Assembly (NCBI RefSeq): GCF_964355755.1
Contig: NC_092671.1
Coordinates: forward strand, 27,381,070-27,445,069
Length of the DNA stretch: 64,000 nt
Reading direction: 5' to 3'
Origin: Antedon mediterranea
Lineage: Eukaryota; Echinodermata; Crinoidea; Comatulida; Antedonidae
Positions 1-64,000 of this stretch are shown one piece after another (the stretch's first letter is position 1; the number at the start of each line of letters is the position of its first letter). The notes beneath the pieces are model-generated. The model did no database searches, was not told the origin of the DNA, and saw only the letters and a program-made list of their open reading frames with translations. Made by a program: the position numbers and the translations under genes.

Positions 1-319
1 GTGTTATAAGGGTGGGGAAACAGAATTGTCCAAAGATGTTTCATACAGTGTTATAAGGGTGGGGAAACAGAATTGTCCAAAGATGTTTTATACAGTGTTA
101 TAAGGGTGGGGAAACAGAATTGTCCAAAGATGTTTCATACAGTGTTATAAGGGTGGGGAAACAGAATTGTCCAAAGATGTTTTATACAGTGTTATAAGGG
201 TGGGGAAACAGAATTGTCCAAAGATGTTTCATACAGTGTTATAAGGGTGGGGAAACAGAATTGTCCAAAGATATTTTATACAGTGTTATAAGGGTGGGGA
301 AACAGAATTGTCCAAAGAT
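1..319. repeat. 47-bp tandem array (94-bp dimer pattern)
   Basis: Units start at 1, 48, 95, 142, 189, 236 and 283, and the last one is cut short after about 37 bases. Units are nearly identical except near the end, where TTTCATACA alternates with TTTTATACA from unit to unit, so the true period may be 94 bp. The array is already running at base 1, so its left limit lies outside the window. No coding potential is seen. Confidence 0.95.
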
Positions 320-504
320 GTAGCATCACCTAGATTACATTAGAGTTGCTATATTTTTGAGTTTATAAATATTTTTCCCAGTTACTTTTGTTCTAGTTTC
401 AGTTGGTAAAAGATTCCATTCTTTTGTTGCTCTGTATTTGAAGGTTCCTTTTACCTTGAGCATTTTTACAATTTTAGTACAGTCACATATGTATAGAGAA
501 CTAG

Positions 505-680
505 CTCCAGCGCGATATTTGTGCCAAAATAAATTTTATTGGCTAACTTTGTTATTCTTGAGTTGCTGAATTAAAAAATGTTAGGTGCCATTTTTTTCAA
601 CCACTCCTTCAGCCGCCATTTTGTATTTTAAAATGTGCCGACATTCCACACTGAACTTTGTCATTCATGGTATCATCGGA
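505..680 (+). repeat. Left member of ~180-bp inverted repeat pair
   Basis: The sequence from the GATATTTGTGCC motif to about 680 is matched in reverse complement at 5030-5218, at roughly 75-80% identity by eye. Shared blocks include CCACTCCTTCAGCCGCCATT and TGTTAGGTGCCATTTTTTT. It may be the terminal inverted repeat of a ~4.7-kb element, or one of two independent copies of a shorter repeat. I found no transposase between the copies and no clear target duplication. Confidence 0.65.
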
Positions 681-764
681 AAGGGAATGTAATACTGATC
701 ATTTTATCCCATTACATCTATATCAAAAAATGCATAGTTACATAGTTATTTAACACTTTGACTG

Positions 765-832
765 CCAAACACGAAGATCTTCGTGTTTGGAAACACAACG
801 CTTGACTGCCAAACACGAAGATCTTCGTGTTT
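765..832. repeat. Two copies of a perfect palindrome centred on GAAGATCTTC
   Basis: Bases 765-790 form a perfect 26-bp palindrome (half-site CCAAACACGAAGA), and 811-832 repeat its inner 22 bp. Both are preceded by TTGACTGCC, so a block of about 31 bp is directly repeated with a 44-bp offset. A TTAA at 750-753 followed by CACTTTGACTGCC resembles the outer end of piggyBac-type elements, but no partner end was found. Confidence 0.6.
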
Positions 833-2515
833 CACGTTTTTTTACGAAATCCGGTAGATAGGTTAATTATTGGTATATACTATAAATATGGACACTATAT
901 TCGGTCTGGACCGTCAATATTTTACTTTTTGAAAGTAACTAATCTGGTTACGAACGATTGTCAAAATGGTACCTGTCGAAATAACATACACCGTGCATCA
1001 CAGTAGCGCGTACAGCGATGGTTTGGCACATTGTGTATCGGTCGCGCGCTAGCTATGCCGCCGAAGCATTACAAAGGCTTTTACGGATTAGCATGTTTGT
1101 TTGTTATCTCTGAATAAAAAATAATGGATTCATTTTCAATATGAAGTCTTTAATTATATTATTGTATGTATACCCTAATTGTTTTGGTGTTTCACTGTAA
1201 GTGGCCAAGTTTAACGCAACAAACTTGTTTAGAAATGGTATGAACATTATCATCAGTTTACTAGCTAGGCTAGTACGTAGTACTAGGCTAGCCTAGTTGT
1301 AAAACGGCTCCGGACCAACTTTAGGCCTAGTTAACTAGGCCTGGTGTCTTTACTATGTGGATTTTGGCGAAACATTGATGTAAGATTTATGATTTATAAA
1401 ATGTAAAACATTTTTCGATAGTGATATTGTTTTTATAGGCCTATCGGTGCCGTGTAAGTAACTTTTTCGTTGTTTGTTGATCTCACCGGGCGATATTTTC
1501 ATATTGTGATGTCTTGCACAAAATCGCGAATATCTCGACTTTCTTGCGCGAAACTACGAAAAACTCAAAAAGTGGGTTACTTTCATTTTACTATTACGAT
1601 TTACATATTGCGATTTGAAAATCGTTCTTGGTACCATTGTAAAGCTAAAATCTTTATGATTATTTAATTCGAAATTTTGACCCTTGCCACCTAATGTTTG
1701 ATTTTTAGTGACTGGCTCTCCATGAGTGCGCATATTTTTGCACGCGCACTGTGCGTCAAACGTTAATGCGCACTGTTTTTGTCCGATTACTGTTGTATAA
1801 CCTTTCTTTAATAACAAACAGCGTTATACGAGCACGTCAAAAGTGACAAGCTACGCACGTTTAAGTTAACAAAATGGTGAAAATATGCTAAATTTTAAAA
1901 TTAATATATTGTTAGAATGCTCGGGAACACCTATTTTTTATTTCATTTTCTTGAAGTGTATGTATCATATGTATGATTTATTATGAAATTAAGAGAACAC
2001 AAGTTGATTAAGTCATCATTAATGGCATATTAAATTTTTTTTAATTAATTTTGACTATCAAACAAATTATACAATTTTCTTAGGCCGAAATAACAAACTT
2101 AACATTAACTTTCTTCCTTAAGAAGTTCATATATTAAAGTTAAAAGTATATAGTTTGACTGTGCATCATTAAAAAAAAATTTTAAAGACATCATCATAGT
2201 AAAACATAGTGTAACCCAGGCTACAAAAGTAGGCCAGTCTAAGAAGATGAAGGGTAACCCAGGCCACAAAAGTGTGCCAGTCCAAGGAAATTGCAACACT
2301 TACACATTCCTACTTCCTTACAAACAAAGAAAGTACTGACCAACATACTTTAAGTATGAGCTAATTATTTTAAGGATAAACTATTAGCTGATCAAACTCC
2401 AAATAAGGAAATAGGGCCACCATCATCTACCATTAGATAATGGTCCAGGAATGTATTTCGGAACAACAGGGTGGGGCCAAGACATATAAAAAAGACTGCA
2501 GAGTTGGGAAAAGTC

Positions 2516-2623
2516 ACAACTCAACTCTAAATCTATTGAGAGCAGTCAGGTCCTCCCTGATACTTTTTGTACGTTCTGAAAGAAGTTGTATTTACACTTA
2601 TTCCTTGCTCAACAAATTCAGGT
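2516..2623 (+). repeat. First copy of exact 108-bp direct repeat, followed by donor-like GTAAGA
   Basis: This block is identical by eye to 2982-3089 (offset 466). The two copies diverge immediately after CAACAAATTCAGGT: here the sequence continues as CAG|GTAAGAT, a consensus-like 5' splice donor, while the second copy continues GGTTGAGGGAAG. It could be a duplicated exon or untranslated exon, or part of an unrecognised repeat. No protein domain is recognisable. Confidence 0.6.
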
Positions 2624-2981
2624 AAGATAACCAACATAAACTTATTATTTTGTAGCGTAAGTAACATAGCTAAGTCCTTTAGTTGTACTTGTTAACTACA
2701 TATAGGATACTGCTTTTATGTTTATCATTGCTTGTTGTCCAGCAATGAATTTATTATCTTAGATACAACTTGATATATTGTAAATATGTACTATATGTTT
2801 GACCACCTTATATCGCATTGATTGTATGTTTATATGTAAGTTAGAGTGTAGTAATAAGACCCTGTCATTATATACTCACTAGGCTATGATTTATTAGCTA
2901 ATCCTAAATTATCCTTGAATGAAGCCTGTATAGAGAATTCTGTAGTTATAGGAATTAAATACAAAAAGGCTACCATAGTAG

Positions 2982-3089
2982 ACAACTCAACTCTAAATCT
3001 ATTGAGAGCAGTCAGGTCCTCCCTGATACTTTTTGTACGTTCTGAAAGAAGTTGTATTTACACTTATTCCTTGCTCAACAAATTCAGGT
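2982..3089 (+). repeat. Second copy of exact 108-bp direct repeat
   Basis: Exact repeat of 2516-2623. It runs on into a more GC-rich stretch (3090-3250) that contains an open frame without a recognisable domain. The segment up to the final CAG is pyrimidine-rich, so it could also be read as a splice acceptor region. Confidence 0.6.
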
Positions 3090-3534
3090 TGAGGGAAGAT
3101 TGCCCAAGTTGGATTCTGTGTGTAAAGTCCACAGCCAGACGAGGGAATCGGTGGAGTGTATAAGCATCAAACTTCGAACGGGTTTACCACACCAAAAAGG
3201 GGACAAGCTCGACCACTGCCAGTTGTCAACAAACTTAAGTTTGACTTGTTATCTAAATCTTTAAGCATACTTAATTATAAGTCGCATATTGTATAATTTG
3301 TATTACGATTTAGAATAATAACACATCTACTATAAGCCAACTATTGTGTACTCTTTTATTTATTATCTATGTGTGTCTAGTGCCGCCGCCCCAATCAACT
3401 CGAACCCCGCTCACCTCAACCCTAAGTCGATAATCTTTTGTGTTGTGTGTAGAGCGGTTACAATTATAATTCATTGCGGTATGTAATAATCTATCTACAC
3501 CAAAGTGGTTACTGCATAGTAAATACACGGAGGA

Positions 3535-3630
3535 ATCTTTCCATGGCTCGGTGGTCTTTGCTCGTGTCTATAGCATTCAAGGTACCGAGTTTGAGTCTCA
3601 CCTTGGGAAACGAAACGAAATAAGATTATT
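3535..3630 (+). repeat. tRNA-like SINE head (Pol III A and B boxes)
   Basis: TGGCTCGGTGG at 3544-3554 matches a tRNA A box, and GAGTTTGAGTCTC near 3587-3599 resembles a degenerate B box (GGTTCGANTCC). They lie about 35 bp apart, as in tRNA genes. The sequence does not fold into an obvious full tRNA with a normal acceptor stem, and it continues into AAACGAAACGAAATAAG. A tRNA-derived SINE is therefore more likely than a functional tRNA gene. This is inferred from the box motifs only. Confidence 0.45.
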
Positions 3631-3639
3631 TGTTCAATT

Positions 3640-5029
3640 GTATTTCTTAGTGTATAGATTATACAGATGATTTATAATGAAATCTAGCTAAAAACACAAA
3701 TGTGGTTTATGACATTATATACGCAGAAGGATCTTTGATCGGATTATGATACCGGCTATTGTATTTGCATTAGCAAGATCCTATCATATATTATAAATAA
3801 CTAAAGATTCTGAGAAAATCAATCAATCAATATATCTTAAATCAATCAATTATCTTTATTTAAATTAATCGGTGGCATATGCTCATACTCATAAGAATAC
3901 AACACAAACAACAACCGGATACAATAGGAGCATGCCCAAAAACAATAAAATAATAATAATAATTCAAAACGCATAGATGGCTGAAATCCCGATTCCATCC
4001 CCTACCATTGTGTGGTCGAAGCCGGTCGCACTCTTTAAAAAAAAAAAACCACTGCATTTTTAATAAATATAACTGAGAAATGCAGTAAAAGTAACAAAAT
4101 TAAAATACAAAAATTTATAAAAGGGAATTCAATAACTGAAATTGTTACATACGGTACATATTTATAAGATGTCTGTAGTTGTAGAGTGTTAAAAAATTTC
4201 GTTTTTTCTTTGAATATTGCTGGAAATTGGATATTTGTATAGTTTGATTAATTATTCTATGTGACTTTTAATAATAACAACGGAGTTAGGATTTATATTG
4301 CGATAATCACAAACCATACGTAAAAATCAAAAGGAACTTTGTAAAGGTAAAGGCAGCAGTAGGACACTGACTTTTCTTTATTTCGTGTAAACTTTATTTG
4401 AGGAAAACTAATTGATCTAAATTTTTTTTTTTAATCTTAAGATTTTTTCACTGTATAATTATATCAAATGCAAACATTCTGTTTGCTGCACTTCATCTGA
4501 CGTTCAAAGAGAAATAGAAAGGCATGCCTATTAACATTGGCATTGTGCACAGATGGCTTTATATTGTGTGGTACCCGCTTTGACAAAAATACAAATGATT
4601 TTGAACGCTATGCAAAAAATGATACCCTGACCCGTAGCTACTAAAAATAAAATAAATTCCAAATTAAAAAAAATATCCAACAAAACAAAACAAAGATGTG
4701 ATTTAACAACAGTTTATTTCACCTTTGTTCACGGACTATAATTATTTTGATTTTAAATAATTCGAAAACTTTACATTGAAGTTAAGTGTAATCCAGTACC
4801 GTATTTATTCAGTATTAAGATAATTTATAATATAATATAAAACATATAAATGGTCAATAACAAAGTAGAAAGAAAATCAAACAAGCATTTGAATGAAGAG
4901 AGACTAGGCCTACCTTTTTCATTGTACATTTAAAAACAATTTATTTACATAATTGGAAAATTATGACGATAAACAAAGGAAAATAGAATAGATATTAGTA
5001 AAACTGTATTCATAATAAAAAATTCTATC
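3640..5029. other. AT-rich intergenic stretch, nothing recognisable
   Basis: Both strands lack any open frame with a recognisable domain. There are short A- and T-runs and simple AATAAT repeats near 3950. I see nothing that supports a gene. Confidence 0.5.
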
Positions 5030-5218
5030 CAACGATACCAAACAGTACAGTATTTTGGTGAAATTGCATTTTGACCTTTAGTGTGGAACGTCGGTCACTT
5101 TGAAATACAAAATGGCGGCTGAAGGAGTGGTAAAAAAAAATGGCACCTAACATTTTTGGATTCTCAAGAATTCAAAGTTAGCTAAAAAATCTATTTTGGC
5201 ACAAATATCGAGCTGGAA
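5030..5218 (-). repeat. Right member of ~180-bp inverted repeat pair
   Basis: Reverse-complement match to 505-680, including AATGGCGGCTGAAGGAGTGG and the GGCACAAATATCGAGCTGGA end. See the left member for interpretation. Confidence 0.65.
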
Positions 5219-5279
5219 GACATAATGACCCGTACTACTTGGTGTTAATAATGTTTTACAACTTTGGCTACGGGTGCAT

Positions 5280-6510
5280 TTGGGGTGGAGGGAGTCATTA
5301 AACTTAAACATTGAGGATAAATATGATGGTGAATGGCCATTAATGCATTTGAAAGTTGTAAATAGTAGATGTTCCCTCCATCTTTCATTTAGTTTAACCC
5401 AATTAAGTGTTTTAAAAATATAATTTGGTGTATATATATCTGCGGATAACAGAACTACCTAAGAAATACCTAATCTATTTAATAATATTTGAAGTGTATT
5501 TAAAGTTTGATTTGTACAATTAGTCCATACAGCACTACAATAGTCAAACAATGGCATTACAAGAGAATTTGCCAGCATAATAGTTGTATGAGATGGCAAG
5601 TAGTATTTCACACGCCGTATTACCCCTATTTGTTTAGAAACTTTTGATGATACACTATTTATTTGATCCTTCCATGTCAATTTAGTATCAAATATAACAC
5701 CTACTTAAATGATTCCACTCTTTCAATGTTAGTTCCATTATCATCAAGTGAAATATTTTTGAAGTTTTTTAATAAGTGACTAGTACCATACCATAAGTTT
5801 AGTTTTTTTAACATTCAAAGTCAATCTGTTGTTATCTAACCATTTTGATATTTTACAAAAATTTGAGTTTAGATTGTTTTGCAGAGTTATGGGATTTGAG
5901 GATCTACATAATAGAGTGGTATCATCAGCGTACATAACACATTTACAATCAACAGCATCAGGAAGAGAATTTACATATATAATAAATAACAAAGGACCTA
6001 AAATAGAGCCCTGTGGAATTCCAATGTCAATTTCTCTTAAATCAGAAATTAAACTATTTACATATACAACTTGTGATCTATAACTTAGATATGAATTAAA
6101 CTAATTTAACCATCATTACATGTACCAATTTCTTTAAGTTTAGCAATAAGTATCAAAAGCTTTTTTTTAATCTAAAAATATTGCAGCAGTTACATTACCA
6201 TCATTATAATTATTTAGAATATAGTCAGATACATCTAAAAGTGTTGTATTTGTGGAATGTTTCTTTCTAGAACCAGATTGTGATGGGTTTAAAATATTAT
6301 TATTTGTTAAAAACTAAACATATCAGATTTGTCACCTTCTTTAAAAATATGTGTAACCTTTGCAATTTTCCAATCAGATGGAAAAGTTGACGTGAACAAA
6401 GTACAATTACATATATATGTGAGAGTCTCACATACAACAGGAGCAGCTAACTTTAATAATTTACAATTTATACCATCAAGACCAACACTTCACATTTCGT
6501 TGGATATTTT
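5280..6510 (-). pseudogene. Decayed LINE reverse transcriptase (CR1/jockey-like)
   Basis: Read on the minus strand, the segment encodes successive pieces of a non-LTR reverse transcriptase in shifting frames. Near 6500-6340 there is a pre-palm stretch with PSDWKIAKVTHIF. Near 6240-6150 there is a finger/palm segment (AAIFLD, then a stop, then KKAF). GIPQGSILG lies at about 6015-5990, YADDTTLL in the catalytic palm (5992-5780), and a thumb-like segment with DYCSAVW follows (5680-5459). Several stops and frame changes interrupt it, and the endonuclease half is absent, so it is a dead 5'-truncated copy. The motif set resembles LINE B (47438-50760), so the two may belong to related families. Confidence 0.85.
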
Positions 6511-6519
6511 TAAGAAAAT

Positions 6520-7820
6520 TTATGATACTTCGCTCGCTCCCCCTCTAGGAAGTGTAGACGATGGTTCTCGGAATGATAATGTTCTCCTTATACATTTTCT
6601 GTCGGTTACCATTATTGAAAATGCTTGACATTCGTAAAACTAAACTACTTTGTTTCACAGTGTTTTAGATGATTAATAACATTTTAAAGTATAGTTTTTA
6701 TTGTTTGGTAGGGCCCTTTGGAGGTCATTTGAGGGAGGTGCTTATTCGAGGGATATATGTTAAATTTTTTAGTTCTAATAATATGGTAACATTTATAATC
6801 AAATGAAATTCTCTCATAGATATGAAAAGTGGTAAAAAAGAATAACAAATGCTTGGTAAATTGCAGATAACAGTGCGGTGAATTCTACTACAAATAGTAT
6901 AATTGTGTTATTATAAATATGTGGATGGACGTTTATTAGATAGTTGGGTTGTGGGGAGGGGGGGGGGTTATTATTTAAAGTGATGTTTTATTGGAGAGGC
7001 GTTTATTCAAATGAATACCATCCTAATAATTATTAATACATTATTTAATTTAATCATCTTTTGAAACTAACTGCCGTGACAGAGTGGGCCCAAGAAAGAA
7101 GACATTACGGCTTGCAACATGGGCAGACATCTCGGTCCTAACGGGACACAGGAAGATAGCCTACAGTTATTCCTGCAAGCTTACTCAATAAAACTCAGCT
7201 ATCGGGATTTCACTCGAAAAATGTCTTATCAAATCTCCCTATGTAATTTTATAATACTATTCCCCACAATATATTCTGATTCTTTATGGCGTATATTTAA
7301 TTTGATCTTTATTAATTTGCAGTATAATTCCTATTATTTAACTACTGTACCTTCACACACGTGTGGTATGTTTTAAAATAAACAAAAAACTGAAATGGCT
7401 ATGATTAATGGCCAATTTTTTTTTCATCTTCCAAAGGGACACTGTATTGATTGATGGAAAGTGCCTGTTTCCAGTCACCTTTAGGGTCAAATCTATTATT
7501 TTAACTGCTCCCTTGTGTATAAAAGAGAGAAAATATTTGAAACTAAGGTGAACTTATCTTAAACCCGGAAATTACTTTGACCGGGAAGAATTGAAATTGA
7601 GAGGAAAATCCAATGTTGAAATCATAAATGTTGTTAAAAAACTCTTTATAATATCTTCCTAAGATATAAATATGGAACAATAGCGTCGGCGTGCACACTA
7701 ATGTTATCAAATCTACGTTTCGCGGTACATCTCGGATAGATAAGGTAGGTATCCAAGGCGGAGATTTGTACCGAAGTTTTTGCATTGTGCTCGCCTATGT
7801 CAGAATTAACCATAATTTAT
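6520..7820. other. Intergenic, no recognisable gene
   Basis: Contains a G-run near 6957-6967 and AT-rich DNA. The open frames at 7119-7376 and 7543-7785 show no known motif and no supporting splice signals that I can see. Confidence 0.4.
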
Positions 7821-7826
7821 ATATAG

Positions 7827-7991
7827 ATGCTCGAGAGCCAGTGGCATGAGCTAGATGTCACCTTGTTCCTGGAAAGAAAACAGATGACCGATGCTGTTGA
7901 TGAGAATGAATCAAGGTTTGATAGATTGGTCAAGCAATTGTTACGGGTGCAGAGACAGCATATAAGAGTAAGACGGCCAGACAAAAACTAA
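7827..7991 (+). CDS. Small charged 54-codon ORF, unknown
   Basis: ATG at 7827 opens 54 codons rich in Glu, Asp, Arg and Gln (MLESQWHELDVTLFLERKQM at the start), ending in a basic QHIRVRRPDKN tail before TAA. The composition is less biased than the AT-rich surroundings, as expected of an exon or a transposon-gene remnant. No family is recognised and no adjoining exons are evident. It could equally be chance. Confidence 0.2.
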   Translation: MLESQWHELDVTLFLERKQMTDAVDENESRFDRLVKQLLRVQRQHIRVRRPDKN

Positions 7992-8294
7992 ATATCAGAA
8001 AACCATTCATTGGCGTTATTACACATAAAGCTCAATGCCAGCCATGAGCGAACAAACAGCGAACAATAGCACGCTGTGCATTAAATCCATATGTAATCAC
8101 AGGAGGACCATGCAATATGCTAATTAGCCATGTCACACCCTACCTCTTAAAAAAAGTTTTAAACAGGCTGTAACAGCATGTCTAACAAATTATATTTACT
8201 TAAATGTTAAAAACTTTTCTACTTTAATATTTAAAAATATTCAACAATCGTCATGGTAAACAACAAAAATTATAACAGCTTCTTTATTATATTT

Positions 8295-9110
8295 CCCTGT
8301 GCACCTAGAGAGAGTATCAGTGATCACGTTTTCTACCCCTTTTACATGCTTAATTTTTAAGTCTCTGAAAAACAAGCATCAGGGCTAAGGCTTCTTCTCT
8401 TAACACCTAAATGAAAGATTGTGATCGTGGGCCAATTGCAAAACACTATTTCTATAATAGCTTGGATTTACAATCTGGTAAATGACTGTCCAATCCTTAT
8501 CGGTGGGAGCCTCAAGTAAGCACCCTTTACGCATAAAAATATCGGATTGGAAAGAGAAACCAACGGGCGTACCAGAAATGTCATAATCACTTGGGGCCTT
8601 TTCAGCTAAATGCTAAATTTCGGTATCTTCATGTTGAGCGTGTATACAAGTTTTTTGGTCTAAAGGCAAGCTAGGAAATGTATTTGAAACAGTCTTTGAC
8701 TGCAATTTAGTGTCCAAAAAGGTACAAGATAAATATTTGTGCTTTCTACAGATTTATTTGTGACAATTAGGCTGTGCTAGCGTGACCTTACTTCCCGCTA
8801 AATCCCAACAGGCAAATAGGGTACTACCCCTGCCTCAACTAGTCCTGTAACTAACTCGGAATGCAATTTAACCCAGTGGAGTGTTAACAATAACATTAAA
8901 CCCCATAAACGTTGCGTCATACAGGGGAGAAAGGTACCTTGAAATAACAGACTTTGCCAAGCCCCAGTATCTTGTAACATCTGAATGGGTTTAGAACCAA
9001 TCCAATCTGCCGAAACAATACCTCTACTAGTAAAGTGGTCATACAGTTTGATAGGATTGGATGGTAAAGCCACTACGGCATTAGGCAAATCATTATTTTT
9101 CAATTTAAGT
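8295..9110 (-). pseudogene. Scrambled Ty3/gypsy pol remnant (protease, integrase zinc region, RNase H tail)
   Basis: Three gypsy-type pol fragments lie on the minus strand. A retropepsin-like segment carries MLQDTGAWQSLL, with the catalytic DTGA near 8960-8971. A piece resembling the N-terminal zinc region of integrase (8400-8640) carries FMRKGCLLEAP, then DWTVIYQIV and VLQLAHDH before a stop; one TAG lies upstream within it. Further downstream (8295-8400) is an RNase H piece, EALALMLVFQ, then, after a frame change and deletion, the family hallmark IKHVKGVENVITDTLSR. The usual order is PR-RT-RH-IN. Here reverse transcriptase is missing and RNase H follows integrase, so the copy is rearranged as well as dead. 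No LTRs were found nearby. Confidence 0.75.
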
Positions 9111-9503
9111 TTAAAACATTCCGAAATAAACAAAACAGAAAGAAAGAGTGTATAATCTTCAAATTTTCCCAAAATTTGCGGGCTTTCCCAATTTTTAATG
9201 GTGATCCCCCCGCCTTCCCGAAATTGGTTATTTTTCCCCCCGAAATTCTGGATGATTTAAATTTAAAGTAACCCACTGTATATTTTTTAAATGAAACAAC
9301 ATTTTCCCAAAACAGACATGTTATTTCACAATTGACACTGCTGGCACTGTTTATAAACAGTATTTAAACAAAAGTGTTTCTTAGGCCTTTGTTTCACAAA
9401 TTAACAGCCATCTATCAACTGCAAAGCCAAGCCTTTGTCACGCCAATGTCATGTGATATTGTATTATTGTATTGATGTGTCACATGCAACAATGTTTCAA
9501 TAA

Positions 9504-10287
9504 AGCCCCTTTCTCACAGAGCTGTGTGCCAGGAATATTGCGGGAATATACCATTACCATGCCGGTATGGTTTTCTGTGAGAACGGGTCGTCTTGGCATC
9601 ATGCCGGCATCGACATGACCTGCTTTAGACCTAGTAATATTCTAGGGATATTCCCCGCAATGCCAGACGGGCATTCTGTTAGAACATTCCGGGGTTATAT
9701 TTAATTCCCCGTCGAGGCTTTGACACCTTGCGCGGTCAAGTGTATGCGGCGATTCAATTCAATTAACAATAATAATGTCGAACTGGAGGGATAATGAGAT
9801 AAGAGAGCTGCTTAAATAAGGGGACAAGAAGAAATTTGTAGCATAACCTATAAGCCTAGGCCATAGCTCTTTGTTGGTGCCTGACCCTTCGTCGCCTTGT
9901 AAATTTTACAGCCTTCTAAGGTGTTTTACAGATTGCCGATGACGGCTAATTAATTTCTGCTGTACCTGTATAATATATGCACATTATACTGTACATAGCA
10001 TGTATTGCATAAATATGCTATAAAGGAAGATAATAATCTGTAACTTAAAATTCGCCGCCATATATCGCTAGACAAAAATAATAACAATAAAGGACGCCCT
10101 CAATAATTATTTTGTCAGACTTTTTATTGGCCGAATATTCCCGACTCCTTTCTCACAGAAAGCCGGTATATACCGGTTATATTTCTGGCATGATAGTCCA
10201 ATGAGAATGGGTATATGCCGGTAACGATACCGGCACGACGCCAGCATAATACCGGTATATTGCAAGCACATCTGTGAGAAAGGGGCT
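9504..10287. mobile_element. MITE-like DNA element with AGCCCCTTTCTCACAG inverted ends
   Basis: AGCCCCTTTCTCACAGA at 9504-9520 is matched by TCTGTGAGAAAGGGGCT at 10271-10287. Subterminal copies of CTTTCTCACAGAAAGCCGG and TTTTCTGTGAGAACGGG, and repeated CCGGTAT/ATACCGG motifs, give a strongly inverted-repeat layout. At 9775-9819 a 14-codon ORF (MSNWRDNEIRELLK, then stop) looks like the first helix of a SANT/Myb-like DNA-binding domain, as carried by PIF/Harbinger-type elements. That suggests a deletion derivative of such an element. The superfamily assignment is inference; no clear target duplication is seen. Confidence 0.7.
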
Positions 10288-10375
10288 ATAGAGTCGAGCG
10301 GTGTCTACCCACAAGGTAAAAAAGAATGGACTGTACCATTGTTACAGTTGTTGGTGTATGACAATGTTTTGATAT

Positions 10376-10403
10376 CTTAGTTTTCTAGATCTAGAAAACT
10401 AAG
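10376..10403. repeat. Perfect 28-bp palindrome
   Basis: The half-site CTTAGTTTTCTAGA (10376-10389) is followed directly by its exact reverse complement (10390-10403) with no spacer. Function unknown; it could form a cruciform or be a protein-binding site. Confidence 0.9.
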
Positions 10404-10489
10404 GTTTTTTTTAATAGTGGTTGTACCATTATATTAGTGACTTTTTATTGGTTAGAATTATTATATTACCACAAAGGGGGGTTTATTTC

Positions 10490-10880
10490 TATGATGTGAT
10501 GAGATTTTCAGTAAACAAGAGTGGATCGTGGTCGTCCTCTATACTTTTGTTGCTTACAGTTTTCAATATAATAATTTATTGCTTTATTGGCTGGGACTTC
10601 CTTTTGCAATCTGAGGATGTGTCCAAATAGCCGCCATCTCGATTCCAAAATGTCCAATGAGATTTGTCTTGCCTTACTCGTATCGTATAATTTGATGTTT
10701 TGTATTTTATGTGGATAGCGGATTCCTATAATTTTTCTAAGATGCCTCCGATGAAATGTATCAAGTTTTCCAAGATTTGCTACAAATGTGACTGCCCAAA
10801 TTTGGCTGTCATGAGAGTTAATTTCACTCTTAAGTTTTGATCTGACTAATATATCCTGAAGGTTGGGAGGTCTGTAAAAT
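10490..10880 (-). pseudogene. LINE reverse transcriptase C-terminal fragment
   Basis: On the minus strand an open stretch carries FYRPPNLQDILVRSKLKS, then LDTFHRRHLRKIIGIRYPHK, then SRWRLFGHILRL and RGRPRS before a stop. The FHRRxLRxIxGIR and RWRxxGHxLR motifs are typical of the tail of non-LTR reverse transcriptases. The catalytic palm is absent. The first motif (RPPNLxDxLVRSKL) is also common in Penelope and GIY-YIG elements, so the fragment may be a composite. Confidence 0.65.
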
Positions 10881-10929
10881 GCAATAATGTGTGGTTAGAC
10901 TGTAGAATGGGCATATGTTTCTCAATAAT

Positions 10930-11685
10930 AGGGCGCGTTTATACAACACGCTATTACACGCATATTCTACACGCCTACGAAAAGTGTGTTGTATAACAAC
11001 AAAGAGATTCCGTGTAATGAGATTTTAATTGCAAAAAAGGCTACTTGGCTGAATCCTAAAATTTGGTGGATTCCCGGTCGCCGTTACCGTGTTGGAAGTG
11101 TCCTCAGGGTATATTTTGACCTCTCGTTAAAACAGGTCGTAATATCAATCATTGCTAACAAGATTGGGCCCATTTATTGCTGCTTCGCTGCCAGCAATCA
11201 TCCTCCTACCACGTCTTACGCCTAGCCTAGTGGGGCCAACTCGTAGTGGTAGTAGGCCTCTATCGTTTCCCACTCCAAACAGAATTAAAAAAATAACATC
11301 GCAAAAATGGCATCTTCTTCCATAGTGTATAGATGAAACAATGAAACCCTTAAAATAACTTTTATTAATTTAAATGAACCGAGAACAAAATAAACAACAA
11401 TGCAAACGTGAACGAATACAATATAATGAAAATGGTAAAAACCGCGCGAATACATCGGACAGCGTGGAGGCGACGATGATTGTTGACAACTCAGCCAATT
11501 CAAGCGCGATCAACGATTTGACCTTTTATCCTAGCATGCACTGCGTGTTGATGAAACTTCCGGTATAACACGGTATCGTGATTTCTAGTATAACAGCAAA
11601 CGTTAAGGTGGGTTGACCTCGGTCCGAACAACACGCTAAAAATTAAAGCCGTGTTCAAATTTAGGGTGTTGTATAAACACGACCA
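10930..11685. mobile_element. MITE with GGGCGCGTTTATACAACAC ends and ATA duplication
   Basis: GGGCGCGTTTATACAACAC at 10930-10948 is matched in reverse complement by GTGTTGTATAAACACGACC ending at 11685 (2 mismatches in 19). ATA directly flanks both sides, consistent with a 3-bp target duplication. The inside is non-coding as far as I can see. It separates two LINE fragments on the minus strand (10490-10880 and 11706-12143). Confidence 0.7.
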
Positions 11686-11705
11686 TAGAGTGTAATGGAG
11701 GCAAC

Positions 11706-12143
11706 CTAGGATGATAGGTTGTGACCAATGGCACTCTGCTCGAATTTGGCTGACGTAGTTTGTACATCTGACATAGGAATATCTTTTGCTTTCTTTATAG
11801 CAATTTCGATGTATTCCTTCTTGATATTTCTGTTATTCAATTTGCTCCAATTTACAAAATCTGATATCAATTTACGGTAGTCATATTCATTATCATGCTT
11901 ATCACCTAAAATATATCCTGCGATAACAGTATCGTCTGCATATTTAATCACAGAACATGACTCATTTGGTGACCTAAAGTCAGAAGTGAAAAGGGAATAC
12001 AACACAGGTGATATTACACAGCCTTGAGGTACTCCTACATTTGTTATCCTGCTGTCAGAGATGTGCCCATTTGCTATTACAAACTGAGGTCTACATTTCA
12101 GGAAATCGGACAGCCACCTGATGATATTGTGGTTTATCTCCAT
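11706..12143 (-). pseudogene. LINE reverse transcriptase palm fragment
   Basis: Minus-strand coding for VGVPQGCVISPVLYSLFTSD and IKYADDTVIAGYI, the QG loop and YADD catalytic motif of a non-LTR reverse transcriptase. The preceding INHNIIRWLSDFLKCR segment is typical of the region between palm motifs. It is similar in style to the RT at 37271-38190. The 5' side is cut exactly at the MITE at 12144; the open frame extends into the MITE, but that extension is not RT. The 3' side fades at about 11706. Confidence 0.8.
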
Positions 12144-12855
12144 GGCCCTGTTTCTGCTGCCAAGAAAATACTGTATTTTATACGGTATTTTTTGAATACC
12201 GTATATATACCGTATTTGTTTGGCAGCAGAAACTGCGCTCATAAAAAAATACCGTATTTTGTATACCGTATTTTCCCCACAAAATTTGTTGATAAAATAC
12301 GGTATTTACAAATTTATACCGTATTTTCTGTACCCTTTTCTGCTGCCAATAAAAAATACCGTATTTTTTTTACCTGTGACATGAGGTCAACATCGTGTTT
12401 TTATTTTCTGTCGCTGTCAGCGGTTTTACACACGTGTATAGATATATTCGGCGAAAATGTGGAGCGAAGACGTCACAGTATTTACTATATAAATCTGTGT
12501 GGGAAAGGGGTGAGGAAGCTAAAAATGTCCGGCCAACTAAAAGGTAATAAAAGGGACAACCACATTTATAAAGACATTTCTAAACAAATAAAGCAGCAGG
12601 AGTATGGAATAGTCTCCAAAGCAAGTAAATTCAAAGCTCTCAACATCTCTATCACTAGGGCTAGGCTGTTGAAAGTGAGACGTAAAAATTCCTTTATTGC
12701 GATTTTTAATTATCGACCAAATAAATGAATGGCAATTTGGGTATTAAAGGATGAAATTTAACACGACCACCCAAGAAGTATTGTTAGCAGAAACGGGGTA
12801 TAAAAAATACCGTATTTTATACCGTATTTTGAGCAGTTGCAGCAGAAACAGACCC
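12144..12855. mobile_element. DNA element with ten ATACCGTAT iterons in both orientations
   Basis: The ends match in inverted orientation: GGCCCTGTTTCTGCTGC at 12144-12160 and GCAGCAGAAACAGACCC ending at 12855. The 9-mer ATACCGTAT or its complement ATACGGTAT occurs about eight times between 12190 and 12372 and twice more near 12805-12830, a density far above chance. A small plus-strand ORF inside (12525-12728) may be a DNA-binding domain remnant. The left end TTTCTGCTGCCAAGAAAA recurs in a mini-element at 56288-56372. I infer a nonautonomous DNA transposon in which the iterons are transposase-binding sites. Confidence 0.7.
12525..12728 (+). CDS. 67-aa basic ORF, possible SANT/MADF-like remnant
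   Basis: ATG at 12525 opens 67 codons ending at 12728. The sequence is Lys/Arg-rich, and the stretch IYKDISKQIKQQEYGIVSKA followed by SKFKALNISITRARLLK resembles helices 2 and 3 of trihelix/SANT-type domains (pattern W/Y-xDI...KFKxL). It lies in the element at 12144-12855, where such domains are expected in autonomous relatives. The signature Trp residues are missing, so the similarity is weak. The longer open frame starting at 12024 includes the iterons and is probably not a real protein. Confidence 0.35.
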   Translation: MSGQLKGNKRDNHIYKDISKQIKQQEYGIVSKASKFKALNISITRARLLKVRRKNSFIAIFNYRPNK

Positions 12856-12869
12856 TAATTAATTAATTT

Positions 12870-13740
12870 TGATGACGTTATCACGTTTAAAAACTTGAAG
12901 AACGTGAGTCGTGTAATTTCACCTACACCATACAGTTTAATATCTTACAGCTCATCAGAATTAAACGTGCCCTTGAAAATTTTAACTTATTAAGAAAGCT
13001 GATGAAATGTAGATATGAATTCATAAAAAAATTAAGCCGGTCGGATGTTGTGATGTTATCATATGGCCAGTTGAAGTTAAAAAGTAGTTTTTAAATTTCT
13101 TTAGTCAAAGTTATACAAATTTCAAAGAGCGCGCATTGCGCTTCTACGTGTCAAATTCTCTTCCAATTCTTATATTTATTTGCTTAATTCATTATCTTTC
13201 GAAATTGTCATCTTCGAGTTTATTTTGATATATCCATCATACCAAAAAATTATAACATGATGTGTGTCCCGTAATTTCACCTATGCTACACTGTATATAG
13301 ATATACAGTATATACTGTATATTGTATATGGCATATAATAGGCACAACTCAACACTATAAGCATATAATAGGATGGAATGTATCATCATTTTCCGATCGT
13401 ATGATAACGTACGTGCATGTTTAAAACAAATTATTTTCAGTAATTTATTAATTAATTTCAGTAAAATGATAAAAATGATCACCTATAATTCGTCAAAGTG
13501 ACGAATTAAATTCTAGTTTCTTTTTGTAATTCTTTAACCTTTAGTTCATTAAATGACTTTTGGTTTATAATCTATGAACAATCATTAAAATTCATAAAAT
13601 TGCGCATAAGTCACATTGCGCAACTCTGACATTAAAAAATAGGAGGTGCACAAGTTCACGTAAATGTTGTTCTGTTTACACGTTTTAGAGACACGCGACG
13701 CACAAAAATGACAGAAGGAAAGAAGCATAATACAGGAAAA
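12870..13740. other. Intergenic, no recognisable gene
   Basis: AT-rich. Contains a hairpin AATTCGTCA-AAG-TGACGAATT at about 13488-13508 and ATATACAGTATATACTGTATA-type palindromic DNA near 13300. The open frame at 13237-13482 is low-complexity and unsupported. Confidence 0.4.
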
Positions 13741-14217
13741 GATGATGAAACAGGACAGTTACAAGGAGTTATCCGCTACTAAGCGGATAACTAATAATAC
13801 AGAAAAAAAGATGATTTCATACAGTTACAAAGAGTTATCCGCTGAATGTGGATAACTAATGATTTCATACAGTTACAAGGAGTTATCCGCTGAATGCGAA
13901 TAACTAAAAAAAAAGATGATGAAACAGGACAGTTACAAGGAGTTATCCGCTACTAAGCGGATAACTAACTAGACGTGAAACCCGTCACTTTGACGAGTTA
14001 GTTATCCGCTCGACAAACGCCACGTGCACATCATGAATTTTGCACACAGAAAAAGATTATTATGACCTGAACTGAAGAATATGATGTGATGTTAGTGCTG
14101 AATGCTGTATATTTTGTGTCGTATAGTATACACAGTATAATCTGTATAAATATCACAAACAGTGTAAAATATCTGAAAACTAAAAAAGTAACAGGACGAT
14201 TACAAGGAGTTATCCAC
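13741..14217. repeat. Hairpin-rich GTTATCCGC minisatellite (left flank)
   Basis: Irregular repeats of TACAAGGAGTTATCCGC separated by AAAGATGAT. Two exact copies of a hairpin with stem AGTTATCCGCT/AGCGGATAACT and loop ACTA lie at 13767-13792 and 13941-13966; less perfect copies lie between them. The same motifs resume at 32109-32200 and 32640-32690, on the other side of the 17.9-kb element, so the array was probably continuous before that insertion. Confidence 0.75.
14209..14217. repeat. Left 9-bp target site duplication GTTATCCAC
   Basis: GTTATCCAC directly abuts the GGGTATTGC end and is repeated exactly at 32109-32117 after GCAATACCC. Nine-base duplications are characteristic of MULE-family transposition. 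Confidence 0.85.
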
Positions 14218-17200
14218 GGGTATTGCTAAACTGCGCAAACACTGCGCAAACAACAAAAAAAGCTGCGCAAACCTCCTTCAAACCAATTAATATTTATTAG
14301 AACACAACTAGAACTATATAGGGAGACAATTTATGAGAAAAAAAATTTGAAATCCCTTTAAGTTTGCCTTTTTTGGTGTGAAAAACTTCAATTTTTGGGA
14401 AAATTACTGATTTCACAGCGCAAACAACAAAAAAAGCTGCGCAAACCTCCTTCAAACCAATTAATATTTATTAGAACACAACTAGAACTATATAGGGAGA
14501 CAATTTATGAGAAAAAAAATTTGAAATTCCTTTAAGTTTGCCTTTTTTTTTGGTGAAAAACTTCAATTTTTGGGAAAATTACTGATTTCACAGCGCAAAC
14601 AACAAAAAAAGCTGCGCAAACCTCCTTCAAACCAATTAATATTTATTAGAACACAACTAGAACTATATAGGGAGACAATTTATGAGAAAAAACATTTGAA
14701 ATTCCTTTAAGTTTGCCTTTTTTTGTGTGAAAAACTTCAATTTTTTGGAAAATTACTGATTTCACAGCGCAAAGAACAAAAAAAGCTGCGCAAACCTCCT
14801 TCAAAACAATTAATATTGATAGAACACAACTAGAACTATATAGGGAGACAATTTATGAGAAAAAAAAATTTGAAATTCCTTTAAGTTTGCCTTTTTTGGT
14901 GAAAAACTTCAATTTTTGGGAAAATTACTGATTTCACAGCGCAAACAACAACAAAAAGCTGCGCAAACCTCCTTTAAATCAATTAATATTGATTAAAACA
15001 CAACTAGACCTATATAGGGAGACAATTTATGGGGAAACAAATTTGAAATTCCTTTAAGTTTGCCCTTTTTTTGGGTGAAAAACTTAAATTTTTGGGAAAA
15101 TTACTGATTTCACAGCGCAAAAAAAAAAAAAGCTGCGCAAACCTTCTTTAAATCAATTAATATTGATTAAAACACAACTAGACCTATATAGGGAGACAAT
15201 TTATGGGGAAAAGAATTTGAAATTCCTTTAAGTTTGCCTTTTTTTGTGCGAAAAACTTCAATTTTTGGGAAAATTACTGATTTCACAGCGCAAAGAACAA
15301 AAAAAGCTGCGCAAACCTCCTTCAAAACAATTAATATTGATAGAACACAACTAGAACTATATAGGGAGACAATTTATGAGAAAAAAATTTGAAATTCCTT
15401 TAAGTTTGCCTTTTTTTGGGTGAAAAACTTCAATTTTTGGAAAAATTACTGATTTCACAGCGCAAACAACAACAAAAAGCTGCGCAAACCTCCTTTAAAT
15501 CAATTAATATTGATTAAAACACAACTAGACCTATATAGGGAGACAATTTATGGGGAAACAAATTTGAAATTCCTTTAAGTTTGCCTTTTTTTTGGGTGAA
15601 AAACTTCAATTTTTGGGAAAATTACTGATTTCACAGCGGAAAAAAAAAAAGCTGCGCAAACCTTCTTTAAATCAATTAATATTGATTAAAACACAACTAG
15701 ACCTATATAGGGAGACAATTTATGGGGAAAAAAATTGGAAATTCCTTTAAGTTTGCCTTTTTTTTTGTGAAAAACTTCAATTTTTGGGAAAATTACTGAT
15801 TTCACAGCACAAATAACAAAAAAAGCTGCGCAAACCTCCTTCAAAACAATTAATATTGATAGAACACAACTAGAACTATATAGGGAGACAATTTATGAGA
15901 AAAAAAATTTGAAATTCCTTTAAGTTTGCCTTTTTTTGGGTGAAAAACTTCAATTTTTGGGAAAATTACTGATTTCACAGCGCAAACAACAACAAAAAGC
16001 TGCGCAAACCTCCTTTAAATCAATTAATATTGATTAAAACACAACTAGAACTATATAGGGAGACAATTTATGAGAAAAAAAATTTGAAATTCCTTTAAGT
16101 TTGCCTTTTTTTGGGTGAAAAACTTCAATTTTTGGGAAAATTACTGATTTCACAGCGCAAACAACAACAAAAAGCTGCGCAAACCTCCTTTAAATCAATT
16201 AATATTGATTAAAACACAACTAGACCTATATAGGGAGACAATTTATGGGGAAAAAAATTTGAAATTCCTTTAAGTTTGCCCTTTTTTGGGTGAAAAACTT
16301 CAATTTTTGGGAAAATTACTGATTTCACAGCGCAAACAACAACAAAAAGCTGTGCAAACCTCCTTCAAACCAATTAATATTGATTAAAACACAACTAGAC
16401 CTATATAGGGAGACAATTTATGAGAAAAAAAAATTGAAATTCCTTTAAGTTTGCCTTTTTTTTGGTGAAAAACTTCAATTTTTGGGAAAATTACTGATTT
16501 CACAGCGCAAACAACAAAAAAAGCTGGGCAAACCTCCTTCAAACCAATTAATATTTATTAGAACACAACTAGAACTATATAGGGAGACAATTTATGAGAA
16601 AAAAAATTTGAAATTCCTTTAAGTTTGCCTTTTTTTGTGTGAAAAACTTCAATTTTTGGGAAAATTACTGATTTCACAGCGCAAAGAACAAAAAAAGCTG
16701 CGCAAACCTCCTTCAAAACAATTAATATTGATAGAACACAACTAAAACTATATAGGGAGACAATTTATGAGAAAAGAAATTTGAAATTCCTTTAAGTTTG
16801 CCTTTTTTTGGTGAAAAACTTCAATTTTTGGGAAAATTATTGATTTCACAGCGCAAACAACAACAAAAAACTGCGCAAACCTCCTTTAAATCAATTAATA
16901 TTGATTAAAACACAACTAGACCTATATAGGGAGACAATTTATGGGGAAACAAATTTGAAATTCCTTTAAGTTTGCCTTTTTTTTGGGTGAAAAACTTAAA
17001 TTTTTGGGAAAATTACTGATTTCACAGCGCAAAAAAACAAAAAGCTGCGCAAACCTTCTTTAAATCAATTAATATTGATTAAAACACAACTAGACCTATA
17101 TAGGGAGACAATTTATGGGAAAAAGAATTTGAAATTCCTTTAAGTTTGCCTTTTTTTGTGCGAAAAACTTCAATTTTTGGGAAAATTACTGATTTCACAG

Positions 17201-17870
17201 CGCAAACAACAAAAAAAGCTGCGCAAACCTCCTTCAAACCAATTAATATTGATTAAAACACAACTAGACCTATATAGGGAGACAATTTATGGGGAAAAAA
17301 ATTTGAAATTCCTTTAAGTTTGCCCTTTTTTTGGTGAAAAACTTCAATTTTTGGGAAAATTACTGATTTCACAGCACAAACAACAACAAAAAGCTGCGTA
17401 AACCTCCTTCAAAACAATTAATATTGATTAGATAACAACTAGAACTATATAGGGAGACAATTTATGGGAAAACAAATTTGAAATTCCTTTAAGTTTGCCT
17501 TTTTTTTGGGAAAATTAAAGATTTCACAGATTTAAAGGCCTGCGCATACCCCCAAAAAAGCTGCGCAAACCTCCTTCAAATCAATTAATATTGATTAGAT
17601 AACAACTAGAACAATATAGGGAGACAATTTAGAAAAACATTTTGAAATTGCTGTAAGTTTGCCTTTTTTTTTTAAATTAAAAAATTTAAATTACAGATTT
17701 CACAGATGTCAAGGTTTGCGCACACTGCGCAAACACCAAAATAAGCTGCGCAAAAGAACACAACTAGAACTATATAGGAAGACAATTTATGAAAAAACAA
17801 TATTGAAATTCCTGTAAGTTTGTCTTTGTTTGGGTAAAACAATTTTTGGGAAAATTACAGATTTCACAAC
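14218..17870 (+). repeat. Left arm: ~174-bp tandem array (~21 units)
   Basis: Unit starts (CACAGCGCAAA) fall at about 14414, 14589, 14763, 14935, 15111 and 15284 and onward at 172-176-bp spacing. Each unit has GCTGCGCAAACCTCCTT, then AATTAATATTGATTA, then TATATAGGGAGACAATTTAT, then TTTAAGTTTGCC, then ATTTTTGGGAAAATTACTG. Subtypes alternate in a pattern (see findings). The innermost units (17500-17870) are the most diverged, and the outermost is the cleanest. No coding potential. Confidence 0.95.
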
Positions 17871-18011
17871 GGAAACTTTAAAAAAACAGAAACAAGAAAA
17901 AATTTTTTTTTCAAATATAACTTTTTTTAATGAAATGTTTCGCAATTATTTACCTTCAAAGTTTTTTTATAACATTCTACTGTATTTTCAAATCAACATA
18001 AAGCTTTACAT

Positions 18012-20257
18012 TTACAATGCTCTTTTTTCTTTTTTTCTGGTTTTGTTAGCCCTTTTTGAAGTATTTTGTCCCTTTTTTTTGCCACTAGTATATGGAGGAT
18101 TAGTTGTGGACAACTGTCCATTTGTGGAGGTAGTAACATTTTCCTTTTTAATTTTCGGTACGAATTGAGAAAACTTATAAAAGTGTGCATTTCTTTCTTC
18201 TTCAGTCATCGAGCTCCACATTAATTGATCGAGTTCAAATTTCTTAAAATCATTTGATAGTTTGTATCCTCCCATATTTACAAAAGACATTTTAACGTCT
18301 TTATATTGACCCGTAACCATTTTTTCCAACATAAGAACTAAATCCGGCAGTTTCTTTTGCTTCCAGTCTGCAAAGGCTTTAATTGAATGATTCATTGATT
18401 CATTGTTGTTATTTGTCCAACTGCCTATTAATTTCTTGTGCCAAAGCTTTTCCTTTAATTTCGGAATCATCTTATTCGTGTAATCCAGTGCATCTGGTAC
18501 AACATTACCAACAAATTCTCGTAGTAAATTTTCTGTTATTGCAAAAGATTCTTCTAAATTTGTGTTGAGCAATTGTATTACTTTTTTATGTATAGAGGTT
18601 CTTACATTTCTTGCATATTTTCAAGCATGTGTTTTCTGCATAAGACATGTTTACAATGGAAAGTGTCCACAAATGCTTTGTGCATAGCCAATTCGTCATC
18701 TGTTCCTACTATCAAATTACTAAAATCTTTAACGCCAATACTTATCAAATTATACTTAAGAAAATAGTAAAATTCCGCAAAGGCTAATTGGTCGCTCTTA
18801 TGGTGAAGTAACATAGGGCCAAAAAAAACTGGATGTTCATTGTCCATTTTAGTGACAGATAGGTTTTTATAGACCATAAGCGTAAGATAGGTTTTGCCTA
18901 AATTGAAGGTTTTGTCAATGCCCAAAACAGTTTTTCCAGAGCAACAAAACCGTTTAATGTCATTAAGTTGTTCTTTTGCGAAAAGCACAAATGCAGGTGC
19001 TTGGCCTTTGATGAATACCGTTTTTTGTAGAAAATCATTTTCTGTCAACATGTTGAGAACTTCTAATACTTCATCAGCGTAATTTTGAGTGTATGGTTTA
19101 CAACGACAACATTTGCTGTTCCTTTTATCGTTTTGTTTTAAGTTATAAATTTGCTTTCTATTCCGTAGTTCATCTTGAGTGTCTCTATATGTTTCGGATG
19201 GAGTTTTAAAGTGGCATTGATTCCTTACTTTATTAAGAATTTCAGGGTCTGTCCTTACATATGATTGATTGTATTTAGAGTTCCCGTGTGGTGCAGTTAC
19301 GTTTAACACTCCTCTGTATTCGTGAACAGCTACATATTTTCCATTTATTGTGTCATCAATGTAAGTAATTTTCCGTTCGTAATTGGTGGCACGTTTCTTA
19401 GAATAATAGCGATGGACATTAATAGTTCTAGCATCACCTTCCACAACTAACTCGGTGTACTTTTGAATTTTACCCTTTTTCTTGGTTTTTTTGTAAAATC
19501 TCCCATCATCTATCTTGTCAACAAATATTAAAGTATTGCTATTATTTACCAAATATGTATGTTTCACCTTTGAATTCCGTTGCCAGGCACCACAATCATC
19601 GTTAAACACATTGTTTCCATTCGTTTGCATTTTTCTTAAAACAACACAATAAGCATTATTCTTGACACCTTTAGGCACAGATTGTAATGGAATTGAGGAA
19701 TTCATTTCCTCCCAAATGTTTTCAATATTTAAAAATACACCATTTTGTAGTTCTTTTAAATCACCTTTGATGTTAACTGTACTTCTGTTACTATCATCAC
19801 TGGTAACATCTTGATGACTCTCCTTGTAGCTTTCACCATTGTCGTCGCTATCATTGTTAGTGTCTATACCGCTGTTGCACGTTTCATCATTTGCGAAATT
19901 GGAAGTATCATTGTCGTCGTTATCTTCTCTTGTAACATTTGTTTCATTGTTAGTGTCTATATCGCTGTTGCACGTTTCATCATTTGCGAAATCAGAAGTA
20001 CCATTGTCGTCGTTATCTTCTCTCGTAACATTTGTTTCATTGTTAGTGTCTATATCGCTGTTGCACGTTTCATCATTTGCGAAATCAGAAGTATCATTGT
20101 CGTCGCTATCTTCTGTTGTTTCATTCATTTCATTGTTAGTGTCCAAATCGCTGTTTAATGTTCCACCATTTGCGAAATCAGAAGTATCATTGTCAACATC
20201 ACTTGTGAGAGCATCCACGTCGACTTGCATTATATTTGGTTCATTGTCAGTTTCCAT
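18012..20257 (-). CDS. MULE-family DDE transposase (frameshifted)
   Basis: ATG at 20257 opens 551 codons to a stop at 18602; the protein continues in another frame to 18012 (about 195 more codons). A single-base frame change lies near 18605-18613, giving roughly 745 residues in total. Residues 22-140 are an acidic Asn/Asp/Thr linker of four ~31-residue repeats (NDTSDFAN...). A CCRCK cluster precedes the catalytic core. The core has LGIDKTFNLGKTYLT (first Asp, residue 448), HPVFFGPMLLH, LIVGTDDE (second Asp, 520 or 521) and the Cys/His pair CRKHMLEN. The downstream frame supplies WTNNNNESMNHSIK, whose Glu fits the third catalytic residue. A lysine-rich tail ends it. The order and motifs are those of MULE transposases. 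It acts on the ends of the 17.9-kb element by inference; the frameshift probably inactivates this copy unless it is an assembly error. Confidence 0.85.
19842..20195 (-). repeat. ~93-bp coding minisatellite in transposase N-terminus
   Basis: Four copies of an about 31-codon unit (consensus around SDFANDETCNSDIDTNNET) repeat in frame within the transposase. Two neighbouring copies are almost identical at the DNA level. Both strands stay open across it, which explains the long but spurious plus-strand frames there. It probably forms a flexible acidic linker and varies in length between copies. Confidence 0.85.
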
Positions 20258-22796
20258 ATCTTCATTCTCCGTTTTAATAACACAATCAGCATTCCAAAAA
20301 ACTGTTAAAGCAAAACAAATGTAAAATAAGATACAGTATTTAAACTACAAAACTGTAAAATTAATTTTATGAACAGTTTGTGGCAATTTGCTGAATTTAT
20401 GATTCATTTTTTGTTTAGAGACATTCTGCAAGCTGTGGGCCGCGGCCAAGAAACATTTTTTTAAGAGCCATGAGGTGACTTTGAATTTAAAAATTAAAAA
20501 AATTAAATAAAGAAGACAATAATGGGCAATACTCCTGTCACATGTTTGACATTCACAAAAACAATTTTAGCCACCGTAAAGTGCCTTTATTTAAAAGGAA
20601 TACAGTATGTGTTGGGACCTTCGGGCTAAGCTTAATTTCTTGTGGTCAAATATAAACATTAAAAACTAAACAAACATTACATGAGGGTCACTTCTTATAT
20701 TGAGGCGCTATAAAGATTGAAATATAATGTATAAATAAAAATGACCAACGTTAATTAGAATCCAATAATAGTTTTAAAACACAGCTCAATGCCAAAGGAA
20801 AACAGATTTAATTAATAATTAGTGCATTGCCCGCAATGATTTTGTTGACAACCACATCACACTGAATTTTGCCTGTCTGTCTGTAACTAGGTATCCCAAT
20901 GAAAGCGCACCGAGGGGTATCACTTTTGAAATATTGACGAAATTCGAAAAAGTAGTATGACTTTGATGTTAAATAAATCGTATTCAGTCTTAATTAATAC
21001 TTACAAAATTTATATTGTTTGAAAGTACTTGTTTTAATCTATGTATAAGTGTGTTTATAATTAAAATTAATGAATTAGTTGCCGAGAAAATGCGATTTTA
21101 AAACGGTTCTAAAATCCCGTCGAGCCGATTTCCGCGCGTTGAAAACCTCATCGGAAAATCCCCATCAGTTTTCAAAACACGATCGCACGATTACCATTGG
21201 AGCTAGCGGATTAATTTTTGTTGTATGTTATCAGGCTTTAAATAAGCTTTAATTTGATACGAAAATCGTCTTCTATAAATAGGTTTTTCGTAACGAAAAG
21301 TCATTTTTTGTGACAAAAATCCAATTTTGATTCACCGTTTATGGAAAAATATTATGGATTTTGGTATTAAATTATAGCTAAATCTACATTGAAATCGATA
21401 AAACATAGTTTACAAACGTATTGTGCATGGTAATTGAGCGAACTACATTTTAAAATGGTGCATGAGGCGTAAATCCCGTTCAAAATTTTAAAGATCCAAC
21501 CATTATAATCCGGTGAATATTGTAGTGAGTAAAATATTGTACTCTAAAATACGCGCGTGTTTGTTGTGGCGTTTTCCGTTAAATACATTAATGCACCCTA
21601 TCAGCGAATGGTACGTTCCATATTTTGAACACGTTGTTTAGTTTTCCTCGCTCGAGTTCGACCGGCTCGACGCGAGATGTGTGACAGCAGCGATGTCGGA
21701 GATTGACATGTCCTTTTCCGTCGTAGAATATCTGGTTTTACACATTAATTTAACAACTTAAAATTGATGTAATGTGCGGAAGATTTATTATGCAAGTATA
21801 CAATGCAAATGCGTTAGGTTAAAATGAAATTTATTAAGCTAATTTACCAACGTTACATTTGACTCTGTATACGGCGGCCGAAAGTCATTAACTGCGACCG
21901 AAATACTTTAACGGAGCGACTACTGATCGCGAGTAAGCCTTGACTTGGCCTAAACTTTAGCTCCGTATTTCAATTTAATAACGTAATAATACGAAAAGAA
22001 AACAATTTTTATAATGTTATATATACTATTCAGGTAAACAATTAATTGTTTTAATTAACATTGATTATTTTAAATGAGTTTATTTTGACCCATATTGTGC
22101 GTTTGCCTTAAAAGAGCATATCTTACTTAGCAGCCCGGCTTAGATTTGGTGACATAATCATATGGGCCTAAAATCTTGTTTTACGTATTCAAAAGTTATA
22201 TATAATAGTATTTATGATTGAAATTATAAATATAAAGTATATTAAAATATTCTAATAATTATACTTACCGAAAAATAGTGTAAAAGAAAAGAAACAGTAC
22301 ACACCGTTTTTAACATACTTTTTCATTTTTTCTTTTTATAATTTTAAATTTCACCATTACAAAATTTTTTTTTTTTCATATACACATCTAAAATATATTT
22401 ATTAATGAAATATACACTACATTCTAACAAGTACAAAAAAAATTAAATGAATTAGTACAGTAGTTCAAAAGTTACAGATCATTGAAAAATAGCAGTTTTT
22501 TCATTTTTTAGGGAATTCCAGCAAAAATGGGCGTTAAATGCTTTCCTACCACTTTGCGGACCAATAATTTAAAAAATAGGTTTCGTTGAGGCTCCAAAAA
22601 AAATAGAGTTGTACAACTCTGTGATATCTATAGGTTTAACAAAATTCAAAACTTTTAACTAATTATTGTAAAAGTTATAACCTTTTAAAAATGCTTCCAA
22701 TTTCAACTGCAAAAAACACCATTTTTAGGCAAAAAATCGTATATTTTTTTACCACTTTAAATAACCATAACTTTAGAACGGGTAATCGGATTTCAA
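20258..22796. other. Internal non-coding region of the giant element
   Basis: No open frame with a recognisable domain. It lies upstream of the transposase start and downstream of the OTU gene, so it should hold the transposase promoter and the OTU 3' end. A CpG-richer patch lies at 21640-21960. GGTATCCCAATGAAA near 20890 recurs in reverse complement at 22876-22890 in the tail of the last OTU exon. Confidence 0.5.
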
Positions 22797-25700
22797 TCAT
22801 TTAAATCGCAAAATGCTAATTACATTAAGTTCTTTATGGTTAACTGAAAGAAAATGTAAAAAAATTAATCTGAATTTTTTCATTGGGATACCTACTGTAA
22901 CACCTCTTCCAACTATCTTTTTTGTGCAAATTCTGCTGTAAGAATCCTTCTCTGACAATGGTGGTCTAACACATGTAAATGAAATCCTTAAAGCAGCACT
23001 AACAGCATACATTTCAAGCATTGACGCCCATTGTCCTAGTTGTGCCACATGCATGCCTATGTTCTCACTGTGGGTAATTATTGGCCATAAACTTTGTAGA
23101 GCTGGTAGCATGAAACGCGGGTCTGTTGTGTTATACAGAGGTGAATGTTCCATAATTTCTAAGACAGTTATAAGTCTCACATAAGGATGGTGTTCTTCAG
23201 AACCAAACATTCCCAGTGAAACAGCTCGAAAGAAACAATTTCCATCGCCTTGTGTGCACATAGGATTTGAATCTTCACCAGTTAGTTGAAACATGAGTTT
23301 CCGTGCCTGCACATCTATGGATAACTCTTGAACAGGAGCAATCTAGTAAGATGTAAAGTTTAAAGTTACTAACATAAACATTTATTATTCACTGGGTGGC
23401 CAGCATGACCAGACACCTATGCCAAATTTTACGATCAAAATGGATTTACAGTACATGTACATTATTATATTATAGGTGCATTCCACAGTACTGTAATTGA
23501 CATAATTAAAAAATAGGCATACTTCAGAATTTATTTCATGTCAAAGATTGAAAATGCAAATGTTATGCCGTAATCATCTATATATAAATTTACGTAAGGG
23601 CAAAATTCGGTAAATCGCGCCTTACTTCTAGAATTTTTACTCGATGGTATGTAAAGTTGGTTCGTACTTTCGGTACTGATTTTAACCACCTGATGTAACC
23701 CTATTTACTAATTAAATTAAGTTAGATAATTAGTTATTGACGATTAAAACGAATTTAGGTTCAACGATTTGTCCCAAATAGGGGTGTTTCCCGATCGTGG
23801 TATACACTGTCTAATGGATGTCCATCTTGAAAAATACCTGCCACAAAAATGCGAGGAGGCTTCGCATTTTCCTATCTCCTCCTACGATAATTGTTTTTAA
23901 TAGCTGAAAACCGGTTGAACAGCTAGAGTACAGCATCATAATGTTGAAGACAGGCCGATTTTCTTTAAAAAATACTATTTTGATAGATTTAATATACGAT
24001 TATACAAATGTATTGATTTGCGGTGAATGGAACATCCCCATCTCTCAGTCTGCCAGAGTTTGGTTTAACACAAGTAGGTAAATTTATGAGCCCTTGGTTT
24101 AACACATACGGTAGGTAAATATATGGGCCCTTTGAGAATAAACTTGCAATACTTTGACAATACTGTAAATACCTATTAACTATTTTTGGTCCTCATTTGA
24201 ATCGAACATTTCTTACTGTGAATGTTCGTACTGTTAGATGTAATATAAAAATATATACAAATAAACTTTATTACTGAGATTGTGGTTAGGCTCTACTGTT
24301 AGATATATAAACACATTATTATATACAAATAAACTTTATACTGACAGTTCCCTGTCGACGTTTGTATTAATTATTAATTAATAATTACCAATAATATAAA
24401 CGTCGTAGTGGTGTATTACTCCATGGTGTATCGTGACATGTACTTTAATATTTCAATCAATTATGACAGTGACAGTTTTAACAAAGTATTAAATCGCAAA
24501 TGTTTTACTGTATTTAGAGGTATATTATTTATAGGCCTATAAAACATGAACAAAATATTTCGTTACTGAGTGGATAAAGAATATATTTAAAAATTGTTCC
24601 TCTTTGTACCTATCCGCTTTCCCATCCCTCAAACCTAATGTTACATACAAAACACAAATTGGGTTTCTTTAAATGAGTCCAAATCAACAATTTGGACTCA
24701 TTTTGTGATAAGTTTCTCCTTCGGAAGTAATTCTCAGGGTGCTAATTTTAGTTGACTACATAAATCATCGTGTCTATTTATTCGTTTCTGTAAACGACAA
24801 TGTATTATATAATAGTACATTTGAAATCGCCAGTTTTGTTACGCTGAAATTGCTGTGTATTCGAGAACCATCTGTGGGCACGACCTAGATGGTACGCAGC
24901 GAAGTGAGCGTACCATCTAGGAGACATAATTACATTTAAATATTGCCTATATTTGTTTATTAGTAAATTATATATGTTTATTAGATGTACTTTTTATGAT
25001 TTGTGATGGTTTTAGAAAATGTCCTCTAAATATATCATAATTCCTGTCCTAAATCTTAATTGTACTGCAGTAAATTTTTTTAGTTTCCATCAGTAAAATC
25101 CAATTTCATATCCTTGAGTTTACTATGCTATATTTCGAAAATATACATTTACAATTATAATAATAACTTCATAATACAACGTTACGGTTTTGACCGGCAT
25201 TACATAATGCCCAAGGGCATTACACGTGAAAAAAAAAAGAGTTTTACTTAAATTGTAAAGGGAAACGTAATATAGGATTATTACACATCATTTTAGTTTT
25301 TACAATACAAAGATTAAAATTTTAGGAGTAGATCCAATTTTGCCCTTTTTTAATTCCCACTAAAAAAAGATGTATTTAAATAGTCATTTGAATGAAATAT
25401 GATAATATTATTTATTATTTTGTTATCTGTTGTTACTAGAGACAAATTTAATTTTAATGTGTCAGTCACATTTAAATATTTTCATACCTACTCAAACTTC
25501 AATATAAGCAATAATTAAAGTTTCATTGATCAGATATAGCAAATTAAACTTTAAAAGTGTAAAGTCTGTGGTTAAAAAATACTGTGATTATATCAACATT
25601 TAAAATACTGTATTAATACATATGCTGAATTGCCCATATTCAAATCTGATACTATAGAAAACAATTCTTTTAACAAAAAAGCATTAGAAAAGCCTACATA

Positions 25701-26261
25701 CCTTAGGCAAGTAATCCTTATTCTTCTGTAGTAATGTCCTTTCAGATTGCCAAATTGTCTCTCCATTTCGGATTTGCCTTAAAGCGGATAAGCTGTCATA
25801 AAGTCCGTCAACAATGTATGGGTTTTCGATCTTTCTCCTTTTCCGAAATTGAGGTCCACGTCCCTTCTTGAACCGCTTGGTTCTAAACACTGACCAACTA
25901 TATGAATACACAACATTTATGTCAATTAATGCTTGTTAGTTTATAAATGACAAACTTAACAATTTATACTAAATATTAATAAAAGTACTAAATAAAGTAC
26001 ATACTGTACTGTAATACTTTTTTATCTACGTTTTTTATGTTTAATTGTACGTTCGCAGTAATACTGTAGGTCTTAAATCCCTAGACCTTCTTTAAAGTAC
26101 AGTATATATATTTATACTGTCCTATACTTACTTACTATTATTACACACATTAGTGTACGTGTTATACCAAAACAGCAATATCATATATATAATTACATAT
26201 TTTAGCTAGCAATATAATTGGAAAAAAAGTAGTAGAAGATAATTTACCTTTCATGATCCAT
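22797..26261 (-). CDS. OTU-domain cysteine protease gene, three predicted exons
   Basis: Predicted minus-strand exons: 26261-26248 (ATG GAT CAT GAA AG, then GTAAAT donor), 25897-25702 (after a TATAG acceptor, ending AAG before a GTATGT donor) and 23342-22797 (after a TTACTAG acceptor). Intron phases agree (2, then 0), giving about 251 residues. Exon 2 encodes a basic RFKKGRG/RKRRKIENPY segment and LRQIRNGETIWQSERTLL. Exon 3 carries CTQGDGNCFFRAVSLGMFG, the Asp-Gly-Asn-Cys nucleophile motif of OTU deubiquitinases, with Cys near residue 106. A clear catalytic His near the C-terminus is missing, and the last ~30 residues look repeat-derived, so another 3' exon or a truncation is likely. The gene lies between the arms, on the transposase strand, and I infer it is carried by the element. 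Its true substrate is unknown. Confidence 0.7.
23577..24920 (+). mobile_element. Helitron-like element copy 1
   Basis: Starts A|TCTATATATAAATTTACG at 23577 and ends in a 13-bp-stem hairpin (CTAGATGGTACGC, loop 24898-24907, GCGTACCATCTAG) finishing CTAG at 24920. There is no terminal inverted repeat. A TC start after A and a CTAG end with a hairpin fit Helitrons, though here the hairpin is terminal rather than about 10 bp inside, so it may be a variant. It has no coding capacity and is therefore non-autonomous. It sits inside the second intron of the OTU gene, and a second copy lies inverted at 53426-55000. Confidence 0.75.
24921..25683. other. OTU gene intron 2, remaining part
   Basis: AT-rich non-coding DNA between the Helitron end and exon 2. 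Nothing recognisable. Confidence 0.4.
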
Positions 26262-26277
26262 GTCTATAACTGGCAAC

Positions 26278-26683
26278 AGTTATCAGAAGTTAAAACAGCA
26301 GCAAAAAATAAGTTTTATGAGGAACGTCAGCAGTAGTTGTATTCAAAATAATCGTAAGCGATGTTTAACAGTTGAGAAAGTTATCAGAAGTTAAAACAGC
26401 AGCAAAAAATAAGTTTTATCAGGAACGTCAGCAGTAGTTGTATTCAAAATAATCGTAAGCGATGTTTAACAGTTGAGAAAGTTATCAGAAGTTAAAACAG
26501 CAGCAAAAAATAAGTTTTATCAGGAACGTCAGCAGTAGTTGTATTCAAAATAATCGTAAGCGATGTTTAACAGTTGAGAAAGTTATCAGAAGTTAAAACA
26601 GCAGCAAAAAAATAAGTTTTATCAGGAACGTCAGCAGTAGTTGTATTCAAAATAATCATAAGCGATGTTTAACAGTTGAGAAA
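26278..26683. repeat. 101-bp tandem repeat, four copies, upstream of OTU start
   Basis: AGTTATCAGAAGTTAAAACA begins units at 26278, 26379, 26480 and 26581 (exact 101-bp steps, the last with one extra base). Copies are nearly identical. The array begins 17 bp upstream of the predicted OTU start codon, so it occupies the promoter/5' leader position. Confidence 0.95.
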
Positions 26684-26689
26684 TCAAAA

Positions 26690-26924
26690 TGAAATGGGGC
26701 AGATACAGCTTGTTTTACTTAGTTATACTCATTATAGGTTTTGATGCATTGTTTATGGAATAATTGTTTTTTTTACTGTAGGTGTCTGAACACCTTTCAT
26801 TGTTTTAAATAATAAGGCCATGTACATGTATTGTACGCCCTTCAAAAAGCTAACCTTAATTCAAAGGATAGCACAACTAATAATTTAAATTCATCACTTT
26901 CAATAATCAAACCTAAATGAATAA
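26690..26924. other. Spacer between 101-bp repeats and right arm
   Basis: No gene or repeat recognised. Confidence 0.4.
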
Positions 26925-29900
26925 ATTTCAAATTTTTTTTTCTCATAAATTGTCTCCCTATATAGTTCTAGTTGTGTTCTATCAATATTAATTGTTTTGA
27001 AGGAGGTTTGCGCAGCTTTTTTTGTTCTTTGCGCTGTGAAATCAGTAATTTTCCCAAAAATTGAAGTTTTTCACCCAAAAAAAGGCAAACTTAAAGGAAT
27101 TTCAAATTTGTTTTCCCATAACTTGTCTCCCTATATCTAGTTGTGTTTTAATCAATATTAATTGATTTAAAAAAGGTTTGCGCAGCTTTTTTTTTTTTTG
27201 GGCTGTGAAATCTGTAATTTTCCCCAAAAATTGAAGTTTTTCACCAAAAAAAAAGGGCAAACTTAAAGGAATTTCAAATTTGTTTCCCCATAAATTTTCT
27301 CCCTATATAGGTCTAGTTGTGTTTTAATCAAAATTAATTGATTTAAAGGAGGTTTGGGCAGCTTTTTTTGTTGTTTGCGCTGTGAAATCAGTAATTTTCC
27401 CAAAAATTGAAGTTTTTCACCCAAAAAAAAGGCAAACTTAAAGGAATTTCAAATTTGTTTCCCCATAAATTGTCTCCCTATAGGTCTAGTTGTGTTTTAA
27501 TCAATATTAATTGATTTAAAGGAGGTTTGCGCAGCTTTTTGTTGTTGTTTGCGCTGTGAAATCAGTAATTTTCCCAAAAATTGAAGTTTTTCACCCAAAA
27601 AAAGGCAAACTTAAAGGAATTTCAAATTTTTTTTCTCATAAATTGTCTCCCTATATAGTTCTAGTTGTGTTCTATCAATATTAATTGTTTTGAAAGAGGT
27701 TTGCGCAGCTTTTTGTTGTTTGCGCTGTGAAATCAGTAATTTTCCCAAAAATTGAAGTTTTTCACCCAAAAAAAGGCAAACTTAAAGGAATTTCAAATTT
27801 TTTTTCTCATAAATTGTCTCCCTATATAGTTCTAGTTGTGTTCTATCAATATTAATTGTTTTGAAGGAGGTTTGCGCAGCTTTTTTTGTTCTTTGCGCTG
27901 TGAAATCAGTAATTTTCCCAAAAATTGAAGTTTTTCACCCAAAAAAAGGCAAATTTAAAGGAATTTCAAATTTGTTTTCCCATAACTTGTCTCCCTATAT
28001 AGGTCTAGTTGTGTTTTAATCAATATTAATTGATTTAAAAAAGGTTTGCGCAGCTTTTTTTTTTTTTGCGGTGTGAAATCAGTAATTTTCCCAAAAATTG
28101 AAGTTTTTCACCTAAAAAAAAGGCAAACTTAAAGGAATTTCAAATTTGTTTCCCCATAAATTGTCTCCCTATATAGGTCTAGTTGTGTTTTAATCAATAT
28201 TAATTGATTTAAAGGAGGTTTGCGCAGCCTTTTGTTGTTGTTTGCGCTGTGAAATCAGTAATTTTCCCAAAAATTGAAGTTTTTCACCCAAAAAAAAGGC
28301 AAACTTGAAGGAATTTCAAATTTGTTTCCCCATAAATTGTCTCCCTATATAGGTCTCGTTGTGTTTTAATCAATATTAATTGATTTAAAGGAGGTTTGCG
28401 CAGCCTTTTGTTGTTGTTTGCGCTGTGAAATCAGTAATTTTCCCAAAAATTGAAGTATTTCACCCAAAAAAAGGCAAACTTAAAGGAATTTCAAATTTGT
28501 TTTCCCATAACTTGTCTCCCTATATAGGTCTAGTTGTGTTTTAATCAATATTAATTGATTTAAAAAAGGTTTGGGCAGCTTTTGTTGTTTGCGCTGTGAA
28601 ATCAGTAATTTTCCCAAAAATTGAAGTTTTTCACCCAAAAAAAGGCAAACTTAAAGGAATTTCAAATTTTTTTTCTCATAAATTGTCTCCCTATATAGTT
28701 CTAGTTGTGTTCTATCAATATTAATTGTTTTGAAGGAGGTTTGCGCAGCTTTTTTTGTTCTTTGCGCTGTGAAATCAGTAATTTTCCCAAAAATTGAAGT
28801 TTTTCACCCAAAAAAAGGCAAACTTAAAGGAATTTCAAATTTTTTTTCCCATAACTTGTCTCCCTATATAGGTCTAGTTGTGTTTTAATCAATATTAATT
28901 GATTTAAAGGAGGTTTGCGCAGCCTTTTGTTGTTGTTTGCGCTGTGAAATCAGTAATTTTCCCAAAAATTGAAGTTTTTCACCCAAAAAAAAGGCAAACT
29001 TAAAGGAATTTCAAATTTGTTTCCCCATAAATTGTCTCCCTATATAGGTCTAGTTGTGTTTTAATCAATATTAATTGATTTAAAGGAGGTTTGCGCAGCT
29101 TTTTTTGTTCTTTGCGTTGTGAAATCAGTAATTTTCCCAAAAATTAAAGTTTTTCACCCAAAAAAAGGCAAACTTAAAGGATTTTCAAATTTTTTTTCTC
29201 ATAAATTGTCTCCCTATATAGTTCTAGTTGTGTTCTATCAATATTAATTGTTTTGAAGGAGGTTTGCGCAGCTTTTTTTGTTCTTTGCGCTGTGAAATCA
29301 GTAATTTTCCCAAAAATTGAAGTTTTTCACCCAAAAAAAGGCAAACTTAAAGGAATTTCAAATTTTTTTTCCCATAACTTGTCTCCCTATATAGGTCTAG
29401 TTGTGTTTTAATCAATATTAATTGATTTAAAGGAGGTTTGCGCAGCCTTTTGTTGTTGTTTGCGCTGTGAAATCAGTAATTTTCCCAAAAATTGAAGTTT
29501 TTCACCCAAAAAAAAGGCAAACTTGAAGGAATTTCAAATTTGTTTCCCCATAAATTGTCTCCCTATATAGGTCTAGTTGTGTTTTAATCAATATTAATTG
29601 ATTTAAAGGAGGTTTGCGCAGCCTTTTGTTGTTGTTTGCGCTGTGAAATCAGTAATTTTCCCAAAAATTGAAGTTTTTCACCCAAAAAAAGGCAAACTTA
29701 AAGGAATTTCAAATTTTTTTTCTCATAAATTGTCTCCCTATATAGTTCTAGTTGTGTTTTAATCAATATTAATTGATTTAAAAAAGGTTTGCGCAGCTTT
29801 TTTTGTTCTTTGCGCTGTGAAATCAGTAATTTTCCCAAAAATTGAAGTTTTTCACCCAAAAAAAGGCAAACTTAAAGGAATTTCAAATTTGTTTTCCCAT

Positions 29901-32108
29901 AACTTGTCTCCCTATATAGGTCTAGTTGTGTTTTAATCAATATTAATTGATTTAAAAAAGGTTTGCGCAGCTTTTTTTTTTTTTGCGCTGTGAAATCAGT
30001 AATTTTCCCAAAAATTGAAGTTTTTCACCCAAAAAAAGGCAAACTTAAAGGAATTTCAAATTTGTTTTCCCATAACTTGTCTCCCTATATAGGTCTAGTT
30101 GTGTTTTAATCAATATTAATTGATTTAAAAAAGGTTTGCGCAGCTTTTTTTTTTTTTTGCGCTGTGAAATCAGTAATTTTCCCAAAAATTGAAGTTTTTC
30201 ACCCAAAAAAAAGGCAAACTTAAAGGAATTTCAAATTTGTTTCCCCATAAATTGTCTCCCTATATAGGTCTAGTTGTGTTTTAATCAATATTAATTGATT
30301 TAAAGGAGGTTTGCGCAGCCTTTTGTTGTTGTTTGCGCTTTGAAATCAGTAATTTTCCCAAAAATTGAAGTTTTTCACCCAAAAAAAGGCAAACTTAAAG
30401 GAATTTAAAATTTTTTTTCTCATAAATTGTCTCCCTATATAGTTCTAGTTGTGTTCTATCAATATTAATTGTTTTGAAGGAGGTTTGCGCAGCTTTTTTT
30501 GTTCTTTGCGCTGTGAAATCAGTAATTTTCCCAAAAATTGAAGTTTTTCACCCAAAAAAAGGCAAACTTAAAGGAATTTCAAATTTTTTTTCTCATAAAT
30601 TGTCTCCCTATATAGTTTTAGTTGTGTTCTATCAATATTAATTGTTTTGAAGGAGGTTTGCGCAGCTTTTTTTGTTCTTTGCGCTGTGAAATCAGTAATT
30701 TTCCCAAAAATTGAAGTTTTTCACCCAAAAAAAGGCAAACTTAAAGGAATTTCAAATTTGTTTTCCAATAACTTGTCTCCCTATATAGGTCTAGTTGTGT
30801 TTTAATCAATATTAATTGATTTAAAAAAGGTTTGCGCAGCTTTTTTTGTTCTTTGCGCTGTGAAATCAGTAATTTTCCCAAAAATTGAAGTTTTTCACCC
30901 AAAAAAAGGCAAACTTAAAGGAATTTCAAATTTGTTTTCCCATAACTTGTCTCCCTATATAGGTCTAGTTGTGTTTTAATCAATATTAATTGATTTAAAA
31001 AAGGTTTGCGCAGCTTTTTTTTTTTTTTGCGCTGTGAAATCAGTAATTTTCCCAAAAATTGAAGTTTTTCACCCAAAAAAAAGGCAAACTTAAAGGAATT
31101 TCAAATTTGTTTCCCCATAAATTGTCTCCCTATATAGGTCTAGTTGTGTTTTAATCAATATTAATTGATTTAAAGGAGGTTTGCGCAGCCTTTTGTTGTT
31201 GTTTGCGCTGTGAAATCAGTAATTTTCCCAAAAATTGAAGTTTTTCACCCAAAAAAAGGCAAACTTAAAGGAATTTCAAATTTTTTTTCTCATATATTGT
31301 CTCCCTATATAGTTCTAGTTGTGTTCTATCAATATTAATTGTTTTGAAAGAGGTTTGCGCAGCTTTTTGTTGTTGTTTGCGCTGTGAAATCAGTAATTTT
31401 CCCAAAAATTGAAGTTTTTCACCCAAAAAAAGGCAAACTTAAAGGAATTTCAAATTTTTTTTCTCATAAATTGTCTCCCTATATAGGTCTAGTTGTGTTT
31501 TAATCAATATTAATTGATTTAAAAAAGGTTTGCGCAGCTTTTTTTTTTTTTTGCGCTGTGAAATCAGTAATTTTCCCAAAAATTGAAGTTTTTCACCCAA
31601 AAAAAAGGCAAACTTAAAGGAATTTCAAATTTGTTTCCCCATAAATTGTCTCCCTATATAGGTCTAGTTGTGTTTTAATCAATATTAATTGATTTAAAGG
31701 AGTTTTGCGCAGCCTTTTGTTGTTGTTTGCGCTGTGAAATCAGTAATTTTCCCAAAAATTGAAGTTTTTCACCCAAAAAAAAGGCAAACTTAAAGGAATT
31801 TCAAATTTGTTTCCCCATAAATTGTCTCCCTATATAGGTCTAGTTGTGTTTTAATCAATATTAATTGATTTAAAGGAGGTTTGCGCAGCCTTTTGTTGTT
31901 GTTTGCGCTGTGAAATCAGTAATTTTCCCAAAAATTGAAGTTTTTCACCCAAAAAAAGGCAAACTTAAAGGAATTTCAAATTTTTTTTCTCATAAATTGT
32001 CTCCCTATATAGTTCTAGTTGTGTTCTAATCAATAATAATTGTTTTGAAGGAGGTTTGCGCAGCTTTTTTTGTTGTTTGCGCAGTGTTTGCGCAGTTTAG
32101 CAATACCC
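26925..32108 (-). repeat. Right arm: ~174-bp tandem array (~30 units)
   Basis: The same unit as the left arm in reverse complement (GGAGGTTTGCGCAGC...). Units are mostly 170-177 bp and very similar to each other. The outermost unit mirrors the left terminus base for base for about 65 bases. It is longer than the left arm by about nine units, so the arms have changed copy number independently. Confidence 0.95.
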
Positions 32109-32117
32109 GTTATCCAC
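32109..32117. repeat. Right 9-bp target site duplication GTTATCCAC
   Basis: Exact match to 14209-14217, directly after the GCAATACCC terminus. Confidence 0.85.
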
Positions 32118-32660
32118 TGATAATACATTAAAAAAAAAAATGATGATCCCATACAATAACAAGGAGTTATCCGCCAAGCATTAGTGTACAGCCCCATTAG
32201 AGAATGTGTTTTTGAAAAACTTCGGGTAAATGTCACTTAACCTCCTACTGTGACATGTGTTTATATAAGGGGCCGTTTACGAACAGCAAGTATCCGGATA
32301 ACTTGTCATCTTTTGATAACTAGAAGTCTGTAAACGGTAGGGAGAATTTTGATTTAGCCTTGTCAGGAGAGACCTCTGGCGTATCCAGATACTTTAAATG
32401 TTCATAAACACAACCTAAGTCCAACTTTGATAGGCAGGTCGTTAAGCCTTCTGCTAGTTTTTGCCTGACCATTGACCTTGCATACTGAAGAATGTACCTT
32501 GTCCTAATCAATCAATTACAAGAGAGCTAATAAAATCACAGGGGTATAATAGGATTCAGGTCATTAATCACCTGCTTAGTTTATTTATCTGATAAGGATT
32601 TTGACCAAAAAGTTCTAATGGGGATGTACACCTAATGAGTGTGGATAACTAAGCGGATAA
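32118..32660. repeat. Right remainder of GTTATCCGC minisatellite and unassigned DNA
   Basis: TAACAAGGAGTTATCCGCC at about 32157-32175 and GGATAACTAAGCGGATAACT at about 32643-32662 match the left-flank array. Between them, GGCCGTTTACGAACAGC (about 32271-32287) and GTCTGTAAACGGTAGGG (about 32326-32342) form a short inverted pair. The open frame at 32320-32511 is unassigned. Confidence 0.55.
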
Positions 32661-33670
32661 CTAAAAAAAATGATGATCCCATACAATAAGGATCTTGGCT
32701 TTATTAACATATTGGAGCTTATCAGTTCCCAAGTGTATGTCAACGTGTGAAGGTTGGGTAGAACTGAAACACGCCTTAAGGGCTTGACATTTTTTGGGGT
32801 TAAGCACTAAACAATTGTTGTTACACCAGCGGAAAAAAAAATTAAGATCATCTTGTAAAAAAAACCAGGCAATGAGAGTCAGTTTTTTGCAGGTGTCTAA
32901 CTCTATCTGCATTAAATTTTACTTTAGCTTTAAAGATTTCCCTCTTGACTTTGTTTCTGCAAGCTTTCCAATGGGTTAAGTTATTGGATTTCAACGCTTT
33001 TTGGCGTTCAGAAATAGAATTTCTGATATTTTGTGTTAGCCAAGGTTTATCAGTATTGTGCGTTTTAATATTTTTTAACGGGAAAAACTTATTAATAGCA
33101 GTGATCAGTTTGTAATAGAAAGCATCAACTTTACTCTGTGTAGAAATGCAGCTATAAATATCATTCCAATTCTGAGATACAATCCAGGTGCCAAATGATC
33201 TTATTCTGGTATCATATAAGGGACGAACACTTATAGATTTGACAACATTTTTGATAGCTTGAACTTTAGGTTTCCATAAAATACAGATGTGGTCACTAAA
33301 ACCAATAGGAGACATCGCTTCCGGGGTATGGTATTTAGTTTCAAAATTAGTCAAGATGAGGTCTAATGTAGCAAGTTCACGGGTTGGAAAATTAACAATT
33401 TGTTTTAAACAGTTATTACGTAAAATGTAGTTAATGTTCATTCTGTTGAAATCGCCCATAATGCAAAAACCAGTCTCAGTGATCTAGAACGAATAAGGTC
33501 AATCGTTTCACAAATATGCCGCTCAAGAAGAAGTTGATATGGGGAGTCTGTTGTGTACTTGAACACCTTGCTGCATATGCTACAATGCCAATTAACATTG
33601 ATATGTCTCTTGTCGATCTTAGTATTGTATTGGTAGCCATCACTATCAAATAAACATAGCCTGTCAAAGA
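32661..33670 (-). pseudogene. LINE remnant: endonuclease end joined to RT tail
   Basis: Minus-strand fragments. The endonuclease C-terminal half carries MGDFNRMNINY, PTRELATLDLILTN and GFSDHICILW (33459-33200). An inter-domain linker follows, with KPWLTQNIRNSISERQKALK. A post-YADD RT piece (32912-32661) carries DDLNFFFRWCNNNCLVLNPKKC. The catalytic palm is missing, so the copy has an internal deletion. More endonuclease sequence in other frames continues up to 33670, where it abuts a copia fragment. Confidence 0.8.
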
Positions 33671-33690
33671 AATTAAACTAATTACATAGG

Positions 33691-33730
33691 CCTGTTAGAT
33701 TATGAGTAGCCATAATCTCGACTTGGAAGC
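33691..33730 (-). repeat. Orphan copy of copia gag start region
   Basis: Forty bases identical to 35947-35986, the segment around the copia gag start codon (encoding VEIMATHNLTG). Here it lies only about 40 bp beyond the end of the integrase fragment, with no LTR between, and is cut off by LINE sequence. Confidence 0.85.
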
Positions 33731-33771
33731 TGGTAACCTCCAGGTATCTATGTGCTGACTGTAATTCTGAA

Positions 33772-35969
33772 CTATGTCAACTTCTCTATGGTTTCTAGAA
33801 ACGGTTGGTCCCTCGGGCTTTGGACACCAAATAATATCATCATGGTTACTACAGTATTAGGAGCATCGGTTTGGGTTGCTTTAGTGCACTTCTTAGCATT
33901 TATGGATTTAACCACCCTATGTCTAAGGACTTTTTCACTCTCTGGGTAATATACCAAATAGGCGGGGCTTCCCTTGTCGTACCCTACAAATATCCCTTTC
34001 TTACATCGATCCTCTAATTTTGTTTTATTCTCTTTATAGGCATAGCATTCGCTTCCAAAATTCAATCATATTAGCTACATTAGGGACTTTGCCTGTCAAA
34101 CTAAAATACGGCGTTTGTTTAGTTTTGTTATTGTAGCACCTATTTCTGATATGCGCTGCACACATAACAGCATACGGCCATATTGTTTTCGGTAACTTGG
34201 AATGCGTTAACAAGCATCTGCCCATCTCGAATAGGGTGCGCCATTGGCGCTCGGCAGTGCCATTTTGATGCGGCGAGTAAGGTGCTGAGGTTTGATGTCT
34301 TATTTTATTTTTAGTCAGGAGTGACTTAAACTCCCTCGATACAAATTCAGATCCATTGTCTGATCTGAGGGTTTTAATATTCCCAAAGGGAGCAGAATCG
34401 GCTAGAAATTTTTCCATTGCCTTAATGGCGTCACTTTTTGCCTTTAGGAAATATACAAACGCTGCGCCCGTAAAGTCATCGGTAAAGCACATTGCATACC
34501 TAAACCCTTTAGATGAAGTTTGTTGGATTGGGCCAGCTAAGTCACTGTGTACTAGATCTAATGGTGCCAATGCGCGGGCATCAGCCTGCCTATTCCTAGT
34601 TTTTACCATCTTTCCTAACATACAAACTTCACAATTTATGTTAGTACTCACGTCTCCTTCGATTTTCATCCCTCCTACAACATTTTGTAATTTTATAATA
34701 TCATCTTTGTTACAATGGCCAAGAATATTGTGCCATTCATGTATTTCACGTGCAACACTTATTACAGTACTATTGTTAACATTACAAATGTTCATGTAAT
34801 ATAGTTGACCTTCCATTGTGATGTTGAATCTGGTTCCATCCCTATGAAACAATTCCGCTGTTGTTGGCTTGAAATTCACCGTTGCCCCATTTTTGGTTGC
34901 AGATCGTACCGATAATATATCCTGTGTGTAGGATGGTACACACAATGCATTCCGTAAAATTGTTTCGCAGATTCTACCTTGATCATCAATGAGATAAATC
35001 TTTGCATCTCCTCGTTTCGTTGCAATGTTAGTATATTTCTTGCCATCTGCCAATTCCATTGTATGTGCTTCCGGTTTGAAGCCTCTTTCAAACTTGATGA
35101 ACTTTGATTCATCTATAATAATGACGCACCTGTATCCACTAACAGTCCATGCTTATTAATATCGGTGATGGTTGGTTCATTCATTTTGAATGCGAACGTG
35201 TGGTTCTCATCATCACTTGTATCATTTGTCGATTTTGCATAATCGTTCTTCCTTCTACATTCACGCGTATTGTGTGTTGACGTTTTACATGTTAGTTTGT
35301 TGCTTTATGTCCAGGCTTTTTACATTCGTAGCAGATTAGTTGTTTAATTGGATGAGTTTTCATGATGGAGTCGTTAACGTTGGTACTCACCATTTTGCTG
35401 GTCTTTAAATTCTCTTCATAATTTTTGAGAGAGGTCTTAAATTCTGATAATGTTGGCTGATTTTCTTTTTGTGTTATCACTGTGTTTAGCGTATCATACT
35501 CTTCTGGTAGTCCTTTCAGTACCATTGACATTAGCAGTGAGTCACTGAGAACTTCCCCTGCTGTTTTTAACGACACTCCAATCGTTTCTGCTCGAATTAC
35601 ATAATCGGTGGTAGTCTCAATTGCTTTCATCTTTAAAGAACATAATTGTGAGTACATTGTTATTACTCTCGGTTTTCCTCTACCTAGGTAATGTTCACGA
35701 AGGATCGTTAGCTCTTTACGCCCATCATCTTTAGCATCACGAATAATCAGTGATAGCGACCTTTCATCTAGACATTGAACAAGCTCCGCAAAAGCATTTG
35801 CATTCTTGTTTGCATCAGGAGAATTTTCATCTCCTGGATTTATTACACCATGCAACTTCTGTAGACGCATATATCCTAAAAACTTAACTTCCCAGAGTTC
35901 ATACTGGGACTCATCGCCGTTGAATAATATTCTTCTGGGCCCATAACCTGTTAGATTATGAGTAGCCAT
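33772..35969 (-). pseudogene. Ty1/copia remnant: gag, protease, integrase
   Basis: Minus strand from the gag ATG at 35969. Gag has a copia-type N-terminus (TGYGPRRILFNGDES...) and ends with a zinc knuckle CYECKKPGHK at about 35310. Protease is represented by LLVDTGAS near 35150, followed by a frame change. The GAG-pre-integrase region shows HEWHNILGHCN and CEVC, then the integrase core with DLVHSDLAGP, RSDNGSEFVS and PHQNGTAE (D, D, E). Another frame change near 34050-34065 leads into GSECYAYKENKTKLEDRCKK and GIFVGYD. Reverse transcriptase and RNase H are absent. It is a related family to the gag at 55000-55857. Not functional. Confidence 0.88.
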
Positions 35970-36146
35970 AATCTCGACTTGGAAGCAAACAACAACGGAT
36001 AAAAATAAGATATAACTCAACAGTGTTACATGAGAACTTGAACTACAGTTTATTCAGAACTTGTATTATAATATATGTACAGTACAATTAAATGTGATTG
36101 GTCAGTTAATAATCAGAAAAGAGGTGGGCATTCCACCTATCATAGT

Positions 36147-38400
36147 ACATTAAATGATTATCGTCCTGTTGCTCTAACCCAAATTATTACAAAGTGCTTT
36201 GAGAGGCTATTTAAAGATGTATTGATTAAAGAAACGTTGCCTTTTGTTGATAATAATCAGTTTGCATACTGTAGTAGAGGTGTCGACGATGCAATAACTA
36301 CCCTCTTGCAATGCATCCAATCTATGAAACTTTGGACAAACCTAGGCAATATGTAAGGACGTTATTTTTAGATTTTTCTACGGCTTTCAATAGAGAGAAA
36401 TGGCGAACCGCGATGACGTCACTCAAATTTCACCGAGTGGGTATAGATTGTAAACAAACCATTTCGCCACATGTTTTTGTATGGGAAATTCCGATGGGTT
36501 GAGTTAAAAAAGTAGGTAGAAAAGAACGTTTAAAACACACATAATAGCAGTATCTTTTTTTTTTTGCAACCCCTTAACAATTTTAATGTTATATGGGCAA
36601 ATCTTAACATATTTTATTTTAATTTGGATTGAATTAAGACGCGTTTTTGTTATATACTGTACCCAGCTCTAGGCCCTAGATAGTTGGCCTGTATATGCTG
36701 TAGTACCTCGAGTACTCGAGCCTAGCACGGATTATCGGTTATAATAATAATAATAATAATAATCATAATAATAATAATAATAATAATATTGGAAATTCGT
36801 TATTGCATACTGTACTACTACTACTACTACTTTAGCTAGGGTGCTGCTACTTTAGCTAGGGTGCTGCTAAGCCTCTCCTAGCTAGGTAGTAAGACTAAAA
36901 TAGAGCATCTCTAGTAGATGTAGGCCTAGCATTAGTTTCAGCTTGACAACTGCCATTTTGTTATGTGGCTAGTGATGCTTCCTTCCTGCAGGGGGCTATC
37001 GCCAGTAATGAATACTTGATAACACCATTCTACTATAATACTATAGACCTAGTCTAATGTAGACCTACAGATATGAGATATTTTTAGGAATATGATTGTG
37101 AATGATGGATGACTTTTATACATAACAAGAATTATGAGCGTTACAGCAACAACATTGGTTAGACGACGCCATGATTCACGTGTATAAACATAGGAAATGT
37201 GCCGCCCTCAACGGTTTGTTAATATTTTATACCCACTCGGATTTTAGACGCCGGTTCGCCATTTCTCTCTATTCAATGAAACCAAACATACTTCTTGATA
37301 AATTAGTTAGTATGAATGTTAATCCTTTTGTTTGTCTATGGATCAGAGATTTCTTGAAAAACAGAACCCAGCGTGTTAGAATTGATAATGTTTTGTCTGA
37401 TATCATTGTTTCAAACACCGGTGCCCCACAGGGATGCGTGTTATCTCCATTGTTCACATTATATACAAGCGACCTTAGAAGTGAATCATGTCAAATAGTT
37501 AAATTTGCTGATGACACCTGTATCACAGGCTTAATTGTAAACAATGATGAGAGCACGTATAGAACTGAAGTTAATAATATAATTAACTGGTGTGATATGA
37601 ACTGTCTAAGTATTAATGTAAATAAAACAAAGGAAATTGTGTTTGACTTTCGTAAAATTAAGAGGCAACTTATACCTTTAAATATCAAAGATAATGATGT
37701 CCGCACAACTAGTGAACATAAATATTTAGGAGTATGGATAGATGAAAAACTGTCATAGAACGCCAACACTGCCAAAGTCTATGCAAAGGCAAACCAAAGA
37801 TTGTACTTCTTAAGGAAATTAAGAAACTTTAAGATTGGCAGAGATGCGCTGTCTCTATTCCATCAGGCTATGATACAGTCCATATTAACATTTTGCTGTA
37901 TTGTATGGCTAAATAGTTTATCTAAGTATAACTCAAATAAATTACAGAGAATAATAAAAATGGCTAAGAAGGTAATAGGTGCAAACGTCCCATCTATCCA
38001 TGATATATGCGATAAGGTTATGGAGAAAAAACTAAAATGTATAATTAACGACCAGTCTCATCCTCTTTTTAACTTTATAAATTTCAGTAGATCCGGAAGG
38101 ATGATCCCTTCAATTAAGAAGACTGAGCGTCATAATAAATCATTTCTTCCGTGTGCAATCAGGCAATACAACAAGCAATTTAAAAGATAACTTGAGACGT
38201 TTTATATTTTATTCTTTATATAGTATTTTAATATTTATACTGTTCATAATGTTTTATACATAGTATATTTTCTTATATATTATCGTATCCATTGTATAGT
38301 ATTGTATGTTGTTATTTTTATTGTAATTTGAACCTTGGAAGGCAAATTTCATCTACTGTGTATTTGACAATAAATTTTAACTTGAACTTGAACTTGAACT
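36147..38400 (+). pseudogene. LINE reverse transcriptase with (TTGAAC)n tail, split by a MITE
   Basis: Plus strand: NDYRPVALTQIITKCFERL starts the RT, and LFLDFSTAFN ends at 36391. The gene resumes at 37271 with SMKPNILLDKL. The palm follows with GAPQGCVLSPLFTLYTSD and VKFADDTCITG, then a TAG at 37756-37758 where the frame otherwise continues through AKVYAKANQRLYFLRKL to a stop at 38190. The 3' end has a short UTR and a (TTGAAC)n microsatellite tail, as in CR1/Rex/L2-type LINEs. The endonuclease is missing (5' truncation). Apart from the MITE and one nonsense codon the visible RT is intact, so the copy is fairly young. Confidence 0.85.
36392..37270. mobile_element. 879-bp MITE inside the LINE RT, AT target duplication
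   Basis: AGAGAGAAATGGCGAACCG at 36392 is matched in reverse complement ending at 37270, with a second inverted match GAGTGGGTATA just inside. AT flanks both sides. Removing 36392-37272 rejoins the RT reading frame exactly. It contains (TAA)n and (ACT)n microsatellites at about 36740-36830 and no open frame. A 2-bp AT duplication would fit ISL2EU-like elements (inference). Confidence 0.85.
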
Positions 38401-39734
38401 ATTTCGGTGTATAAGTCGCACTTTTGACCTCTAAATTAAGGGTGCGTCTTATACACCGAACATAAATGCCTCACCACACAGATTGTACATAATCGTCACC
38501 TCGTTGGTTGGCGCGGCTAGGCCTAGGCTAGCTACAGTGTACTAACGTAACGACAACCTGCTTCTGCCTAGTTTTCAAGGCATTTTAGCGTGATGTTATA
38601 CTAAATATGATGAAAAGATTTGTTCATTATAGAGCTGTGTTTTAGGCGCTCCGATAAAATTTCATTTGTAAACGTTTACGATTGGAATGTATTTATATAT
38701 AGTTATACGCACGATCGCCGACCGCCGTACCCCTAGCGCAAGCCCTACACTGCCAAAGTCTATGCAAAGGCAAACCAAAGATTGTACTTCTTAAGGAAAT
38801 TAAGAAACTTTAAGATTGGCAGAGATGCGCTGTCTCTATTGCATCAGGCTATGATACAGTCCATATTAACATTTTGCTGTATTGTATGGCTAAATAGTTT
38901 ATTTAAGTATAACTCAAATAAATTACAGAGAATAATAAAAATGGCTAAGAAGGTAATAGGTGCAAACGTCCCATCTATCCATGATATATGCGATAAGGTT
39001 ATGGAGAAAAAACTAAAATGTATAATTAACGACCAGTCTCATCCTCTTTTTAACTTTATAAATTTCAGTAGATCCGGAAGGATGATCCCTTCAATTAAGA
39101 AGACTGAGCGTCATAATAAATCATTTCTTCCGTGTGCAATCAGGCAATACAACAAGCAATTTAAAAGATAACTTGAGACGTTTTATGTTTTATTCTTTAT
39201 ATAGTATTTTAATATTTATACTGTTCATAATATTTTATACATAGCATATTTTCTTATATATTATCTTATCCATTGTATAGTATTGTATGTTGTTATTTTT
39301 ATTGTAATTTGAACCTTGGAAGGCAAATTTCATCTACTGTGTATTTGACAATAAATTTTAACTTGAACTTGAACTATTTTGGTGTATAAGTCGCACTTTT
39401 GACACGCAAATTTGACCTCTAAATTAAGGGTGCGTCTTATACACCGAACATAAATGCCTCACCACACAGATTGTACATAATCGTCACCTCGTTGGTTGGC
39501 GCGGCTAGGCCTAGGCTAGCTACAGTGTACTAACGTAACGACAACCTGCTTCTGCCTAGTTTTCAAGGCATTTTAGCGTGATGTTATACTAAATATGATG
39601 AAAAGATTTGTTCATTATAGAGCTGTGTTTTAGGCGCTCCGATAAAATTTCATTTGTAAACGTTTACGATTAGAATGTATTTATATATAGTTATACGCAC
39701 GATCGCCGACCGCCGTACCCCTAGCGCAAGCCCT
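37766..39734 (+). repeat. ~981-bp tandem duplication (LINE tail plus MITE left part)
   Basis: 37766-38746 and 38747-39734 are nearly identical copies. Each carries the last 129 codons of the LINE RT, its TTGAAC tail, and the first ~350 bp of the TATTTCGGTGTATAAGTCGC element. Differences are few (for example extra ACACGCAAATTTG in copy 2 and a few substitutions), so the duplication is recent. Confidence 0.95.
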
Positions 39735-40202
39735 TCTTGGCGGCCACATGGTGTACGGTATTCGACTAGTATATTCTCCAGTTGATTATAGCATGGACCT
39801 AGCGTATACACTTCTCGGATACATAGAAACTAATCGAATACGATTGTCCGTGAAAACGTGCGCCCTCTCGAAATGATCGAGCGAGGCTAGCCCACACACG
39901 TGCGTGTTACACACACGGTCATGCACTCGATGTTGCGGGTGCGAAAATCATTAAGAACAAGTTAGAAAGAACTTGTTGAGGCTGGGCGCGACCGAGCCTA
40001 GGTAAGAAAAAATCTAAATAAAGACTTCGTTGTAGATATAACAAAAAATATTATTACAATAATATTGATTACAATTTAAAAAAACATTGTTTTGATGAAA
40101 TATAAAGTGCGTCTTATACATCGACGATATCAAAAATACCGATATTTTACTCTCAGTTAGGGGGTGCGTCTTATACACGGGTGCGACTTATACACCGAAA
40201 TA
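39375..40202. mobile_element. MITE with TATTTYGGTGTATAAGTCGC ends
   Basis: A 22-bp terminal inverted repeat at 39375-39396 and 40181-40202 (one mismatch), with internal copies of GTGCGTCTTATACACCGA. An extra left end lies at 38400-38421 because the tandem duplication copied it. Non-coding. Confidence 0.75.
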
Positions 40203-40689
40203 TACGGTACTTGCTTTAATGAATTATCTTAATAATTTGGAAATCTACAGATTAAAGTAATGTATATTGTCAGATTTTGCTTTTATTGAGTACGTAATGG
40301 ATTACAATTCACCAGTCAACGGAATGGGATCACGTCTATCAAAGGATAGATGACATGGTGAAATGAGCAATAAAACATCGGTCACTACGAAGTCACGGCT
40401 AAGATTGGTTTAAAATATCTGTTTCATTGAAAGTAAGGATCGGATTTATAACCTCCAAAGCACGATGTACTATACGTAAGTGTTTGATCAGATGTCGATT
40501 ATGTCGATATTTAACTAAATAGTGGATTTCTGGAACCATCGCAAAGCTAGGCCCACTAAAGACAAACTTATAGATCCAGGAAAGGGCTATCTGTACCTGT
40601 AACAAATAGCTAAGCCCCATCCCATCATTGTGATCTATTGATGAACGATGAAACAATATCATATCTGAATCAGCCAATCAACGCCAAGC

Positions 40690-41815
40690 TTGTTACAGTC
40701 AATAGTTAATTGTTCCTGTCACGCCTCAGTCAACACTGATCGAACCCTATTCACGTTACTGGCAAGCGCGGTCTTCACGCTTGACCAGCTACAAACAATA
40801 GAGTCAGATAATGACCTAATCCAATTCTCGCAGCAATCACCGTCATCTTCTGTAAATAATGAAAATGACGCTAAAGCGGAAGGGCAAAAACACATACTAG
40901 AGGATTTTTTAATGACTGGAAGAGAAGGTATTGAATGTGTAGCAGGATGCAACTTAACCAATAAAAACAAAAACTCAATAACATGCACCCTGTGCAACAA
41001 ACAATACCATAGAGCATGTGTAGATGCTAAAGGAAAAAAGGGAACTTGGATCTGTCCTATATGTCGACGCATCTCAAGTATACTCTCAACCATAACCAAA
41101 ACCATTCTTGTCTTGAATCAGCGGATAAGATATCAAGACTAACAGATTGGTAACGCAACCAGACATCCTAACAATATTACTACTACTGATACTTATTCGC
41201 ATAAAAGAAAAAGATAAAGAACGAATCCTTACAGAAAACAAGTAGCTAAAATCGGAAATAGAATTGCTATGGAAAGAACTGAGACAAAAAAACGATTGAA
41301 AACGCAAAGCTAACGGCAGAAAACAAACTGCTTAGACAAGAACTAAAGCAACAAACTGAAAATCCAAAATATGCCAATATGTACACGAATTAAGAGCTGA
41401 GATAGAAAAGATCTGAGAAAAGACAAACAGAGCAGAAAAAGAAGCGAAAGCTACTGCTAATACAATCACAGGTAAGACGTGCGCACAAGTGAAGTTATTG
41501 CTACTAAGGATAAGTCCAACTAGACGCAGCTAGGAGTGAAATCGCAAAGCGAAAGAGGCAGTTTACGAAGCCAAACAAACGCAGATAGCGGTAGATACCT
41601 CAAACTTCCAAACTGTGCATACAAGAAAGCAGCAAGACGGAGCTCAAACTACGTACGAATACGAATATATTGAATATGGTCTCAGAAAGAGATTAAGCAC
41701 TATAGAATCATGTTCATACACGAACACACTTCAACTTAATGATTCCATAAATAACATAAGTCTATCACTTTTGCATTTTAATATAAGAAGTACTTTGATG
41801 AGTTAGTAACTTATC
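40690..41815 (+). pseudogene. LINE N-terminal ORF with PHD-like finger and coiled coil
   Basis: Plus-strand ORF at 40690-41142 carries CVAGCNLTNKN, then ITCTLCNKQYHRACVDAKGK and WICPICR, a PHD-type zinc-finger pattern often found at the N-terminus of CR1/jockey-group LINE proteins. After its stop, frame-shifted fragments to about 41500 encode Lys/Glu-rich, coiled-coil-like sequence. At about 41770-41800, LSLLHFNIRS is the typical start of the LINE endonuclease, where the copy breaks off. So this is the 5' half of a decayed LINE; its partner could be the endonuclease piece at 51500-52228 or another copy. Confidence 0.65.
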
Positions 41816-41849
41816 TCAACCATATCAAACATGTATTTACAATATATAA

Positions 41850-43157
41850 TCCCATAACAAAACGTCTTAGTAAATATAGCTCTATATCTATTAGCCTTAT
41901 AAGTTATCGCCTTATAGATATCTAAGCACCTACTAATAAGGAGATTTTAGGTAGAATTTAGATAGTTCCCAATAGGTTTTACCTCATTAGCATAATTCAA
42001 AACCCTCACTAATAGTATTAGATAGATTTTCACTGTATACATCTATCTATTGTTTACTATATAATAGATATACAAAGGGCCGGGCTACCAGCAATCTATT
42101 AATAGAAACAAACAAACCAGTTAATAAACTATCTATTTTATACAATTAGATAGATATGGACTACCAGATACCTATTAGAAATCTATAAGTGTCATATCTA
42201 TCTACTGTCTACTTATTATAGCTATACAAGGGCTACCAATAACCTATCGATAGACTATAAAGAAACTGATAATAGCCAGTTAAATATTAATCAACTATCT
42301 ATTTTATATAGCTGGGAAGTAGTTATTCCATCGTTGATTCATTGAGTTAAAATCCTTAGTTGCAAAAAAATACTAATTTACATAATTGTGTAATTATTTT
42401 GTGGTGTGTGATGGGCAAAGGGTTAGTCTACAGTTAGGTATAAAAAAAAAAGTAATTTGCATATTGATGACGTCATGTGACGTCATTACAGGTATTTTGG
42501 ATTTCTTGTTTTTTATCTAATTAATGATAAAAACTATATTTTCTATAAGAAATTCTTATGGAATACGTTTTTCCAACTGGATATTGATGAAGATACGTAT
42601 AACAAATAAAAATATTTAAAAAATTGAATTATTTTCATTGTTTATAAAAATTATGCACAAAGTTTTGGGGCAAAATCGTGAAAATAATGACAGTTTCCAA
42701 AAATTCACTATAGTACAAAAACTAACTATTGTTTTTAGAATTTTTTTTTTTTTGCGTGTTGTGATAAACACGATGTTGCCCTATTGGGGCTGGTAAATTG
42801 TTGTTACTTTCAAAATTGCCGCCATTACGCTACTCAAAACAACTTTCCAAGATAGAAATACTATTATATATACTATACTATATTTAACTATAGAAGGCGC
42901 ATTATTTTCAAGACGATAATACAACTATAGAGGGCCGTTTTTTTGGCTGGAAAATTTTGTTAATGACTTGCAAAATTATTCAAGTTCATCGAAAGAATAT
43001 AGAGGGTGCTATATATTATAGGCAAATACGATTAAATAATTGTTTTGCCCATACCTGGTATTACCGGGTATACGTATTTCAACGACGTTTGTTTATACCC
43101 GGTATACGCAGTGAAAGGGTTAAGCCTACTTAAATCTACTAATTTTTTTGCTATGGG
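41850..43157. repeat. Palindromic TAGATAG-rich repeat with ~760-bp insertion
   Basis: 42268-42358 and 43121-43157 match, in reverse complement, one continuous block at 51334-51500. Here the block is interrupted by about 760 bp ending in CAGTGAAAGGG|TTAA (43107-43123). That ending resembles a piggyBac-type terminus, but no matching left end was found. The left part (41866-42310) is rich in inverted ATCTAT/ATAGAT words. No gene. Confidence 0.5.
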
Positions 43158-43590
43158 TGGAATTTCGCATCAGCAATTTTTTCGCGCCAGTTCCCTGTCC
43201 CGTCATTCAATTCAAGAAACATTTATTGACCAAAAATATTCTATCATAACATTAACAATGGTTGGCATATAATATATAGTCGAAAGTCGCTGTAGTCCCT
43301 CTTTACATTATACAAATAATAATAATACAACACTTAGGCTAATTAATTAGCCGTTTCGTACATTATATTAAAAAAAAGAATACAGTATCTTAATTAATTA
43401 GGTTACCATCTGAGGTATACTTTAATAAAAGATATTCTTGAATGGACCTTTTTAAACTTTTGCCGTGCTTATGCACCATGCTTGGAATTTTATTACAGAA
43501 ATAATTCCAAAGTTTAGATCCATTTATATGAATAAAGTGTTGGCCGCAAGTTAGTCTTGAGAAAGGTACATTCATTGCATATTTGTGTCT

Positions 43591-43605
43591 AAGATTGTGA
43601 TAATT
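43591..43605. repeat. 15-bp target duplication of the Penelope-like element (left)
   Basis: AAGATTGTGATAATT here and at 44869-44883 flank the Penelope-like element and lie at the same point of the interrupted LINE A coding sequence. Confidence 0.75.
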
Positions 43606-44868
43606 ATAGATGACAAATTTCGTTTTTGTAAAAGCACAAGTTAACGGAGTACTTACTCGAACGTTTCGATCTCTATCAGAGATCCTTCTCAACTGACTGC
43701 GGAGTGTTAATGCAGCTTGGTCATTCTTGACGTCATCTGTTGATGACGTCGTACGCCTCCGGTTGTAGGTTGGAGGTTGTGCGGGGCTCGGCCAGGTGAT
43801 GTGTCTATCAAATCATTGTACAAATGCGAGAGTTCGTGGGCTCCAGTGTCCCGGTTCATGGTCTTCTTCTTATTTCTCCTTATATGTAATGATTCTCTAA
43901 TCTGTCTGTCTTTGCGTTTAGGCTCTTTGGTTAAACAATAAACACGCTTGTGGACAGAGCTGAGAAGGTAGTGGGAGATATGGATTTGAGGAAAGTTGAG
44001 ATGGATAACATCAAGAAAGCGTTACACAACTGCCAGTATCCAGAGTGGTCCTTCCAGAGAGTTATGGAAAACCGAAAAAGAAAAAAGAACAAAGGACACG
44101 AACCACAGAAGGAAAAAATCAAGATGCGAGGTAGCATAGGAATCCCCTACGTAAAAGGAATGGCAGAAAGAATACGACGCACTCTCTCCTATCACAATGT
44201 CGGAACCTATTTCCTACCCCAAAATAAAATCAAGAATAGCCTCGTCCACCCAAAAGATAAAATCGAGAAGATGGATACATGTGGAGTAATCTACGAAGTC
44301 ACCTGCCGCAACTGTCCACAAGTTTACATTGGGGAAACAGGGAGGGTATTACAAACACGAATTAATGATCACAAAAAAGATGTTACAACAAACACGGGGG
44401 GAGTAATGACTAGGGCCTCCAGAACATCCACATCTTCGATCATACACAAATCTGCCATTACAGAACATGTCATAAAACACAATCATGTACCAAACTGGGA
44501 GGCTACCATCTTAACCAAAGAGCCTAAACGCAAAGACAGACAGATTAGAGAATCATTACATATAAGGAGAAATAAGGAGAAGACCATGAACCGGGACACT
44601 GGAGCCCACGAACTCTCGCATTTGTACAATGATTTGATAGACACATCACCTGGCCGAGCCCCGCACAACCTCCAACCTACAACCGGAGGCGTATGACGTC
44701 ATCAACAGATGACGTCAAGAATGACCAAACTGCATTAACACTCCGCAGTCAGTTGAGAAGGATCTCTGATAGAGATCGAAACGTTCGAGTAAGTACTCCG
44801 TTAACTTGTGCTTTTACAAAAACGAAATTTGTCATCTATACAAAATCGAAGCTAAATGAAATTCTTTC
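43606..44868 (+). mobile_element. Truncated Penelope-like element with 330-bp inverted arms
   Basis: 43606-43935 is an almost perfect inverted copy of 44511-44839. The middle encodes the C-terminal part of a Penelope-type protein. A 29-bp tail follows the right arm. A 15-bp target duplication flanks the element. Each arm contains GATCTCT-GAT-AGAGATC followed by GAAAC, resembling part of the hammerhead ribozymes known in Penelope elements, but the CUGANGA box is poor. Confidence 0.85.
43936..44696 (+). CDS. Penelope-like connector and GIY-YIG endonuclease (partial)
   Basis: The open frame runs to 44696 with a first ATG at 43950; upstream codons (LVDRAEK) continue the expected protein, so the ATG is internal to a 5'-truncated ORF. 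A basic connector (RKRKKNKG) is followed by the endonuclease: GVIYEVTCRNCPQVYIGETG (GIY...YIG variant), then GRVLQTRINDHKKD, SAITEHVIKHNH and, near the end, RESLHIRRNKEKTMNRDTG. These are in the usual order for Penelope-like retroelements. The reverse transcriptase domain is absent. The last ~60 codons lie in the right inverted arm. Confidence 0.88.
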
Positions 44869-46830
44869 AAGATTGTGATAATTGTTGTTATGCTTACTAA
44901 AAATGTTTAGAACATATTGTGGTAACACACCACGCCTAACATTATCCATGAAGCCTATAACATTTAGTTTATGGATGTCGTGAATATTAAGTATTTTTAG
45001 TTTTTTTAACAGAGGTTCAGACGACACTCTCATGTTTGAATGAGTTATTATTCTGGCAGCTCTTTTATGGAGCTTCCATAATGTTTCCAGTGTGTTTCAC
45101 TAGTATTCCAGTAGCCCTTGCTACTTTTTTACTGGTAAGTTTAATATGCTGCTTCCAGCAGAGGTTTTCATTGACCACGACACCTAAAAACGTAACATTT
45201 TCTTTTTGTTCTAGTTTAATATTGTTCATTTTTATACACACTTTGTTTGGGTTTACACATTTATGTGGAGCTCTAAATACAATATAATTTGTTTTACAAA
45301 TGTTCAACAAGAGCTTATTGGCTTTAAGTTCACAAGTTCAATATTGATTATACTTGACAATATTTTGAGATCGTTGCCACATTTTATGCTTGTTGTATCA
45401 TCTGCAAAGCAAATGACATTGAGCTCAGTACTTGCATTATATATGTCATTAACGTATAAAAGGAACAGTAATGGCCCTAATACCGAGCCTTGTGGGACTC
45501 CAATACCATTTTCCTGTATAATAGATGCTGTACCATTAATATAAACATATTGTTTGCGAGATTTCAGATAATTCTTAAACAGAGTCATCGCAATACCTCT
45601 GATGCCATAATGCGATAGTTTACTTATTAATATATTATGGTCGATAATATCGAACGCTTTTGATAGGTCCATAAATGTGGCGATTGCATATTGCTTTTTT
45701 TCGAAGGTGTCTAATAATGTATAAACCATGTCAATTATGGCATGTGAGGTTGAAAGCTATATTGGCGTTTGTTTAATATATTGAATTTAGATAAGTAATT
45801 GTATAATCGTTTGTATACTACTTTTTCAAATATTTTTGAAAAAATTGGTAATAAGAATATTGGACGATAATTAGAGGCTACATGGCGATCGCCTTTCTTT
45901 TAGATGGGGACGATTTTTGCAATTTTCATTTTTTGAGGAATTATTCCAGTTCGGAGGGATTGGTTAAAAATATGTGTTAGAGGTTTCACAATGGTATATC
46001 CAATTTCCTTGATAACCTTTGGTGAAATACTGTCAAATCCGGGTGCTTTGTTAATATCAAGAGATCGGATAATACTCATCTCTCTTCTTCGTTCACAGGA
46101 CAGAAAAACAGTGAGTTGCGTTGCTGATTGGAGAGGTAATTCATTCATTCATTCTGCTATTATTCAATATTTCTCTTTGCAGTATATATAAAAATAAAAC
46201 TGAATTGCGAGAGATTTACATATAAAATTGGTACAAGCTTTCAAACAACAAAATCAGAATATTGAGTCGTCGTAGACTCAATATTGTCTCGAACCTCTTG
46301 ACCGACATTAATAAAGTAATTATTTAAATGATTTGCCACAGCATAGCAACCCTTAACAGTTTCGCTGTAGTGTGTAAAATAAGATGGAATATTATTTTTA
46401 CCTTTCCCTGGATTTATGACGTCATTTATAACGTCCCACGTTTTTTTCACACTTCCATTTGTGTGGATAAAAACACTTTCATAATATAATTTTGTTGCTT
46501 TTTTTGTGTATATACGAGTTTGGTTTTGGGTGTGGGATGTTTTATATACCTTTTATATAAGACATGCTTTCTTTTGCTGGATTTTAATAACCCAGAACTC
46601 ATCCAAGGTTGTTTAAACTTTTTATAATTTTTTGGTTGTTTTACATTTTTTTTCTTTACATTTTTATTATATAATTTATAAAATTATCAAGAAAAATATT
46701 GTAAGCGTCATCAAGGTTCCTTATTTTATAGATGTCATCCCATTCAGCAAGACGCAAATCAATGTTGAGTTGCATTATATTTCTGTCATTAATTAAGTAT
46801 TTGTTGTTTGAGAGAGTATTATTATTATTG

Positions 46831-47437
46831 TTGTCGTCGTTGTTCTGGCCAAATCACTAATTTAAAGCACACTGTTAATGCGAATCTTCAATGTCCATTC
46901 ATAAACTGATTAAATGAAACAACAAAAATATCTCTCAGTAATAAGACAATAGCAAACAATAATACTATAGTAAAGTTATACAAACTAAATAATAATAATG
47001 CCTCATAATTCAGGCTAGGTATTAACTAAATACACTTTAAATAAACAGGTAAGTATACATAGACAAATTAAGGTGTCGCCCAAATGGCTCAACCACCATA
47101 ACAAACATAAATACAGTATAAATCCATCAATAAAGGCAATCAACTTAAAACTCACCAAAGATTGTGCTAACCACTTTGTACCAGAACATATAGGCCTATA
47201 TTGCCATCTACTATATGGATGAACATAGCTATTACTAATACTACTATTCTTCTTGTAAGGACACATCCACCTAGCATGGCTTTCCAACTGCAACTGACCT
47301 CAAGGCCAAGGTCAAGCTCCAAAAGGAGCCACCTGGAATATCTATTCCTTATAACATAAAATAGTAGCCAAATTGGTCCCTAGACTTAATAGGGACATAT
47401 TAAGTTACCAAATTGGACCTTACAGTCGTCATTATTT
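46831..47437. other. No recognisable gene
   Basis: Non-coding DNA between LINE A's linker and the poly(A) end of LINE B. The open frame at 47015-47293 lacks any known motif. Confidence 0.4.
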
Positions 47438-50400
47438 TTTTTTTTTTTTATTTTATTTCGTATTCTTTCAGTAGGGTAGCCCTCTCAGTAATAAAATAAA
47501 CTGCTCTTCCGAGGGGCCCTACGGCACATTTAAACAAAATTTGAAAACAACTTAAACTAAACTAAAACTTAAACTAAAACTAAACTTCAATGCATGTTCT
47601 CATTATTATTATAAATTTTATACCATATTTAAATATATTTCACTGGAACCATCCTAGACCACCGGCAACAATAAATGAATCTTAAGAAGTGATTTAAAAC
47701 GGTTATAATTGTTTTGTTTTCTTAATTCATAAGGTAGGCCATTCCAGAGTGAACTTCCATAATAAACAAAACTACGTTTGTATATTTCGAGGTTACATCT
47801 GGGCAAATACAACAGATTATTTTCATAGTTTCTGGTTTGAATATTGTGTACACTACTAATATATTGCAAAACATCACATAAGTATGAAGGTACAGATTCT
47901 TGTAAACATCTAAATATTGTACAAATATTCAATTCTTGTCTTAATTGTTAGCCAACCTAAATCATAATGCATTTGTCTAACAGGAGTTCGAATATCAGCA
48001 CCTAGTATTAATCGTGCAGCTCTATTTTGTACCCTTTGCAATTTTAAAATATGGGTGTTTGAACCAGTACCCCAGACTGTTGAACAATAGTCAATATGTG
48101 ATAAAAAATAGAGCATTGTATAATCTTTTAATAATTTTAGGAGATGTAAAACTTTTCAATCTATAAAATAGATGTAGAATTTTTGATAGTTTTGCACATG
48201 TAGAATCAATATGTACTTTCCATGAGAGTTGTTCATCAAATGTAAGTCCCAAATATTTAAACGTTTCAACTTTCTCAATCGGAATGTTATCAAAAATTAC
48301 TGTTTCATCTGTTGTTTTATTAACACGTGCATGAGTACCAAAAAGCATGTATTTGGTTTTATCAATGTTTAGAGTTAATTTATGTTTATCTAACCATTGT
48401 TTTACATTTTCCAACTGTTCAGTTAAAACTGTTGTAAGCTCTTCATTTGATTTACATGCATAAAAAAGCGCAGTGTCGTCTGCATAGAGGACTGTTTTAC
48501 AAATCCCATCAACACTATCATGTAAGTCATTTATGTATAAAATAAACAACAAAGGGCCAAGAATTGAGCCTTGTGGTACCCCATAGTTGACATTTAAAAT
48601 TTCAGATTTTTTTCCATTAAAATTAACAAATTGTTTGCGATTTTTTAAATAATTACTGAACCATGCAAGCTCAGTGTTTATCATTCCAAAGGTGCATAAT
48701 TTACGTAATAAAATATCGTGGTCTACCGTATCAAACGCCTTTTTTAGGTCAAGAAAAATTGCTCCAGTTACCAAGCCATTATCAATATTTTTATATATAT
48801 AATTGCATACATCTATCAGTGTAGTAGAAGTTGAATGTAACGACCTAAAACCAGATTGATTTTTACATAATAAATTAAACTCATTTATATGATTCATAAC
48901 TTGATTATGGATGCATCTTTCAAAAACTTTCATAACAATAGGTATAACAGATATTGGACGGTAGTTGTTAAGTTCATGTTTACATCCTCCTTTATAAAGC
49001 GGAGTAACCTTAGCACATTTCCATTCACTTGGAATAACACCAGATCTTAATGACCAGTTAAACAAAAAGGCAAGACTTTGAGAAATTTGTGAAGATGCAA
49101 TTTTAAGTAACCTAGCGGAAATCCCATCAATTCCAGTAGCTTTTCCAATTTCTAACTTTTCCAACAAAGCTTCAATTTCATTTCCATTAATATCTTTAAA
49201 GTTGAAACGTTGTTGAAATTGTGATAACGATTCAACGGTAATATCATTTTGGTTGTCATTAAAATGGGATGCAAGTTCATTAGAAATTGAACAAAAATAT
49301 TTATTAAAATGATTAGCAATATCAGTTGGATTGTTTATTTCATTACCGTTTACATTGAGAGTTGTTTTAGTTTGTTTCTTTTTATTGGGTAAAAAGTCTT
49401 TCAGGGTTTTCCATAATGTTTTAGTGTCATTAACATTATCCTTTAATTTATTATTTATATAGTCGCGTTTTAGTGATTTAGACAAATTATTTAATTTATT
49501 TCTTGCCTTTTTGTAAGAATTCCAATCATCTATGTTCTTAGTTTTTTCGGATTTTTGTTTTAAATAATCACGGTCACGAGAAAGGGAAACAAATTCGTCT
49601 GTAAGCCATGGAATATCAGTTCCCTTCCTCCTGACCGTCACCATAGGAGCATGAATATCACAAATATCAGTAAAAATGTGTTTCCAAATGTCCCAAGCCT
49701 CGTCAGCATCCTCGGACGCCTCACAAATACTCCACGGAGCAGATGCAAGATCAGAAATAAACAAATCTTCGTTAAATTTCCGGAAGGTTCTCGTATGTAA
49801 AATACGCGGGGGCAATTTTATTTTAATTTTTTTACGTATTGCATATATCAATGAGTGGTCGCTAATTCCAATTGGTACAACTCCAGTTTTGCTTATAAAG
49901 TCATCCCTATTTGAAAAAATTAAATCAATACAACTACTACTGTTTTCCGTTACGCGCGTTGGAGTTTTAATATACTGGTTTAATTGGAAAATTTGGTGGA
50001 GGGTTTTAATGTTCCGAGAATGCTGTTTATCAAATATATTCCAATTTAAGTCACCAACAACAATAATCTCTCTTATACTATCTAGTATAAAAGATATTTG
50101 ATCATGCATTATATCAACAAATCCAGTACACGAATTTGGTGGTCTATAAACATTACCTATAACGAACGGTTTAGTGTTAACCGGCTTAATTTTTATCCAT
50201 ACCGATTCAATTGTATTTTCACCAAAGTCAATGACATCAAAATCAACATTTTCGTTTACATAGATAGCCACCCCACCTCCGTGTCTATTTCTGTCTGTTC
50301 TAACTAATAGGTATCCTGGGATTGCAAGTTCACTATTATGTATATTTTGATCTAGCCAGGTTTCACTAATTCCTAAAACATGGAAACGGCATTCCGAAAG

Positions 50401-50760
50401 TAAACTCCGAACATGGTCCACCTTATTATAGAGACTTCTGACATTTAAATGACCAATTTTAAAACCCTTTGTACAATCAGTCTCGCATAATTTGCATAGT
50501 ATGCCAAAAGCAGGATAAACAATAGAGTCGTTACGTAATTCAGCGTCGTCTACGTCGTTGTCTAAAAGGCTTCCCGTACGATGTTCGTTTAACAATTGAA
50601 TTGGTTTAAATGGTTTATTACATGCGTTACAAATAAAATCTAAAATCATCTTATCTACATAAAATACAATACAAATTTAGGACATTTAAAATTCTCTTAC
50701 ACATTACCTTTTACATTTAGGTAATTGTTTAAGATCGGAAGTTCTGGATTTTATTATTGT
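47438..50760 (-). mobile_element. LINE B: nearly intact non-LTR retrotransposon
   Basis: Minus-strand element with a 5' leader (about 50760-50650), an 852-codon ORF and a 3' end with a conserved-looking GGGCCCCTCGGAAGAGC...GAGAGGGCTACCC stretch and a poly(A) tract at about 47440-47453. The next bases, GTCGTCATT (plus strand), resemble GTCGTTATT beyond the 5' end, a possible imperfect target duplication. It separates the endonuclease and RT parts of LINE A, so it probably inserted into LINE A. Confidence 0.75.
47654..50649 (-). CDS. LINE B endonuclease-reverse transcriptase (two frameshifts)
   Basis: The ORF at 50649-48091 has an N-terminal Cys-rich region (CNACNKPF; CKLCETDC), then an apurinic-type endonuclease: HLNVRSLYNKVDHV (67-80), SETWL (95-99), VVGDLNWNIF (197-206), ISDHSLIYAI (262-271). 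The linker carries PWLTDEF. The reverse transcriptase follows: NNYRPISVIP (561), FLDLKKAFDTVDH (632-644), GVPQGSILGPLLF (690-702), YADDTALF (722-729) and the YLGLTFDEQLSW thumb. A frame change in a T-run near 48100 and another near 47930 lead into DYCSTVWGTGS and, finally, SSLWNGLPYELRK. Only these two lesions separate it from an intact ORF. Clade: CR1/jockey group, not resolved further. Confidence 0.9.
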
Positions 50761-50794
50761 CGTTATTTAACTGTTGCGTAGAATGAATTATCTG

Positions 50795-51325
50795 TTATAT
50801 TGGTAAGTGGTCGGAGATGTCTGAAATAAGTATACCGGATGATATTTTTTCGGATAGGGTGTTAGAAAATATATTATCGATCAGCGTCGCTGATTCGTTT
50901 TGTATTCTAGTGGGCCTTGATATCGATGGATGGAACGAATGGGACATCATAATAAATTCATTGATGTCGCCATTTTGTTTAAGAAGATTGATATTAAAGT
51001 CGCCAATAATGTTGCATGGTTTGCTCTCTTTATCGGTAATTGTTAAGACCTCATTTAAAGATTCGTTAAACTTATCAATCTTCATATGGGGAGGTCGGTA
51101 AACAAGTCCGACAATTATATATTTTTTTTTTTTTAAATAATTTCAATAAATATACATTCACAAGAGTTTATCTTTTAAGTTTGTCCGTTTTTTTACCTCA
51201 ACTGTGTTGGAGATAAACATACCTACACCAACCCCCTTTTGTCCACTCTGTCCATTGAATGGAAGTCATAGTTAGGTAAATATGGTCTAATGGATGTATT
51301 CGTAAGCCATGTTTCTGATATACAT
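50795..51325 (-). pseudogene. LINE endonuclease fragment, probably LINE A 5' part
   Basis: Minus strand: ISETWLTNTSIRPYLPNYDF (about 51325-51266), GVGVGMFISN, then NIIGDFNINLL, RPTRIQNESATLIDNIFSN and ISDISDHLPI ending at 50795. A T-rich stretch and stops lie near 51120. The endonuclease style (SATLIDNIF) matches LINE A better than LINE B, whose 5' end follows at once. Confidence 0.7.
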
Positions 51326-51333
51326 ACCGATAG

Positions 51334-51500
51334 CAAAAAATTAGTAGACTTAAGTAGAAATAGCTCTATTTTTAGTAGCCCTAATAGTTTTTTAGTAGAC
51401 CTTTTTAACTCGCCTACTAAGGATTTTAACTCAATGAGTCAAAGATGGAATGACTACTTCCGAGCTATATAAAATAGATAGTGGATAAATATTTAACTGG
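51334..51500 (+). repeat. Inverted partner of the 42-kb TAGATAG repeat
   Basis: Reverse-complement match to 42268-42358 plus 43121-43157. It lies between two divergently oriented LINE endonuclease fragments. Confidence 0.65.
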
Positions 51501-52228
51501 CTATTATCATTTTGTTTATAGTCATTTGAACATTCAATGTCTTAGGAATAAAGTTGATCACCTAAAAGTCTTCCTTCACATTAATGATGTGGATATTCTA
51601 TGCCTTTCTGAAACTTGGCTAAATTGTAATATTGATAACATGGAAGTCACTATGGTTGTGATATATGTAGATTAGATAAATCAAACTGTAAATCAGGTGG
51701 TGGTATTTTATGTTATATTAAATCTGGAATCTTATTTAAAAATTAAGTACCTTAAGAGAAGATGATGTGGAAGCACTCTGGATTGAGATAAATTTACCAC
51801 ACACTAAACCTATTCTTCTTGGTACGATATACAGACCTCCAAGTGCTACATCTGAATATTTTTGTAAATTCGATACCATGTTTCAAAATTGTACTATGCT
51901 TTATAAGGATGTAGTGATACTTGGTGATTTCAATGTTGATATAGCTAAAAAGTGTAATGCTGATAAAAATTAACAAAATCACTAAACATAGTAATCTAAT
52001 ACAACTATAATCAAAGATTTCACCAGAGTAACTAACACAAGTAAAACCATAATAGAATATTATTTGATTCCAACCAAAATATTTCAACTGCTGGACTTCA
52101 TAGTCTTGGATTAAGTGACAATTCTTTAATTTACCTAATCCAAAAAAATAAAAAGGTTAATGTTCCACCTAAAATTATTAAAACATGTTTATTTAAGAAA
52201 TTTGATGATAATGAATTTATTAATAGGG
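51500..52228 (+). pseudogene. LINE endonuclease remnant
   Basis: Plus strand: SHLNIQCLRNKVDHLKVFL, DVDILCLSETWLNCNID, EALWIEINLPHTKPILLGTI, YRPPSATSEYF, VVILGDFNVDI, and later LGLSDNSLIYLI and PPKIIKTCLFKKFDDNEF. Several stops and frame changes. The copy stops at about 52228, before any RT. Confidence 0.8.
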
Positions 52229-52240
52229 AGGTTTTGCAAT

Positions 52241-52286
52241 CTTACGAAAACGGATACGTCACGCACACGTATTCGTTTTTCGTAAG
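52241..52286. repeat. Hairpin CTTACGAAAAC...GTTTTTCGTAAG
   Basis: A 19-base left arm and 20-base right arm, imperfectly complementary, around the loop CACGCAC. It begins 13 bp after the LINE remnant ends and may mark the end of another element. Confidence 0.6.
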
Positions 52287-52496
52287 CCAGTAAAAATCTG
52301 TTTCGCATGGCAACGAAATATTGAGGGCGCCGTCCAAAATATGACTGCGGTAAATTTGAGCGAAGCGCAGGTACGTGTTGCTTGGTGCTTGGCTGCCTAG
52401 GCCTAGCGTAACATCAAAGCGAGTGAGGACTTTAAAAACTGCTATTTATCAAAATTGACCTGGCATTTTAGTAAATTACTTTTAGTAATTTACTTT

Positions 52497-52924
52497 TGTT
52501 ACGACCACTTTTGGCCTAGGCCGAAATACCTAAATAGCAACAACGAGGTTTGGAACAAACAATACCCAACACTCGGAGTATTATGCAAGAAGCACGAGCT
52601 CCATTTATTTCCTTTCACGATGCACAATACATGACAACACAAATAGATACATATGATACTGAGTGGTTGGTTTGCCTAGCCATCCGTACACATCACAACT
52701 TCCCCTTCGTCCTGCCTCGCTTCCAGTAGTCTCGAACACCGTTCACTTCAAGCGCCTCCGACTTGTCCCGTCTCGTGAGTGAGCCCTTCCCTTTTCCTCA
52801 CACACTCAACACAGCTTTCCAAAATACCACGCATCACCACGCTCCATTCTGATTCGTCCACTTGACCACCGGCGACTTGATTCGTTTGCATGTGACAGAC
52901 ACCTGACTCTCGTCACACGTAACA
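52497..52924 (-). mobile_element. Ty3/gypsy 3' LTR
   Basis: On the minus strand the segment begins TGTTACG (52924) and ends CGTAACA (52497), a perfect 7-bp terminal inverted repeat typical of LTRs. Immediately upstream is the purine-rich tract CTTCAAGGGGAAGAG (52939-52925), which fits a polypurine tract. An AATAAA lies inside (GGAAATAAATGGAGC). The 5' LTR is not in the window. Confidence 0.75.
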
Positions 52925-52939
52925 CTCTTCCCCTTGAAG

Positions 52940-53294
52940 TTCTTTTTCGACAGGAAAACTTTTGGTGCCTCCTCACCAACCACTGGTATTGGTAAACATC
53001 TAATTTATTACACAATTTCAATTTCACATTACATCATATATTTTCATTTCATTTATTTATTTTATTTTTTTTCAACATTTTAATTTTTATTGCATTTACT
53101 ACTTTTCCTTTACCTTACACACTATTTTAATTTGTATTATTTACTATTTCCTTTTTTCCACACAAGTATATACATTTTTTTTAATTCTTAGTTTTACACA
53201 TCTATATTCATTTGCATTACATTCAAAATATCAATATTCAATTGCATTACATGCATAATATCTATATTCATTTGCATTACATTCATAATATTGT
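52940..53294. other. T-rich low-complexity stretch between LTR and RNase H
   Basis: Holds repeats of ATTCATTTGCATTACATTCA and long T-runs. The integrase that should lie here in a gypsy element is absent. Confidence 0.5.
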
Positions 53295-53425
53295 TCACAC
53301 CCAACGAGACAGAGCGTCGGCAATCACATTTTCCTTTCCTTTAACATGCCTAACCTCAACATTGTATTCTTGTAAAGTTAATCCCCACCTCAGCAACCGC
53401 TGATTTTTATTACGCATTTTATAAA
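53295..53425 (-). pseudogene. Ty3/gypsy RNase H C-terminal fragment
   Basis: Minus strand: YKMRNKNQRLLRWGLTLQEY and VRHVKGKENVIADALSR, then a stop. This is the classic end of gypsy RNase H. The upstream side is cut exactly at the CTAG end of Helitron copy 2. Confidence 0.85.
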
Positions 53426-55000
53426 CTAGATGGCGCGTACCATCTAGGTCGTGCCCACAGATGGTTCTCGAATACACAGTATTTCCAGCGAGAAAAAAAT
53501 GGAGATTTCAAATGTACGTACCGCAGGACTATAATACATTGTCGTTTACAGAAACGAATAAATATACACAATGATTTATGTAGTCAACCAAAATTAGCAC
53601 CCTGGGAATTACTTCCGAGAGAGAGAGAGAGAGGGTGAGAGAGAGAGAGAGAGAGAAACAAAATGAGTCAAATTTTTTTATTTGGACTCATTTAAACAAA
53701 CCCAATTTGTGTTTTGTATGTAACATTAAGGGTTGAGGGATGGGGGAAGAAGATAGGTACAAAGAGGAAACATTTTAAAATATATTCTTATCCACTCAGT
53801 AACGAAATATTGTTTTTAATGTTTTATAGGCCTATAAATTATATACCACTAAATACAGTAAAACATTTACGATTTAATACGGTACTTTGTTAAAACTCTC
53901 ACTGTCATAGTCGATTGAAATAGTAAAGTACATGTAACGATACACCACTACGACGTTTATATATTTTTAAATTATTAATTAATACAAACGTTGAGAAGCA
54001 ACTGTCAGTAATAACGTTTATTTATTTGTATATTATATGTTTATAATCTAACAGTAGGGCCTACCCACACTCACAGTAATAAAGTTTATTTGTATATATT
54101 TTTATATTACATCTAACAGTACCAACACTCACAGTAAGAAATTTGCGATTCAAATTGCGATCAAAAGTGGTTAATACCTTAACAGTATTGTACAGCATTG
54201 CAATACTATTTATGTTTATTCTCCAAGGGGGCCCATAAATATAAATCTATACCTCTATGGTTAAACCAAATAATTTGGAATGTTTATTTGTATATTATAT
54301 GTTTATAATCTAACAGTAGGGCCTACCCACACTCACGGTAATAAAGTTTATTTGTATATATTTTTATATTACATCTAACAGTACCAACACTCACAGTAAG
54401 AAATTTGCGATTCAAATTGAGATCAAAAGTGGTTAATACCTTAACAGTATTGTACAGCATTGCAATACTATTTATGTTTATTCTTCAAGGGGGCCCATAA
54501 ATCTAAATCTATACCTCTATGGTTAAACCAAATAATTTGGAATGTTCCATTCATCACAAATCAATACATTTGTAAAAACGTATATTAAATGTATCAAAAT
54601 AGTATTTTTTAAATAAAATCGGCCTGTCTTCAACATTATGATGCTGTACTCTAGCTGTTCAACCGGTTTTCAGCTATTAAAAACAATTATCGTAGGAGGA
54701 GATAGGAAAATGCGAAGCCTCCTCGCATTTTTGTGGCGGGTATTTTTCAAGATGGACATCCATTAGACAGTGTATACCACGATCGGAAAACACCCCTATT
54801 TGGGGCAAATCGTTGAACCTAAATTCGTTTTAATCGTCAATAACTAATTATCTAACGTAATTTAATTAGTAAACAGGGTTACATCAGGTGGTTAAAATCA
54901 GTACCGAAAGTACGAACCAACTTTATATACCATCGAGTAAAAATTCTAGAAGTAAGGCGCGATTTACCGAATTTTGCCCTTACGTAAATTTATATATAGA
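53426..55000 (-). mobile_element. Helitron-like element copy 2
   Basis: Minus orientation: starts A|TCTATATATAAATTTACG at 55000 and ends with CTAG|T at 53426, preceded by a shorter version of the terminal hairpin. Long stretches match copy 1 at 23577-24920. It differs by a GA-rich microsatellite at about 53617-53660 and a 262-bp tandem duplication (54021-54544). Insertion between A and T fits Helitrons. Confidence 0.75.
54021..54544. repeat. 262-bp tandem duplication inside Helitron copy 2
   Basis: TTTATTTGTATATTATATG starts at 54021 and 54283, and about 260 following bases are nearly identical in both units. Copy 1 of the Helitron has the sequence once. Confidence 0.9.
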
Positions 55001-55857
55001 TACTTGCTTTGAATGCAAATTCAACTCCATCAGTTTCATCCTTTTCCAGCTGCATTGATTTTGCCGCAGTGACGTTACTGTGACGTTACTTTTCTTCCTG
55101 CAAAACTTGGTGTCATGCGTTTTATTCTTGCATACTTTACACCACTTTCCTCGATCCTGTTTACTTCTGCATTCAAAAGATTTATGGCCTTGTTTCCCAC
55201 ATTTAAAACATACAATTCCTTCACTTTCTTGTGTTTTCATTACACTATCATCTTTTGTCTCTCTTTGAGCTTTCTCCGACTCTTCGAAGCTTCTCAGCGC
55301 AATTTTAAAATCGGTAAATTTTATCTCCTTTTCTTTTTGCATTATCACGGTCGCAAATGTCCGGAATCGCTGAGGTAGTCCTATTAGGACCATAGCCACA
55401 AGCAAACTGTCGCTAATTTGTTCTTTAGCAGTTTTTAAACTTGTAGCTGCTGTTTCTGCACGAATAACGTAGTCAGTTACACGTTCGTGTTCCTCCATTT
55501 TTAATGAGGTATAGCTCAGTATATAATGATATAATTCTTGGCTTACTTTTTCCCAAATAATGTTCCCGCAGGATTCCTAGAGCCTTTCTTCCATAGTTCT
55601 TTGCGTCTCTCATTATCAAAGATAGACTTCTATCGTCTACTGCACAAGTTCGGCGAACGCATTAGTATTTTTCGCCTCATCGGGAGCGGCTACTCCACCT
55701 TCGCTTTCCGGTACAATAATTTTACTTAATTTTTGTATGTGCATATGTCCTAGGAACTTGACTTCCCACAACTCATATTTAGTTTCGTTTCGTTTCCATT
55801 AAATAAAAGCCGTTTACTGGGCCCATAACCTGTTAAGGTTGTAGGATTGTGAGCCAT
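55001..55857 (-). pseudogene. Ty1/copia gag, second family member
   Basis: Starts at ATG 55857 (MAHNPTTLTGYGPSKRLLFN...), parallel to the gag at 35969. After frame changes near 55800 and 55640-55510 it stays open from 55498: RVTDYVIRAETAATSLKTAK, then QISDSLLVAMVLIGLPQRF, then zinc knuckle CFKCGKQGHKSFEC and a second Cys cluster CKVCKNKTHDTKFC. It ends where the Helitron begins. Protease, integrase and RT are missing. Confidence 0.85.
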
Positions 55858-56567
55858 ATCGATATTTGACGCAGATACAAAATGTTCTATCTAGAACTAT
55901 AATAACTTTATTGTAATAAACTATACAAAGTACACATCTACACAGTAGGAATAAATATGGAAGAGTGATTCACATAGAAGAATGTTATCATCTTAAGGAG
56001 TGAGCAAAGCAATGATGGATTGCTTTGTGGTCTGGGGACAGTTCCGGTATATCATCTATTTCTTAGAACAGGAACTTTCACTTATCTATAGGTGAATGAC
56101 CAAGTAGGCTATTGGAAACATTTATTGTACAATGAAAGCACATTTTAACACAGCCTGTGTTAAAAATTGGGGATTTTTGGCCCCCATCGGTTCAAAGAAG
56201 GCGAATAATTTTTCAATTCCCACTTCTAGTGAAAATTTTAGTATGGTTTTGTCTGTGTGTATGTATGTGTGAAACAATTTTTTGTGGGGACCCATTTCTG
56301 CTGCCAAGAAAAAACCGTTCTTGAAAAGAACAGTATTCAAAACCATATTTTCTGCTCAATAGAAACAGGTCCTTAGTTAAAACTGGTAAAATTAAATCAA
56401 ATACATTTTTTTTCAAATGCAATTTTTCTCCGGGCAGTACATACCTGTACAAATGATGTCACATAGTATTTTTAGTTATCTACTGCTGTTGGACAGATTT
56501 TAACAAGATTTTAAACTATTCTTTTAATAGTTGCATATTTCTTTGATTTTTTATGTAGTGTATTAAT
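55858..56567. other. No gene; contains a short hairpin and a mini-MITE
   Basis: TTTTAACACA-GCC-TGTGTTAAAA near 56142-56164 is a hairpin. The mini-element at 56288-56372 is described separately. The two short minus-strand frames here overlap these repeats and have no domain. Confidence 0.5.
56288..56372. mobile_element. 85-bp mini-MITE related to the 12.1-kb element
   Basis: GGACCCATTTCTGCTGCC at 56288 and the complement of GGACCTGTTTCTATTGAG ending at 56372 form terminal inverted repeats. TTTCTGCTGCCAAGAAAA is shared with the left end of the element at 12144-12855. Confidence 0.6.
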
Positions 56568-56705
56568 ATGTATTGCCAATGTAGTATATGTCTTAAACAA
56601 GTAACACAAAATCAAGGAAAATTATCATGTACAATTTGCCATAAATATGTTCATAAATCATGTTCTAACTTAACTACAAACGAATTCAAAGAGAGAGTAA
56701 ACTAA
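56568..56705 (+). pseudogene. PHD-like zinc finger, LINE ORF start
   Basis: A 45-codon ORF from ATG 56568: MYCQCSICLKQV, then LSCTICHKYVHKSCSNL, then TTNEFKERVN and stop. The spacing CxxC...CxxC...HxxC is a PHD-type finger like the one in the LINE ORF at 40690. No endonuclease follows, so it is probably a 5' LINE fragment. Confidence 0.55.
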
Positions 56706-57440
56706 ACAAGAAATATTTCTTACAAACAACGCCGCGTAACTTTTTGACTGGACAGTTGTAAGAACAGTCTTCATTAATCTAATATAATAGGTCGGCCAAT
56801 CAAAACGCAAGTGAACAATTGGGACTTTACTTGTGATTTATGTCATTGGCCTGTCAGCACAGTCGTTTCTTTCTAGAATTAAACGCACAAACTTGTATTG
56901 GGAATAATGTATGTTTATGTGGTTATTACTATCGCATTTAGGTATTGATAATAATAATAATATGGCTTTTGAATATATAATTACTGTCTGTAGAATAACA
57001 TTTATACATTTTCGGTTCGCGATGAAAAGTTATATGAATGGATTTGTAATATAGGTATTTATAATAATAGTATATGGGTTGTATTATTGCTAAGCTATTA
57101 CCAAATTACGTTATAACATTATTTCTCAGGGTTTTTTGCACCATTGATCAATACCAAACGCGTATCGGTATTATAGTTTTTAATGAATCATTACATTAAT
57201 AAAAATACCCAATTAAATCAATCGCGTCAGTCCAATTCCGACTTATGTTTCGATCACATAGTTCTGTGTCTACACTGTCCAAACTAGTTTAACAAAAAAA
57301 GTGTGATGTGCCCAAATATGGTAGTGATATGCCCAAATATCGTAGTGATATGACATCGTCATGTCTATATAATATGGGCACATCATATTTAGTTTGATAG
57401 TATAGACAGAGCTTAAGGATTATATTTAAAAAATGTTTTC
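56706..57440. other. Intergenic, no recognisable gene
   Basis: AT-rich. Near 57305-57360, TGATATGCCCAAATAT is partly repeated. Nothing else seen. Confidence 0.4.
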
Positions 57441-58540
57441 TTACATTTTGAAAAAAAGTATTTATTTGTTTATAAGCCCAATTTTCCAGTCTTAATTTTA
57501 CATTTTGAAAACAAAGTATTTTATTTGTTGATAAGCCCAATTGTGCAGTCTTATTTTACATTTTGAACGAAAGTATTTATTTGTTGATAAGCCCAATTTT
57601 GCAGTCTTATTTTACATTTTGAACGAAAGTATATATTTGTTGATAAGCCGAATTTTCCAGTTTAATAATAATGACCCCTTCCACAGTGCTTATACCATAT
57701 ACATTTTACATGATATTGACCGTGGGTTCTTTACGCCTCTGATGCATTTGTTTTTATTGTACCTTTTTAATAAATTATTATATGTTTAGGCCTAATCACA
57801 CCCAATTTAATGAAACGGTCAGATTCTGATTTCAATTGAACGAAAGTAGTACTGTATTTATTATTCATTGATAAGCCAAGGGTCCCATGGCGTTAGCCGA
57901 TATCTTGAGCATTTGACTCATGTGTCAACCTGTAACACAAATCATTCTTCAAAATCTAAAGAAAGAACCTCACACGTCTTTTTTGTGAGTGATACACTAT
58001 GGATATGCCCACGGAAATAATATGTGGACATTGCAAACAATCATAGGCCTACAGTAACAAACATAACATGGCTAATAAGCATAACATTCAGACTGGTTTG
58101 CTTTCTAGTGGATTTTTATTTACTTTAGCATGTAGAATAAAACTAGTAACAGTGGCTATATTAATAATTATACTGATTATCCTTGATGTTATCGCGTCTA
58201 ATAAAATATTTTGTTGTTGATAAGCCCAATTTTTCAGCCTTGATTTTACATTTTGAACGAAAGTATTTATTTGTTGATAAGCCCAATTTTGCAGTCTTAA
58301 TAATGACCCTTCCACAGTGCATTTTACATGATATTGACCAAGGGTTTTTACGCCTCTATAGCCACTGATCAATACCATAATTAATGTACTTTTTTAAATG
58401 AATATTGAAATGTTTCAACATACCCAATTCAAAAAACGGTCCGTTTTCGAGTTCAATCTTTTGATTAGAGATGTTGGAGTTTCATTTTGAACGAAAGTAT
58501 TTATTTGATTGATAAGCCAAATTTCTAGTCCTAATGATTT
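57441..58540 (+). repeat. ~57-60-bp repeat family (GAACGAAAGTATTTATTTG)
   Basis: Four tandem units at 57441-57665 carry ACATTTTGAACGAAAGTATT then TTGTTGATAAGCCCAATTTT. Further copies lie at about 58205-58300 and 58482-58530. The block after the array (CCTTCCACAGTGC...TTTTACATGATATTGACC) is also repeated at about 58305-58345, so a larger unit has duplicated. Open frames across it are repeat-encoded. Confidence 0.8.
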
Positions 58541-58621
58541 GAGATTCAACGGGTTTTGCTTTCAATTGTATAATAATATAATTATATATATATATATATA
58601 AATATAATATTAAGTATAATT

Positions 58622-58813
58622 ATGAATTCACCAACACTTTCAGGCCCAATAACAATGATCCCGGGCCCGAGTTTTTGTAGACCGGACTTCCATGCACAGC
58701 CACATGTTAAGGAATATGAATCTCTTTATGATTTTAATATGGTTCGAAATGATATTACACAACAACAATTAGACAGCAACTGTGCAAGAGTCCAACTAAT
58801 AAAATCGGAATGA
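58622..58813 (+). CDS. 63-aa ORF, unknown
   Basis: ATG 58622 opens 63 codons (MNSPTLSGPITMIPGPSFCR at the start; KEYESLYDFN and ITQQQLDSNCARVQLIKSE later). The composition is balanced and unlike the AT-rich surroundings, but there is no known domain and no neighbouring exon. It could be a LINE leader ORF, a fragment of a capsid-like gene or chance. Confidence 0.25.
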   Translation: MNSPTLSGPITMIPGPSFCRPDFHAQPHVKEYESLYDFNMVRNDITQQQLDSNCARVQLIKSE

Positions 58814-58837
58814 TCAATTAATTGAACATTTACAGCA

Positions 58838-59210
58838 TAAGGCCCATACACTAGGACGATAACGATCGACGATAAATAGACAAATGTGCATTTTTAATAC
58901 ATAGGCCTAAACCAAAAGAAATATAAACAATTCCTTTGATGACAATTATATTTTCACACGTCCAATCAAATGACGTCATGATTAGTAAGACCAATAATAT
59001 CGTGACAATACAGCGATTTTATTGTTTTTATTTATCATGACGTCATTTGATTGGAATTTGAAAAACATTATTTTTATCAAAGACAGCATAAATGATTATC
59101 CTATAGGTCTAGAACGAAAACCTTTCTAATTTCTTTTGGTTTATGTAAAAAAAATGCATGCTATATATTTATCGTCCGTCGTTATCGTCATAGTGTAATT
59201 GGGCCTTTAT
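58838..59210. mobile_element. ~370-bp MITE with long inverted ends
   Basis: AAGGCCCATACACTAGGACG (from 58839) pairs with the complement of the right end, AAGGCCCAATTACACTATGA (to 59207). The match continues through GATAACGA...GACGATAAATA and into AAACCAAAAGAAAT, about 70-80 bp of imperfect terminal inverted repeat. TGACGTCAT and TTTGATTGGA palindromic words lie in the middle. Non-coding. Confidence 0.75.
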
Positions 59211-60430
59211 ACAAAAAAAATAAATTGATTACGAAGTTACATGTCATTTTCAGCTATCACCAAAAAACTAACCTTTTCAACACTAATTAATTGTTACGAA
59301 GCCAATTTATATTATATATTTCATTAAAACTGAACTTTACGGTAAATGAAGAGTAAGTATCAGTTAATATGAATAATATAACTAGAGGTCTATGAACTTG
59401 CGTCCAGACACAGAACTGTGACATTACTATCATAAATGTTGAAACCACTTATAAAACCTTTTTTTAAAGAAAATATAATTGTGTTAGGAGAAGGCTAATA
59501 AACAAATATATAATGTACAAACCTTTTTCTGGATTAATTAATGGAGCAGGCGTTAATAATAATCTGCTGCTACTACCTAGACTGATTGTTCACCTTCTGA
59601 CGATAATTGATTGGACCCCCCCCCCCCCCCACCTCCTCCATGGCATCTGATAACCAAAAAAAAATTTACCAGGACTGTTTCAATGATTTAATATCTGACG
59701 GCGTATTATTATAACATTGGCCTAGATTGACAGTCGAAAGAAAGTCATTGTAAATACCTCCCTTTATGTTGACAGAGCCAAAATAAAGTTTTGACCATTA
59801 TCGAATGATTATTTGACAGTGACTTATTATAATACCGGCCTGGTTGACAGCAAAAACGAAGTTATTATTTATTGAACAAGATTTTACAGATTTCCGTCTA
59901 CATCTCAATAATACTGTATTATCAGCAAAGGCTTTCATATAGACTCTCTTCTCCCAGACGTTTTTTGGGTCCAGCAGCTACCTATAAATTATAGTCGAGT
60001 TTCCAAATTCACAAAACTGTCAGCCTTAGATACTAAAGCTACCGCTATGAAACAGCTTATTAATGAATGTGTCCTCCTGGGACATAGCTGGCTAGAGCCG
60101 CGGCGCGAAAATTTGACACTGCCTAAAATGTAATGAATCCCTACTTATACCGTTTAAATCATATTTGTGATCAAAATGAATTTCTATTGGAAATCTATAA
60201 TACATTTTGAGATAAAAATATTCTAAAAAATTGCAAAAAAAAATGTAGACAATACGAACATCTTGCGATTGACCCACAAGAAATAAATACAAAGAACTCT
60301 GATTATTACTTGCCTGATAAACTGCAGACATGCAAACTGGTATGTCATCAAGTTTATCAAGAATATCAGGAGTTTGCATAAAAACTTTGAATCATTAAAT
60401 GATTTTCTCAAAAGTATTGATGTAAATTTT
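59211..60430. other. Intergenic, no recognisable gene
   Basis: Contains a C-run at about 59617-59630. The minus-strand frames at 60092-60411 are not recognisable. Confidence 0.4.
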
Positions 60431-60444
60431 TTTTTTTATTATTC

Positions 60445-60895
60445 GTCTAGTCAAAACCTGGCTTAGAGAACAACCTTATGAATATTTTCATTTGAAAGAA
60501 TATAATTTTGAACACAAAAATAGACTAAACAAAAGAGGTGGTGGAGTTGGCTTATTTATTGACGAAAACTTAAAGTACAATATTAGAAAAGATTTGAATA
60601 AAATAGTGCATCCAGAGAATACTGAAACCTTATTTATTGAAGTAGAACGAAATCAGTGTAAAAATATAATTATTGGTATTGTTTATAGATCACCTAAACA
60701 GAATATTAATATATTGAATAAATTTGTTGCTACTACATGAAGTGACAAATAATAATAAAAAAATTGTGTATATTATGGGCAATTTTAATATTAATATTTT
60801 AATTCTTACTCATTGTTTCCCAGTATAACTAAACCAACTAGAATTACACCTAGATCGGCAACCTTAATTGACAATATTGTCGTGTATCGTTGTAC
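60445..60895 (+). pseudogene. LINE endonuclease fragment
   Basis: Plus strand: KRGGGVGLFIDENLKYNIRK, TETLFIEVERNQCKNIIIG, IVYRSPKQNINIL, then in other frames IMGNFNINI (GDFN motif with Asp changed to Asn), SITKPTRITPRSATLIDNIV. The Asp change at a catalytic position and the frame changes show it is dead. Confidence 0.75.
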
Positions 60896-60950
60896 CGTAG
60901 GTTCGTGACAAATTAACACACGTAGATATGAGTATGATATAACCATGAGT

Positions 60951-63431
60951 TTAATGAAACAACTTGTAATAAACAACAAAGTGTCGTTCGTAGGAAAACA
61001 CTAGAGCAAGCCCTATGGCTTTTAGTCGTGTTTTGAAAGTGTTGATGTTTTCAGATGTCTTTATGTCGATTGGCAGTTTATTCCACAAAATGGGTGCTGC
61101 ACAGGAAAATGCACGATGGCCATATGTCTGAAATTTCCATTTAGGAACATGAAGGAGAAGTTTATTAGATGAACGCAGTGTACGAGATGAAGTGTAAAGT
61201 ACAGGAAGATCAGCAATATACTGACGTGCAAGTTCATTTAGAGCTTTGTATGTAATGAGAAGCAGTTTGAATTTAATACGGAATTGAACGGGCAGCCAAT
61301 GCAAGTTCCGAAGTACTGGTGTGATGTGTTCATGTTTTCTAGTACGAGTGATGATTCTGGCAGCAGTGTTCTAAGCGCGCAGAAGAGATAGTTGTGAATC
61401 CGGTAGTCCAAACAAGAGTGCGTTTCCATAGTCGAGTTTAGCAGAGAGTACAGCGTAGATTATGGTTTTACATGATTCCGGAGATAAATATTTCCTGATG
61501 TGGTTAATTTTTCTGAGATAAAAGTAAATCGCTTGACAAGTATTAGAGATATGTTGTTTAAAGGCATGTCTTTCATCAAAAGTGACGCCAATATTCTTTG
61601 CTGATTTCACCAGTTGAACAGTAGAGCTGCCAACATTAATGTGGTCGAATGGGAGAGATGATATGTCAAACTTAGAGCGAATAAGAATGACTTCTGTTTT
61701 CTGGTAGTTAAGTTTAAGTTTGTTAACGGTCATCCATTGCTTAATTTCATTTACACATTGTTCAACAGAACTGACAGCAGAGCTAGAATCCGATTTAACA
61801 AATGACAGGTACAGTTGGTTATCATCGGCATATTGGTGAAAGCTTAAATTGTGGCGTCTAATGAGTTGTCCAATGGGTGAAATATAGATGGTAAACAGCA
61901 GAGGGCCCAAAACAGACCCCTGTGGTACACCAAAATGCAGAGGTTTAGGGTCAGATATTTTGCCATTGACGACTATTGATTGGAGCCTGTTGGTTAGGTA
62001 TGAGCGGAACCAGGAAAGTGCGCTTCCTGTAATACCGAGAGTTGAAAGGCGTTTAAGAAGTATTGCATGGTCGATGGTGTCAAATGCAGCTGACAAGTCT
62101 AATAGAACAAGCAGAACACATTTTCCGGAATCTATGGAATTCAAAATATCGTTGTGAATTTTGAGTAGTGCTGTCTCTGTACTGTGGAATTTTCGGTAAG
62201 CTGATTGGAGAGGTTCAAGCAAGGCATTCTCATTCAGATACTTATGTATCTGAGCTGCAACAGTCTTCTCAATTATCTTGGAGATAAAAGGAAGGTTGGA
62301 TATAGGATGAAATCATCATCAGATATGGATGAAATACGACGGAACGTTATTTTCTTCTTACGAAGTGATGGTTTAGAGAGACATAATTCTGCAATGATTG
62401 GGTGGTGATCTGAGGATTTTAGGTCGTCAACAAGTACTGATGAGATAAAAGAGTTATCGTTGGAAATAATTAGGTCCAATGTATGACCATACTTGTGCGT
62501 AGAATTTTGTACATGTTGGGTCAGATTGCATGATTTAATAAGTTCTAAAAATCTCTTGGCGTAGTTGTCAGTATGGTCATCAACGTAGAAGTTGAAATCG
62601 CCAGCAATGATTAATTTAGAACTCCAGGCAGAACAAGTTTCTAGGTGACTTCCGAATTCGGACAGGAATTGTGGTACAGTTAGTTTGTTACGTACACTCG
62701 GAGGAGGACGATATACGATAGTAAGTTTCAGATTGGAACCATTATGTTGAAAAATAGCATCAGCAGCTTCGAAAGATTGCACATTATGGATTGGTTCCCA
62801 CGATGTCAATTTGAGTGTAGATTTATACAAAACAGCAACACCGCCATGAGCAGGACCTGTTGCGTTTTTACTTGTAGATGTGCGTGGAAAATGTTGAAAT
62901 GAATAACCAGTCGGTGTACACTCATTAATGATAGGTTCATCGCCAATTTCTCGTAACCATGTTTCTGTAATGGCGATAATGTCAATATCTTTTTCAACTA
63001 TATAATCTGAAATTTCAAGAGCTTTATTGCAAATTGAGTGTGTATTCCATGTTGCAAATGTAAGGTTTTTTACAATTACGATTATTGGATTCGAATGTGT
63101 AGGTTCGAGCATAGAGATCTCTATGGTTTGAGTGATGGTGCAAAGTTTCCCACAATGTCGGCTTTTCTAGTACATTTTGTAGAGTAGCAATTTTATCACC
63201 CGTAGGAAAGGATGTTGATTTCTTTTTACCACGATGAGTTGGCTTTTTAGTATTAATGTCAAGGTATTTAAGCGTGTTCCAAACACCTGTGGACAGCCTA
63301 GTACATGCTTGTACGTTGAGTGCTAACAGCACTGTAGGAGTATAGTGCATTGTACAGCTAGGCCAATTAAGACAGTCCTTTGTTATGGTGAGTAGTTGAA
63401 AAGAATACAGGTCAACCCGTACCCATGCCAA
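60951..63431 (-). pseudogene. L2-type LINE with internal deletion and one nonsense codon
   Basis: Minus strand. An upstream frame (63431-63060) has a basic KKPTHRGKKKS segment and shifts frame into the endonuclease ORF (63112-62273): FATWNTHSICNKALEI, AITETWLRE, GGVAVLYKS, IVYRPPPSVRN, IIAGDFNFYVDDH, GHTLDLIISND, SSDHHPI. Near 62315 it jumps into RT, deleting the usual inter-domain linker: KIIEKTVAAQIHKYL, SAYRKFHSTETALLKIHND, DLSAAFDTIDHAILL, FGVPQGSVLGPLLFTIYISP, FHQYADDNQLYLSF. A TAG at 61371-61373 interrupts ...LSLLRA/NTAARIITRT; the same frame then runs to 60951 with LHWLPVQFRIKFKLL and GHRAFSCAAPILWNKLP. The YADDNQLYL and LHWLPV style is that of L2/CR1 LINEs. Confidence 0.88.
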
Positions 63432-63525
63432 CTCGTACCCACCAACTCGTACCCAAATTTTGGCTTACTCATACCCAAAATTTTGGCTGACCCGTACCCA
63501 TCATTGTCTGGCCCGTACCCAAGTT
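63412..63525 (+). repeat. Degenerate ACCCGTACCCA repeats
   Basis: ACCCGTACCCA or close variants (ACTCGTACCCA, ACTCATACCCA, GGCCCGTACCCA) occur six times at 10-25-bp spacing, with CAAAATTTTGGCT between two of them. Function unknown; it overlaps the start of the L2 LINE upstream frame. Confidence 0.7.
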
Positions 63526-63539
63526 TAATGCTATTTAAA

Positions 63540-64000
63540 GTATATTTATATTACATTTAAACCCAGTTTTATTAAATGTTTAGATACCAATCATATGTTC
63601 GATATTATAATGGCAAAAACTATTGACCTAAAAAGTATAATAATATGTACAGACTCGTACGAAAAAAGCACAGCTTTCATCGTATTTGCGTACGTCGTAT
63701 TTGGTCAAGTTAATACTTGAGGGCGCTGTTTTATATGGCTCTGTGGAAGATGTCAGTGGTCGGCTGTGCTGCATTCTATTTTTTTTTCATTTATGAGTTA
63801 TTCATCTATTATTTTCTACAAATAGTAGTACACGGAAATTGAAATACCCACTGTGATGATGAAAACTTGAATTATTAAAAGTAAACATGAATATCTTTTA
63901 TACATAATTTGTATTTTCATTTTATTTTACAGATAATGAAGTAATGTGCTTTTTGAAAATCGTTTTAAAACGAATGTTTTTTTTTGTTTTGTTTTGCAAG
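63540..64000. other. No recognisable gene
   Basis: AT-rich DNA with T-runs. CGTACGAAAAAAGC and GTACGTCGTATTTGG near 63655-63700 are mildly palindromic. Nothing supported. Confidence 0.4.

Follow-up and report, generated by a model that had tools for sequence, protein, structure and literature searches.

A 17.9-kb foldback-like MULE transposon with satellite arms and a partial OTU gene in the crinoid Antedon mediterranea

Organization of the locus

The window analyzed here is a stretch of 64,000 nucleotides from the genome of the crinoid Antedon mediterranea (contig NC_092671.1, positions 27,381,070 to 27,445,069). It contains a 17,891-bp element delimited by its inverted ends, a 9-bp target-site duplication and termini that recur elsewhere in the genome. 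The features of the element and of its borders are as follows (window positions):

14209..14217, left target-site duplication GTTATCCAC, 9 bp
14218..32108, whole foldback element, 17,891 bp
14218..14282, plus strand, left terminal inverted repeat (TIR), 65 bp, perfect, with three GCGCAAAC motifs
14240..17670, plus strand, left arm, 174-bp unit x 19.8 (TRF), with degenerate similarity on to about 17886
18012..18620, minus strand, second frame of the transposase (202 aa), C-terminal portion bearing the TNNNNES motif
18602..20344, minus strand, transposase, first frame, 580 aa from stop to stop, with GIDKTF, TDDELA and CRKH motifs; region conserved in relatives
19211..19427, 217-bp remnant of the transposase, kept at three further loci (L014, L015 and L018) with identical deletion junctions
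19851-20194, 93-bp repeats in the acidic N-terminus of the transposase, inside the first frame
20874..22899, core stretch also present in L067, a 9,752-bp copy on C10 (97.7% identity)
22797..23342, minus strand, OTU-like cysteine protease exon with a GDGNC motif, PF02338 at 1.4e-6
23576..24897, dispersed repeat lying between the OTU exon and its candidate upstream partner, with an inverted copy in the window at 55001-53435 (81-86%)
25684..25935, minus strand, candidate coding exon further upstream in the OTU gene, picked by eye from splice-like sites (a donor-like GTATG in phase with the OTU exon)
26278..26683, internal tandem repeat (101 bp x 4) on the core side, next to the right arm
26924..32086, minus strand, right arm, inverted, 174-bp unit x 29.7 (TRF)
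32044..32108, minus strand, right TIR, 65 bp, perfect
32109..32117, right target-site duplication GTTATCCAC, 9 bp

Neither Rfam nor tRNA scans gave any hit in the window. The TIRs start with GGGTATTGC, and both copies of GTTATCCAC adjoin them directly, so that the identical inverted ends and the flanking 9-bp duplication of the preliminary description are borne out. Several GTTATCCGC repeats are found within the flanks; on the plus strand, GTTATCCAC itself occurs only in the two border copies. The length of the duplication falls within the range of 8-11 bp expected of MULEs. When the flanks are joined with one copy of the 9-mer, a local repeat at 13873-13950 aligns over the junction (80%, E = 1e-13) and represents a paralogous empty site. 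This match, together with the same termini found genome-wide next to other duplications, indicates that the apparent insertion is not due to chance.

The two arms, about 3.6 and 5.2 kb long, are inverted to one another, and their longest alignments extend over more than 3 kb at about 91-93% identity. The element accordingly possesses the long inverted arms of direct tandem repeats typical of foldback transposons, and the repeat counts and the inverted alignment confirm that a single ~174-bp unit makes up both arrays, as originally proposed. The distribution of the GCGCAAAC motif is strongly oriented: 30 occurrences on the plus strand and 1 on the minus strand in the left arm (14218-17880), and 43 on the minus strand and 0 on the plus strand in the right arm (26906-32108). 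The motif is found 0 times in the 9-kb core and 0 times in the 46 kb of flank, where about 0.5 would be expected; the consensus arm unit contains two motifs. We infer that GCGCAAAC is a putative transposase-binding site; its conservation could also reflect only its place in an amplified unit. Divergence among the monomers within one arm is about equal to that between copies, so that element-specific homogenization is unsupported: no such concerted evolution was seen among the compared monomers, which outside the window copy numbered only 1 to 9 per arm.

Other copies in the genome

With up to 3 mismatches allowed, a scan of the 354-Mb source genome gives 217 + 211 hits for the GGGTATTGC terminus, against 0 + 0 for the control. 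Among the 57 exact ends listed, 40 belong to 20 facing pairs. Exact duplications flank 14 of the 15 independent same-terminus insertions examined (ten of 9 bp and four of 8 bp); L086, a complete pair with this terminus, has none. The existence of other copies with these ends, which the preliminary description had proposed as a check, is hence established, and the differences between their exact duplications contradict spread by segmental duplication alone.

The duplication-flanked copies span 0.5 to 17.9 kb. Arms built of the ~174-bp unit are present in 12 of the 13 same-terminus copies analyzed inside, with differing copy numbers (e.g., 12.8/5.8 and 6.8/5.9). Most of the other copies analyzed are mainly arm; in the searches made, no second coding copy of nearly full length was found. 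Three loci (L014, L015 and L018) share internal-deletion junctions; for L014, the 3.4 kb examined include a left end but not a right one. One insertion on C7 appears eight times with identical flanking bases and lengths from 1,663 to 2,383 bp. A sister group has the first 14 bases of the terminus in common, and five of its seven complete pairs examined are flanked by 8-bp duplications (the pairs L075 and L078 have none). The GCGCAAAC motif is absent from all four sister copies analyzed inside; in three of them, a 175-bp unit forms arrays just two to three units long.

The transposase and its relatives

The transposase of the window copy consists of two overlapping frames (20344-18602 and 18620-18012) and thus carries one frameshift in place of the intact frame of an autonomous transposon; an older relative (L013) is open across the site. 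Because of this frameshift, the window copy probably has no activity of its own, having lost it by now. The protein encoded by the second frame aligns with the C-termini of the relatives L004, L009 and P0004, and the D, D, CxxH and NxxES motifs, which we take to be catalytic, align with those of the same three relatives in the MULE order, being split between the two frames in the window.

Compared with Pfam at E values up to 10, the transposase from the window matches no family. The MULE domain (PF10551) is matched by three of the seven scanned relatives, namely L004 (5.2e-6), L009 (1.4e-5) and P0004 (5.7e-5), with scores of 27.3, 25.9 and 23.9 bits that all fall under the curated cut-off of 27.6 bits; the short relatives P0002, P0003, P0005 and P0006 match no Pfam family. 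The presence of a MULE-type transposase inside the element, as claimed at the outset, is accordingly supported through these relatives and not directly by the window frames. Neither FLYWCH nor SWIM domains match the window frames or the scanned relatives, and no PHD finger is found in the transposases of either.

A protein search with a trimmed two-row alignment recovered six relatives among the best 8,000 candidates scored, five of them new; the untrimmed search yielded one, the acidic N-terminal repeats probably having taken up the search words. Scans of viral and genome contigs, from which the records of the source genome were possibly excluded, gave 5 and 28 pattern-matching stretches, respectively, none of which was confirmed. 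Solved structures provided no useful match for the transposase. The AlphaFold model of P0004 is weak (mean pLDDT 58.7, pTM 0.39), with an N-terminal beta-rich region at about residues 45-205 where pLDDT is mostly 70-90.

The OTU gene

The OTU exon matches positions 1-84 of the 128 of the PF02338 profile; the end of the domain is missing from the exon and the catalytic histidine was not located in it. The earlier claim of a second gene for an OTU protease therefore stands with respect to the domain match, whereas the exon found covers the domain only in part. With this partial domain, the element resembles the MuDR-6_HM-like lineage, in which an OTU gene lies within the transposon. A search of the protein collection at E 0.01 (19 candidates) turned up no relative of the exon; among solved structures, OTUD7B and OTUD1 match it weakly (E about 0.01).

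In two cousin MULE families of the same genome, a gene encoding PHD and OTU domains is located upstream of the transposase gene, on the same strand. This shared arrangement suggests that the OTU gene is probably an inherited partner in this MULE lineage. The window exon is 29% identical to the cousin OTU over 66 aa and 32% identical to the OTU of a third family over 44 aa; the L004 cousin has no comparable satellite arms.

Proposed mechanism and alternative explanations

Very probably, the window element belongs to a family of foldback-type MULEs as one of its giant members; the arms may serve as motif arrays and the OTU protein as an accessory. In such a family, a DDE transposase would move the element by cut and paste and would recognize the oriented GCGCAAAC motif; with three motifs per terminus and two per consensus unit, each arm would then be a large array of putative binding sites. 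Unequal exchange, gene conversion or slippage would make arms longer or shorter, and internal deletion would generate elements that are little more than arms and could be mobilized in trans. The OTU protein would be inherited within the MULE lineage, and one might guess at a ubiquitin-removing role that would protect the transposase or steer repair. A more far-reaching scenario, plausible but put forward tentatively, is that the PHD-OTU gene encodes a deubiquitinase-like partner inherited with the transposase and that the arms are a mobile satellite of oriented transposase-binding sites, the expansion of which makes fitter parasites, satellite-only elements still transposing.

It is conceivable, although less probable, that the arms have no role in transposition, only the outermost bases being needed and a unit near the ends having been amplified by unequal exchange. 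Mobility indeed persists across arm lengths, as the duplications around the shortest and the longest copies attest, and the sister group, which shares just the outermost bases and lacks the motif in the copies analyzed inside, also appears to have been mobile. This explanation is at odds with the near-complete strand asymmetry of GCGCAAAC between the arms, its absence from core and flanks and its tripling in the terminus. The size and high identity of the inverted arms are also what would be expected if these were chiefly hairpin makers, with read-through dsRNA feeding host silencing and arm expansion reflecting conflict; hairpin RNA and small RNAs have been discussed for long MULE TIRs (PMC6446971). 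As the main function of the arms this seems unlikely, given that it leaves both the oriented motif and the mobility unexplained, but a hairpin role can be compatible with the motif-array explanation.

The incomplete OTU domain, its low identity to the cousin proteins and the failure to find relatives in the protein collection are consistent with capture of a host gene fragment by the window copy alone, in the manner of Pack-MULEs. Such capture is nonetheless quite unlikely considering that the same order and strand of the PHD-OTU gene recur in two other MULE families of this genome and that L067 retains the 3' edge of the window OTU exon. Finally, tandem arrays are hard to assemble, and the locus might in principle be a misassembly or a case of nested satellites, two arrays of ordinary satellite lying by chance around a dead MULE. 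This appears highly improbable because independent copies share the ends and the inverted arms; the exact 65-bp ends with the exact duplication and the paralogous empty site also argue against it.

A single genome thus holds the coding copy, the mainly-arm copies, the C7 insertion that differs in length among segmental duplicates, and the cousins with the same second gene. Together, these allow three questions to be tested within the same system: do satellite arms act as arrays of binding sites, how might a transposon give rise to satellite DNA, and what explains the repeated occurrence of OTU proteases in DNA transposons?

Comparison with known systems

FB-NOF of Drosophila combines inverted arms built of repeats, with a short FB unit, with a MULE-related coding core and duplications of about 9 bp. 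The window element shares this architecture and differs in its 174-bp unit, its length of 17.9 kb and its OTU gene; the foldback arms, the recurring termini and the MULE relatives support its initial placement as a giant member of the same architectural class. Phantom, reportedly described by Marquez and Pritham in 2010, is said to comprise animal MULEs, some with foldback-like termini. Phantom elements have 8-10 bp duplications and, in aphid members, a minisatellite (PMC6446971, Table 1); no FLYWCH or SWIM match was obtained here. Tm1 of Meloidogyne possesses foldback-like composite TIRs of variable length, with 1-9 units of an approximately 14-bp motif, along with 9-bp duplications and a Phantom-like transposase that is present in some members and absent in others (PMC3169594). 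The unit of the window element is far longer than that of Tm1, and the term OTU occurs 0 times in the available text of that paper.

Tetris of Drosophila virilis, probably a foldback MULE, has long TIRs with a variable number of about 220-bp tandem units, 8-10 bp duplications and arms that seed satellite arrays (PMC4079207). It is the closest satellite-armed case compared and, according to the available text, has no known coding partner, its authors having found no autonomous Tetris, whereas the window family has a coding copy, though a broken one. MuDR-6_HM of Hydra, compared by description only, is likewise an animal MULE with an ovarian-tumour gene, listed with one ORF and no TIR given; the same table mentions no satellite arms for it (PMC6446971, Table 1). 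Rehavkus elements are flanked by 9-bp duplications and have TIRs of 26-400 bp, a minisatellite close to one of the ends and a PHD finger in the transposase (PMC6446971), whereas the PHD domain here resides in the OTU protein of the cousins. Transposon-borne OTU domains are also known from Ginger1 and Helentrons (PMC2836005, PMC6431247), which have different transposases; in Ginger1, as described, the OTU is the C-terminal domain of the transposase, whereas in the cousins it is a separate gene. A limited literature search found no paper with both OTU and Phantom. The suggestion that no animal element with this combination had been described has to be narrowed, since MuDR-6_HM (PMC6446971) and Tetris (PMC4079207), so far as these sources describe them, make the element less isolated: foldback MULEs are already represented by FB-NOF, Tm1 and probably Tetris, and MULEs with an OTU gene by MuDR-6_HM, and it is the whole combination that looks new.

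Ends, arms and insertion site

The preliminary description had proposed a giant foldback-like MULE with identical inverted ends, a 9-bp target duplication and inverted arms of a ~174-bp unit, and each of these structural components was recovered. The main features, in window coordinates, are the following.

14218-32108: whole element, 17,891 bp
14240-17670: left arm, 174-bp unit x 19.8 (Tandem Repeats Finder)
26924-32086: right arm, 174-bp unit x 29.7 (Tandem Repeats Finder)
23342-22797, minus strand: OTU exon (PF02338, 1.4e-6, profile positions 1-84 of 128)

The terminal inverted repeat is perfect, 65 bp long and starts with GGGTATTGC; the 9-mer GTTATCCAC directly adjoins it at both borders. 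The two arm arrays are mutually inverted; their longest alignments extend beyond 3 kb at about 91-93% identity. Because several GTTATCCGC repeats surround the insertion site, the 9-mer by itself could mislead. When the flanks are fused with a single 9-mer, however, they match a local repeat (13873-13950; 80%, E 1e-13) in an alignment that spans the junction, so that this repeat is a paralogous empty site. The insertion site sits amid short hairpin-like repeats (AGTTATCCGC...GCGGATAACT; 13737-13968 and 32135-32690), perhaps a small inverted-repeat element. Elsewhere in the window, large frames at 34034-36053, 48091-50676 and 61371-63166 resemble, by eye, a Copia-type polyprotein and endonuclease-reverse transcriptase LINEs.

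Other copies and target-site duplications

The 23-base end was searched with up to three mismatches against the 354-Mb, 18-contig source genome, in which the window lies on contig C2, yielding 217 forward and 211 reverse matches (0 + 0 for the reversed control). About 100 places were listed individually and the remainder only counted; all 57 exact matches are among those listed, and 40 of them make up 20 facing pairs by hand count. Borders were inspected for these 20 pairs and for the two listed pairs in which one end is exact and the other has a single mismatch. In a cluster at C7:9.02-9.22 Mb, eight of these 22 pairs have identical flanking bases and therefore represent one insertion, leaving 15 independent insertions, among which exact duplications are present in 14. 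Copies flanked by different duplications do exist (L numbers denote loci, C numbers contigs).

Exact 9 bp, 10 of 15: window, J018 (L031+L018, 3,540 bp), L015, L067, L068, L071, L079, L052, L058, C8 pair (L069/L070)
Exact 8 bp, 4 of 15: L037/L038, L050/L051, L080, C7 cluster
No target duplication at the borders of the facing pair, 1 of 15: L086

A sister group (L072-L078) has the first 14 terminal bases in common with the window family, its terminus being GGGTATTGCTAAAC followed by A/C-CCGCAAAC or a close variant. Among the sister-terminus matches listed, which reach C1 only, seven facing pairs were found, five with an exact 8-bp duplication and two with none. Arrays of two to three 175-bp units are present in three of the four sister copies analysed inside.

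Family structure and arm lability

Copies with the same terminus measure between 544 bp and 17.9 kb. The interiors analysed are those of 13 copies, including L081 and L082 (both of the C7 cluster) and leaving out C8, L037/L038 and L050/L051. Arrays of 172-176-bp units were identified by TRF in 12 of the 13, towards both ends in 10 and as a single array in two (L068 and L052); L080 has no TRF array, and its arms match those of the window element at ~70%. L067 and L086 additionally contain kilobases of non-arm sequence; apart from these two and the window copy, the copies are mainly arm. L067 (9,752 bp) aligns over 2,036 bp with the window core (20874-22899, 97.7% identity). It also contains two smaller nested copies with the same terminal bases (4073-4613 and 7669-8198), both bordered by GGTTTGCG, a string also present in the arm unit.

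A 217-bp remnant of the transposase gene, 97-99% identical to window 19211-19427 and with identical deletion junctions, is shared by L014, L015 and J018, which therefore represent one internal-deletion derivative at three or more sites. Exact duplications flank two of the three; the right end of L014 was not seen within the 3.4 kb fetched.

At C7:9008673-9216106, one arm-rich insertion occurs in eight places, ~20-40 kb apart, with the same flanks but unequal lengths; the arrangement is apparently a segmental-duplication cluster. The four copies compared with L081 show no difference from it over 100 bases on either side, whereas the lengths fall into classes (1,663-1,664 bp, 1,927 bp and a single 2,383 bp); therefore, unless the assembly is in error, the arms have changed since insertion. 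Monomer divergence is 4.9% and 4.2% in the two window arms, 5% between them and about 5-8% against the few monomers that other copies yielded; element-specific homogenisation did not emerge from this comparison.

The transposase

The transposase is represented by two overlapping minus-strand frames, broken by a single frameshift. Both align consecutively with P0004, a relative from the protein collection, and with the open frames of L004 (651 aa) and L009 (706 aa) from the same genome; L013, an older relative (79% DNA identity), is open across the frameshift position. The assignment to MULEs comes from these relatives, which match PF10551 slightly under the curated score (L004, 5.2e-6; L009, 1.4e-5; P0004, 5.7e-5), but the window ORFs themselves match no Pfam family. 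Six protein-collection relatives were found, one labelled Mytilus edulis; the shorter P0002, P0003, P0005 and P0006 match nothing in Pfam. The predicted structure of P0004 is of low confidence overall, and no claim is based on it. Among at least 28 own-genome matches, the window copy alone comes close to full length within its family; the remaining matches at 74% or above comprise broken copies, partial copies and scraps. The transposase N-terminus contains an acidic tandem repeat of 93 bp (31 aa; 3.7 copies, 19851-20194). The related frames of L026 and L027 (855 and 874 aa) end in C-x-C...C-x-H, a pattern resembling a SWIM finger.

The OTU gene and cousin families

The OTU exon matches its profile, but the domain end with the catalytic histidine was looked for and not found. 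The evidence is chiefly comparative and comes from cousin families. In one cousin MULE family, the five copies L004-L008 are 99.95-100% identical across the 4.2 kb compared, and the two stretches compared at length, L033+L004+L034 and L035+L007+L036, have in common a 13.9-kb repeat (99.86% identity). A 365-aa frame lies upstream of the transposase in this repeat and is encoded by the same strand; it matches OTU (4.7e-5; 24.3 bits, cut-off 23.3) and PHD (4.1e-5; 23.9 bits, cut-off 24). Along with this PHD+OTU gene, the repeat contains an open transposase frame of 651 aa and, at its right end, 10-bp repeats; its borders showed neither a terminal inverted repeat nor a target duplication. In a third family, L010 (C3) encodes at the equivalent place a 366-aa frame, 54% identical to the cousin frame over 279 aa, with PHD above the cut-off (2e-5, 25 bits) and OTU below it (3e-4, 21.7 bits); in L009, the C5 copy of this family, OTU was not matched in the stretch fetched. 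The window exon is similar to the OTU of the L004 family (29% over 66 aa, E 2e-6) and of the third family (32% over 44 aa, E 8.6e-6), and OTU lies demonstrably within the repeated unit in the L004 family only. Because gene order and strand in the cousins are those of the window element, OTU is read here as an inherited partner of this MULE lineage rather than a one-off capture.

An oriented motif and a possible mechanism

The motif GCGCAAAC occurs 30 times on the plus and once on the minus strand of the left arm, 0 and 43 times, respectively, in the right arm, and never in the core or in the flanks (~0.5 expected in the latter from base composition). The consensus arm unit contains two, and exact copies average ~1.5 per unit. 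GCGCAAAC is a putative binding site of the transposase. Two points speak against this reading: the motif may owe its conservation simply to its position in an amplified unit, and it is absent from the four sister copies whose interiors were analysed (L072, L073, L077 and L078). The family combines this oriented motif with labile arms, mobile termini and shared-junction derivatives at different sites, and the internal-deletion derivatives would have been moved in trans. Any role of OTU in the element is a guess; a repair role has been suggested for OTU-type domains in Ginger1 (PMC2836005).

Comparison with known elements

Some Phantom MULEs have foldback-like ends. In the literature searched, no coding element was met that unites an OTU gene with satellite arms of ~174-bp unit length. 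The component parts are already known. Tm1 is a foldback-like MULE with 9-bp duplications (PMC3169594), similar to the window element with its 9-bp duplication and inverted repeat arms. Tetris is a foldback element that seeds satellites, with arm units of ~220 bp as opposed to 174 bp here, and the majority of foldbacks seemingly belong to Mutator (PMC4079207). The Hydra MULE MuDR-6_HM bears OTU (Table 1, PMC6446971), and a minisatellite is present in Rehavkus (PMC6446971).
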